Assembly: GCA_903813345.2 (NCBI GenBank)
Contig: CAIIXF020000001.1
Coordinates: 30,183,915-30,247,914 of the forward strand
Length of the DNA stretch: 64,000 nucleotides
Reading direction: 5' to 3'
From: Owenia fusiformis
Lineage: Eukaryota; Annelida; Polychaeta; Sabellida; Oweniidae
A model generated the notes under the pieces. The model did not search any database, was not told where the DNA came from, and was given only the letters and a program-made list of their open reading frames with translations. A program made the position numbers and the translations under genes. Positions 1-64,000 of the stretch are shown one piece after another (position 1 is the first letter of the stretch; each line of letters opens with the position of its first letter).

Positions 1-1224
1 GAGGTAGCATTCGCCAATTCAACTGACGGCTGACAGATTCACCAACCAGGCTAATTCATGTCCAAATCATTTAAATATGAATAGTAAATGTCACTATTCC
101 TTCATTTATGTTTAAAATGGCTTAAAAACTAGGTTAAACCACCAGCCGGCATCCGGCAGATGAATTAAACTCCTCATTTAACTCACGAGTAGTACATGCC
201 ATTATAAGTAATTGAGTTTACCACTGATAAAAAGTAGGTTAAACCACCAGCCGGCAACTGAATTCATGAATGCAACCTTAGTTCTAAATTATATCTGAAC
301 TGTTTCTGCTGAATCACATGATGCGTTTTACACCTTTCCTTGAGTGAAGACCCCCGCCCTTCTTTACGTTGTGCCTTCCTCGCATGTGTCCATGTATAAC
401 CCCAAAATTCATATGTCCGTCATGTCTGAAGCATTCCATTCATAGAAAGAACCTGTAAAAAGAATAATATTTAGCAGATAAGATATCAAACGGTGACTGA
501 GACATCAAATGTTTTAACCATGGACCGGGGTTAAATATTGTAGTTGCTTAAAATTATATATGATGGCCGGGGCATGCAAGCTCAATTAATGTGGGACAGG
601 TATTTTAAAATCAATAACAAAAAATAGCTGTCAGTGTCACATTCGCTATATGGGCTCACCTTTCGCCACTGAGTGGTTATTTCGGGCATACATTTTTAAT
701 TAATTGTTTTAATTGGTGTGACTGGATATATCTTGTTGTTAAACGATTTGTTTTGCCCATCGTGTATACATGCTGTGTCCCGCTGTCTGCCCCAGCAAAG
801 TATTCACACGTTGTCGAACGATGAGCACATATAAGTGTGATAGCTCCATAATAATAATGGTTTGTTTTAAACCTTAAAAATACTCAAACATGTCTAAAAT
901 GAAAATATTATGAAAACCAGAAGCCTTGTTTCAGTTGTTTTAAATACTGAACATTGTATTAACGTTTAATGCTATTTTTAGTATGACACGGGGACTTTGG
1001 TATATTCAGGGCTGAAATCAAAGTCCCACTGAACAAGAAGGGGATTAGGCTATTTCATTATTATGTGGACTTAAACATAATGTTTGAAGTGAAAAAATTC
1101 ATATTTTCGTATATTTCTGTTTATCTTAAAAGGATATCGAATCATTGCATTACACAAATGCGTTGCTTGCAAACATAAGCGAACCTTTAAATTCGACAGA
1201 CAGTTAACTGTTATTAATTTGATT
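1..1224. other. No gene recognised; AT-rich sequence
   Basis: I see no coding exon or RNA gene here. The phrase AGGTTAAACCACCAGCCGGC occurs twice (near 133 and 234), so a short direct repeat of about 100 bases spacing is present. The rest looks like ordinary intergenic sequence. Confidence 0.5.
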
Positions 1225-2920
1225 TAAATCTGTAAAAATGTCTTGAGTTATTTCATAGATTTATTTGTAAAACTGCCTGGGAATTGAATGTCGTGAATAA
1301 CTCGGTCTCAATACTTTTCCGAAACCAATGCAAACATATAAAATAGTATGTACTTGTCAATACAGTGTATCATACAATGCCACTGTATGTGCATGGCAAA
1401 CTGGTTCCCCTGTAAGTATCCGCCCTGTTCAATATATTGAGTAATTTCATAGATTTACTTGAGAAACTGCCCGGGAACTGAATGTCATGGATTATACTAC
1501 AAATCTCAATACCTCCCCGAAATCAATGTATCACGCGTCCACCCTGTTCAATTGAGTTATTTCATAGATTTATTTCTAATTGAAAGCCTATGGTAAAACT
1601 GCCATTGGAATTGAATGTCATGAATTTCTACAGTCTCAATACTTTTCCGAAACCAATGCAAAAATATATGTTCTTGCCAATACAGTGTATTACACAACGC
1701 CACTGTATGTGCATGGCGAACTGGTTCCCCTGTAAGCATCCGCTCTGTTCAATTGACTTATTTCATTGATACATTAGTGAAATTGACCGAGAACTGAAAT
1801 ACTACAAATCTCAATACTTCCCAGAAATCAATGTATCAAGCATCCGCCCTGTTCAATTGAGTTATTTCATGTAGGCATATTTATTTTGTGAAACTGCCAA
1901 TACAGTAGTGGTGTATCATACAACGTCATTGTATGTACATGGCGAACTGGTTCCCCTGTAAGCGTCCGCCCTGTTCAATTGAGTTATTTCATAAATTTAT
2001 TTGTGAAACTGACCGGGAACTGAATGTCATGAACTACTACAAATGATCTCAATGATTCCCCGAAATCAATGTATCAAGCGTCCGCCCTGTTCAATTGAGT
2101 TATTTCATGTAGGCATATTTATTTTGTGAAACTGCCAATACAGTAGTGGTGTATCATACAACGTCATTGTATGTACATGGCGAACTGGTTCCCCTGTAAG
2201 CGTCCGCCCTGTTCAATTGAATTATTTCATTGATTCATTAGTGAAATTGACCGGGAACTGAAATACTACAAATCTCAATACTTCCCAGAAATCAATGTAT
2301 CAAGCGTCCGCTCTGTTCAATTGAGTTATTTCATGTAGGCATATTTATTTTGTGAAACTGCCAATACAGTAGTGGTTAATCATACAACGTCATTGTATGT
2401 ACATGGCGAACTGGTTCCCCTGTAAGCGTCCGCCCTGTTCAATTGAGTTATTTCATAGATTTATTTGTGAAACTGCCCGGGAACTGAATGTCATGAACTA
2501 CTACAAATGATCTCAATGATTCCCCGAAATCAATGTATCAAGCGTCCGCCCTGTTCAATTGAGTTATTTCATAGATTTGTTTGTATAACTGCTTTGAAAT
2601 TGAATGTCATTATGTGCATGGCGAACTGGTTCCCCTGTGAGCATCTGCCCTGTTCCATTGAGTTATTTCATAGATTTATTTTGAATGAATTACAACAAAT
2701 CTCAATTCTTTTCTGAAATCAATGCAAACATATAAAATATTATGTACTTGTCAATACAGTGTGTCATACAACGCCACTGTATGTGCATGGCGAACTGGTT
2801 CCCCTGTGAGCATCTGCTCTGTTCTATTGAGATATTTCATAGATTTATTTTGTGAAACTGCTCGGGAACTGAATGTCATGAATTACTTTTCAATACTTTT
2901 CTGAAACCGAATTGAATGTT
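1225..2920. repeat. Complex satellite, array 1
   Basis: At least seven irregular copies of a unit of about 170-320 bases. The most constant piece is GGCGAACTGGTTCCCC, found at about 1395 (one mismatch), 1715, 1941, 2179, 2405, 2620 and 2789. Each copy also carries CGCCCTGTTCAATTGAGTTA and variants of GAACTGAATGTCATGAA. Units differ by internal gain and loss of sub-blocks rather than by simple point changes, so this is a higher-order or composite satellite. The short reading frames inside it have no support as genes. Confidence 0.85.
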
Positions 2921-3608
2921 TATGTCGGTAATTTTGACCAATAGCGCACAATCTTTCAATGTCTATATTTAGATTATAAACACATGAGGTAATGCTCATG
3001 TTGATTTTACTCCAATCAGCAAGTTAGTATTTGAACCTTTGATAATGGCATTATGGGAAGTCCTACCTCGCTTCACTTTCATCTAGGTAAATTTAAAACG
3101 ACCCTCGCAAAATCGATAAACGTTTTATTTGCTAAATATAATCGAAAGTAATTTGATTGAAGTGAACCAATTTAATTTAATATCAGGAAATTGATGACTG
3201 TTCAGTTCACATATAAACACTTATAGTTAAGATATGCTGTAAAAAAGATATCGAAAAGTAATTATATTTTTGGTGAATGCATTTTATTTGTAAGGGAGAT
3301 ACCTGGATTTGCAGACTTGTAAACATTTGCTCTAAAGACAATATTAAGACGAACATGTATTTAAGATTCCATCATGATTGATATTCCTGCGATCTGTACT
3401 GCTTGATCTTATTATTAATTGAATTTAATTCCCTTTCAATAGTCTGAATTCTATTCGAGCAATTTCTGCAAATAATACTGGTACATATTCGTTTAACGTC
3501 AATCATCTAATCTAGAAGTTGTCCGTGAGCAGTTCTTTCACCGTTTTTTATTAGTTTTGTTTTTCCTGAAATCAGTCTTGGCAATGAAGCTCAGTACACA
3601 AGGCAAGC
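2921..3608. other. Spacer between the two satellite arrays
   Basis: Nothing recognisable. It has no satellite phrase, no credible reading frame and no inverted repeat that I can see. Confidence 0.5.
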
Positions 3609-4570
3609 ATGTTGTTTTTCAGTATTAGGAGTATACTTTCCGGAAATCATTGCAAACAAATCATAAAATATTATGTATTTGTCAATAAAACATACAACGC
3701 CACTGTATGCGCATGGCGAACTGGTTCCCCTATTAGCATCTGCCCTGTTCCATTCAGTATTTTAACTGCCCAGGAGTTGAAAATTCTAAATTACTACAAA
3801 TCTCAATACTTTTTCGAAATCGATGCAATAAATGTAATATAGTATCCGCTGGACAAAGGTGCGCTGTAAATATTGTAGGCTACTTTACAGAACTTGTACA
3901 ATATCATACAACGCTACTGTATGTGCATCCCGGGATGTGCATTGCGAACTGGTTCCCCTGTAAAGCATCTGCCATGTTCTGTTGAGTTCTTTCAAGTATG
4001 CCATGAATTACTACAAATCTCAATACTTTTTCGAAATCAATATGCAAACATGTAATATATTATCTACTGGACAAAGGTGCACTGTAAATATTGTAGCCTA
4101 CTTTACAGAACTTGTACAATATCATACAACGCTACTGTATGTGCATCCCGGGATGTGCATGGCGAACTGGTTCCCCTGTAAAGCATCCGCCATGTTCTGT
4201 TGAGTTCTTTCAAGTATTTAGTTAAACTACCCGGGATCTGAATGTCATGAATTACTACAAATCTCAATACTTTTTCGAAATCAATATGCAAACATGTAAC
4301 ATATTATCCACTGGACAAAGGTGCACTGATTGTAGGCTACTTTACAGAACTTGTACAATATCATACAACGCTACTGTATGTGCATCCCGGGATGTGCATG
4401 GCGAACTAGTTCCCCTGTAAAGCATCCGCCATGTTCTATTGAGTTCTGTCAAGTATTTTATTAAACTACCCGGGAACATAATGTCATGAATTACTACAAA
4501 TCTCAATACTTTTTCGAAATCAATGCAAAAGTTAATGACTAATCCATGTTTTTGGGGTGTGTAAATCAAA
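3609..4570. repeat. Complex satellite, array 2
   Basis: Four more copies of the same satellite, with the GGCGAACTGGTTCCCC core near 3715, 3943, 4161 and 4400 and spacing of about 218-239 bases. Three of the four share an extra block with CTTTACAGAACTTGTACAA and the palindromic phrase GCATCCCGGGATGTGC, which array 1 lacks. Array 2 therefore looks like a locally amplified subfamily. Confidence 0.85.
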
Positions 4571-4812
4571 ATTGCTGTATACTATTGTAGCTATGCTCCA
4601 AACTTCAAGATCTGATCATTAAATAGGGATTAACGTCAAATCAATTCTAAAAGCAAAAATATCCAATGCGTTAAATAATCTTTTCTTTTTTCAGTATTAT
4701 TTTTGTAAATGTTATTAAAATTAAATTAGATATTGTAGGCCTATATATGCACCTGGCTAGGGGAAGCTTAGCTACTAGACCTTATCTGCCAGGCCCCCCG
4801 ACCCAATCCTCT

Positions 4813-7228
4813 CAGTGGCGTAGCCAGGATTTGGTGACCGGGGGTTCTATTTTTATTTATGTTATTCACAAATCCCCCCCCCCTTCATTAGGGTTTCTCA
4901 AATAATGCAATTTGTACAATTACACTCCCTCCAAAAGTTTGGCAATCCTAACTACCCCATTGGATTATGTATTAAAGCATCTTTAAGTTTGAATTCTTAT
5001 TTGCATAATTTGTAAAGAAAAAACTATTTTGGGAGGGGAAATATAATTCAGAATCTGATCTATAGGGGGTGATAAAATTACAAGCAACATGTATAATTGA
5101 CCTACCAATCTATTCCTTACAATATCAAATACAATATCTCCCAAAAGATTCACAACATTTTTACATTTTTGTAAAAATCTTTAGTTTTCCTGGAATAAAG
5201 TATGCACTGTTGTGATTTTTAGAAAATAGACATGACAAGGAATGACATGAGAAAAGTCTGGACGTAAAAATGATTTTCAAAAATGACATTGTAGCTTTGC
5301 AACTTTAATGTTCACAAAGTAAAATAAACAGGCAACGTGCAAAAAAGTCAGACAACTTATAATTAATTTTCTGCATCAAAATATACTTCAGTGAATCTTT
5401 TACTGAATACATTACATATCCTGAAATCTGATTTGCCCCGAATTCACCATTATTTCGACTGATTTCTCTGGAAGACCCTGGAGCATGATTTGTTTCCAAG
5501 GAATATCAACTATTTCGCACAATTTATTCTTTAACTTAAGCTACTTCATCTAGGACAAAATAAATCACCTCATGCAATGGCTTATCATTATTTTTCAGGA
5601 AATTTGTTGGAAGCCAGTTCGGATCAAATGCAAGTTAGGTTATTGAAATTGACGCAAACACCCTATACTCCGAAAGATCGTTCCTCTATGATAACTTTTC
5701 ACAACGTTTACACGAAGGCTTTATAAACTATCCGGGATAGTCGTATTACTGATGAAAATATATATTATTCAAATAAGTGGGTCTAGGTTATGCTTTGTTT
5801 TAGAAAGTTCAAAATATTTCTTTGGACGTCATCGGAGCTCAGTGGTAAGTCCCCCAGAGCAGATCAACCGCAATTGATAATAAAAACGTTTTAGTGGATA
5901 AAATTATATATAAATACAAGCGACTGTTATTTTGTTAAGTTCAGACGGCTTAATAACAAATTAGGCCTTCATTATTTGAAGATTAATACCATATAATTTT
6001 TCTATGTTTTTTTTTTATTATATTATTTATTCGCTAAACATATCATGACATTTAACATGAAAATGGAGAGCAAGTAAACTGGAACGATAACAATTTGAAT
6101 TCTATACAATCTCTTAGATGAGTGGAGTGTATCTGAAAAAAACAAAATCATCTTTTGCAATGATAGATTTTTCTTTGGAAAGTGATTGGTAAATAAATAC
6201 TGAACAAATGAAAGAATAAATAATTCATTTCACAACGTTTTTAATTATTAATAGACTAGATGCGAGTAGAAATGATCTTGATTTACGTCATTAAATATTC
6301 AAAATTCAGTCAAAGTGATGTCATATTTGAAATCCACATGTAAAAATACATCTAAAAATATGGTTTCGAAAATTGTTTATCAACTTTGAAAATTTAATAT
6401 TTTTTGAAAATGTGACTTCTAGTTCGGGTTGATTCCCCATAGACTCCGTATTAAAAAATCACAAAAAGTGAAATATCTTTTCTTGTATTAAACATATGAC
6501 ATTTTCTTTTACTGGACATACTTAAATTTGCATAACTATTCGATACATAAGGGCTATATGAAAATTGAACCACTAAAACAGATGTAATTTAAGTTAAAGG
6601 GAACTTTCTACTACTAGTATACCCGCCATGCTATTTGACCCGAGCGAGCCACCTGGTGGTGAAACTGGTAACTACCTACTCGTATTTGCGTTATTGGTTT
6701 TGGGGACTTGCCAGTTCCAGGGACGCCCCAAGAAATATTTTAAATTTTAATCGAAATAAAACAAAACAGAGATGGACACATTTGAAAGAACATGTGTTTC
6801 ATCAATATTACGACTATTCCAGATATTTATTCGCCAATGTTGTAAAAATCATTCGGAATATGGGACGTCTGCATTGTTTTCAATAACTTTCAATAACTTT
6901 GTATTGGACCAGAACTGGCTTTAAACAAAATTCCTACAAATTGATTTAGCCATTGCCCAAGATGGGTTATTTTGTCTGAGATGAAGCATGCTAAACGTTT
7001 TGAGGGAAGTGTAACTTCACTATGACATGTTTTTAAGAAAATAATGCTCTCGTGTTCACCATAACAAATATCAATTCATTTACTGCTCATATAATGTAGT
7101 TTTCAAATAGCACAGTAATTCAATGATTCTGGTTAAAGCCTATGCATTTTTTCGCAAAATGTTATTTTTGGGAAATCCTGACCGGGGGTTCGTTCGAACC
7201 CACCGAACCCCCGCTGGCTACGGCTATG
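4813..7228. mobile_element. DNA element with CAGTGGCGTAGCCAG ends, 5-bp TSD
   Basis: The left end CAGTGGCGTAGCCAG and right end CTGGCTACGGCTATG are inverted repeats with two mismatches. CCTCT is duplicated at both sides (4808-4812 and 7229-7233), and the uninterrupted target CCTCT is present once in copy 2 of the host repeat near 9872. This proves an insertion of 2,416 bases into copy 1. No transposase frame is visible, so it is non-autonomous. It contains about 100 bases nearly identical to 19992-20091 of the Roco gene intron. Superfamily not assigned. Confidence 0.85.
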
Positions 7229-7539
7229 CCTCTCACCATAAACACAGATTGCATGACATGTGCGTGTTTAATACAGGTGATGTCTCAAGACATTGTCTAA
7301 GTCACCACTCCCAAAAATATGATATTAGGGCTGTCTCCATTAGCCATAAGGATAAACCCATAATAAGTGAATAACCTGCGTACCAAACCTTCGGGCTAGG
7401 TCCCATCGCTCAGCTTATGGACAACTACCTTGTATATTTCATTAAAGATCATACACATTTTCGTACAGGAGGGGCTGCACCATCTTACCATACTTGGTGT
7501 TTCGAACTTTCCTTAGCAGCGTGCCAAACATGTAACAAT

Positions 7540-9560
7540 CTTGCCGACCTGGCAACAAAAAACATACACACCTTACAACAGAGACACACACAAACTCCAA
7601 TTCGCAAATTAAAACAATACGCATTTACTCATAAACAACCAACCAAATAATACCCCGACTGGAAAACACTTTCCAAACCAAAATATAAACAATTACTTCA
7701 TAACAACCAACACGAAACCAACACTTCAAAATATACATTCTAACAAGGGAATCTTCCTATTGTCTTCTTAATCACTACTCCCATAACCACACTTAATTCA
7801 GGAACATACCTGATACACACATAATTACAGTGACCTAGATACATAATTGGCCACTGATACACATATAACACGTACCACTGACAACTAAGAATCAACCTAA
7901 CTACTAATATGGCTAGGAAACGCAACAACAAACTTTACAAAGCCCAAAAAACAATACATCCTTTCAAACACTCATAAAACACACAAAACCAAAGCAGCGA
8001 AAACTAAGCTCGTTGTTAACTTGTCGGATTACACACCGTCAGAAGCAGAACACTCTGTTCTCTCTAAGGGACTCAAGTTTATTCCCACCCCAAACTTAAA
8101 AACACTAGAGCGGGAACTCCCGACTGACATTCTAAGTTTTACCAGAAAACTTAGATTAAAATACTCATTTCATACAACGAGTAGAACGAAACACCCGTTC
8201 TCTACAACGAAAAAACAACACAACCAAACCAGACTTAAACAATAAACCAACCACAAACAGACACAATCAACCAATAAGCATCACCCTCCCGATACAACAC
8301 AAATATGGGAAAATCAAAATATTTGAAATACGGACGATTAAACCCTACATTCAAGTTAATATCTCAACAACAAGATATACCACGAACATAATACACACAC
8401 CAACAGGAAGCAAAAACATTAAACAAGCCGCCTGAACCAACAGAAAAACGATTTACCTATCATAGACCTACCCTAAACACCGCCAAACTCAAACCAACTT
8501 AAAGAATCGAAAATACCGCAAAATGCCGAAAACACCAAAACACGTCCAAACACGGAAAAGTTTACAACCCTTCTAATACACACAATATGAACATTACATA
8601 TACCTGGCCATGAAGCTGACACAATGAACAAAACAACCAAATTAAAATTTCAACAACTAATACGCATACACCCTCCCGATAAAACACAAACATGAGAAAA
8701 TCAAAATATTTGAAATACGGGCCATCAAACCCTACATTCAAGTTAATATCTCAACAACGAGATATGCCACGAACATAATGCACACACCAACGGAAAGCTA
8801 AAACATTACACAAGCCACCTGAACCATCAAAAGACAATTTACCTACCATAGACCCATCCTAGTCACCACCAAACTCAAACCAACTCAACAAATCGAAAAT
8901 ACCGCAAAATGCCGAAAACACCAAAACACGACCAAACACGAAAAAGTCAACAACTCTTCTAATACACACAATATGAACATAACATATACCTGGCCATGAA
9001 GCTGAAACAATGAACAAAACAACCAGATCCAATTTCAACATTGAACCGACCATACCCCGATGCAATTAACCAATACACATACACCCTCCCGATAAAACAC
9101 AAATATATGAAAACCAAAATATTTAAAATACGGGCCATTAAACCCTACATTCAAGTTAATATCTTAACAACAAGATATGCTAGCAACATATCACATATAC
9201 CAATGGAAAGCTGAAACAGTAAACTTACCACCTGAACCACCAAAATGTAATTTACCTACCCTCAACGCCACCACAGACACCGCCAAACGCACACCAACTC
9301 AACAAATTGAAAACACCACAAAATGCCACAAAATACAACCAAACACGAACAAGCCAACAACCCTTTAAATACACACAATATCAACATATAACATACATGA
9401 CCATATGGCTAAACCACAAACCAAACCAAACTAAAATTCATCAATAAACTGACCACGCCTTTATGCAATAAACCAATACGCATAAACAACCACCCCCCCT
9501 CCCGCTAAAAACGAATACGGGAAACCTATTAAAATACAACAGAATGATAGAAATAAAACA
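7540..9560 (+). repeat. A/C-rich tandem core of copy 1, about 400-base period
   Basis: The plus strand is dominated by A and C with very little G. Repeats of about 386-412 bases restart with ACCCTCCCGATAAAACAC-like phrases near 8280, 8668, 9080 and, diverged, 9490. Recurrent sub-phrases are AAACCCTACATTCAAGTTAA and AAATACCGCAAAATGCCGAA. All reading frames in it are compositional and show no protein-like sequence. Confidence 0.8.
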
Positions 9561-9601
9561 GCATTATCATTCACAATAAAATCACAATAAATCACATACA
9601 A

Positions 9602-9740
9602 CATTCATTCGGCCGCTGAGGAAGAACAATCATGGGATACCCCCATGAGTTCGAAACATCTTGGGCCCTTATAATGACCAACATATAAGGGAGAAGATCC
9701 GCTACAGGATCGGGATGTCCGGCCTCTCTCTACGTGAATG
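9602..9740 (+). ncRNA. Type I hammerhead ribozyme-like motif
   Basis: All conserved parts can be placed. Stem I is GGCCG (9611-9615) with CGGCC (9720-9724), extended by CATTCA (9602-9607) with TGAATG (9735-9740). The core CTGAGGA (9616-9622) fits CUGANGA. Stem II is GAAC/GTTC plus TCATGGG/CCCATGA, closed by a 5-base loop. GAAA follows at 9653-9656. Stem III starts with CATC (9657-9660) pairing GATG (9714-9717) and holds two internal hairpins (CCCTTATA/TATAAGGG and GATCC/GGATC). The cleavage triplet GTC is at 9717-9719, directly before stem I. The one departure is an unpaired A at 9623 next to stem II. Such ribozymes are known from Penelope-like elements and retrozymes; self-cleavage here is inferred. 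Confidence 0.65.
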
Positions 9741-9970
9741 AAGATAGGGAATAACACACCAATGTCATTACCCTAGGATCTACCAAATATACACTACCCG
9801 TCACATGAGTACTGACGGTGGTTAGGGGAAGCTTAGCTACAAGACCTTGCCTGCCAGGCCCCCCGACTGAGACCTCTCACCATAAACACAGATTGCATGA
9901 CATGTGCGTGTTTAATACAGGTGATGTCTCAAGACATTGTCTAAGTCACCATTTCCAAAAATAAAAAAAC

Positions 9971-10145
9971 TTGATTTCAAGTTACTATGGCAACCATTTC
10001 TCATTCAATGTTTCCGTTATTCTAAATATTGTTAGCTGGATTAATAAACCATTCCATGCTGCACATTCTGTGAAAATTTCATAGGAAAATATTGAAAAAT
10101 AAAGAAATTAGAGAGATATTATGAGAACTTTATGATCAACCCTCG
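9971..10145. mobile_element. Solo terminal repeat of a mariner-type MITE
   Basis: This segment matches the right terminal repeat of the element at 10322-11340, ending in the same ...CTTTATGAT..CCCTCG followed by TA. The left end and centre are absent. Relative to copy 1 of the host repeat it sits between TCACC..CCAAAAAT and GCTCAGCTTATGG. It carries an X-box, GTTACTATGGCAAC, at 9981-9994. Confidence 0.75.
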
Positions 10146-10321
10146 TATGTCACATTGCTCAGCTTATGGACAAATACCAAGTATATTTCATCTCAAAAAC
10201 GATCGAACACATTTTGTAGTAGAAGGGCTGTACCATCTTACCACACTTGGTGTTTCGAACATTTCTTATCAGCGTCCCGAATATTCAACAATCTTTCTGC
10301 CGACCCGGCAATACAAAAATA

Positions 10322-11340
10322 CGAGGGTATATCATAAAGTTCTCATAATATCTCTCTAATTTTTTCATTTTTCAATATTTTCTAATGAAATTTTCATGGA
10401 ATCTGCACTATAGAATACTCTATTAATCTCTCAAAATATATTTGGTATAACATAAATATTAGATAAGTAGTGGTTGCCATAGTAACCGGAAATCAAGGCA
10501 CCCGGGGCAAATACAAATAATTTAGAGAATTAGCTTAATTAACCATGTTTACATACATTATAAACTCTCATGAATTATCAAACACATTAAAATGTTATCT
10601 TGAATATGTTGTTAAATGCTTTTACTATAAAATAAATTGATGTGAACTGTGTGATGTCATAGGGTATGCTGACATGCTTCATTAGATGTGATACCAAACT
10701 CTGAGAATCAAAGCTTAATTATCAGAAATGACTGAGTAAGATAGTGCATAGATGCAGAGATCATCAGAAAAATAATATTCATACTGATAAAAAGTTTAGT
10801 TTAGTTCAAAATTCCTTTGCTCATACTAAAGATGGTCTAAAACAAATATGTTGCAAAGACATCAACAAAATTACACCCTATGTGTATTCTATTATTTATT
10901 TAAGATGAACTAAAGTGGAAAATCGACTTTCCATGGAATATTTGACAAAACAGTTGTAGTGTCTAACATCACTTCTAATGAAGCATTACAATCATCCATA
11001 ATGAGATCACACAATTCACATGACCATTATAATTGTTCAAAACAGTCAAGAATACATGGTATTTATTAATTTGATGTGTTTCATAGCTTATTTAATAACT
11101 TATTATGCATTTAAACATGGTTAGTTGGGGCTATTCTTGCACAATTTTTTATTTGCCCCGGGTGCGTTGATTTCCGGTTACTATGACAACCATTTCTTAA
11201 ATAATATTTCTGTTATACCAAATATTTTTGATAGATTAATTCAGCATTCTAAACTACACATTCTGTGAAAAATTCATCAGAATATATTGAAAAATAAAAA
11301 AATTAGAGAGATATTATGAGAACTTTATGATATACCCTCG
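10322..11340. mobile_element. Mariner-type MITE, long TIRs, TA target
   Basis: Terminal inverted repeats of roughly 180 bases start with CGAGGGTATATCATAAAG and are flanked by TA on both sides (10320-10321, 11341-11342). The TIRs end inside at CACCCGGGGCAAAT and its complement. It is inserted cleanly into copy 2 of the large tandem element; the empty site is visible in copy 1 near 7560. No transposase is encoded. Both TIRs carry an X-box-like 14-mer (10473-10486 and 11177-11190). Confidence 0.85.
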
Positions 11341-12257
11341 TATATACACTTTATAACCTTATGGAGATAAACACTCACTCCAATTCATATTTTAAAAAAC
11401 AACGCATTTACTCACAAACAACCAACCAAACCAGGTTTCCCCAACCGGGAACCCTATTTAGAAACAGCCCATTCTTAAAAAAACAATGGAAGTACATGTA
11501 AAACACAAACATATACAACAGACTATCAAACACATTACCCGTACATCATATAAAACTCATATCAACAAACAAAACAAACGAAACAAATTTTAACAAACAA
11601 ACCGACAAAATCGTGATCTACAATTCACCAAAACGCATACACCATCCCGACAAAACACAAACACGGGACAATCAACAAATTGAAAACACGGTAAGACAGC
11701 CCCCAGAAACAAGTTAATACCTCAATAACAAGAGATGCTACGACCACAACATATACATCGAAATAAAGCTTAGACATGACACTACACACCCAAGCCGTTG
11801 AAAAACAACTTACCTACCACTTACATACCAAAAAAAGCCACAAAACAAACACGAAATTTACAAACCAAAATACCACAAAACTCCGATAAAACCAAAATAC
11901 CGTAACCAATCGCGAACGAGCTAACAACTTCCCCAAAGCACACACTATCAAAATAAAAAACACCTCACCATAAGGGTAAACAACAAACCAAACAAACAAA
12001 TTGACAACAACTTGATGCAATTAATCAATACGCATACACGATCCCGGCAAAACACAAACACGGGATAATCAAAACATAATGAAATCACGGGAAGACAGCC
12101 TCCAAAATCAAGTTAATATCTCAACAACAAGAGATGCTACTACCATAACACATACACCAAAATGAACCTCAGACATGACACTACACACCCAAACTGTTGC
12201 AAAACAACTTATCTACCACTTACATATAAAAACGCCACACAAAACAAATAAAACAAG

Positions 12258-12652
12258 AAAGGACGATTCTCGGTTTGGAGAACAGTCTCCTGGGCTAATA
12301 ATTTGATTCATGAAAAATATAGAAATATTACCCAAATTAAACTATGAATATTCAAAAGAGGACATTTAAATCTACAAAATGTAAAAATAACAAATTGGTC
12401 TGAAGCAGGGATAACGCTCAATTAGACCGATTCAGTAAAATACAAGTCTCGATTTGGGGAAAGAAGTTCATCGGTGTACTGCGCTAATATTTTTTTGCGA
12501 AAAATATAGAAATATTACCCAAATTAAATTATGACTATTCAAAAGAAGACATTCAAATCTATATTATGTAAAAAAAATCAAATTTGTCCGAAGCAGGGAT
12601 AATGCTCATTTAGATTGATGAACTTCGTTCTCCAAACCGAGAATCGTCCTTT
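12258..12652. mobile_element. MITE with internal direct duplication
   Basis: The ends AAAGGACGATTCTCGG and CCGAGAATCGTCCTTT are perfect inverted repeats, continuing through TTTGGAGAAC. Inside, a block of about 115 bases (AAAAATATAGAAATATTACC to GAAGCAGGGATAA) occurs twice in direct orientation, near 12314-12412 and 12500-12602. It interrupts a core repeat of the large tandem element. The target duplication is not clear. Confidence 0.75.
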
Positions 12653-13920
12653 ACAAACCAAAATACTACAAAACTCCGATAAAACCAAAATACAAACAAT
12701 TGCGAACAAGCTAACAACTCCCCCAACGCACACACTACTGACATAAAAAACACCTAACCCTAAAGGGTAAAAAACAAACCAAACAAACAAAACAAATTCG
12801 AACAAACAAACTGACCACAACTTGATGCAATTAATCAATACGCATACGATCCCGACAAATCACAAACACGGGATAATCAAAACATAATGAAATCACGGGA
12901 AGACAGCCTCCAAAATCAAGTTAATATCTCAACAACAAGAGATGCTATTACCATAACACACACACCAAAATAAACCTCAGACATGACACTATACACCCAA
13001 TTCATGGAAAAACAACTTTTCTACCACATACATACCACAAACGCCGCCAAACATACACGAAATTTACAAACCAAAATACTGCAAAACTTCGATAAAACCA
13101 AAATACAACCCGACACGGGAAAACAGATCCCCTGTCAAGTAAACATATTAACAATAATATATACTACCACCACTACACACTGTCACACAAATCAACACTA
13201 AGCTCAAACACAAGACTAAACACCCAAACCTTTGACAAACAGGGATCCCACCACAAACTCACACTACACACATCCAAACCAATACCATTTTTATAAACGA
13301 AAATACCACACTCCGATAAAGCAGAAACGCTACTAAAGACAACGAATTTACAACTCTTCCAATTTACATACCATGAACATAAAACATACACCACTATATA
13401 TGAAGACCTCTCGCCAGAAATGACACTTGTACTATGTACTGTAGTGCGCCAGGCTAGCTGTGTTAGATACGCTAATAAGAGGCATTTCCAACAATGATTA
13501 CTGGGATTGTTCACATACTGCACCAGACTGTAAATTTCACGTAAATTCATCGCATTGATTAAATTCACTATCCAATAAAAATGTGCATTTATACTGTGCT
13601 GCGGTTAAATGGGAACAGATGATTTAAAAAGAATTTCGAAAAACGCTTTGTTAAATTATTTGTTTCCGTCTAGGGCGACTTATTTAGAGAGTCTTATCAA
13701 TTGTATAATAAAATGTGATGTACATGGAAAGCATACATCTTCATTCATCAGATGTTTATCGGGATGAAGAAAAGAACTGGGAATGAAAGATCGTGTAATT
13801 GTACGTTGAAAGATAATGGTTTTAAACCTGATTTACCATTTGCCCATCGGGTAAGTAAATGGAATCTCATACACTTACAATGTAACTACGTGAAAATATA
13901 ATGTGGCGTCCGTGGAACGA

Positions 13921-14082
13921 ATGGTGAGCGAAAGCTACGCGAATGAACCAACTCCGTGGTACATACGAAATTACCCCGCGATGAGCTTGAAGCGCACTCG
14001 TGACGCGCCCGCGGTGACCACGAAAAGCGTTCGATTTGACCACGAAATTCGGGCGGCATGCCGACGACATGGCATGGTGTAA
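13921..14082 (+). CDS. Possible 53-codon CpG-rich ORF upstream of the zinc-finger ORF
   Basis: An ATG-initiated frame of 53 codons sits in the most CpG-rich stretch nearby (13905-14085), ending ...CRRHGMV then TAA. GTGTAAG at the end of the frame could be a splice donor that would join it to zinc-finger coding downstream, because the zinc-finger frame is +2 relative to it. I do not recognise the peptide. It could be a first exon, an upstream ORF or chance coding in a CpG patch. Confidence 0.25.
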   Translation: MVSESYANEPTPWYIRNYPAMSLKRTRDAPAVTTKSVRFDHEIRAACRRHGMV

Positions 14083-14987
14083 GGCTAGTAATTAGATGTA
14101 CGGTACATTATCGAATTCATACTGGAGAAAAAGACTTCATATGTGATGTTTGTTCTAAACTTTTTACTCAAAAGTCAAATCTTAAGAAACATTATAAAAT
14201 TCATACTGGAGAAAAAGACTTCAAATGTGGTGTTTGTTCTAAAACATTTGCACGAAAGTGTGATCTTACAAAACACTTAATAATTCATACTGGAGAAAAG
14301 AACTTCAAGTGTGGTGTTTGTTCTAAAACATTTGCACGAAAGTGTGATCTTACAAAACACTTTATAATTCATACTGGAGAAAAGAACTTCAAGTGTGGTG
14401 TTTGTTCTAAACCATTTAGGCAAAAGTCTAATCTTAACAAACATTATAGAATTCATACTGGAGAAAAGAACTTCAAATGTGATGTTTGTTCTAAAACATT
14501 TGGGAACAAATCTAATCTTAATGAACATTATAAAATTCATACTGGAGAAAAGAACTTCAAATGTGGTGTTTGTTCTAAAACATTTGCACGAAAGTGTGAT
14601 CTTACAAAACACTTTATAATTCATACTGGAGAAAAGAACTTCAAGTGTGGTGTTTGTTCTAAAACATTTGCACGAAAGTGTGATCTTACAAAACACTTTA
14701 TAATTCATACTGGAGAAAAGAACTTCAAGTGTGGTGTTTGTTCTAAACCATTTAGGCAAAAGTCTAATCTTAACAAACATTATAGAATTCATACTGGAGA
14801 AAAGAACTTCAAATGTGATGTTTGTTCTAAAACATTTGGGAACAAATCTAATCTTAATGAACATTATAAAATCCATACTGGGGAAAAGAACTTCAAATGT
14901 GATGTTTGTTCCAAAACATTTTCACAAAAATCTCATCTAAATCAACATCATAAACTCCATACTAAAGAAAGTGACAATAAAATATAA
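14058..14987 (+). CDS. C2H2 zinc-finger protein, ten fingers
   Basis: The frame gives 309 residues with ten Krüppel-type fingers (CxxC, then HxxxH) joined by HTGEK(D/N)F linkers, so it is a nuclear sequence-specific DNA-binding protein. Likely contact residues (-1,2,3,6) are RCDK (fingers 2, 3, 6, 7), QSNK (1, 4, 8), NSNE (5, 9) and QSHQ (10). Fingers 2-5 are repeated as fingers 6-9 with a 336-base period and almost no change. Before finger 1 there is only the tail of another finger (HYRIHTGEK), so the true start and an upstream exon are unknown; the first ATG used here is unlikely to be real. The C-terminal tail after finger 10 is short, ending at a TAA. A polyadenylation signal follows at 15173. 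It could be a real gene inside a long intron of the opposite-strand Roco gene or a retained 3' fragment. Confidence 0.8.
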   Translation: MPTTWHGVRLVIRCTVHYRIHTGEKDFICDVCSKLFTQKSNLKKHYKIHTGEKDFKCGVCSKTFARKCDLTKHLIIHTGEKNFKCGVCSKTFARKCDLTKHFIIHTGEKNFKCGVCSKPFRQKSNLNKHYRIHTGEKNFKCDVCSKTFGNKSNLNEHYKIHTGEKNFKCGVCSKTFARKCDLTKHFIIHTGEKNFKCGVCSKTFARKCDLTKHFIIHTGEKNFKCGVCSKPFRQKSNLNKHYRIHTGEKNFKCDVCSKTFGNKSNLNEHYKIHTGEKNFKCDVCSKTFSQKSHLNQHHKLHTKESDNKI

Positions 14988-15172
14988 TTGACACATAGTT
15001 AGGCATCATGATATATCACATTTCAGTCTCGCAGAATTCATAGTTTCAAGTTGCTTGTTCTGTTCACCCAGCTAGCATATAACTACTATTTTCAATGTCC
15101 ACTTTCAGAACAGCCATCTAGAAACTTGATGAAGACTGTGTAGCAGTTTTGTTAATATTGTTTAATTATGTA

Positions 15173-15178
15173 AATAAA
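15173..15178 (+). terminator. Polyadenylation signal for the zinc-finger gene
   Basis: AATAAA lies about 185 bases after the zinc-finger stop codon, in AT-rich sequence and on the same strand. It is the nearest canonical signal that I see. Confidence 0.5.
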
Positions 15179-15550
15179 GTATACTAGGAAAATGGTCTTT
15201 TGCTATAATCAAAAGGTAATTTTGTTATATTTTACTTGTAAACATGTAAAGCATGAAGTATTGTATCTTGCCTGCTATGATATCAATTTTTCTGAATGAG
15301 TGGTGTTTCCCGCTAAATCATATGTGTACAATACACGCTGTATCCATCCGGTCCCGCTGCTGATTTCAAAATTTTTAAAATTTTTTTTTCAAGTCAAAAT
15401 TTTTTTTCACATTTTTTTTCAAATTTCTTTTTTTCACATTTTTTGAAAATCTCGCAAACCTTAAGGCCAAGAAAAGTAAGTATGTTTTGGAATTTTGGAA
15501 CTTACAAGGTATGATGTGCCTAGAGCTTCAGTAGGTATGAAATATATCTG

Positions 15551-15676
15551 TTATGTACGGTCAGTTTTGGATACAGGGTTTATCCCAAGGGAAATATGTG
15601 TATCTCCCTCCCTCCCTGGGAGATACACATATTTCCCTTGGGATAAACCCTGTATCCAAAACCTCCCAGTACATAA
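15551..15676. repeat. Near-perfect inverted repeat (hairpin)
   Basis: The arm 15565-15608 is perfectly complementary to 15618-15661 (44 base pairs), with a 9-base loop TCCCTCCCT. Imperfect pairing continues outward to TTATGTAC / GTACATAA. It may be a tiny foldback element or a recent inverted duplication. Confidence 0.85.
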
Positions 15677-15794
15677 CCCTTATATACATGTATTTATAAT
15701 GGAATATATCAAAATCAACTATATTTAGAACTCAAAAATAACTCTGTATCTTTGTCACATCTAGTTTATTCTAATAATAACAAGGCACCGACGT

Positions 15795-16215
15795 GAACAA
15801 TATCGTACCTAAAACACAGCATTGTGGTCTTGTTGACCAAGAAAGCAAGATGGCCGCAGAAAAGTTAATCAGCTCTAGAACTTATCACTGTGTAACATAT
15901 GTAAAAATTTGAACGGTTTGGCTGAAAACCTGTAGACAAGTCTTGAAAGTGAAGATTTTAGGACGGAAAATCCAAAATGGCCACCTTAAAATTTACCCAG
16001 AATGCCCAAAAACTAATCAGTTCTTGACGTTGATATGTAGAAACATCACTGAAAATTTCAGATGAATCCCTCAAATGGTTTGGCTGGAAACTTGTAGACA
16101 AGTCTTGAAAGTGAAGATTTTAGGACGGAAAATCCAAAATGCCCGCCCGCCCGCCAAAATGCCCGCCGCCCGCCCGCCCGCCCGCCCGCCCGCCGCCCAT
16201 CAAGCTGACTACAAT
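15795..16215. repeat. Dispersed repeat with duplicated block and (CCCG)n tract
   Basis: ACAATATCGTACC occurs near both ends. Inside, a block of about 55 bases beginning CTGTAGACAAGTCTTGAAAG occurs twice (about 15929 and 16093). The second copy runs into a (CCCG/CCCGC)n tract at 16140-16200. It resembles a family with AAATGGCC-type words seen again at 36553-37300 and 60088-61467. Confidence 0.6.
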
Positions 16216-16460
16216 ATCGTACCTTTTGTAAGTACGATAAAAAGGAACATGTGAGATGATTTTCGAGGATACAACTAAGCATCATATTCTGGACTTTCAA
16301 ATAAGGTAGACCATCATAAGAAGATAATCATGAGCATTGTTTTCATGAATTTTCAAATTAGAAAAATAGTAACTTCATAGAGTAGCAGATCCCACCAAAC
16401 AAAATATATTTTATAAAATGAATCATCATTTTGAACTACTCAATATTTCATAGTTCCTAC

Positions 16461-19082
16461 CTAGTTTTCCCAGCGCCTCCAAGTCCAACCAACATCAGTT
16501 TGGTCCTGTAACATTCAACTGATCCTAACTTGAGCCTCTTCAGGTAGTTGACAACCTGAGCATTGCCCTGGGTGACAATTTCTAGAGGTGGGGTTTTCAG
16601 TGATATACAATCATCTATGTTAATATCTGGAACAACAACAGCATACAGTAGTTTTATCACTTTATGGACTTAATGTAGCAGCCATTAGGTCCACATTCCC
16701 TCATAATCAAATACCTTTATCCTAAAGTACAAGAGCAAGAAACACATTACAAAGCGATGTGATACAAAATGAGTCATACCTATGGTCTCTAAAAATATTG
16801 TGAGTGTCATATCTTGAGTATGTCATACCTACACACAATTGATTGCATTTACATCTCTCATATGTTTTTTGAAATAACCAATTTACCTTTGAAGTTTGAA
16901 TGTCCTATTTCTCCACTGATGCTCTCCAGTAGGTAGCACTGGGAGAGATGCACAGCTTTGAGGTACTTTAGCTCTCCTATCTGATTGGGCACTACAGTTA
17001 TCCCTTGGCATCTCAAACTCACAAATGCCAGCCTCCGTAACTGGAAAATCTGCCAGGGAACACCACCTCGGGATGGATCCTCTTGGGAGGTGAAGAGACG
17101 AGGGTATGTGGTGATTTTCTCTCCTGCTATCGTACAGGTGTGGCTTCTCTGGGTGGAGTTTACAGAGTTGAAGTCAGGGTCCTCACAGCATGCCAACCAA
17201 GCCTCTCTTAATGTACTGGCTTCAACCTGTTTATTTTGCTGAGGTAACCCATTAAATATGAGTATCTCCAGTTGCTTCAAAAGAATATAAAAATATGGAA
17301 GTCAATAATTTGAAGAGGATGTTTTAGAGGCAACAAAATCTTGATGTTTAACTGTGTTAAGTAGTTTATATAGAATTCAATGAAATTATTGTTCAAGAAA
17401 AATCAAGCGGCAGTTACTTTGTTTGATTTTCATTATTTTGGTTCTAATTTGTTTTGAGCAACAACTATGAACCTTGCTTTAATTCAACTTTTTCAACTAA
17501 GATTAAACTTCTTATCCTCTGAATATCTGAAATCCACCTACATTCAGCTCACAGAAGGAATCGGGCAAAGCTCTGATAAAGTTCTCGCTGATGTTAAGGA
17601 ACTTTAAACAGTGTAACTCTCCTAATCTCTCTGGTAGCCTCATCAACCCACAACCACTTATGTCCAAAGTTGCAAGCTGTGTGAAGCTAGTGAGGTTTGC
17701 AGGTATGGAATCTGATAATGTTAACCATATAAGATTGCCTCCTTCTAGCTTTAGGTCTTGGTTTGGTTCAGGTTTGTCATGCACAGCAGTCTGAAGAAAT
17801 AGTTAATATACATGAATATGCTAAAAAAGTTAATATACATGAATATACTAAAATAGTTAATATACATGAATATACTAAAAAGTTAATATACATGATTATA
17901 CCACTCTAAGTCCAATTACAGTTGTATAACATGGGTCTATAACAACGATATACAGTGGAGAGTGGTATATCGTCATCGTATACAACTCCTCCGTATACAC
18001 TCCAGCGTATACCACTGTAGAAGTGCATTCTGGGAACTAATGAATAAAAAAATCATGAAGAATCAAGTGACGTCATAAATGGTTCGAGATCAACATCAAC
18101 ATTATTGAGTTGGCTATGGGATATTTTTATGGTTTTTAATTGTTATGATTGTGTTCGAATCAACTGTAATTGAACTTAGAGTGGCATAATAAGATTATAT
18201 AATGGTTCATTCTGTATATCATGCATTTTATACTCTCGTGAGAATATAATATATTCACTCGTTCGCTACGCTCACTTGTGAATATATCATATACTCACTC
18301 GAGTATAAAAACGATATACAGAAAGAACCATTATGTAACCTCATAATATACTAAAATAGTTAATATACATGAATATACTAAGTTCATTACAGCTTATTGG
18401 TTAATTTACCCAGAACCAAATCCTTAATATGCTAACACTACAAAATGAAACTTGTTACAGGGTAATATCTTGTCCATTGAGTTTGGAACTGTCAGTATTA
18501 ATACTTATCAGAAAAATACTATATAAAGTTAATCAATTCCATATTTTAATATGGCGTTTCTGTTTTACATTCGGCTATTGGAAAGTTTACAGCCTTAGCA
18601 ATATTACATGTTATAGAGTATGTACTGAATCAACACATGAATGCTGATTTGGTACTGAAATCAGTTAAATTAACAGTACATATACAACGTATTTCATTAC
18701 AATGGTACTAATTCAGTGATAATACTGGCACTGAAGCATTCCTCAAAAATAATTGCTGATTTAGAAATAAAATATATAGAATGACTGTAAATTTCATAAT
18801 AGATAGCATACATGTATTTCCCCTTGATATAATGATGGTTCAAATAGTTTCTAGGCCATTCACTATTCCCTCCACTTTATGCAGACAGCTGTATTACAAG
18901 GACCTGATCATTTAAGATGGACTAGAAGATTAATATATAAAATGGCTTACCAAATCTAATGGTCTATCAACAAGATATTCCAGCAATGGGCAACCTTGTA
19001 GAAATCCATTTGGGGGTTTCTCCACTCCAGATGCAATAACCAAACCCCTGAGATCACCCCCTGCCAAACCTGGCGTGTAACT
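16461..19082 (-). CDS. Roco gene exons 34-37: second LRR block and second ROC
   Basis: Residues about 1672-1982. Exons 35-36 carry classical LRRs: LATLDISGCGLMRLPERLG, LKFLNISENFIRALPDSF, and LRRLAFVSLRCQGITVVPNQ with LKYLKAVHLSQC. Exon 37 contains YRTKLMLVGLGGAGKT, a complete Walker A (GxxxxGKT) as in active ROC domains, and stops at a GTAGGA donor in phase 2. The rest of this ROC, and any COR or kinase, must lie at lower coordinates or outside; I found no matching exon between 1 and 16460. Confidence 0.85.
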
Positions 19083-22000
19083 CTACAAATACAGCACAAT
19101 AGAGAGCTTCTTGGATATGCTGATATATACAGGTATGCAAAGATTTTCTAGTGTGGCATTCATCTAATTTTAATTGTAAAATTTGAAAAATTGCAGGTCA
19201 TTTAAAAGGATTTCTTAAGGTTGTACAGGGTGACACTCTGCACACATACATTAGTGCATCTAATCAAAACTTTTTCATCAATGACATATTGAAAATTTTT
19301 ATAGGTAACAAATACTCACTCTGATACTAGCTTTATGGGCTTCTACTGGACACGATTTACGTTGTTCAAGAGGTAGTTTCAAATTCTCAGCAACCTGTGA
19401 ATTGTCATGTGACAATGTGACAGCAAGAATGTATGTGTCATGAAGGAGTCTAAGGAACTCTCTCACCCCCTCAATACATGAAACACTGACATGGTCCTTG
19501 CATGATCTTAGGTGAGGATACACCTGACATAGGTGGTCAACATCTCTAAGCATTTTCTATAAAACATCAAATATGTTTGTACTGATTAACATTCCTTGGG
19601 CAGAAAGTCTCTGTGAAAAGCAACATTCAGAAATCTCTACAAATAATCATAACCATTAATTAAACATACCCTAACATGCAACTGTTTATGGAATATGTAG
19701 AAACATGATGTGATATCACTTAAAGAGAGAATCAGATATAGCGAGCAGCCAAACAAAAAATTGTTTCAATTTAAGAATATTTCTGGCTTGTGTCATTCCT
19801 TTTCATGTCTATTTTCTAAAAATCCCCAAAGTACACACTTTATTTCAGGAAAACTAAAGATTTTTACAATAATATATTATTTTTCTATAAGAAAGGTTAC
19901 CATTCTTATTATTTGGGGGAATTTAAACATTTTTCTAACATTTTTACACCTTGAATCTATTATAACTTAACCAATTTATAATATATCGAAGATCTTTTGG
20001 GAGATTTTGTATTTGAGATTGTAAGGAATAGATTGGTAGGTCAATTGTACATGTTGCTTGTAATTGTATCACCCCCATAGATCTGATTCTGCCTTTAAAC
20101 TCAAACTTTAAAGGCAAGATCTGCTCATCTTTGTCCTTATATACAGTATATACAGAAATTGCACTCCCAAATCTTTCCTCGTGTTGACATAGCAACCCGA
20201 TACAAAACTATAGCAACTCAATGTGCAACTATAGCAACCATATTCACAATCATAGCAATTTAATAAGCAACCAGATTTTTACAAAACCACCAAGTATTTG
20301 TCCATCCCTACTCACCTTGTTACTAAAGAGAGCCCTGGTGGTGTTGATAAGAGCATATAACTTGGTGAAGACACTGCCATTGTGTTTGGTAGAATTGAGC
20401 GAAGCAAGTGTCTGCTGTAGGGTGAAGTGTTCTGGGTCAACAGGCACCATAGCTTGGTCAAGCAGGTGTTGAGGAGGTAAAGCAGGTGCCCCTTCAAACA
20501 CCGATTCTTCTAAAAAAAACACAATAGAATTGCTTTTCTTATGTATGACTAGGAAAGTGAGGCTTGGATCATATTTTGAGCAATTTAGTCCCATTTATCT
20601 TCTTTAAAGTGAGGAGGCTGGATTATTTTTGATAAAATACCAGCAAAGTGATTGTGATGATATGAATTGTTAATAGTAAGACCACTGATATTGTGATTTA
20701 GCTTTTTCCAAACATTTGTTTTTTGAGAAAATTCATGCTTCACTTGAATTACATTTTACATTTTTTGAGAAAATAGTGAATCATTCTTTGAGCTATCATG
20801 AGAAGACTTGAATCCAATTCATAAATTTATATTTAATCTAGACAATTTTACAGTCTTAGTTTCTTGATTCCTACCTTGGGATAGGATCCTAGCTTCATCT
20901 TTGAAATCCTGGCAAATAAAGCCAAAGCCCATTGTCTTTGGGGCTGTGTTATGTAGAGACTTTCTACAAGGGTTGTAGAAATAGAGTATCTCTGAGAGTA
21001 TTGGCAAAAGAGTCACATTCAGAGTCTCTGTGTAAAGCACGTCAAGGTGGTTATGTTGAAATGTCCTTGGTATCTTATCAAACTTTGAACTTAATTTACA
21101 AGCTGAAATGAGGAATGAAATAGAACCAATACTAATTAATAGTAAATGAAATTAATCATTTGAAAGATTTTCAAAGTTGCAATTTTATAATTCAGTTTTG
21201 TAAAACATAACTAAGAAAATCTTTCTTCCTATTCTCATATTTCTTGATTTATCATTTGTATTATGGACCTAACAAGCTTTATAACCTACCCCAGGGTGAG
21301 CATAATGGAATGCTACATCGTGTGGCAGTGGCCTTGTATCTCTCAGCTGGTTCATAAACAGACATAGCATCATTAAACCTTGGGAACAATGCAAGTGGCT
21401 CACTCACCATATGTAGAGATGACATATCCTGATGATCTCCATCTGAATAAAATATGCAAGTGCGTTTGACGAGGCTCGATCAGATTATATGAATATAAAA
21501 TACTATGTGCTGCTCATTATATATAGAATCTAAAGTTAGGACTCTGTTATACAAAGCCACAATCATACCCAAGTAGATCATATCCAATAACAGATCATAT
21601 GAGATGTTACGAAGAGTCTACAGCCTTCATATGCTTGGTTCATAGAAAACATACAGGATATACATGTGGCATATGCATAATGGTAAGGTAAAAGGTATAC
21701 CTGATTGTATAATATCTAATCCTCTGTTCTCCATAGCAAATGACCACTCTGACTTCAGTGGCATGATGTTGTCAGAGGAAGCAGAAACAACCTTCACTGA
21801 TGTGCCTTGCCCACCTTGAAGAATAGAAGCATATTACCATAATAAAATATATGCCAGGTATACGCAAAAGAACCACTATTAATACACTACAATGCACTCT
21901 TAAAAAATATTACTTGGATTTCCTTATATTGAGAACTTGTACTACTCATTTTAAGTAAAAAATTACTTAAATAATCTTGAACTACTGAATAATTTTTAAG

Positions 22001-25000
22001 TAATTCAAAGTAATTACAAGTAATTATAAGTAATTTAAAACAATGATATATATATTAATTAAAAAAAAAATTAAAATGACTTCACAGGCACTCTGAATTT
22101 ATGGTGAATTTACTAATGCAAGGAGAGAAATTGAAATACTTGCTGTAGTAATTGTAATACATGTACTCATTTACATAATTAAGCAATTACTCAAAATGAC
22201 TCAAAATGACAATATAAGTAAAACCTTGGTAAAATGAAGTAATTTTTATACTTGGGAAATACTCAAGTAATTCATTTTTAAGAGTGTGCTTCATAAACAG
22301 TGTTTGCTTTAATTGAATGAAATCCAACTTTGAACAGATTCAGAAATCTTAATTGCATTGTTCATAATTTACACTTTCCATCCTTTCACTTACTAGCTAC
22401 TACCTCTGTAATCATGTATAGTGTTAAATACCTCATACATAAATAAACTTACACAATTCAAGCTTGCCATTGTTTATTGCATGTATGGTTGCCTCTCTCC
22501 ATTGGTTGCCAATGTCATTCTTCAGTAATAACTTCTTACCAGGTTGAAAGTGATCAGCTGTTACCACCTACAAAATAATAATGCAAGTAAATGCACCTAC
22601 AGAATAATAATGCAAGTAAATGCACCTACAGAATAATAATGCAAGTAAATGCACCTACAGAATAATAATGCAAGTAAATGCAACTACAGAATAATAATGC
22701 AAGTAAATGGTAAAACAGTGAAGTAAATTAGAATACGCTTTACTTGATATTGGTATTTTTAATCATAAATAGGATTAATTACAATTAAAATACAAACTAT
22801 CACTTATCCAAAATTCTGACATTTACAGTTATTTATTATCTTAGTGGTCATACTCTACACAATAGCCTGGTTCATTGATTGCATCATTTATGAGAAATTA
22901 TAGCAATGAGAAGTTTTAATAGAAAAGTGTAAGTGTTTATGACAGAAAAGCGCTTGGTGTATCCCATTAAAAGAAATATCCAGTAAAAGACGATGTACAC
23001 TGAAGGTACGGTAAATGAATACTGTTGACTTGAATCTAATGGTGACTTACTGGGGCTGATGCTGCCTCGAGAATTGCTAAAGGTTCTCCATTAGACTTAT
23101 TGGTTGACTTTACTTTGACTGAACAACCATTAGCTGGAATGACACAACTGTGGAACATCTTGCCATTTACAGCAACCTCAATCTCTGTGACTAATATCTA
23201 AAAATCATAGTATTTGTTTAGAATTTTGTTAAGAAAGGTGGTGACTGTAATTCCTTAAAAGGCATTAGCATGCCAAATGTCACCACCAGCTGCCATTTGT
23301 TACAGACGCTGACTGCCGTTTAATTAATTGTTACTGATGCTGAATGCTGAACACCAATCGCCAAACACCATCCATAAAAAAGTTGGAGACTAACAATATG
23401 TTTTTAATTTATTAACGTTATTTGAACCATCAATAGCCATCGATACAAAACTTCCTTTCTGAAAACACATCAAAGTTTGTAAAAGGTCCACTACAGTTAA
23501 GTGACAATTACCTCCTGTGTGCCATAAACTTCATAACGTTCATCCTTTGCCACAAGTTCAATAACATCATGCTGAGAGAATGTAATGTTGTTCCGCACTT
23601 TCAGCTCATTGTGAGGCTTAACTTCAACAAGTTTACTTGAGCTTCCATCAATCTCTATATTGAGATTCTCCTTGATGCCTCCATCATCACTTTTGTTTGC
23701 CCTAAAAAACAAATTATTCCATGTACTAAAATACCAGGTCGTTCAATAAGTTCCAGGAAAAATGCTCTCATTTCAAAGATTTTTGTTATTTTCTGATGAA
23801 ATTTTCACACAATGTACAAAAAATTCTTTCTGATTGATTCTTATAATATCAGCATCTCTTATTTGATTGGTCAAAAATAAGGGTTACTATGGTAACTTGA
23901 CTTTTGGGTAGGCGGGGCACTTTTTACGTCACACAATTTACCATTACAGAAAATCTATCAATATGTGCAAATGAAGGATCCCTATTTTTGTTTGTTCTTA
24001 TTTCAATTACAAATGTTCTGAGGGGAAATTGATGTTCATTGTTTTCATGAACATTTCTGAAATCCTGCTTGTCAATGCTGTACCAGTGGGCCAGAAAATC
24101 AACAAAAAGTAATAATATGGTAAGTTGATTAAAACTTAACCATTCAGCCTCTCATAACTATAATTTTTCCATCAGGATAATACAGCCGATCACACTGCTG
24201 ATATAGTGCAGGAAACCATCACAAATAACTGGCAAAATAGATGGCAAAGCTGCCCCAAGTTACATACTCAAGTTGAGACAATCCTTGATTTTGCTGTTTT
24301 CACTAGGATGAAGGATCAACTAAGAGGTGCACTTTATGGAACAATGAAACAACTTTCGACTGCAGTCCAGATTGCCTTTCAAACAAGTGTTCCAGATGGC
24401 TTCAGAGCACTGCATCGTCAATCGGTTGAATGCAAGCGACTGTGCATTAAACATGAGGGAGAATATTTCTAAAACCTTATGGGACAATAGTCGTGTCTAT
24501 TACATTAAGTTATATTATGTACAAGTAGAAAGCGGAGAAGAAATTCATGTGATATACTCATAAATTGCCTACCATTCTGTTGTTTTTCTAATGAATAATG
24601 TGACGTAAAAAGTGCCCCGTCTACCCAAAAGTCAAGTTACCATAGTAACCCTTACTTTTGACCAATCAAATTAGAGATGCTGATATTTCAAAAATCAATC
24701 AGAAAGTATTTTTTATACATTGTGTGAAAAGTTTATGAGAAAATATAAAAAATCTTTAAAATGAAAGCATTTTTCCGTGAACTTATTGAACGACCTGGTA
24801 CATCAGAGCAATGTCTGTCACAATCCAATGATTGAAACCACTTTTTCTGAATCTAGCTTTAATGAACTGGAATCAAACATGTTGCCAGTATGTTCCTTTC
24901 ATGAATTGCATTGCATTATCCCATTTGTAATGTGGCATATATAAACGAACATTTTTATTGTAAAAAAAAATCTTGCTTTGATGACATCTACATACTGGCT

Positions 25001-28000
25001 ATTGGCTTTGGTATTTGATAACACCCCTTTTTTCCAATCACAATATCCAAGTAAAGTTGCTTACTGTCTAGATGTTGCCTCTAGAGCTATTCTAATGCCA
25101 GCAGCTTGTAAAAGTGTAACAGTAAATTTTGCCATTTCCGTAAAGCGCAAGTCACACTGTGATATGTACCTAAATGTAAATAATGAGAGCCTATAAAATA
25201 CATTGTACAAGACAACTCTCCCATAAGCTATCTAGACGTGTTCCTACATGCAGTTTTTGTGCAAACTTTGAGATTTTTTTGGCAAAATGTATAAATATAT
25301 TATATAGTTTGTAGATTGAATTCATAAAAACATAATATGTTAACATTTGTAATATTTTTCATCTGTTTACAAGTTACAACTCCTTCAGAGTCACTCCCGC
25401 AAGAATGGCTGTAGAAAATTTGACATAATGTCACCACTTTTTGGTTCAACTTACGTTTGTCCCCAAGCGCGTAAGATGTTCCCTTTTAGAGGTCTCATTA
25501 TATGCCTGTCCTTAGTAGTATGCACCATCACATCATTTATGAAACTTGGAAATAGGCTGGACTCTTGCATCTAAAATAGTCAAGAAACTTATAATTGCAC
25601 CGCGCTTGAAAAATAAGTCAGGAAAATAATGATATTGCTTTAAATTGACCTAAATTTTTCACTTAAATTTTTGGAAAAACTAACTTCAGTAAACCTATAA
25701 TTCATTGTAATCTTAAGTCTTAAAAATTACAGAGCATTATTTTGAACATTTGTTACAACTGAATTTTATCATTTAATTTTAAAGGGAATCTAACTGTGTT
25801 CTTATTTGGCCTTGATCTTTATTCTTAGCACTACATCTAGAGTTCAAGAACTATCGATGAATGGCTACTTACCCATACTTCCTTACAGCAACTGCGACAT
25901 ATTCCACAATGTTTACAGAGCCAACCAGATTGGCCACACTCACACACACTGTCAATACTGGCACTGTTGATACCCTGTATGTTATGTGTCATGTGAGATG
26001 TACATCTACTGCAATAGCTACACTTCTCACGAGATTCTACCCAGTCATGGAAAGGAAGGATTCTCTGGCGACCTATGGTGCATATGAGAAATATTTTTAA
26101 CAAGCTGATCTTTAATAATTAAGTGAGTTGTGTTAAGCCTATCTGAGAAATAAGAGTGAATGTAAAGTCAATAAATATTTGGGCCAATACAAAAGTGATG
26201 TACATGTGGTGCATATGAGAAATATTTTGAATAAGCTGATCTTTAGTGTATAGTAATTAAGTGAGTTGTGTTAAGCCTATCTGAGAAGAGTGAATGTAAA
26301 ATCAATGAATATTTGGCCCAATACAAAAGTGATGTAAATATTTTGAATAAGCTGATTTTCAATAATTTCAGCCTGTTTGAGATTGTGAAGTAAATATTTT
26401 GATCACAAAGTAACAAAGTAATTTTCATTGCATTGAGAGTGACCTACGTACCTTGCACATATTTCAAGACATCTTTAGACAAAGCTTTTACATCACATTT
26501 AGGACAAGCAAGTTGTAAAGATTCTGAACGTTTTACTTCATGGTTGTAGAAAGAATGAGGAAGTCCCACTGATCCACACTCTCCCTGGCAATCCACCCCT
26601 ACCTATAACATTAAACATGTGCCGAATGTAAATAATATTATAAAATAAGGAAAGCTTTTTTTCCTGAGACTCATACAAAAATTCATCTTCATAAATATGC
26701 ATTGATCTCTGCCATTACTCGAGTCATTTCTGAATTGATTTTATTAATATTGTCAATGATATGTACACATTGACAAAATGTTCAACACCTCACAGACCAC
26801 CTTACCTTAACATGTAAGAATGGGTAGCAGTTGTTGTGATAATCCATGAGTCGCAACACTTGACTCATGACACTCCAGAAATAAGTTCTCAGACCTTCAT
26901 CTGGGTTGCTATCCGGACCAGATACTTTCTCCATAGTGTACAATTTGGTGGCCCTTGCAATTACATCTAAATAGCTGCTTGTTGTAGCTAAAAGTTAAAC
27001 GTTATTATGTGGCTATACATGAAGCTGTTGGGTTTATAAATAAAATTATTTGGATACAATTCTGGGAATTGGGTGGAAGAAGAGCTTTCTATAAGATTGA
27101 GAGAGAAGTATTCTCAAACTGCAGTGAAATTCAAAAATGGGTTGCAACGGTCTATAAGTGTAACCAATCCAGAAAAAATATACAAATTAAGCTAGATGTC
27201 AATGAAAAAAGTTACCCGACTTTTTGGAGATTATGAGTCAAAGAAAGCATTCTTGAGTTTCAAATTGACTTCTGTAATAACTTGAAACCATCTTCTAATT
27301 TATTCCACTTCCCTTTATTGATTTAATTGAGTTCAAGCATGAATGTGGTATGTCAATATGACCTCAAATACTTTCAAGTGTGAATGTGATATATCAATAT
27401 GACCTCAAATACTTACAAGCGTGAATGTGATATGTCAATATGACCTCAAATACTTACAAGCATGAATGTGATATGTCAATATGACCTCAAATACTTACAA
27501 GCATGAATATAATATGTCAATATGACCTCAAATACTTACAAGCATGAATATGATATGTCAATATGACCTCAAATACTTACAAACATAAATGTGAAATGTC
27601 AATATGACCTCAAATACTTACAAGCATGAATGTGATGAGTTGATATAACCTCAAATACATACAAGCATGAATGTGATATGAATCAATATGACCTCAAATA
27701 CTTACAAGCATGAATGTGATGTGTCACCATGACCTCCACTACTCCTATCCTGAATAAGATGCCATATCTCCAACAAAGGACCACATGATCACTGATCTTC
27801 CAGAAATCTTGGAAAAGAGTTTGAACCAGGGCAGCAGGAAGACCATGAGTGTAGCGATATCTGTAGCTTACCTGCACCTCATCCTCTCCAGGACCATCAT
27901 CCCACACGTGTGTCTGCAATATTCCAATTATGGGTGAAAATGTCCAGGTATTATTGTTTGTTGTAAGACATTTATTAAAATAAATAGCCTGTTTCAATAT

Positions 28001-31000
28001 TAATTGGTTAATTAATTGACGTTTTATAGCTTTGAATCCTCACTGACTTATGCTCCAAGAAATTCAGTTTATCAGATTAGCTTTATGATAGCTAATGCAT
28101 TGCCTGAACTTGCCCTGAAATCATTGCTTTTTACTGTTTTGACATGATTTTGTAATATCAGATATTACAAACAGGGGACAAATGTCCAGTCAACAAATAT
28201 AATTAATCATCCATTATTCCTCAATTTTATGTTCTTTCAAATACCGCTGACGCTTATGCCTAGGTCACATTTGCTCCGATTCACCGCTCGGCACCCGGGC
28301 GATTGCATATTTTATTCAAAACTGAAGACCAAATCTTAAATTTGAGGTCAGATATGAACTCCTGAGAACATGTACATGATTTTAAAAAAGTTTGGACAAT
28401 TTGAAGCAAGTTGAAATTAGTTTTGAACAAAATACTGCAATCAGCTGGGCGTTGGCAGATGAATCGGAGCAAATGTGACCAAGGCATTATTGAAGCAACT
28501 ATTCAAAAATATTATAAAATATTACAAATATGAGACAAAATGGTGAATTATGTATTTGCGTCACTCATACTATAAATGCATATAATATCAATAAATTAAG
28601 AGATGTTCCTTAAATATTTTTTTGTATGTCAGAATTTCACTTTAGTTTTCATATATGTAATCAGATTTTGATAATACTGAAAATTTAAAAAGTTATTAAA
28701 GAAAAAGTGACCCTTGAACAATTCTGTCCGGGCTACTATATTACCTTGAGTACGAGTTGTGAGAACCTGGATTCAAGTTCAATGGACCTGAAGAAAGCTT
28801 TGGGGTGTGTATGGCTGTATGGGAAGTACTCTGGTTTAGTTCTCATGCCATGTGGTGGTATACGCACCAGGATTCCAAGATGGCAGAAAGTTTGTGTCAC
28901 AAGATGGAATACCTGAAAAGAATGTATGATAGAAGTTAGCCTTGCAAAATGTATCAATACATTTTTTAAATAATTGCCAACGTTAAAAGCAAGTGACTGG
29001 AGATTTTTTTTTTTTTTTTTGTAAAAACTATATTTCAAGAATAAAACATATATACAAATATACATTATACATAGGCCTAATTACATTGTTTAATTTCTGT
29101 ACAGTTTCTCTTTTTCAAAATAAGCATGTATACTTCCAATTTTGTCTATATTGAAAATTTGTATTGCCCTCCTGGCTATTAAAACTTCTTTATAATTCTT
29201 ATACTTATTTATTCCTATAATTTGTTCAAAAGTGATATTATCAAAAAATTTCCATATATCCCTTATTTTTGTACACTCATAAAAATTATGTTTAACATTG
29301 TCAATTACATTGCAATTCTCACAAAATGAACTATCTCTAATTCTAAAACGATTTAAAATCTCATTACATGGATATATGTTGTGTAATGTTTTCCAGTGAA
29401 TAATTAAGAGTTTGGCATCTACTTTGCACTTGAATGCTCTAAGCCAAGTTGCGCATGAAATATCCTTACCGTTATACTGTAAAATCAATTTTCTTTTATC
29501 TGTACATAGTTTTCTAAAATCTGATGTTTCATAAAATGTTATCTCTTTACCATTTAAATATATTTTGAAATCATCATCCGCTTTTACATTGCCATAAAGT
29601 AATATTACATTTCTATTGATACAATTTGAAAGACCAATGTATTGTATCAGTGTCAAAGGATTCCTACCAATAATCCTAGATATTTCATCATATGTCATTA
29701 CTCTATCATTGGTTACAATATCACTTACAAAATTTATACCTTTTGCGATCCAATTTGTAAAACATATTTTATTTCCACTTATTTTTAACTTTTCATTATT
29801 CCAAATAATTGATTGGTCTGATTCAGTTTTATAATTTTGCCAAGTTTGTAAAACTTTCTTGTAAAAATGAGGTAAACCAGTATAATTATTAATTGTACTA
29901 TTGCACTTAAATACATAAAGTTCTGTTGCATATTTGCTATAGTAAAACTTTGGAAGACATCTCCAATGTCCATTACCTGGTAAAACTATCAGTTTAATCC
30001 ATTTCATAATAAATGAGACTTGCATATCATACATATCAATCATTTTCAGACCTCCATCTTTGTAATCTTGTACCATAAAATCCCTTTTAACATATTCTGG
30101 TACAGATTTTAAATCCTCTTCCTTATAATTGCCTTTGGACCATATGAACTTAAAAAACATGGTGTTCATTCTTCTTAATATGTCATCATTCAAAATAAAA
30201 CTTTGCATTAAGTACATGAATTGTGAGTGACTGGAGATAACCATGCTCGCATGTACATGTATTCAAATATAAATTAACAATATAATTGCTCTACTGCTTT
30301 CGAAGTTATCAAAAAATTGGGGAAATTTTCAATAGACATTGTGCCAGGTTTCAAGTATTTATATGTTCACATAAATTATCAACAAAATTGCTCCCTTACT
30401 TTTCAAGTTATAGCAAAACATAAAAATTTAAACAAATCAGATTTTGGACTAAATAATTACAATAAAGAGTTGTTATGACTTTGTTCTATGGGTGTTAATA
30501 GAGGTTTGACTGTACTTTAAGTTATTGAACGATTTGAAGTGAAATACAGGATATATTCTGTATTGCACTTCAAATCATTCTATAACGTTTTTATCATATG
30601 ATAAGGCCAATACATTTTACATAGGAGATAATCCCTGAGAAATATTCTGTATTCTCTGTATTGCTACTGAGATTGTCCCTTCCATACTTATATTTTCGGT
30701 ATTGCTCCGGAGATGATCAAATGGCACAAGAACTGACCAATCAGAGGGCATCCTTTACAGATCATACGATAAATGTACTTACATATGCTTTGCCTTTCCT
30801 TGACTTGAACTGCAAGATCTCATTTAGCAGTGGTTTGTTTAGAACAGCAACGTTGGGCGCCAACGCTGGGACCCTTTTGTTATTTGCATATTTTGTCTCT
30901 CCTTGGAAGTAATGAAAATCTTCAGTGAGCATACATATATATTATGAAAGTCTTATACACTGTTTTTAAGTTTTAGTTAAGCAATAGACATTTGATACAA

Positions 31001-34000
31001 AAACACAACTCATACGAAGGTCTTACAACATGAAAACTACAAGGGACCTGTCCTGTGTAATATATGAGAGATCATACAGTACTTTTACATGATACAATTT
31101 AAAAGACACAATAAAAGGAATCAGACACAACAAAAGTACTTTTTTACTTCCAACAAAGAAAGTACCAACAAAAAATTCAAAAAATGTTCAGCAGTTTTTT
31201 CTGTAGTCACTGGAATATTAAAAGTTTTCACAAATGCAATTAGAATTTTTCTAATTTCATATTTAGAAGAAATGTCACTTTTTTCTTAATCTAAAAATTT
31301 TGAGGACATGAATATATGTTATGTGCCTCAATCTGAAAATCTAGCAATCTGAAACATGTGTTACTGTTCAGGCCTGTAGCCAGGGGGCCAAAAATTATTT
31401 CAAAATCATTCAGTTTTTCACCATTCTGAGCACTTTTAAAGTTATTTTGGCCATTTTTGGATATGGGCCTGCTGTTATTACCGTACCTATATCTGCATTG
31501 GTAAGATAACCCAGGAACCATGACACATTGAAGATCACTGCTGGCTTTTCTATCTTGGAGAAGTACAGTAGGGTACCCTACAAGAACATCTACAGTCAGA
31601 AATACAGCCAACAAGTACATCATGAAAATGGTGGCCATTTTGAATTCAGTGGTTTATTTGAGGCCATTTTGAATTGAAACTTGAATTTTCTTCTCAATCT
31701 CAAACCTTTTAAGTAATTCAAGGAGAGTGGATATTGTGTTTTCACTGGCTAACTTGAAAATATCTTCTTGAGCATGTCCTATGCCTTTTTGGCATCAGCA
31801 TATAAGATTTGAACCAAATCCATCAACTGGTGTTTGAGTTATCAAAAATAACATTCTTACGAAAAATGCCTGACATATAAATTGATACTGTATGAGTGGC
31901 CACATTGGAAATTTATTCTTGGGAGAGGTTCTAAGCCCATCAAGCATCAACCAATAAAACTAGAGTCAAACCCAATATCCTGTAATTGACTTATCACCAC
32001 AGAGACATATGGACTAATGGATAGGTGGACGAATGGCTTCTCTAGTAGAACCATGGGCTTTCAATATATACATGCATATTGAATGCCCATGATAGAACTG
32101 TACCTAAATTAATTAATACAATATACACTATAATTTACTTTGTGACTCAATCTGAAGCAAGCCAGAATAAATACCACAACAGCTGCCTCTTCATCACGAA
32201 AGTAAAACCTTCTATTTCTGGATATATATTTCAATATCTGAGGTAATTACTTTAATGACTAATGCTAATTTATGTTCAAAAATACAATGCCAATTTACCT
32301 GTTTATGCTGACTAGGAAGTACTTCATACTTTATCCACTCTCTCACAGGTTCAGTTGGTGTTAAACCTAACATGCTGGTCAGTCGTATTATCACCCTTTC
32401 TTCACTTGCAACATTCACACCTAGCATTAAAATACAATAACCTTAGGTACATGTAACTCACTGAGACTTTGTATTATCCCATAATATTCCACTTTCTACC
32501 TGGGGTAGAACTTAATATAATTATGAGAAATAATGAAATATACTTAAATGTATCAAATTTTCTAATTGTTACCTTCCATTAAAATAACAATTTATTTCTC
32601 TTTTTGTAGACAGTACCATGAGCATAGATATGGACAAAATGAGAGGAGGGGTGATTGTACGCTTTTTGTGATGACATATTCAGCAAACCTGCAATACTTT
32701 TTTTCATAAATAAATCCCTAAATGAATAAGCCTATGGTATAGTAAATTGTGTGAGGCTTTATGATTTAAACCCTATACTTCCATGGAATGAGATCTACTG
32801 AAAAAGGCGCAAAGTCACCAGTGTACAAAATAAAAGTCTTACAATCGCCCACCAAAATTTAATATTTTGTCTATTTTAAGTGTATGTAATTATAAATAAT
32901 TGATGGTAGAACATTTATTAACCTGGCATAAACTTATCTCTGTCTTTGAAAAGAGCGACAACATCTTCTTCATATTTCTCAACCAATTCAACATCAGGTT
33001 TGAAAGGAGGCTTCCGATTGCCTGTCACTTTATCCGAGACCTGGAAAAATTAAAATTAATTATGGAAATAATTATTGACTCCTACATTCAGAAAAACTGA
33101 TTGTAGAGAAAAAAAACAAACTAGATAGCTTTACTGTACATGTGCATATACATACTTGTATATTATATTTGCAATCTGCTTATGACCAATTCACTTATTT
33201 TGTCTCAGTTTATACTTTGTACCTATTAGCCAAACACCATATTTTGTTCAAAACCTTTAACTAATAAATGATAGAAAGTCACATTGAGGGTAATCAATCC
33301 TTGTCAGATTCAAAACAAAAATCCCTTAAAGAGAATTCCTAATATAATTCGCTTCAAGATAATTCCTAACAAGGCATTAATATGCAAAATCTCACTACCT
33401 GCCATTTGCCACAGAATGGTGATCATAACCTTTTGAGGTCAGGCACGAAGCCAGAATTTTCCAAGGGGGGGCTCACTTTTCCAAAAAATTCTAGGGGGGT
33501 TCACTTTGGCAAATTTGGCCAAAATTCACTCAAAAATAGTAAGAATGGTGAAAAACTGCATGATTTTGAAAGAAATTTTGGCCAGGGGGGGGGGGGGGGG
33601 TTCAGCGGAACCCCCAGGACCCCCCCCCCCCCCGGCTATGGGCCTTGAAGTGGCATAATAATAACTAGATCTTGAGACTGATTTTGGTCAAAAGAGCTGA
33701 TATTTGCAACCTTGGCCAAAATCACACAGTAATTGAGTGCGGATCAAATGGATGGCATACACTACTAGATGGGAGGATGCAACAACAAGCATATTTTATC
33801 AGTTGAATATTTCTCAATTTATCAAAGTCTAAAGTAAAAATGAGTACAAGAGAGTTATTTAGTTAAATATACAACAAACTGATTACAATATAGCCCCAAA
33901 AGGGCGCTATAAAAATGTGTTGTACATACCACAGTTTCATCTGGGATTTCTGGGATTTCTTTCAGGTTGTTCCACAGTCCATTAATATCCTGAAGTTCAA

Positions 34001-37000
34001 TAGACAAATATCAGTACATATTTATTTACACTTAAACAATGTGGGTACACATTTAACTGCACCAAAATAATGTGAGCACATAAGTTGCACTCAAACTACT
34101 GTATATGGGTTTATATGATGTAATTGATTACATGATACAATATATTGAGTATTGTACAAAATTGTATGTATAACTTTTGATCCGATAATAATTTTGATAA
34201 TTTTAGCACATAATGGCATAACCAAAACATCTAAAACATAATATCTAAAACATGATACATTATATTGAAATCTTTACTTGCAGCCTTCCTCCTTTTCTGG
34301 TTATATTTCACTTATGTAGGGAAACAAACCTTTCTGTCAGTTATGCTCCTTTTATCTAGTGTATATTTGACGCAATGACAGAGCATGTCCATTTCTTGAA
34401 CTTCTACTTCACTGGAATCATTACACCTCTGGGCACAATCCATGAACCATTGGATGTCAGTAATCACTGGCTGCCTATAGGGGGCCTCTGGGAAGTACAC
34501 CAGTTGGCCCTGAAATGGACATTTGGGATAAGAAAATGCTACTGAACATATAAAAGGTGTTCTCTTTGTCATAATGATATTAAAAAATGAATTGTCAATA
34601 ATATAATACTTATATATATTATACTTAAGTATAATGAGATATTTTGACAACAATAAACCTGATATCTCAAAAGACAAAACAAAAGTAGGAGCAAGGACTG
34701 ATGGTGTAAATTAAGAGTATTATAACTTAGTGGTTTACATTGGTTCCGAAGAATAACAGATTTAGAAAAAATATTACCAATGAATAATCTTTTCAGTTGA
34801 AATTACTTAGGTTTACATACTTTACAGCCCGTGTATTTCTTTCTCTGTATTAAATGTAATCATCAATTGATTGATATCTTGTGTAAGTAATCGAAACTGA
34901 TGCATTTCATCTTTTCTTGAGACCATATTCAACATAAAAGTAGCATGTGTGCTCAGTGGAACTGATATGTGCTCATTAGAGGGAATATGGTATTAACCTT
35001 TTTGTGTAATAATTTCAGGTGTTCATCTACTTCCATATGACTGTCAGCCATTTTCAGGTGCTCCTCAATGAGGAGGTGCTGATCCACAATGCTTGGGAGG
35101 TCCTCAAGAGAGGTAAGTTTCTCCCAGACTGGGGTGAATGTTTGAAGTGAGATGGGTTGCATCACTGATGTAGGATTCATTGTTGATATAGTTTTGGTGC
35201 AACTTCTTATCATGTTCAATATGGACTGATAGCCCTGAAATAAAAATCACAATGCAGGAGTGCAGGATGGGAGCATCTTGACCTCTTACATACAAATCTT
35301 TTCTCCTTCACATAAGTTTGACTTAGCTTCTTGGGAGGTAGCTTTATCAACACTCTTTTTCTTGTGTGTTTTAAGTGTTCAGAGGTTACTTTACAGAATT
35401 AGCCTCTATACTCAGGGTAAAATGAGACTGATTTTATAGGTAAATCATTAGCAGAATCCTCTATGCAATATTCTGTTTTCGTTAAACTGTATGGGTCAAA
35501 TGGGAGCCATACAATCTGTTTTTCAAAGGACAGGAATTTAACAAAGGTATCTAATATACACACCTCTTCTCCAGTTTTCACAGGATATGAATTAATTTTC
35601 TTCTCGTCACCGTCTGAAGAAGCCTTAAACTGTTTGTAAATGGGCATCACATCAATACCCCATTGATAGATGGCAGAAGCCCATTGGAAGCAAACAGATG
35701 CTACTTGACTTTTCATTCGAAGCTAATAAACAAAAAAGAGCATGCATGCCAATTACAATTATGCATTTTAAACAATGGGACAGAAATGCACCATACTATA
35801 AAACTATTGAAAATATTTTATTAATATTATAGTCTTACAGTCTATACTACTACTACTACTACTACTACATTACATTAGCAACATAACAGTATGTGGTAAT
35901 TGGAGTGAATGATTTTGATATTTTACTGAATAAATGCTGTGTACAGTTTTTTGCTACATACATTTTTCACAGTAAGTTGCTCATCATTCATGTAAGGTTT
36001 TAATTTCCTCACAATTTTCTCTGTCAAGCTTTCCTTTAAATAGAGAAAAATACTGTTTAGTTAGTGTTACATAAATGAAAAATAACATTTTTGACCTCTT
36101 AGATATACATTTTCACATACGAAGTCTGAGACTAAAACAAGTCTGAGATAAAATATTCTCACAGTAAAATAACATCATTAGGTTTGTCTTAAATTGAGGA
36201 CAATGTTAAATGTGTTTGTGCCTTTCTCTTTCACAAATTATAATTAACAAACAAAAACAAGGCAGTGTACTGAAAGTAAGCAGACTCACCATGTACTCAT
36301 AATTCACCATTGAATTTATGAACAAATAGTTGGATAACATCTTCTTTATTTCCCTCCATTCAGGCTGAAACAAAATATTACTTTATTTCTTAATTCGAAG
36401 ATATTTATTTATTATTACTGTGCTGTTTCTTTATCTATTTGAAAGCAAAAACACCATTTTCTCTTGCAAGAAGACAAGTGTACGGTTTGATTAAACTGTA
36501 TTCGCTGTAAATTGGAACTCAACTAGAAGATGGCAACTCCACGGAGTAGCAAATCCCAACGAACACTATATAAATCATCAATCTGTACAGTCACAATGTA
36601 ATATTTACCATCTACTCTTACAGTATATGTCAAATTTCTGCTCTAGTCAGTCATTTTGAATTTTCAGAGGTGCAAATCAGAAAAACAATGCCATAATTGT
36701 GATGTACTCTGAAATTCCTTCAATTTGAGTATAATATAGCCATACTTTTAAGAGATCAGAAAATAATTGCGAAGTCCCACATAAGACGCCATTTTGAATT
36801 TTTTGAGGCCGGAATCAGAAAAATGTTACAATATTTGCAGTCTACTCTAAATTGCCTTTCATTTGAGTATAATAAAGTTATACTTCAGAAACATCTCAAA
36901 ATTAACGCAAATTCCTGTTTTGCCAATACTCCATTTACGGCCCCTGGGGTCGGGGTTAAAAACTCAGGATATATGTGAAAAAGATAGATGTTGTTAATAT

Positions 37001-40000
37001 ACTACCAAAATTTCAAATAATAATATTCATTATTTTGGTTTAAAATGAAAAACATAAGATTTTTGCGAAAAATTCCCACCATTTTTAAACTGGTGGCCAT
37101 CTTGACAAAAAAAATTCTTGCGTAAAACAATTCACCAATATACATCTTTCCGCTAAATATGAAAATAATCTGTCAACTAGTATTCGAGTTATCTTCCGGA
37201 CAGACGGACGGACGGACTGACTGACTGACTGATGGACTGACGGACAGATGGACGGACGGAGGGCTTCACTATATCCCTACAGAACTTCGTTCGTTGGGAT
37301 AATTAGCTGTAAAGAATTTGACGATGTTTCTTAGAGTTTAAATAACTTTTTATTTAAAAATATTCTAAAGTAGAATATTCGATTGAAGCTACACATGGCA
37401 ATCGTCACATCGACAAGTGTGCGGGCTAGCTAGGACTACACACAGTACCTTTAAATTGAAAAGTATCGTTACACACGACATTGATTGTAACACAGGTCTT
37501 GGTGGATTGGAGAAGGATTTGAGCTCTGTGATATCAGATTTTGATAATCCTTGAATTCCATCAATAGCTGGTGCCTTGAACACAAACAATGAGAATAAAT
37601 GGATCATGAGTACTTAAATAGATATATTACCTTTAAATTGAAAAGTATTGTTACACACGACATTGCTTGTAACACAAGTGATGGTGGGCTGGAGAAGGAT
37701 TTGAGCTCTGTGATATCAGATTTTGATAATCCTTGAATTCCATCAATAGCTGGTGCCTTGAACACAAACAACGAGAATAATTGAATCATGAATAATTTAA
37801 AAAAAAGTTTTCACTCGGGATCTAGATGGGGTGTGGGAGGTGACTCCCCCCTAAAAAGTCACAATTTTAACTTGAAATCAAAATAGATGGTTATGGTTTA
37901 TCAATAACGCATTGGATCAGACCCTAGAATTGGACTTATCCTCTGAAATTGGTCGGTATGAACCAAATGATGTTTGATTTTTGAATTTTTCTGGGGGGAG
38001 AGAACCCCCTATTCTGGCACTTGTTTGCTGGGCTCACTTAAATGCAAAATATAAAAAACATAAAAGAGTGTATAGTACAGTTCAATCATTTTTATATTGC
38101 TTTATTCATTCGGAGATATTATACAGTAATGTAATAATATATGCTTTGACTGAATGGAACAAAGCATAAACATAGTGTATGGTTAAAAAATTTAAGAAAT
38201 ATTAAATAGAACAACCCATACAAGTAGAACTATTTGTGCTACTATATCGTAACATAAAATGAGATCATATATCAAATATGGGAAAGCATTATATAATACA
38301 TATGTTTTTAAGATGTTCTCCATTAAGAGTTTAGTTCTAGAGTTTAATTCTACAAAACATTACGAATGTTTTATTCAAACATGACCGTGCTCTATTCGAA
38401 TTTCTCAACCAATCAGAATGCAGCATAGCCAATATAGAACGTTCTCTAATTCTCCATAGATGCACGACCATGCTCTATTCAATCTGCAATTTGCATTGTT
38501 TTGAGTGACGTCACATCTCAGCTGCACATCTGGGGCTCTGTCCGGGGATAGCTTGACAGCATGCGTATTCTTCCTTCATGCCCGTTTCACAGACACGGCT
38601 TTTACTAATTTTTATGTTTGAATCGGAATAAATAATGATAGGCCATTCAATATGGTGAAATTCAGCACGAGTTGGACAGAATGTTAGTACAAATGCACTC
38701 ACCTTCGGTTCGTGCTTTGTACAACATTCTGTCCAACTCGTGCTGAATTTCACCATATTGAATGGCCTATCATTATTTATTCCTTAAATTGATTCCGCAC
38801 CACACATCTTTTACTTACAGAGGGTATACAAATAATATTCAGGTATTTTCTACATATTCACATAAATCACATAAAGTTTGTTATTGTCTTTGATATGAGG
38901 TTTTAAAACATCTGAATATAATAGTCACTTACCCAATAGTTTGCATTCCAATCTTCCATTAGTTTTGCAATGTCCTCCTTTGTAATCTGTGATGTTGGAT
39001 TTTCAGAAAGATGGTGCTCCTGAACCTTTAGAGAATAAAAGACAGATATATTTTATTTAAAAAGGCCATATATGGAAAGTTTGTAAGGGTATTATGGTAA
39101 TGGGGTGATAGTAACATTATAAACCAATAGCTCGCCCATGTGAGCTTATTATAGAAATAAGGGCTCCCCAAGAGGGGGTAGTGGGGTCGCTTTTGTCACT
39201 TTTAAGATTTCAAAATTCTCACTTCATCACATTTAAAATTTACTTGTCACATTTTGTCAGATTCGTTCCTTTTTAGTCAGTCAAAGTATTTAATGCACTA
39301 AAAAGTCTGTTATGTTCCATTGTTTGATTGCTGGTTAGAATAAGTCATCTTAACGAGCATCAATTTACATTCAGAACGAATTATCTATTTTTGTCACTCT
39401 CAAAACACTTGTCAGTCCGATAAATGTGCAAAATTGTCACTTGCAAGGATTGATTTGTCACATTTGTTCATTTTTAAGTACCCCAAAGTCCCATTTAGTC
39501 CCATTTTTAGAGGCCAGGTCGCCTTATCACTTACCCCTTGGAGAGCCCCGAAATACAGGAGCACAGAGTGATAGATATCGCAATATAGGAATCAAACAGA
39601 AAACATAACAATGATAAACAAATAAAGGAATTAATATGTCATCACAATTACAAGGCATTAACACGCAAAATGTTACAGGCACCGAATGCTGAACACTAAT
39701 CGAACACCATACACAAAAAATTTGCAATCTATAACAATATGTCACCATTTCTGGTGATGACATCATAAACTTGTAAGACTCAGTTAATATTACAGAAAAT
39801 TGTAAACTTACTTGCTTGTTCATTTCATCACCCTTAGCCCACATAATACCCAATCTGGTAGCACAATCTATACATACCTCTAGAGTGTCTATATTGACAT
39901 TTGCCACAATGTATTTATTGTCAGCTTCCATTGTTTGTAACAACCTCCCAAACTGAATCTGCTCAGCAAAATTCATGTCAGCAGATCTATAATGAAAGTG

Positions 40001-43000
40001 ATATTGTTAACATTTGATATGTACATTTATATCAATTTGCACAATAAAGGAAGAGTTCACTGGTGATTTAGACAATAGAATATGGTTCAGATGAATAGGA
40101 TTGCATTCATGGCATTTGTCTGAAAATTGTTGCCAGAAGGTAGGACACATGTTAGAAGGATGGACATATGAAAGGACAGATGGTCGGAGCATTTTCATAA
40201 GCTCAACATTTGACCCAAAAAGATGGATCAAGTTCAGAAAAACATGTTCCTTTGACATTTCCTGTTCATATGATTATCACGGGTTATCTGATCATTTTGA
40301 TTTACACTTTCACTTCAGGGGGTTCCAACAAACCAACTCCCTATGGCCAAAAATTCTTTTAAAAATCATGCGGTTTTTCACCATTCTCAGTACATTTCAA
40401 GTGATTTGGGTCATTTTGGGTCAAAGATGTCAAAAGTGAACCCCGCTAGAATTTTTTAAGAAGAGAAGCCTCTTGGCAAATCCTGGCTATGGGTCTGCTC
40501 TGAATTACACATACCCTTCTTCATATTTTTCCTTTATCCTATTATTTTCCTTCTGCTGTTCTTTGAAGAGGTCCAGTAGTTCTGTCATCACTTTTCTTGT
40601 GATCTCCTCATGCTCTTTGGCATTGTCGTTAGAGTACAGAAGTAGCAATATGAAAGGGGCACCAGGGTCCTTAAATGAAAATGTGTAATTTTGATATTTG
40701 TCTAATTTGGAATTTATGTAAGTATATATTCCTATCAATTAGTCAGATTTGCTTGCAGAATCTTCAAATCAAAATATTATATTGCCACAAACCTGATGAT
40801 GGGAGGCAGTTTCAATATTCTGCATGATCCTATATGCATGCTAACTTATATTTTTAATCAATGAATATACTTACTATTGCCCAGACACTTTCCAGCTTAG
40901 AGAGAATATGGAGTTGATAGTTTAAAGCATTGCTCATCATGTCTTGTACTATTACATACACTGCATTTTCACTGATCACGGAAGGGTAGAATGACTGCAA
41001 ACAGATTGAATATATGACATCATCTTATATATTATATTGAGATAAAATGATTCCATATTTGTGAGTTGTTTGATATACATGACTTTATGGACTTATAACA
41101 TGTTATATAAAAGTAACATGTTATAATCATGAAAACTATTCCTAAATGGATTATTGAATTATACATGTAACTTATATTTTGATAGATAAAAATTCAGACA
41201 TTACCTTGATCATCTGGCATTCAAAGATATTCAGTGCCAGTTCTTCTCCTTCTTCAGTAGCCGCCACCTTGAAGTTCTTTGTGTGCAAAAGTATATTTGA
41301 TTCTTCGATCTTGGTGAATTTTTGGGATTCCAAGAAATGTGTAATGTTGAAATGCGCTCTTTCTTCCCCAAGTATAACTAATTTCCATGTATTTCTACAG
41401 TACTTTAAAATAGCTTCTTTTTCTGGAAATATAAATATAAAAATCAGAGGATGAAAACTATGCAAAAATACCAATACCATGCATAATGATATTATTGCCC
41501 ATGTAGCTATAATTGAAATTGTACAATAACCTATGGATCAAATTAATTTAATACAAGAGATTTAGATTCAGCCTGAGTAAAACCATGGACACATTGTAAA
41601 ACATTAACAGAGTTTACCTGATTTTCTTGTCTCCTTTTCATTGTCATTGTTGACCTTGGACAATAGAGTAGTGTCTAAATGTTGATCTCTAGTACATGAT
41701 ACTCTGACCAGGTCAGGACAGTTCTTCTGCAGGTGGCAAATAGAGAGTGTCGTCAATTTCACACATCCCTCCAAATTGATCTGAAAAAAATCATATGGAT
41801 TTCTAGAATATGTGTTAGCATATTTAGATTATATTATGTATCTATTCTCGAATACAAGAAACTCATAAAAATATGAGTATGATTAAGTAAGTAATAGTCT
41901 ATTATAGCTATAACTTTCCTTTAATTTTAGGTTCACAATTTTAAACCAAAGACTGCATGTAAAGCTTGTAAAATACAAAACAAAAACAGCAAACACCATG
42001 TACATGAACATACCTCTTTCAATTTAGTGAATTTTTCTGATAGTTTCTGGATTCCATAGTTGGTGATATGAGCACAGCCCATTAAGGAAATGTTGTGAAC
42101 TGTTTCATGCAATCTCCCCTTGGCAGATGCAAGGACACATAAGGCATAGTCAGTTAGCTGCTCTATCCCTGAGAAGTCCAGGGTAGCAATGTGCCTGTCT
42201 GTGTCATCTTCAATCTCAGAAATAAACTTCTGTAAAAATGTTAGTACATTATATTAATCTATAAGTAATGTATTTACAATATAAAATATTAGGAATATGA
42301 CAATATATAGCCAAGTAGTCCTCCATAAAATCATTTCTATTTTCCTGATTTGTTGTTGAAAAAATGAAATGGGGTATGTGAGTGTAATCATAAAGGTACA
42401 TATACATTATAACTATGCAAGACTACAATTGAGTTATAAGGTGACAATTTTATGCACATTCTGTCACTCTACTATACCTTGCATTTGGTGTTCATAAGCA
42501 ACCCATTTGGCTTATTAGTAATGATTATGTTATTTGTTTTTATTTGTCTGTTCCTTATGCTTAGTTTATCTGATGACGTTAGATGTTAATAAGGTACTTT
42601 CAAAAATATACTAAACAATACAATTGGACAAACAGAGTATCTTATGCATTTCTAGGAGTTTGGTATACATGTAGTAGAGTGACTGTGCTCCCAGTTAATT
42701 TCGCGGCTATTAAATTTCACGAGTTTCACTAATATAAGTACACCTACTACTATGTTTATATTGGTCAACAACACGCTACACCTTAACCTCTATTGCATTA
42801 TCATTTTTTGGTTTATTTGATCTACTAAGCCACTGTAACAGACATATTGGTTACAAACATTTTGCAAAACATGAAATGCAATGGAGTCCTAGGTAAGAAA
42901 AATTTTTCACAAATCCTTGGGGATTTGATTGAAAATTTCACAAAGATTAATTTTCGCGATTTTACCACAATCGCAAAAAGCGTGGAACTAAATAATGTTG

Positions 43001-43233
43001 TACGTGAAAAATACCAGGAATACAGTATATGAATAGAAGGTGGTTAAAAGATGAACATTGAACCTGGTATATAAATGAAATTGAATGTTATTATAATCCC
43101 TATTCTAAATAGTTTAACTTACAGAGAATGTATGAACGGGATATACATTTTGTACATCAAGGCCCTCAAAGAGACTGCCCCAATCAAGAGTCTCTCCTTG
43201 TGGATCATTTGTGTCTGCAACGCCCTCCATCAT
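16461..43233 (-). CDS. Double-Roco protein with dynein-type stalk head (37 exons, 3' incomplete)
   Basis: I read this gene exon by exon on the minus strand; every junction below keeps the frame and has GT/AG sites. Exons, 5' to 3': 43123-43233, 42014-42229, 41618-41780, 41205-41422, 40875-40994, 40515-40669, 39812-39986, 38933-39025, 37631-37756 or 37449-37574, 36290-36364, 35962-36033, 35564-35722, 34998-35234, 34330-34509, 33930-33989, 32923-33040, 32299-32420, 31487-31577, 30783-30901, 28745-28912, 27706-27913, 26806-26987, 26452-26602, 25873-26072, 25455-25570, 23512-23701, 23051-23197, 22453-22567, 21701-21814, 21290-21442, 20875-21102, 20316-20509, 19320-19556, 18951-19082, 17542-17790, 16887-17274, 16461-16626. 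The total is about 1,982 codons. The start is an ATG pair at 43228-43233 just after an in-frame TGA. Domain order: LRR, degenerate ROC, dynein-like microtubule-binding head, COR with zinc ribbon, cysteine-rich module, unknown region, LRR, ROC with P-loop. Roco proteins are GTP-regulated scaffolds; a cytoskeletal role is inferred from the stalk head. Confidence 0.88.
17899..18186. mobile_element. Small TA-target MITE in Roco intron 34
   Basis: Ends TACCACTCTAAGTCCAATTA and TAATTGAACTTAGAGTGGCA are inverted repeats with few mismatches and are flanked by TA on both sides. No coding content. It is consistent with a Tc1/mariner-type non-autonomous element. Confidence 0.7.
18195..18338. mobile_element. 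Palindromic foldback element
   Basis: TTATATAATGGTTCATTCTG at the left pairs with the GAAAGAACCATTATGTAA end at the right, and the arms continue to a centre with TTCGCTACGC. The arms are imperfect. It lies directly after the preceding MITE. Confidence 0.6.
19320..25570 (-). CDS. Roco gene exons 25-33: uncharacterised middle region
   Basis: Residues about 1174-1671. Exons 26-28 look beta-rich with short repeats of charged and hydrophobic residues (for example KLVEVKPHNELKVRNNITF and TEIEVAVNGKMFHSC); SH3-like or MIB-like folds are possible but not shown. Exons 30-32 are mixed, and exon 33 is helical and cysteine-containing (DHLCQVYPHLRSCKDHVS). I do not recognise a family. All junctions keep the frame. 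Intron 25 holds a mariner relic, intron 28 a CACTCTTAAA element, and the exon 28 acceptor a tandem array. Confidence 0.7.
19944..20195 (-). other. 83-codon open frame in Roco intron 32, shared with the element at 4813-7228
   Basis: An open frame of 83 codons with protein-like composition (RSMGVIQLQATCTIDLPIY). Exons 32 and 33 join in phase 0-0 without it, so it is not needed in the gene. Bases 19992-20091 are about 94% identical to 5049-5149. Either an exon-like piece was captured by the transposon or both copies come from a larger, unrecognised mobile gene. Confidence 0.45.
21895..22286. mobile_element. CACTCTTAAAAA-ended MITE
   Basis: CACTCTTAAAAAATATTACT at the left and AATTCATTTTTAAGAGTG at the right form terminal inverted repeats. 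The interior consists of many AAGTAATT words in both orientations. It is in intron 28 of the Roco gene. Confidence 0.7.
22567..22710. repeat. 29-base tandem repeat spanning a splice acceptor
   Basis: Five units of CACCTACAGAATAATAATGC-AAGTAAATG. On the gene strand each unit contains ...ATTCTGTAG/GTG, a copy of the acceptor of exon 28 with the first exon bases. Alternative use would add multiples of 29 bases and shift the frame. Confidence 0.85.
23734..24798 (+). mobile_element. Mariner relic with about 200-base TIRs
   Basis: CCAGGTCGTTCAATAAGTTC and its complement form the two ends, flanked by TA (23732-23733 and 24799-24800). TIRs extend about 200 bases to AAGTGCCCC.. and carry X-box 14-mers. 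The middle (24206-24472) encodes what looks like the C-terminal end of a mariner transposase: LDFAVFTRMKDQLRG, the usual DF.LF..LK..LRG after the last catalytic aspartate, and KRLCIKHEGEYF near the end. Most of the transposase is missing. Located in Roco intron 25. Confidence 0.8.
25873..26072 (-). CDS. Roco gene exon 24: second cysteine-rich module
   Basis: Residues about 1107-1173 contain CSYCSRC, then CECG, then LCKHCGICRSCC: eleven cysteines in about 50 residues, plus histidines. The spacing (CxxCxxC ... CxC ... CxxCxxCxxCC) suggests binding of two or more zinc ions. I cannot match it to a named family. It directly follows the COR zinc ribbon, so it may be a structural extension of COR or a separate binding module. 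Confidence 0.7.
26077..26335. repeat. About 130-base tandem duplication in Roco intron 23
   Basis: GTGCATATGAGAAATATTTT starts both copies (26077 and 26208). Both share GTGAGTTGTGTTAAGCCTAT and CAATACAAAAGTGATGTA. The copies differ by small indels. Confidence 0.8.
26452..35234 (-). CDS. Roco gene exons 13-23: COR domain(s) with zinc ribbon
   Basis: Residues about 562-1106. DEHLKLLHKKGQLVYFPE ... ITDIQWFMDCAQRC (exons 13-14) is the COR winged-helix signature (LH.lG.ilyF...vildPqWL). A second, similar unit, GTLLYFSKIEKPAVIFNVSW (exon 18), follows about 160 residues later, so COR-A may be duplicated. HGLPAALVQTLFQDFW ... VLCWRYGILFRIGVVEVMV (exon 21) fits COR-B (lP.glf..l.vr......cWr.Gv.l). Exon 23 ends the domain with CQGEC ... 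ACPKC, a zinc ribbon seen after COR in several animal Roco proteins. The intron after exon 19 holds a LINE. The donor of exon 21 lies in a tandem array. Confidence 0.72.
27330..27730. repeat. 41-base tandem array spanning a splice donor
   Basis: Nine units of CTTACAAGCATGAATGTGAT-ATGTCAATATGACCTCAAATA. On the gene strand each unit ends CATTCATGCTT/GTAAGT, the same as the real end of exon 21 (27706), and the last exon bases are themselves the parent unit. Seven units keep GTAAGT and one has GTATGT. The downstream phase (exon 22 needs phase 1) supports the most upstream site as the main donor. Confidence 0.88.
28257..28486. mobile_element. Harbinger-type MITE (TTA target)
   Basis: TGCCTAGGTCACATTTGCTC and its complement at the right end are inverted repeats, flanked by TTA on both sides (28254-28256, 28487-28489). 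A TWA target and these ends match the larger element at 57570-58470. No coding content. Confidence 0.75.
29005..30225 (-). mobile_element. 5'-truncated LINE (L1/Tx1-like ORF2 3' end)
   Basis: A minus-strand insertion with a 3' poly(A) (poly-T at 29005-29020) is flanked by 13-base direct repeats AGTGACTGGAGAT (28992-29004, 30226-30238). The open frame, read from 30225 down to its stop near 29090, spans about 378 codons. It matches the region after the reverse transcriptase in L1/Tx1 elements: FIWSKG, GGLKMIDM, and a terminal CENC.....H.FYEC zinc knuckle. The palm domain and endonuclease are missing. The frame is still open and the flanking repeats are perfect, so the insertion looks young. It lies in Roco intron 19. 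Confidence 0.85.
30525..30585. repeat. Short hairpin
   Basis: GAACGATTTGAAGTGAAATA and TATTGCACTTCAAATCATTC pair around an ATTCTG-type centre. Possibly a small foldback remnant; nothing suggests an RNA gene. Confidence 0.5.
31369..31471. mobile_element. Short MITE, CAGGCC ends, 5-bp TSD CTGTT
   Basis: CAGGCCTGTAGCCAGG at the left and GGATATGGGCCTG at the right, with CTGTT duplicated at 31364-31368 and 31472-31476. It sits 15 bases from the donor side of exon 18. The family resembles the larger 4813-7228 element in ends and target length. Confidence 0.75.
33440..33646. mobile_element. MITE of the GTAGCCAG family with poly-G/poly-C tracts
   Basis: CAGGCACGAAGCCAG at the left and GGCTATGGGCCTT at the right; flanks GAGGT and GAAGT look like an imperfect 5-base target duplication. 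It shares AATGGTGAAAAACTGCATGA-type sequence with 31369-31471 and 40310-40497. Tracts of G and C flank the GGTTC...GAACC pairing. Confidence 0.65.
35564..37756 (-). CDS. Roco gene exons 9-12: dynein-type microtubule-binding head
   Basis: Residues about 418-545 run collinear with the stalk head of dynein heavy chains. LSKSDITELKSF.(S/N)PP..V..(A/S)M matches the end of coiled coil 1 (typically L.k.Di.EvKs...PP..V...m.av). LKPEWREIKKMLSN..FI matches the W..AK..L....F segment. MVNYEYMESLTEKIVRKLK matches L..(F/Y)D...I.....KI. Next, LRMKSQVASVCFQWASAIYQW matches the S.A...(L/M)..W..A...Y helix leading to coiled coil 2. The whole head is present, but the long coiled coil is not. In dyneins this module binds microtubules. 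Outside dyneins it is unusual, so binding is an inference. Confidence 0.72.
35847..35873. repeat. (TAC)n microsatellite
   Basis: Eight or so TAC/CTA triplets in Roco intron 11. Simple repeat with no further signal. Confidence 0.8.
36553..37300 (-). mobile_element. ATCCCAACGAAC-ended repeat with (GACG)n tract
   Basis: ATCCCAACGAAC at the left and CGTTCGTTGGGAT at the right are inverted repeats. A GGACGGACGGAC / GACTGACTGACT tract lies at 37200-37260. The inside has CCATTTTGAATTTT-type words. It is the same family as 60088-61467, in the opposite orientation, inserted in Roco intron 9. Confidence 0.65.
37449..37574 (-). CDS. Alternative copy of stalk-head exon 9 (9b)
   Basis: A second 126-base exon with AG acceptor and GTACTG donor, phase 0-0. 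It encodes the same 42 residues as 37631-37756 except around the PP motif: SNPPRPVLQS here against SSPPSLVLQA in the other copy. The duplication extends into both flanking intron sides (for example the upstream GTTTGTGTTCAAG). Being in the same phase with intact splice sites, the two can be mutually exclusive or both included. Confidence 0.8.
38625..38783. repeat. 69-base inverted repeat
   Basis: 38625-38693 pairs almost perfectly with 38716-38783 across a 22-base loop (GGCCATTCAATATGGTGAAA and its complement are internal parts). It lies in Roco intron 8, close upstream of exon 9a in gene orientation. Probably a foldback element. Confidence 0.85.
38933..39986 (-). CDS. Roco gene exons 7-8: linker before the stalk head
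   Basis: Residues about 328-417, helical in character (MNFAEQIQFGRLLQTMEA, then TKEDIAKLMEDWNANYW). They lie between the degenerate ROC and the dynein-like segment, where the end of coiled coil 1 would be in a dynein. No heptad pattern is obvious to me. Exon 7 enters in phase 2 and both exons end in phase 0. Confidence 0.65.
40310..40497. mobile_element. MITE of the GTAGCCAG family, third copy
   Basis: Shares AAAATCATGCGGTTTTTCAC-type core and a GGCTATGGGTCTG end with the copies at 31369 and 33440. The left end is less clear and no target duplication is visible. It lies between Roco exons 6 and 7. Confidence 0.55.
40515..41422 (-). CDS. Roco gene exons 4-6: degenerate ROC (pseudo-GTPase)
   Basis: Residues about 164-327 follow the ROC order. 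A first strand, WKLVILG, stands where the P-loop belongs but continues EERAHFNI instead of GxxxxGK(S/T). LNIFECQMIK stands in the WDFGGQ position (G3). SENAVYVIVQDM matches the strand after G3. FILLLLYSNDNAKE stands where the THxD/NKxD motif (G4) is expected. The fold appears kept while nucleotide-binding residues are gone. Exon boundaries (phase 1-0, 0-0, 0-2) keep the frame, so this is not a decayed gene but a domain evolved away from GTP binding. That it is inactive is inferred. Confidence 0.7.
41618..43233 (-). CDS. Roco gene exons 1-3: N-terminus and AMN1-like LRRs
   Basis: Residues 1-37 (exon 1) are acidic, beginning MMEGVADTNDPQG. Residues 38-163 (exons 2-3) show cysteine-type leucine-rich repeats such as LMGCAHITNYGIQKLSEK and INLEGCVKLTTLSICHLQKN, followed by NCPDLVRVSC. 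This style (GC.xIT..G...L) is that of AMN1/F-box LRRs rather than the LRRs found later in the same protein. LRRs commonly precede ROC in Roco proteins. Exon 1 ends in a consensus GTAAGT donor. Confidence 0.8.
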
Positions 43234-44550
43234 TCATGTGTCATCATGGAAGGTAACTTGTCATGGAACCTTCTTCATGTCAGAGAAGATATTGCATCCC
43301 TAGGAGAAGTGAAAGTATAATTATGATACATGTACTATATACTGTTTATCCCATATAATCATGTCATGGGCGTACTCCAGTAAAATCTGTATATTCGTAC
43401 ACCTGACTAATCCTACATCTTCCAATCTGAACACTTTTTTCAGTCCCATTTTTTCATCCCTACTGACTCCCATGTTAAAAAAACTTGAAATGTTTACACC
43501 TCCTAATTCGAACAGTGAACACTCATATTCGGAAATGAATTCTTGCGATATCAAAACTTTTGAAACTAACTAACTTCTGAGACTAACATAAATTATATGT
43601 TAGTCTCAGGTTTTATGAATCCCTTGGTTTGGTTTTCTGTTTGATTATTATTATCATGGGCTCTAGTTGAAAGCCCATGTTATTATATTCTGCCATGATC
43701 ATAAGTCAAGATAAAACAAAACTGAGACTAGCCAGGTATGCTGGTATGTATTTATTCTCATGATATTTCACAAATGTAATTACTAAACACTAAGCTGTTA
43801 AAATAATATACATCATGATATATCATCAGCTGAATCTTGTTCTTGGACGCTAATATCTTTCTCATCCATCCATGTTTTCTCAACATTTGCAGCAAACATT
43901 TTCTTGAGCCCATGTGCAAATGTGCATTTACGAATCATTATTCTCCTTAAAACATTCCAAACTGGACCGAACAATTTTTCTGAACTGAACAAACCATCAA
44001 CCATGCAATGACAGTATTCTCTTGATATTCTAACTTAGGAATGGCCTATATCTTGACACTGTGCCTCCAGATCTAAGTACTAAGTCAGATTCTGATCTAT
44101 GAACTACTGATCTGACTCACACAGAACTAAGTTACATCCTTCATAGAGTATTTTAGTTACAGATTTACGCTAAAAGTTCTCTATGATCTTACTCGGTCCA
44201 GGGTCACAGGACTGAAAACTCAAAATTTTCTTCAAAAAAAATCAGAAAAAGACATTGAAATCAAGACAAAATGCATGTCAATATGTTAAATAATTCATGA
44301 AAGTATCCAATAATACGTCGAAAACTAACCTGAATGGGTAAGCATGGATCTAATGAGTAGAATCGTGTTATCGTTGTAGAATAATGTTGAAACACGAGCA
44401 CCTGCACCAGACGTTGTCAATAAAAACACACCACTAGATGGCGATGTATTCATATATATTATTGGGGATTGTATACTAAGTCGATCGACCCCATGTGGGT
44501 ATGAGTCTTAAAGACCTAATTCATTCCATCATGTCGACTTACCTAATACC
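43234..44550. other. Upstream region of the Roco gene
   Basis: Sequence 5' of the Roco start codon. It contains a 14-base-pair perfect hairpin CTGAGACTAACATA/TATGTTAGTCTCAG at 43577-43609 and a 63-codon minus-strand frame (43813-44004) that I cannot link to the gene. No TATA box or initiator can be assigned with confidence, and a 5' untranslated exon is likely somewhere here. Confidence 0.35.
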
Positions 44551-46219
44551 ACGAGGGGAAAGAGTACCCGTGTATATACAACCTACCGCCGAGCAAGACA
44601 CGCACATACCGCCGAGCAAATGTTTGATAATGTCATCTCGTAGGAAAATGGACAATAAAGGTAATATAATGTCACTAACAATTCCTTTGGATGGTTAGAG
44701 TTGTTACTAAGATGTTCTAGCAGGCGCAATTGGCCTAGAATTATAGTTGAAATATATTTTTATGTCCAAATTAAGAGATAAGGTAAACGTATAATGGTTT
44801 TCGATTTGTTTTTCTCATTCATACTCGCTTTAATTGATAATGAGCCATACATAAGACATACTTGGGTCGGTAAATGGATGTGCATATGCATAATATATTA
44901 AGTGTCAAAATATTAGGTCAAAATAGCACTTTTGAACAGCAAAATCTTCACTTAAACTTTGTCCTAAAAGATCCGAGGTTATCGGACATCGGACCCGATG
45001 TGATCGACGAGTAATATTATAAAGATCCGAAAATATCTTGAGTAAAGGATCTCAGAATCCAAACATTACTTGAGTAAAATCTGTTGAGATCCGATTATAT
45101 CGTCGAGTTTATGACGTGCTGAAGAAAAAATAATAAACATACAATCTGCATCATTCATGTGAATCATTTTGTTGTGAACAATAAATGAAACTGAAAAAAT
45201 ATGGCTATCACCAGTTACCACTGCACATCGAAACATTGTATTTCAGGTCCTCGGTACAAATACTTCCACTGTAGTTATAAATCACACAAGATGGATGACT
45301 TTGTGGTCCACTTCAGTCAGCACCATCCATTACTGAGTATTAAAGTTAATGTGCCTGAGTTAAATGGCAAAAAATGGATTTACAATGTTTTTGACTATGG
45401 TATTGTATTATCAAAGAAAGATCACGGTAATTTTCGTTTCGAAGATATGAAGCTTGTGAAGCTTGGGATTCTTCAAGTTGTGTTCTTTGAGTAGAATGGC
45501 GCTTGCAATGCAGAATTAAATGTTTTTGGGTTGCACTCTTACCATAGACATATAGGAAATTATGGTGATTCAAGTGTAAGCATGAATTCAATGTTTTAAG
45601 AACTTTGCCTGAAACAGACGTTGACGTATAGTGCTGCGGGAATTATATCCCGGTGCCAGGAGTATATGATAAATAAAAAGGAATATTTGTGATATCGTCA
45701 TGATATTATATGCTCATTCGAAAGCTTACTCACTACCTCATCGGGTTCTACTCACGGTATAGTCGGAATAGCTCGGTGGTAGCTTCGGGTCCTATATAAT
45801 CGTACTCGTGACATAATCGGGTCTTTCATTTTCAACTTTCACCGGTGATTTCAATGATATGCAACGTATGGCAGTGAAATAAATATGATACATTTACACC
45901 TATTGTATCTTTGAATCGAATGAAGTAAAGACAGCCATGGTTGTTACTTATTCAAGATGTAAATCATCATTCAAATATTTAAAAGTTGAATTTAGCGATT
46001 GGATAGTAAACATTGCGGTAAGTACTCATTATTTTGCAAACATGAGTGCCTGGAACAATAACTCTATCAGTTACACACAATTCTGTGTTTTATCTGTTTC
46101 TCATATTGAGAAATTCAAGATATAAACAAAAGTTTATAACTCACCCCCTACATTTTCAGACATCTTCGGGTCTTTGCTCGGCGGTAGGTTGTATATACAC
46201 GGGTACTCTTTCCCCTCGT
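44551..46219. mobile_element. Element bounded by 46-base perfect inverted repeats
   Basis: 44551-44596 (ACGAGGGGAAAGAGTACCCG...) is exactly complementary to 46174-46219. Imperfect pairing extends outward a little. The interior has several ATCGACGAG / GATCCGA words in both orientations and one frame (45201-45494). Its limits and target duplication are not resolved, so it may be a small DNA transposon or a long inverted duplication. Confidence 0.6.
45201..45494 (+). CDS. Hypothetical 97-residue protein with Cys/His cluster
   Basis: The frame starts MAITSYHCTSKHCISG and continues YFHCSYKSHKMDDFVVHFSQ with HH after it, so a CxxxxC...C...H...HH zinc-binding arrangement is possible. It ends at a TAG with AATAAA-like TAAATAAAAAGG about 180 bases on. 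It lies between the 46-base inverted repeats and may be the zinc-binding N-terminal exon of a transposon protein. No family recognised. Confidence 0.35.
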   Translation: MAITSYHCTSKHCISGPRYKYFHCSYKSHKMDDFVVHFSQHHPLLSIKVNVPELNGKKWIYNVFDYGIVLSKKDHGNFRFEDMKLVKLGILQVVFFE

Positions 46220-47240
46220 GTAATACTAGGCCTAATACCTCTCTTCTTCTTCGTCTATTAGAGTACAGAATCCTCTTTAGGATATTTCGTAGTACTATGT
46301 GTGCTTGCGTGCGGTGTATATACAATTGTAGTGTGAGTGTGCATTAAAATGTCTAAAATCGTTTTGAAATCGTCATCACTTTGTACGAAAGCAAACCCAA
46401 CCAAACACATTTTGACTAGCTGGCTCAATATGATACAGACAAGTAACAGTTATCCATTTAGATGTGCTGTCATTTGAACAATTGTTATTATTCGGACCGC
46501 CAATCGTTTCCAAGTTTAAATATAGTTGCAAATTGCCATTGCTCAAAATTATCTTGGAGTCAGCAGCTAACTTGCACTTCTCGTGTAATGTCAATGTGGT
46601 AGCCTGACTGTTGCTTTCAGATTATAATATTAAATTTTCACCAATCTTGGACTAAGGTGGCTCTCGAAGTGAGTAAGGGTATGTGTATTTTATGTGTATC
46701 CTAGGATGAAGAAATGAATACTTTACATTTGTTTTTTCTAATCAGTCAGTGATGCATGGTGACATTCAAGGGGAGGATACAAGGGAAAAAGATGAGTGGA
46801 TCAATTGTCCACTGATCACTGACTGGGAAATTCTTAAAAATTATAGTTGTAATCATAAACATATTTCTAAAATAATCTGACGCCATTGTAAAACCATCTA
46901 GGTCTAGGTGCGTTAATGCATAAGACATTCTAGTATATATCTTTTATGACTTTATGACTTATTTAAGCGAATGCATGTTGCCTGTTGCCATTCAAAATCT
47001 GAGGTAGTGTACCTTGGGGGGGGGTTGTTTGATTTCAAGGGGTAGGGGTTACCTAACTGGCCTTTCGTGGATATTGGTGTTGTGTATACTAGTATCACTA
47101 GAGGGCATCCTGGTTCTTATAATTGTATCTGATTGGGTGATCTTTTTAGATGAAACAAGGGAAAGATCAATACCCGGTGATTTCAGCGGGAAGTGGCGTT
47201 TCGTTCATTGGATGAGCTGCGCGCGCACGCATAAATGTGA
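46220..47240. other. No feature recognised
   Basis: No exon-like frame with splice sites and no clear repeat. A short poly-G run lies near 47017-47025. Confidence 0.4.
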
Positions 47241-47559
47241 TTATCCCAAGGAGGATTGGCTCCCAGGATCGAAACTCGATATTTTCCAACAATGAAAACG
47301 TCGAAATGTCGTTATTTTCTGAAATTAAAACCGACTATAAATTCAAAATAAACAGTTCAAAAGATTCGAACCAATATCTCGATCATTTCTTGTGAGTTTT
47401 GGAATTTTTCGTTTGGAAATAAGACCAAAATTCACGATTTAAATGTTGAAGTGAACAAAATGGCGGCTGTTTGAATTCGAATTTTGTATTACGACATACC
47501 CATATATGGGACAGAATATCGGTGGTGCACTCTGGGAGCCAATCCTCCTTGGATTATCC
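47241..47559. mobile_element. MITE with GGAGGATTGGCTCCCAG ends
   Basis: AAGGAGGATTGGCTCCCAG at the left and CTGGGAGCCAATCCTCCTT at the right are inverted repeats (19 bases perfect), extended by a near-matching GATTATCC. No coding content. Confidence 0.75.
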
Positions 47560-48305
47560 AATATAATTAGGGGAGGGCTATTTGAAGTAGTTTTTGGTCT
47601 CAGGCGCGACCCAGGGCTGTTGTCTTAAGGACATTTCGTTGAAAATGAGCCATTCGGCTGATAATTGGTAAGAGTTTGCGATCTTATAATGTATAACTGT
47701 TACTCAGACACATATTTTGACACGATTCTGTTGGAAATAAGCTTTGAACCGAGAGATATTCACGATTGATATGCACATTTTTGATTGTGCCATTGCTTTT
47801 CTATTGCACAACCCATGTATTGATAGAAGAAACATTAATAATACAGATTGGTTTACCTTCAATACATGGCAGACACTACATATCGGTCTATTAATACCAG
47901 TTTGTGCCTTAAATAGTTTTATATTTCCATCCACGGCCTGGAGCCTGGGTGTGTTTGTCTCTTATGTGTATGCTTGTGCATGGACTTCAAATCACTAGCA
48001 GAATTTAACATGATGCAAACTCGACATTATAACTCATGCTGTAACATTTTGACTTCGCTGGAAAACAATAGGAATTATTTTTCTTGCCAATCAATCATGA
48101 ATCACAATCAAAGTTTCAGAATGATCAATCAGGCAATGATCCAAATCAAGTTATAACATTATATAATATTCAGCAAGAAGTCCGGTAGAAATACAGAATA
48201 TTTAAACATCAAAGCTGAAAGTTAAAAGCGAATCTGTCAATTTTCTGTCTGCAAAAGAGCGTCCCAAGAGCGTTTACATTTGACACAATAACAGACTGAG
48301 GCTTT

Positions 48306-50441
48306 ACAAATAAAATGCTTAAACTGGTGGCAGATTCACTTGATGCAGAACTTCATAAACTTTTTAAACTCATTCTTACTAAAGGCAAATTTCCTAATTG
48401 TTGGAAGCAGGGCATTATTGTCCCCATTTTCAAAAATAAATCCTCAAAAGTTGACCCAGGGAACTATCGGCCAGTTTGCCTTTTAAGTAATATTTCCAAA
48501 ATTTTTGAACGCGTCATATATGATTCAATATTCAAACATGTGTCATCTAACAATCTTTTGTATCAGAACCAATCTGGGTTTTTACCTGGGCATGACACTC
48601 AGAAACAACTTGTATCTATTGTAAATATGATTACTTCAAATTTTGACCATAATATTTCTACTAGAGGGATCTTTCTTGATATTGAGGGTGCGTTTGACGG
48701 CGTCCCCCACTACTCACTTCTGCATAAGCTAAAATCATACGGTATCTGTGAGAACATTATTAATCTGATAGGGTCCTACCTTAATAACAGAAAATTAAAA
48801 GTTAGGGTGAATGGTACAACTTCAATAAATTCAGATACTCTATATGACAATATTGATGGGACAATGGAAGGGATTCTAGGGACAGGAGGAAGGGATTTAG
48901 GGGGGTTTGACAAAGGAGTAATAAATTGTGGGGTTCCTCAAGGGTCAATATTAGGTCCCCTGTTTTTCTTACTTTATATCAATGACCTAGCCGATGCAGT
49001 TTTAAATAGCACTCTGTACCTTTATGCTGATGATAGCTCAATTTTTCTACCTGTCAAAAAGGAGGACTCAGTTCATGAAACTTATCTAAAACTCCAAAGC
49101 GATGTTAATAGAATAGAGATCTGGTCAAAGACTTGGAAATTAAAATTTAAGACAAGTAAAAGTAAGGAAGTGTTTTTCCAGTCCAAAACTAGAACTCCAA
49201 TTGCTCAAATTCCTATTGTGTTAAATGGTGACTCTATCCCTTTCACCAATAGTCACAAACATCTTGGTCTTATTTTAGACAAGGCTTTAAACTTTGAAGA
49301 ACACATTAACAGTATAATTGTTAAATGTAACAGGATGTTGAACCCACTTATGGCACTAAAACATAACTTAAGATCACAACATCTAGAGAAGATTTATATG
49401 GCATTTATACTACCTCACTTAGAATATGGGAATATCATTTTTGATTGTGCAAACTTAAATTTACTTTCTAAATTGGATAGTATTCAGTATAGGGCAGCAT
49501 TGATTGTCAGTGGATGTACCCAAGGTACAAATGCAACCAAAGTCACCTCATGCTTAGGTTGGAGGTCCCTAGGGGCCAGGAGGGATGAAAAGAAACTATT
49601 GTTTACTTATGACGTCATAAATAACAACAAAATGCCTTCCTATGTAAACCAGGCCTTTTCTTTATATAGAAATCATAATGTAATGAATAATGGAAATCGG
49701 TTACGCAGAGTCAGATCTTTTAGAATACCAGCTCACTGTAAGGCCAAGATCAGAAAGGGTACAGTGATATCTTGTATAACATCATGGGAGAAACTGCCTG
49801 GTGATTTGAAAGCTATCCAATCTAGAAATTGTTTTAAGTTTAACCTGAGGAAACATATTCAAAATTCTAAAATAAAGCTACCTACTCCAAAATTGCATCT
49901 TGATAGGAAGACTGAATCAACTTTGAATAAGACTCGATGTGACTTTATTTTTAGGCAGCATTTATTCACACATAATTTTAGAAACATTGATATTCCAAGT
50001 TGTAATTGTGGCTTTAGATCACAGTCTACAATGCACCTATTATTACACTGCCCTCTATTCATTGTTCAGCGAAACTTGTTTTTGGAAGAACTTGGGGAAC
50101 TGCCATCCTTTGATTTAACCGTGTTTGGTCAACTCAGACAGCAAGACAGGGTAAATTATTTGTTATACGGTGATTGCTCATTATCGTATCTGACAAATCA
50201 GAAAATTGTTGAAATGACTGCAGGTTTTCTGCAGTTAATTGTTACTATTTTAAATGAGTAAGTTTTTATTTTTATATACTTTTCTGCATTACCGAGTTGA
50301 TCCTTAAATCTCATTGCAACTTCACTTTACATTATATAAATTCTTGACTACCAGGGCCAATAATGCATTGCTTCGGCCCTTGCTGTGTTTGTAATTTGTT
50401 TTGTTTAAATGATAATAAAAAAACTTTAAACCTAAAAAAAA
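48306..50441 (+). mobile_element. 5'-truncated LINE (CR1/Jockey-like) with open RT frame
   Basis: The insertion is flanked by 11-base direct repeats ACTGAGGCTTT (48295-48305 and 50442-50452) and ends in an A-rich tail (AAACCTAAAAAAA). The frame 48315-50261 (648 codons) lacks the endonuclease but keeps most of the reverse transcriptase. It shows GNYRPVCLLS (about residue 49), FLDIEGAFD (120) with the first catalytic aspartate, CGVPQGSILGPLFF (205), YADD (237), and a C-terminal CNCG...H..LHCP knuckle. About 30 glycine-rich residues sit between KVRVNG and CGVPQGS, where relatives have about ten. The frame has no stops, so the copy is young. Confidence 0.88.
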
Positions 50442-50454
50442 ACTGAGGCTTTGA

Positions 50455-51208
50455 AATCTAGGATTCCCCAGGAAAATATGACGTCATACTAATTAGCATA
50501 AGGATTTCCCTATTGGTGTGGGTCGAGCCTTGTTCGAAAACACAATCCATAAATACATGCTAATTTCTAAGGAGATAGGAAGTGTATAACGTGTTTATCG
50601 ATTTTGTTTAAAGATTTAATCAATTATCAAATTGTTTAAGTGGATAAAGTGGTCACACTTGCTTCAATTCATAGCGAAATCGACGGATAGAAACTGACCG
50701 AATTCCCGATATCCTACCCCGTATTACTGTAGGCTATAAGCACAGTGACCTACAGAGGGCGCTATCACAAACAAGTACTGGACGAACCGATAAATTCCCG
50801 GGTATTGTAACGCCCTTGGATGAAAGACTTCGATTATATGAATTTATAATAAAAGTTAAAATCCAATGATGTGTCATCACTACTCTTAAGTGTTCTAAGT
50901 TTCAATTGTTTGGCTAAGTTATGCCTATTCAGTATCAAACTGTATATCTGTTTCAAATAGCATAATACAGTATTTATGTGATATCAAGTAATCACATTGT
51001 ATTATTAACATGTTTAGATCATCCACATGCATACATAGACCGATCATCTCTCTCCTACAAAAGAAACAGAATATTCAATATAGATAGTGCTGCAAATTAT
51101 TGGGCGGAAGTACTTCAAGATAACAAAAAATGAACGACATTTTCGAAATTAATTGCGCCTAATAAAATGTAATTTCGCCTAGTTCTTACATATTATAACA
51201 AAGATACC
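50455..51208 (+). promoter_or_regulatory. Upstream region of the LMBR1-family gene
   Basis: Sequence between the LINE and the LMBR1-type start codon. It presumably holds the promoter and 5' leader, but I can name no element with confidence. The start context ATACCATGG is a good Kozak match. Confidence 0.35.
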
Positions 51209-54200
51209 ATGGAAGAAGATATAGTAGCAACACTGAGGGAACAAGATTTTCACAACGCAGTTCGCGAATACATCGTAAGTACAAGAAAAGTAGAAATGAT
51301 ACAATGAATTCTCAATTTTTTTCTTGCTGATTTTCACTGCAGATGATAACAAAAGTCAGACCAGAATATTGATTTGAAAGAAAATAATCCATTTCGTATG
51401 GTCTGCAGTTCCATGTTTTGTTCTGATTTAGAGTCTTATAATAATCCTAAAAACAACAACAAGAGGCTCTCCCTGTATGGATAGCACAATCAAGACCCCT
51501 CTGGACTTATCCCGTGCCAGGACTATAGTCCTGAGAATGTCTCAATCTTTTGCCTGTACGATTACAACATGGGAGAATTTTCTACACTTCTTACATTTAA
51601 GATACCTACTTCAATAGATTCCTTGGTATTTTAGCATTCTTTTCGTGCAGTTGAATCCACAATTGTCTGGGTTTACATTATCCCGTGCCAGGACTATAGT
51701 CCTGCGAACCTCTTATTCTTTTGCCTGTACGATTACATGGGAGAATTTTCTACGCTTGCTTCTTACACACTTAAGGACAGGGTGCATGTTGGGAAATTTT
51801 CGTGCATTCCTCAATTGAGTCACATGTTATTTTTCAAAGAAGAATAACTCCTTCCCCACATTGTCTACATTTTCCAGGTTTGCACAAAGAGTGCACTTAT
51901 GTGCCTAGAAAAGCCTTGTGAGAATATTTGTTTTGTAAAATGTATAAAAAACGAAAAAATTCAGTGAAAAAAATTTCTGAAAATTTTCTGAATCTTTTCA
52001 CTGAATTTTCATTATGTTTTCGCATAAATTAATTCAATCTGAAGTTTGAAAATACAGTGAAAGTCCTCCTGCAATAAAACAATGAAATGGGCTGTAGTAG
52101 TTTCAATATGCTAGAAATCCCTTTTGCTATGCCGGGCATGCATCTCTTTTAAACCAGTGTTACAAATACAGGTTTTCTGTCAGGGGGAGCCATAAGCAAC
52201 CCCAAAACAATGATTTGTTTTGAATTTGACAAAAATTGATGCAACTTCCTTTAAAGTTGAGGTAGAAGCTTCAAATAAAAAGCATTTTAAAGCTCTTTTT
52301 CTATCTACTGGTTGTATGTTTATTGGTTATGGAGAGCGGGTGCGATATACTTCCAAGGCCCCATAGAAACATATGTAATACAAACAAAAATATCAATATT
52401 GAATACAATCAATTTTTATCGGTACACCTACTTCTTCATTATAAACAGTGAAATGTACAAAGTACCATGAACTGATAATCGAAACACAACCACACCATAA
52501 TTATAGGATCACCACACATAGGTCTTAAGGGTTCTTAAAGTGAAGCATAATAGCGTTCAAAGATTGAGAAATGTCAAACATGACTTGAATTTTAGAAGAA
52601 AGATTGATCTTTCACGTCATACCCTCAAAGTAAGTTGAAGGATAAATCAGAGTCCCTTTGAAGCACTGTAAGCACAATACCCCTTGATATTTTTACATAG
52701 GTAGGTGAATGTGATAGTGTTCATTTATCTACTTACTTACTGAAGGCTCTTACTTGCTCACATAAGCTCCTATTTATCAATGGAGTATTTTGTCAGAATG
52801 TCTCCCTTTAATTATGAGATCAAATTTTGAATTTTCAACCTCAAACATAATTTAGACCTAAGGTTAATAAGTGTACATTCATATTGACAAATAACAAATA
52901 ATGTTCAAATAGGGCCTTTATTCTCTTTTGAAAGAATTGATCAGGTATTACATATCTAAAACTGTGTAGGTTATTCAACATCTCAAGAGAGAGGACTCTG
53001 AATAATATATCAGAATGACATTAATTGCAAGCCAACCCCTTATAAGTTATTTATGCTAACTAATCTACATTACATACAAAATATTGAGCAAATTAGAAAA
53101 AAAAGACTCAAGATAGAAATTATCAAGACTTCTGTTTTCATTTTGAAGATCATGGAACTGTACAATCTGTTGACAAGTTTTATCAATATTTGATTACTTA
53201 CTATTTATAATCAAGATTAGGGAGGTTGTATGCAGTTGTAATATGTTTACTGAACTTTAGAGTTTAGTCCCCTCGGTGAACTTTAATCGGGACTAAGGTT
53301 CTGATCCAAAGTTCTGAATCTTTTGTTTCACATTCAACATGTTCTACTCTCGGATGTTAAAGTACATGTTCTACTCGAGGATGTTACGTAGTATGTGTGT
53401 TAATGCATGGATACAAATATACAAGTCTTTCCTATTTCACATGAACAAATAGATTGTTTACTACAATATATACTGGCACCCTGGTTACATGTATGTGTGC
53501 CTTTTTAACTACTCTCTGATGCCATAACAATGACATATGGGCCATTATTGGTAGCTATAGTATATACTAAACTATTAACTATACAACTAGACATCTAGGC
53601 TAACTTTTAAGAACCATATGACATTTGAATATCTCAAAAGATCATGTACCATTAATTGGTATTAATTAATTGGTATACCTCTTTCCTAAAACATTTTTTG
53701 TAAGCTCTCAAAAAGGTACATGTCTGAATAAATCATCTTTCAGTGGCTGGACCTGGATATGGTATCAATATCAAAGATTATTTTCTTTGGCAATATTTAC
53801 CTATTCATATATCTGTATTCTGGAAAGATTATATCCAAGAAATAAGAGTTAACATATGAACTGATTTGAGAGCTCTTAATAATCATACCCATTAAATAGA
53901 TACATTTATGGCTTCAGGATCTGAGAGGTGTTTTTTAAGATAAAATTCAGCTCACTTACAAATCTCATCTAATAAATTAAGTTATCTGGATATAATGTAA
54001 GAAGTAAACCTTTCCAATGTGAAGATTACGATTATAAGTCCTTTATATAGTTTAATTTGAATTTTATCTATATGTACTAGAGGGTGCACCCCAGTTCTCC
54101 GAAACCCAGTTTTCCGAAACCCTGTCATGGGCATAGGTCATAGGGGCGGGGCTACTTAACTGTAATATTAGAGATGTCACGGAACAACAAAAAAATCAGA

Positions 54201-57200
54201 ATGGTTCTGAAAGCAGCCATTCAGGTTCATGATAAACAAATTCAATTTGAGACTTCTTCTTTGGTAAAGTAGATGGGTGAATATGTGGTTAAGCTCAATA
54301 TGCAAAAAGGTCCAGAGGGGTCTTGATTGTGCTATCCTATGGTATAGAGCCTCTGTGGAAGGGTAAGATTTTTTGTTCCTGAACCAAACTAAAATTCTTA
54401 ATTTTTGTTCCGTGTTCCATTCCAAGAGTGTTATTATGCGAGTCGGAACACAGTACCCGGAACACAATCTGGTATCCACAATCGGGTATCCGTGACACCT
54501 CTATGTGTCTATACTTGGCAGAGCTAGACTTTGAGTGCAGGGTAGTATGAAGAAGGAGTAAACTTGACATTTGGATTTCTCAAGAATCAGCTGTGTACTA
54601 GAATATAGTACTTTCCAGTTCTGTTTATTTTAGAAGGTTGCTTGTACCTGACTGTACTTTAAATATATCTAATGCTTATTCCATATTGCTATTTTTCTCT
54701 AGGATTTGAAATGATAAATACAGTTTTACAGTGTTTATAGATTTATACAAATGTTATTGTTTGTTCAACATCTTGAAAATTTCTCTCCTTTCTGTATTTT
54801 GCACTTTGAATTTGGCCAACATGACATTTTTCTTGTAGGAATTTGGTAGTAGTGTGGAACCCTTTAATATCTTATATGGATATTCTTACATTTTATACAA
54901 AGTAATAAGACAAATTCCAAATTTTAACCTAACACATATTATATGTTTAGATTTAGAAGTCAATAGTTGAAGATTTACGTCTTTCTAGTTTTTGTGTATG
55001 TTTTACATATACATGTAGAATGCACAACAATTCTTTAAAGGGTTTGGTTGAAGTGCAATCTATCCAGGTAATCTCACTTGGTATTTCTTACCTGTCTAAA
55101 GATCAATCATCTATTTAAAGAAGATAGCCTAGTAATTTCTTATTTGTCAGAAATTGGGATATTATTTGATTTTTCTATGACAAAAGTGATATATATTTCA
55201 AGGGCAAGACTATCAGTTATCACACGTTTCAGCATGTGATACAGGAAATATTCCACGAAAGGTAATACTGTATCATCCACGAAAGCGAAGCTTGAGTGGT
55301 GATACATTGTTACCCGAGTGGAATATTTCCTGTATCACATAAGCTGAAACGTGTGATGACGATTTTATCACATGTCTAGGAATTTTGAAGCATTTTGATT
55401 TGGTCAGTTATGATTGTGTTCAGTACTTCTGGTAACTATTATAATTTTTGATTTCGCTTTGAAACAATATGACGTCATACCGTTGTATTCGTACTTGTTT
55501 GTGAAATAGTATGACGTCATATTGTTTTCCTTAGCTAGAAGTGATATAATAAGTGACGTCACATCGTTGCTATTGATCATCACTGGTTGCCTCTAGTAAC
55601 GTGTGAGACGGCCATGTGAGACGGGAAAACTCACACGGTAATCCACCAATCAGATTACTGGAATTTGAATTTGATGTAGAATATGCAGTAGCCACATACC
55701 TATTGCCCAATCAAATTACTGGAATTTCACAGAGTATGTGATAAAATCGTCATCACACGTTTCAGCTTGTGTGATACGTCATTATTTCTTATTTGTCAGA
55801 AATTGGGATATTATTTGATTTTTCTATGACAAAAGTGATATATATTTCAAGGGCAAGACTACATGTAGCCTTTTTTCCTTTTCTGATCTTGAATTATTAC
55901 TGCCTTGACGTTGTACAATCTAATACATCACCGCTGATATTTTGATAAGTTATTCAGCGGTTTCGAGATTTCCATAATTCCTACGCTGTCAGGGGTATCG
56001 TGAAACTGTATTGATTGGCAGATCACATGGACACGACGTGTGACTTCATGCTGATTGACCAATCAAAACGTTATCAGGTTTACCTGCATAAACAGAGCAA
56101 ATTACCCGTCTACGACTTGAAATGTTCAATAATCTGATCGAGTATTTATCCAGAGCGATGAAAATGCATGAAGACCGAGTCCATAATCGTCGATCTGATT
56201 CAGTGATTGATCGGAATCTCAGTCTAGATCGTAGCCCGGGATTGTAGCTATCATGTTTGATCATTTCAGCGAACTTTTCAACGTTTCTTGTTGAAATCTT
56301 CTCACCTCCGGGTATCCAATCGATGCTCCCACATCCACTAAACTCTGATTGATCTTTATCTGGTAAAATATTTGTATTTTTATACTGAATTGTGCAAGAT
56401 TTGTTCGTGAATTGTGTATTTGTTTTGACTGCATAATAATGAGCTGGTCAAATTTACTGACATTAACATTAGGTCGTTAAAGCATGTGGCTTTCTCATTG
56501 GTACAAGGCTGTCATAAAAGAAATCAAAAAAAGTAAAAGAGAACGACTTGGGCAAGGCTAGACTACCAGATACTTAAAGATCTTGTTAGGGAGTGGGAAT
56601 TCTGGTTATAAGTTAACTAAAAAATGGGTATCACTGGTTCAGCCTAATATACAGAATGAAGAAGTTAAACAAAACTGTTTTAACAGTTATTGATTTCCTC
56701 TTAGGAAAGGACGTCAATGACCCATCTTCCCTTGCTAATGATAGATAAGAGATGGCCTGGTTAATCTCATCTAATGGTGCAATCATTTCATATGTTCTCC
56801 CCCCCCCACCTACCCTCTCTGCATTATTGAACCTCTCCATCTCCATCTCTCTTCATCCTGATACTCATCACATCTCATTTCTTTTAGTTGAGGAAGAAGA
56901 AAATGCACAACTTTAGCACTCAATGGTGTCTCATAAGACTGCAGATTCTTCTTTGACTTGACTTGCCTGGTTCTATCAGTAAATATATGATGAACATATA
57001 TTTTGAAATTGATACAAATAATTCATTTGTGTTTACATGTATTTTCAGATCACAGGTCTGCTGTTCATGATCTTATATGTCAGCTCCTATGCAACCATAT
57101 GTGCCTACAGGAGAAAACCTGATAGGGAGGATTTATACAACATATTTCCAGGTAATAAAATGTATATACAGGTTGAACCAATAACAAACTTTCTCAACAA

Positions 57201-60200
57201 CTTTCTCAATGCATTATGTTGGAATTTCATTCTATAGAGTCTTCAGAGGTATGTTCTTGGGCTTAATTGCTCAAAAATTGAATTTTAGAAACCTGTCTTT
57301 GTCATTTCTTATCAATTACAATCAAAATAATAAGACATATTACTAACAGGGATTATACAACTGTGATAGCAAATCATATTACTCAAATAATGGCAAAGAC
57401 AGATACCCCAATTACACTATACAGAAAATTGCATTTTGAAATGTTTTTGATCATCCATCACAAGTTAAAGCATACATCTAGACAGAAGATTTGTTTTACT
57501 CACAGTGGAAAATGAGTCTCTGAAAAAATCTAGCTATGCAATGGGTACTAGAGGTGTTAAGCCCATTAATGCCTAAGTCACATTTGCTCCACTTCATCGG
57601 CTGGCGCACGGCCGATTGTATGATTTCGTTCAAAACTGATTTCATCTTCCTTCAAATTGACCAAACATTTTTTTAAATCATGTACAAGTGGTATCGGTAC
57701 AAGTGGTATCGATATGGAGAACTTTTTGAACACACGTTTCTCTTAAACCAGTCATAAAAGAATCTAAAACTTTAACACATCGTCAATTTAATGGTCATCT
57801 TTTGAATGGTATCAATATAATTTGAAATATATATAATACTTTCATCTATATTGTTTTAGAAAACACATCAAACACTTGTTTTGTTCTTGGTATCATGTTT
57901 CCAGAGTGAAACGAAACATCTTTCCGAACCTCATTGGAACAAAACGACATAAACACAACATGTTTAGGTCTCTCAATATTGTAATTGTACAAAGGAAATT
58001 TTGGTTGATTTTAAAAAAGTATCTTGTTAATGAAATAAAAGGTTTATCTTGATTTTTATCTATTTTGGGGGGATTTTGTTTTAATTTTTTGAATACTTTT
58101 TTAAAATCAACCAAAAATACCTTTGTATAACTATAATATTGAGAGGTTTAAAAACATGTTGTATATGCTATTTTGTTCCAACAAGGTTCGGAAAGACATT
58201 TTATTTCATTCTCAAGAATTGGTAGAAAGGAGCAAAAACAATTGCACTAAAAAAACAAAATTGCATTAAATTGTTGTCAATCAGTCAACATTACATAAAA
58301 TACCGTGTTTTTTTCCAGAATGTTTTCAATTATTGGTTTAAGAGAAAAAACTTGTTGAATTCAGTTCTCCATATCGATACCAATCCTTTGAGATTTGACC
58401 CTATATTTTGAACAAAATACCCAATCGGCCGGGTGCTGGTCGATGAATCGAAGCAAATGTGACCCAGGCATAAATGCAATATTTCTAGATTATGTAGTAT
58501 GTTTATCATTAGCAAAGATTTAAGGCAGGTGGATTTAGCTCAATTATTGTTTTGGTTATTTGCAGAAATATTTGTTTTGGATTTGCATTTATCTGCTTAT
58601 ATGTATGGTATTTGAAGTGCGGATATATTTGCTTTAGATTTGCCTTATATGTCCTATTGATATCAGCCTCACTGGCTTTCTTTACAAAAAAGTATAACAA
58701 GTACAAGTCAATGTGCTTTTATGTAAAGCATTTGAAGTTTGGTTATTCCTTGGTGTCAAAGTTACTTTCTAGTTTCTTGGGAGGTGTGCGAGACTCCATG
58801 GATTTGAGACATCTCAATCTCAATCATGTACACACATACAGTACTACTACATGTATGCTATATGTTTGTAATATTCTATTTGAAGTACATGTAATATTGT
58901 TCATCTTGTGGTATTGCTGAAACACTCTATAACATTTAAAATTTTAAAAAGCTTGAATTGATTTTTTTAATGAATGTGTGAGTACAATAAATTCTGTCAA
59001 CGCCTATTGAAAGAGGATATTAATGTGAGTTTGACATTCTTTTTTACATGTTTATAGTTGGAGTATAATTATGTGTTTATAGCCTTGGCCTTGGTACTCG
59101 ACTCACTCATCTAGTTAACGCCCTGCATCTTCTACTCATGACTTGTGTTTTGTGAGAAAATTGTTTGCCCCTTATGCCTTTTGTGTCAAATTATACTTTA
59201 AAACAAATTCTGTTTCTTGCCCGGCATCATCAATTTCATCTATCTGGAGGTAAGAGTTGATTAACTTTAAGAATTAACTAACTTTATTTTGCTTTTATTA
59301 GGATATGAGATTCATTCTATAATTTCCTGCATTCCGACTGAGATGTAGGTTTACACATCGTACTAATCAATTCTGCTTAATTATATAAATTCCATATGCT
59401 AAAGATTACTTGATCGCTCCTGTGTTATGAATCTTTGCTATTTTTACATGTAGCATTGGATGTATAACTCATTGAAAATTGGTATGAATATAATATCTGA
59501 AGTATCCTTTTAAACAGTATCAATTTTTTATCCTTTCAAACAGTATCAATTTTTTTGGATTAAAAAAGTTATTTTGCACACCTTGTATAATGTTATATTG
59601 TAATCATGCTGGTTGGAGGTGGGTGGTCCATTAGGTGCCCCAAATTCCTGTCTATGTTCAAATGGATTTGAAAGCAGGATTGTCCTTTGGAATCTTATAG
59701 GTACATACGTGAAAAGTCTATACTTAAACTAAAAGACTGTGAGTTTTTAGGCAAATTATTAAGTTGTAATTGTAACTATTTTAGATTCTCCTTCCTGAAC
59801 TTATGATAAACCATGGCTTCTTGTTTCTTCTCAGCCATGTTGTGTCTTGTGAAAAAGAAAGATGCAATAAGTATATCTGAATGTCCTGAATTCTTGTCAG
59901 CGAATATACAGTTGAAGCATCTACATGATTTGATGTTCACATTCATTGTTAAATATTTGATTTATTCAGTGAGTTGTTATTTTTGCTTTGAATAGACGAG
60001 TCTAGATCAGAGACATGTTTGTATGTTTTATAGCAGCTTACTGAAAAGTTGTTTAGAACACAAGTCCCAAAAATATGAGAGTTAATTATCCCATCGTACG
60101 AAGTTCGGAGGGATATAGGGAACGCCTCCGTCCGTCCGTCCGTCCGTCCGGGCAATAACTCAAATACCGTTGGCCCGATTTTGTTCATATTTTGTACACA

Positions 60201-63200
60201 TATACCCTATGGGAATAGAAGTTCTGCTCGAAAGCCAATTTTCAAAATGGCCGCTCATTTCAAAATGGTGGCCATTTTAGTGCCGAATTTACAGTAATTT
60301 AGGTGCAATATGTAAAACTGTAATAGCAATATGTTTTAGCTGTAAAAAAAGTATATAGGACATTAATAAAGCTAGAAATGTAGATATTAAAGAAGCACAT
60401 GGCAGCCATCTTGAAAAATGGCAGCCTTTACTCGTTATTTTATGATTTTTGCTGTAACTCGAAGAGTAGTGGAGCGATTTTGTTCATATTTGGTATGTGA
60501 ATATTATAAACATTGCACACTGTCTAAAGACACTTTTAGTAGAAGGTGGCCATTTTGAAAAATGGCCGCCATTTTGAAAAATGGCCACCATTTTAACGTA
60601 TTTTACTATAACTCGAAAAGTAGTGGAGCGATTTTGTTCATATTTGGTATGTGAATACTATAAGCATGACACACTGTCCTATGACACTTTTGGTAGAAGG
60701 TGGCCATTTTGAAAAATGGCCGCCATTTTAACATATTTTACAATAACTCGAAAAGTAGTGAAGCGATTTTGTTCATATTTGGTATGTGAATACTATAAGC
60801 ATGGCACACTGTCTAATGACACTTTTGGTAGAAGGCGGCCATTTTTCAAAATGGCCGCCATTTTAACATATTTTACTATAACTCGAAAAGTAGTGGAGCG
60901 ATTTTGTTCATATTTGGTATGTGAATACTATAAGCATGACACACTGTCCTATGACACTTTTGAAAGGAGGCGGCCATTTTGAAAATAATTTTGAAAAATG
61001 GCCGCCATTTTAACGTATTTTACTATAACTCGAAAAGTAGTGAAGCGATTTTGTTCATATTTGGTATGTGAATACTGTAAGCATGGCACACTGTCTAATG
61101 ACACTTTTGGTAGAAGGCGGTCATTTTTCAAAATGGCCGCCATTTTAACGTATTTTACTATAACTCGAAAAGTAGTGGAGCGATTTTGTTTATATTTGGT
61201 ATGTAAATACTATAAGCACGGCACACTGTCTTATGGCATTTTTGGTAGAAGGTGGCCATTTTGAAAAATGGCCGCCATTTTAACTTTTTTACTATAACTT
61301 GAAAAGTAGTGGAGCGATTTTGTTCATATTTGGTATATATGAATACTATAAGCATGGCACATGGTCTAATGACACTTTTGGTAGAAGGCGTCCATTTTGA
61401 AAAATGGCTGCCATTTTTGCTATATACTTTGTTTCTAAAAATGCCATCCATGGCTGTTCGATGGGATTCGCTACGCTTTGGCGTTGCCGTTGTTCTGGTT
61501 GCCCTTAAAAGTTTGTACATCATACAGAAAAATACAGAACCTGTACAAAATACAGGAATACTAGATTAACTAAAATAAACTCAGTAGACTGTTTTATACC
61601 AAAGAGGAGACAGTTTAGATTGGTCCTGTTAGAATATGACACATAATTAAATAGTCAGATTCAAGTAGACATTGCATCAGATAATCCCATTGTGATTAGA
61701 TAGCTGAATAATTTAGTCTGCTTAACTAATTATTCGATGACACAAATCTCTTAAGCCAATAGTCTGAGCAAATGTCACTTTGATATCTTAAAAAGATGTG
61801 ATCTCTGAAATCAGTTCAATTTTTTGTTGATTTTATTCCTTGGATTTTAGAAAAGCAGATTATTATCCCAGAAACTGGAGTCTATTGAGTAATGGCTCAT
61901 TTTTAATCACTGAACAATATAATACAGTAATATGACCAGCATGAACAGGCAAATTCCTCTGTAGAAAACAAACATTTTTTCAATATATATTTATTTTAGG
62001 TTAAAAAATGTGAAATTGAGTTTTAATATAAAACTGAGTTTGAATTCTCATTTATGACAAAACATACATGTATGTTCTTACATTGTCCAAACTTACAATA
62101 ATAAATATAAAACGTTAATACAAAGCAAATAAAAATATATATTATCAAAATAACCATTGTTTGGTATGTTCTGTTTTCATTCCTCACCCGGATTACATTC
62201 CTAATATATAGTAAACTCACTAGGCTCTCAACATCATATTGATCCAGTATGTATTAACATTACAGACATTCTATTTCTCACGTCAAATTATGACTGGCAT
62301 CCAAAGGCTTTTTTTATGACTGGCATCAATGCTTTTTGTGTGTAATGATTTTTTGAGAGCTTTGACCAAAGAAGAAACAAGAGATCATTTTAAAAAATGA
62401 AGGCTCGTGTGAAGGAGATGTTTGCAGTGTTGTAATGAATTGTATTGATAAATAGGGATGCTTACTTTTAACATGGTTGTAATTTACAGAACGGCAAAAG
62501 TAGAAAAAATACGAACATTTTGAACTGATTAAGATCTTTAAATTGTGAAGGTCTGAGTACCTGGACCTCTTAGAAAACATCCAAACATATCAAAAAGTGA
62601 AGATGGGTCAATTTGATTCTCGTTCTCCGAAGATATTAATAAAATAGTGAAATGTTTTCAATGCTGTAAATTGTTCACAATTCTAAATCAAGAAGTCGCT
62701 CGTATTTCTGTCGTATTTAGGAAATCATGTTGCCGAAAATCAGTGCACAGTGTTCATGGTGTTGTTGTAAAATTGCCTATATGTCATTTGAAACCCTCTC
62801 TAATGCAATTTTATTATAAACTAACACCTTAGGGTTAAACTATTGCTCGAGGAATTAACTCATTTTCATCAATAAATATTAATCCATCAGGTTTTCTACT
62901 ATACTAGTAAACTAACGTTTAAACCTCAGTCCATTGTCATTATCACTTACTACTAAACCCAAGTGAGATATGGCTCTTGCCTCAGCACGAGCCAATAAAT
63001 ATATGTTTTAACATGGTTGAATTGCTCAGAGGTCAATACAGTACAGGGTATTGTATTTTAGGGTTCGGTCTGACTTAGATTAATGACTTTATATTAATAT
63101 GACTTATATGTTCAATAACACATCATTAATACTCATATTTTCAGGATATGAGTCCCCTAGGAAATATAATATTAGATCACTGCAAATTAGTTTGTTTTGA

Positions 63201-63907
63201 CATAGTCACCAAATGCAATATCTTTCTGTTTCAAATGCACTGGTGATCCACTCGATTACGCTGGTTACCGAAATGGTTCGTTTTGGTAACAAAATTTCGG
63301 AACGTTGAAGGTACGATTTTTCTCTTTTCCTTATTTCACACGTTGTAGGCAGAATTCCCACGTCATTTTTAACACAAATTTGTATCAGTATCATATGTTT
63401 TAGAAAATGTACACGAACAAATAGTTCAGAAGACAACAGAATCGTCGATTTAATTCTTCACTTAAGTTACATAAACGGTTTTTCGAAAAACAGTTAAGAT
63501 CTGCACTTTTACCCAAAACCGTTTATGTAACTTAGTGAGGAATTAAATCGAAGATTCTGTTGTCTTCTGAGCTATTTTTTCGCAAACATGAACATTTTCT
63601 AAAACATATGATACTGATATACGTTTGTGAGAAAAAACGTCGTGGGGATTCTGCTACAACGCGTGAAATAAGGAAAAAAGAAAAATCGTACCTTTGACGT
63701 TCCGACATTTTGTTACCAAAACGAACCATTTTGGTAACCAGCGTAATCTAGTGGATCACCAGTGAAATGCTTCTATATGCCTTTCTTATCATAGATGTAA
63801 ATGACAAACCACAATTTATATTAATTTAAATATCCTTTTTGAAATAAATATATGTTCTCTATTTTTATGTTTATAGATGAGGAAGAGGCTATGGTATACA
63901 GGATCTC
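51209..63907 (+). CDS. LMBR1: LMBR1/LMBR1L-family membrane protein, first three coding exons
   Basis: Three exons join in frame: 51209-51274 (22 codons, GTAAGT donor), 57049-57151 and 63877-63907. They give an N-terminus starting MEEDIVATLREQDFHNAVRE, then ITGLLFMILYVSSYATICAY (first membrane span, exon 2), a short charged stretch RRKPDREDLYN, and DEEEAMVYRI. Human LMBR1 and LMBR1L share exactly this order: REQ.FH..(V/I)RE, a first helix with FA.LY, a basic loop, then DEDA.V(N).I. The family has about nine spans and acts at the plasma membrane or in endosomes and ER (LMBR1L: lipocalin-1 receptor and regulator of Wnt signalling). The remaining exons lie beyond the window. Introns 1 and 2 are about 5.8 and 6.7 kb and consist mostly of repeats. 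Whether it is the LMBR1 or the LMBR1L side cannot be decided, as invertebrates usually have one gene. Confidence 0.88.
51462..54354. mobile_element. 2.9-kb element with 45-base TIRs in LMBR1 intron 1
   Basis: AGAGGCTCT at the left and AGAGCCTCT at the right begin inverted repeats of 45 bases. The inner part (GGATAGCACAATCAAGACCC and onward) is perfect; the middle has mismatches. Just inside the left end, a block with CCAGGACTATAGTCCTG is repeated at about 51515 and 51688. There is no coding frame and no clear target duplication. Confidence 0.65.
55135..55860. repeat. Palindromic insert bracketed by identical 77-base direct repeats
   Basis: 55135-55211 and 55784-55860 are identical over 77 bases (ATTTCTTATTTGTCAGAAAT...). 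Between them (55212-55783) lies nested palindromic sequence. CACACGTTTCAGC(A/T)TGTG occurs in both orientations, GGAAATATTCCAC pairs with GTGGAATATTTCC, and ATTTTATCAC recurs near both sides. In LMBR1 intron 1. Confidence 0.85.
55861..57048 (+). other. Remainder of LMBR1 intron 1
   Basis: Contains a comparatively CpG-rich patch at 56020-56300 with GACCAATC (inverted CCAAT) motifs, which might be an alternative promoter. No confident exon. A short frame at 56136-56249 was not accepted. Confidence 0.35.
57570..58470. mobile_element. Harbinger-type foldback element (TAA target)
   Basis: TGCCTAAGTCACATTTGCTC and the complement of its right end bracket a nearly full-length palindrome with arms of over 400 bases. 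Examples are GTATCGATATGGAGAACT paired with AGTTCTCCATATCGATAC and CTTTCCGAACCT with AGGTTCGGAAAG. TAA flanks both sides (57567-57569, 58471-58473). Same family as 28257-28486. No coding. Confidence 0.8.
58471..60087 (+). other. LMBR1 intron 2, no clear feature
   Basis: A 122-codon frame at 58552-58920 is hydrophobic and F/Y/L-rich, without recognisable family or splice context. The rest is AT-rich intron sequence with a small duplicated phrase CAGTATCAATTTTTT near 59515 and 59541. Confidence 0.35.
60088..61467 (+). mobile_element. ATCCCATCG-ended repeat with 7-unit internal array
   Basis: ATCCCATCGTAC at the left and CGATGGGAT at the right are inverted ends. A (CCGT)n tract at 60127-60150 is followed by about seven units of 132-155 bases (from 60458 to about 61415). 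Units share CGATTTTGTTCATATTTGGT and AAAATGGCCGCCATTTT. Frames starting MAAILTYFTITRKVV in these units are products of the repeat. It is the same family as 36553-37300 but much expanded. In LMBR1 intron 2. Confidence 0.75.
61468..63237 (+). other. LMBR1 intron 2, no clear feature
   Basis: AT-rich intron sequence; I see no exon, RNA gene or strong repeat. TATGACTGGCATC occurs twice near 62288 and 62315. Confidence 0.35.
63238..63764. mobile_element. 527-base foldback element, CACTGGTGATCC ends, 5-bp TSD
   Basis: The left half (63238-63500) pairs with the right half (63513-63764) over almost its whole length. Ends are CACTGGTGATCCAC and GTGGATCACCAGTG, flanked by AAATG on both sides (63233-63237, 63765-63769). 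It sits about 110 bases before LMBR1 exon 3. A 5-base target and CAC ends would fit Transib among known superfamilies, but no transposase is present to test this. Confidence 0.8.
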
Positions 63908-64000
63908 GTAAGTTGTTTTTTCTTCACTCAAAAAAGTAAAAGCCTTTTACCAAAAGAAATGGGGGAAAATATGAATAAAAGAACTCCATGAGAGAAAAAT

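Follow-up and report, generated by a model that had tools for sequence, protein, structure and literature searches.

A dynein-type stalk head encoded in frame within a divergent Roco-like gene of Owenia fusiformis

Results

A 26-exon gene on the minus strand

The window analysed here is a stretch of 64,000 nucleotides from the annelid Owenia fusiformis (contig CAIIXF020000001.1, positions 30,183,915 to 30,247,914 of the forward strand), and all coordinates below are positions within it. On its minus strand, a hand-built model running from 43233 to 25065 comprises 26 exons and 1224 codons with no stop and with consistent phases, demonstrating a coherent gene model. Because the splice sites were chosen by hand to preserve the frame, the support that the model draws from its open frame is partly circular. 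That a single transcript carries all of its parts is inferred in the absence of transcript data.

The probable start exon N1 (43123..43233; residues 1–37) begins with ATG ATG straight after an in-frame TGA. It is followed by exons N2 (42014..42229; residues 38–109) and E1 (41618..41780; residues 110–164), which carry LRR-like repeats and their end, respectively. These repeats were recognised by eye in the spliced model; Pfam LRR matches in N2 were weak (E 0.045–0.1). A Roc-like domain starts in E2 (41205..41422), continues past the switch II position in E3 (40875..40994) and through a strand and the following helix in E4 (40515..40669), and ends in E5 (39878..39986; residues 328–364), which closes in phase 0. 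Beyond the exons of the dynein-type head described below, a COR-like region starts in E11 (34998..35234), has its COR-A-like core (GQLVYFPEAPYRQPVITDIQWFMD) in E12 (34330..34509) and extends through E13–E17 (30783..33989; 33989–33930, 33040–32923, 32420–32299, 31577–31487 and 30901–30783). A COR-B-like segment in E18–E19 (27706..28912; 28912–28745 and 27913–27706) precedes a tail formed by E20–E24 (25065..26987; 26987–26806, 26602–26452, 26072–25873, 25570–25455 and 25169–25065), which contains Cys-rich segments followed by unassigned sequence. How E24 connects to the exons at around 24.8 kb and 23.7 kb is unsettled, since on inspection by eye the phases do not match and an in-frame TAA follows E24; the 3' end of the gene is likewise unsettled.

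A dynein stalk head between the Roc-like and COR-like regions

The head occupies about residues 396–520 of the spliced model and is preceded by a linker encoded by E6 (38933..39025; residues 365–395, phase 0-0). Its first exon is present in two copies. E7a (37631..37756; ...SFSSPPSLVLQA...) encodes the end of CC1, helix H1, the H1–H2 loop and H2, and its duplicate E7b (37449..37574; ...SFSNPPRPVLQS...) lies 56 nt downstream. E8 (36290..36364) supplies the H3 region, E9 (35962..36033) the middle helices, and E10 (35564..35722) H6 and a CC2 stub with a proline, followed by a linker.

The spliced 669-residue piece matched the Pfam MT family (PF12777) with 34.9 bits (E=1.1e-8). For the 124-residue head alone, the score was 38.5 bits (E=8.9e-10) with E7a and 35.7 bits (E=6.6e-9) with E7b, compared to a curated cut-off of 24 bits, and the match covered positions 96–207 of the 344 in the profile; in the search of the spliced model pieces it covered positions 94–207. 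The exactly reversed head gave no Pfam MT match, and exons 8–10 without exon 7 yielded only a weak one below the cut-off (E=0.0025). Weak Pfam matches of the head to NTP_transf_7 and FliP, each under its own cut-off, were set aside. A phmmer search of the PDB returned 66 distinct sequences at E<=1. Among 60 of these, nearly every name denotes a dynein, a heavy chain or an AAA+ chain; the few exceptions include CFAP57, MKIAA0325 and a radial spoke head protein 9 homolog. The best solved chain was DNAH6 (E=2.5e-13), and the E7b version of the head matched the AAA+ chain 8glv_Cn, which we take to be an I1-type Chlamydomonas dynein, with 1.6e-12 and the cytoplasmic dynein 3j6p with 3.5e-10. Identities in the head-to-dynein alignments were 30/105, 40/110 and 30/98. 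Collectively, these data demonstrate that the head is homologous to the dynein stalk head.

As in DNAH6-type heavy chains, the alignment spans the whole head and includes the PP after H1 and the Trp of H6; a proline is found on each stalk stub, and there is no H2–H3 insert relative to DNAH6. Unlike a dynein heavy chain, the protein retains only stubs of the stalk, has some tubulin-contact positions changed, and contains no dynein motor domain that Pfam recognised in overlapping pieces of the spliced model (residues 1–395, 110–778 and 540–1224). The spliced model likewise did not qualify as containing the AAA+ ring, the linker and the long coiled-coil stalk of a dynein heavy chain. The dynein-derived part is limited to the head and stubs of the stalk; its six-helix fold and microtubule binding are inferred.

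A first-pass annotation of the window, made from sequence alone, had reported the landmarks of the dynein stalk head on the minus strand at 35564–37756 and had placed the head, without an AAA+ ring, between the ROC and COR domains of a Roco protein. The landmarks were found at these coordinates, the head identity held with significant Pfam MT and PDB dynein matches spanning the head, the absence of the ring held within the 1224-codon spliced model as scanned by Pfam in overlapping pieces, and the insertion is supported as lying in frame between Roc-like and COR-like regions. The residues given for the head, 418–545, are replaced here by about 396–520. The four consecutive head exons become five because the first MT exon is present twice and its second copy had been overlooked, and we add E6 (39025–38933) as the carrier of the flank ahead of the head.

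A duplicated exon within a skippable cassette

The two exon 7 copies are 126 nt each and encode products that differ at 4 residues. They show 7/126 differences inside the exon versus 10/56 outside (Fisher p=0.013). The exon duplication is established; that E7a and E7b are used as alternatives is a possibility inferred without transcript data. Exons 6–10 form a 525-nt cassette of phase 0-0 that could be skipped in frame and is compatible with exon shuffling, an origin that remains inferred. The donors and acceptors of the MT exons ranked in the upper 0.5–9.4% among 1000 GT and 998 AG sites. The E7b donor scored 4.9 and was lower than all reference donors, whose minimum was 5.7.

A gene-model error could in principle account for these observations, with the head exons forming a separate or nested dynein-derived gene that is bypassed by splicing of the Roco-like gene. 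In its favour, the cassette can be skipped without loss of frame, and the splice sites were hand-chosen without RNA data. Against it, the head exons lie on the same strand with matching phases and fair to good splice sites, and no other dynein domain was recognised in the spliced model; we consider this reading unlikely. A raw-frame Pfam scan of 25001–39999 on the minus strand, in two of the three frames, recovered no family; it is evidence neither way and carries little weight because the MT exons themselves were also missed.

Evidence for a Roco-like host

The evidence that the host is a Roco protein is weaker. Pfam Roc did not match the spliced model pieces, and a phmmer search of the PDB with the host devoid of the head returned no Roco at E<=10, with one unrelated chain at E=0.57. 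Pfam COR-A matched at the expected place in E12 (E=4.8e-4), yet under Pfam's cut-off. A 10-sequence Roc profile scored 9.4 bits, whereas 200 shuffles and the reversed sequence reached 4.8 at most; the corresponding COR and joint profiles did not score above shuffles, and hhalign with small Roc and COR profiles was not significant (E 0.073 and 0.14, respectively). For larger profiles, a scan of contigs for bacterial Roco proteins provided at least 577 stretches, 546 encoding relatives, and 80 loci were kept; the 89-sequence profiles comprised LRRK2 and 88 of 89 loci, L085 being omitted by a motif or X filter. With these, the Roc profile gave 4.3 bits (2 of 500 shuffles higher), the joint Roc and COR profile 4.7 bits (1 of 500 higher), and COR plus tail 6.4 bits, exceeded by none of 500 shuffles nor by the reversed sequence. 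Scored apart, the COR-B (E18–E19) and tail (E20–E24) pieces reached only 3.5 and -0.8 bits. A tblastn search found no relatives in viral contigs.

At the positions of the GxxxxGKS/T P-loop and of DxxG, the Roc-like domain reads GEERAHFNIT (in E2) and FECQMIK. The nucleotide motifs of Roc, P-loop and switch II, are lost, and the domain is therefore at best a pseudo-GTPase. Overall, the home-made profiles are weak and mixed, and the Roco identity of the host has moderate support only; the Roco part of the first-pass claim is qualified to that extent.

The exon chain next downstream encodes LRRs and an intact Roc-type P-loop; the head-bearing gene shows no significant similarity to it (best E 0.59). 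The host might instead be another LRR-bearing protein of unknown fold. The weak, mixed Roc and COR scores and the lost nucleotide motifs speak for this alternative; against it, Roc-like, COR-A-like and COR-B-like segments follow one another in Roco order, each with a separate weak match, and the downstream chain has LRRs and the intact Roc-type P-loop. We regard it as improbable.

A retroelement fragment lies within an intron of the gene, and a mariner-like element is found just downstream. Both insertions, as well as the degenerate Roc motifs, could point to a decaying or unexpressed gene. This reading is very unlikely: the 1224 codons contain no stop, and the insertions lie outside exons.

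Microtubule-contact residues and stalk stubs

Residue numbers such as K3299 and R3337 follow mouse dynein, in which K3299, R3337, R3342, R3382 and E3378 are known as dynein–tubulin contacts. In the alignment, the head has Lys opposite K3299 and R3337, Asn opposite R3342, Met opposite R3382 and a further Lys opposite E3378, so that two contact arginines are altered. Basic residues, R488 and K490, flank a changed Arg position. Measured from the head to the proline, the CC1 stub falls 4 residues short of its counterpart in mouse dynein-1, and the CC2 stub 3 residues short.

As a less likely alternative, a true dynein-head graft may have lost microtubule binding and serve as a structural spacer or bind another ligand. 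The replacement of two Arg and one Glu of the interface and the shorter stubs favour this possibility. On the other side stand the Lys residues kept at two other basic positions, the basic neighbours of the changed Arg, and the better conservation of the duplicated exon relative to its flanks. The dynein head has been described as permanently primed for binding (PMC6629372). The first-pass annotation had called the head a tubulin-binding module; its homology is confirmed, and binding stays inferred.

Discussion

We slightly favour the view that the locus is a divergent non-kinase Roco-like gene into which a dynein head was shuffled, yielding a motor-free tether; expression, folding and binding are inferred. 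The host would be ordered as a short LRR region, a Roc-like pseudo-GTPase, COR-A-like and COR-B-like segments and a Cys-rich tail, with the 525-nt, phase 0-0 cassette having entered between Roc and COR. The head is proposed to retain helices H1–H6 together with a short stub of each stalk helix, bounded on each side by a proline. Its most likely role would be that of a nucleotide-independent tether by which a Roco scaffold stays attached to microtubules; the two exon 7 versions would tune or switch the contact. That all parts share one mRNA, that the exon 7 copies alternate, that the protein folds, binds tubulin and dimerises through COR, and that it acts as a scaffold are all inferred.

A bolder and less likely reading is conceivable, in which the gene founds a previously unrecognised class of Roco pseudo-GTPases that grip microtubules without a motor and whose dynein head is an alternatively spliced module. 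Here, mutually exclusive exon 7 copies would switch tubulin affinity, the 56-nt spacer between them perhaps being too short to be spliced out, and movement of Roc–COR would drive the short stubs of the stalk in the way that the AAA+ ring acts in dynein.

The proposed tether can be compared with several known systems. The order of LRR-like, Roc-like, COR-A-like and COR-B-like segments resembles that of group 1 non-kinase LRR-Roc-COR Roco proteins (PMC6337361), although profile support for the present host is weak, the P-loop Lys/Ser and the switch II DxxG are absent, and Roc is separated from COR by a dynein head. Like LRRK2, it would be a Roco protein tied to microtubules, binding being inferred for the present protein. 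LRRK2 binds microtubules via basic residues that belong to its Roc domain (PMC9758056), whereas in the present protein this task would fall to a borrowed dynein module; the model also revealed no kinase. SRS-MTBD fusions made in the laboratory also place a dynein head, cut at conserved prolines, on a foreign scaffold (PMC6629372); they contain a synthetic coiled coil, in contrast to the natural placement between two domains seen here. A study in mussel that mentions the MT family of Pfam (PMC5549309) deals with gill axonemal dyneins and was set aside. In line with the first-pass statement that no such Roco protein is described, none with a dynein head was found in the literature searched, and to our knowledge, and in that literature, the head is not known outside dyneins.

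If real, and provided that the protein is made and folded as predicted, the gene would encode a motor-free microtubule anchor within a worn-down relative of LRRK2. A natural non-motor copy would test what the dynein head does alone, and also how its affinity depends on the length and register of the stalk. Roco proteins would then have a second route to microtubules, beside the one that is studied for LRRK2 in Parkinson's disease.

Identity of the dynein stalk head

The first-pass annotation had claimed that a dynein-type stalk head, without the AAA+ ring, is inserted between the ROC and COR domains of a Roco protein. As regards the head, this held: the four peptides it quoted were found on the minus strand where it had placed them, and the dynein-stalk match it proposed as a check was obtained with both Pfam and the PDB. 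Within a 669-aa piece, the spliced head (exon 7 joined to exons 8-10) matched Pfam MT (PF12777) with 34.9 bits (E=1.1e-8); the 124-aa head alone scored 38.5 bits with the first copy of exon 7 (E7a, 37756-37631, minus) and 35.7 bits with the second (E7b, 37574-37449, minus), the cut-off being 24 bits. The reversed head, used as a control, gave no Pfam MT match, and exons 8-10 without exon 7 gave a weak one under the cut-off (E=0.0025). DNAH6 was the top PDB match (E=2.5e-13) among 66 distinct sequences at E<=1; of 60 of these, nearly all were named as dyneins, heavy chains or AAA+ chains, and a few bore other names. In the PDB search alignments, identity was 30/105 to DNAH6, 40/110 to 8glv_Cn, which we take to be an I1-type Chlamydomonas dynein, and 30/98 to the cytoplasmic head 3j6p. 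Besides E7b, tblastn with the 669-aa piece found no further significant head copy in the window.

Universally conserved prolines have been used as cut points to excise the dynein head (PMC6629372), and we take the prolines counted in the Owenia head to be these. From the proline on the side of stalk helix CC1 to the basic residue ending TELK/VEVR/SEIR of head helix H1 there are 18 residues, whereas mouse dynein-1 and DNAH6 have 22; from the Trp of H6 to the proline on the side of stalk helix CC2 there are 14, compared with 17 in mouse. The CC1 and CC2 stubs are each about one turn shorter, and we infer that this could keep them paired. The dynein head was found to be permanently primed, and on binding chiefly H1 moves (PMC6629372). 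K407 and K444 of the Owenia model correspond in the alignment to mouse K3299 and R3337, and Asn449, Met489 and Lys485 correspond to R3342, R3382 and E3378. The mouse numbering, and contact roles other than that of K3299, are general background. Without binding data, microtubule binding by the head is inferred to be likely, not assured.

Gene model and duplicated exon 7

The hand-built model comprises 26 exons from 43233 to 25065 (minus strand; 1224 codons, no stops, matching phases) and starts with ATG ATG immediately 3' of an in-frame TGA. The open frame and matching phases are partly circular because splice sites were picked to keep the frame. An in-frame TAA lies 3' of the last exon, E24, and the model's 3' end is thus provisional. 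Scored with a matrix built from the other hand-picked exons, the donors of the head exons fell in the upper 0.5-9.4% of 1000 minus-strand GT, and for the acceptors the corresponding range among 998 AG was the upper 1.4-9.4%. The weakest of these donors, that of E7b, scores under every reference donor. Exons 6-10 total 525 nt with phase 0 at both ends, so that gaining or omitting this cassette would leave the reading frame intact. The introns also hold a perfect 61-nt inverted repeat with 37 nt between its arms, 5' of the dynein exons (38625-38783), two 126-nt copies, 71% alike, between E7b and E8 (36652-36915), and a retroelement fragment (29093-30262, minus; zf-RVT E=6e-6, slightly under cut-off).

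The first head exon is present as two 182-nt head-to-tail copies, which differ at 7/126 nt in the exon and at 10/56 nt in the flanks (Fisher p=0.013). Four residues change (S/N, S/R, L/P and A/S) and one codon changes silently; the residue changes fall at codons 23-31, the H1-H2 loop and the start of H2. The gap between the exon copies is only 56 nt, which may be too small for both to be spliced in, by steric exclusion. Mutually exclusive use of E7a and E7b is our preferred reading, inferred without RNA data.

The host protein

The Roco assignment held only in part. Pfam Roc did not match the model. A 10-sequence Roc profile (LRRK2 and nine plasmid Roco proteins) scored the full model at 9.4 bits, with an alignment covering 3-154 of 162, the best of 200 shuffles and the reversed sequence being 4.8 bits; an 89-sequence profile gave 4.3 bits, with 2/500 shuffles higher. 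Pfam COR-A reached 20.5 bits (E=4.8e-4) against a cut-off of 35.3. With 89 sequences, COR plus tail scored 6.4 bits (COR-B piece 3.5, tail piece -0.8), exceeding 500 shuffles and the reversed sequence; the 10-sequence COR profile was not above shuffles, and hhalign gave nothing significant. The P-loop position reads GEERAHFNIT and the switch II position FECQMIK. Switch II is called the most conserved region of Roco proteins (PMC6337361). From these weak, mixed scores, a Roco-like host whose Roc-like domain is at best a pseudo-GTPase is moderately supported. That the host is not a Roco protein is unlikely, although the PDB search without the head returned no Roco protein and the joint profiles were weak (10-sequence not above shuffles; 89-sequence exceeded by 1/500). 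E21 aligns with the post-COR segment of bacterial Roco proteins at only -0.8 bits. By eye, E21-E22 (25873-26602, minus) are Cys-rich and zinc-ribbon-like (ACPKCD; CSYCSRC...CECGQSGWLCKHCGICRSC).

Genomic neighbourhood

Downstream, a chain of 12 hand-built exons (23701-16461, minus) encodes LRRs (LRR_14 E=2.7e-12). At its end is an intact Roc-type P-loop, GLGGAGKT, whose exon scored 10.3 bits with the Roc profile (E=0.06 among 2370 reading frames). No further part of this Roc turned up in the window, and the chain shows no significant similarity to the first gene; it may be either a tandem Roco gene or a continuation of the first. Between E24 and the chain lies an element (23732-24800) bounded on both sides by 207-nt inverted repeats (91%), which by resemblance we take to be mariner-like. 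The plus strand carries a LINE-type reverse transcriptase frame (48300-50258; RVT_1 E=7.9e-30) and a C2H2 zinc-finger frame with 10 matched fingers and near-identical repeated units (14040-14984). An animal origin of the gene is inferred from its introns and from its dynein, LINE and zinc-finger neighbours.

Precedents and proposed role

The open-licence literature searched contained no Roco protein with a dynein stalk or microtubule-binding domain, and no dynein microtubule-binding domain shuffled into a non-dynein (the one match concerned She1). Pairing Roco with dynein heavy chain brought up only LRRK1 and dynein-2 transport, and the word 'dynein' is absent from two Roco reviews (PMC6337361, PMC4104024). 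As the searches covered only open-licence papers and no eukaryote protein database, unnamed protein records of this architecture may exist.

LRRK2 depends on basic residues in its GTPase to reach microtubules, to which LRRK1 does not bind (PMC9758056). The Owenia protein would most likely act as a Roco scaffold carrying a motor-free tether to microtubules, which alternative exon 7 would tune. Taken as a whole, this reading is modestly favoured, with both microtubule binding and exon alternation inferred.
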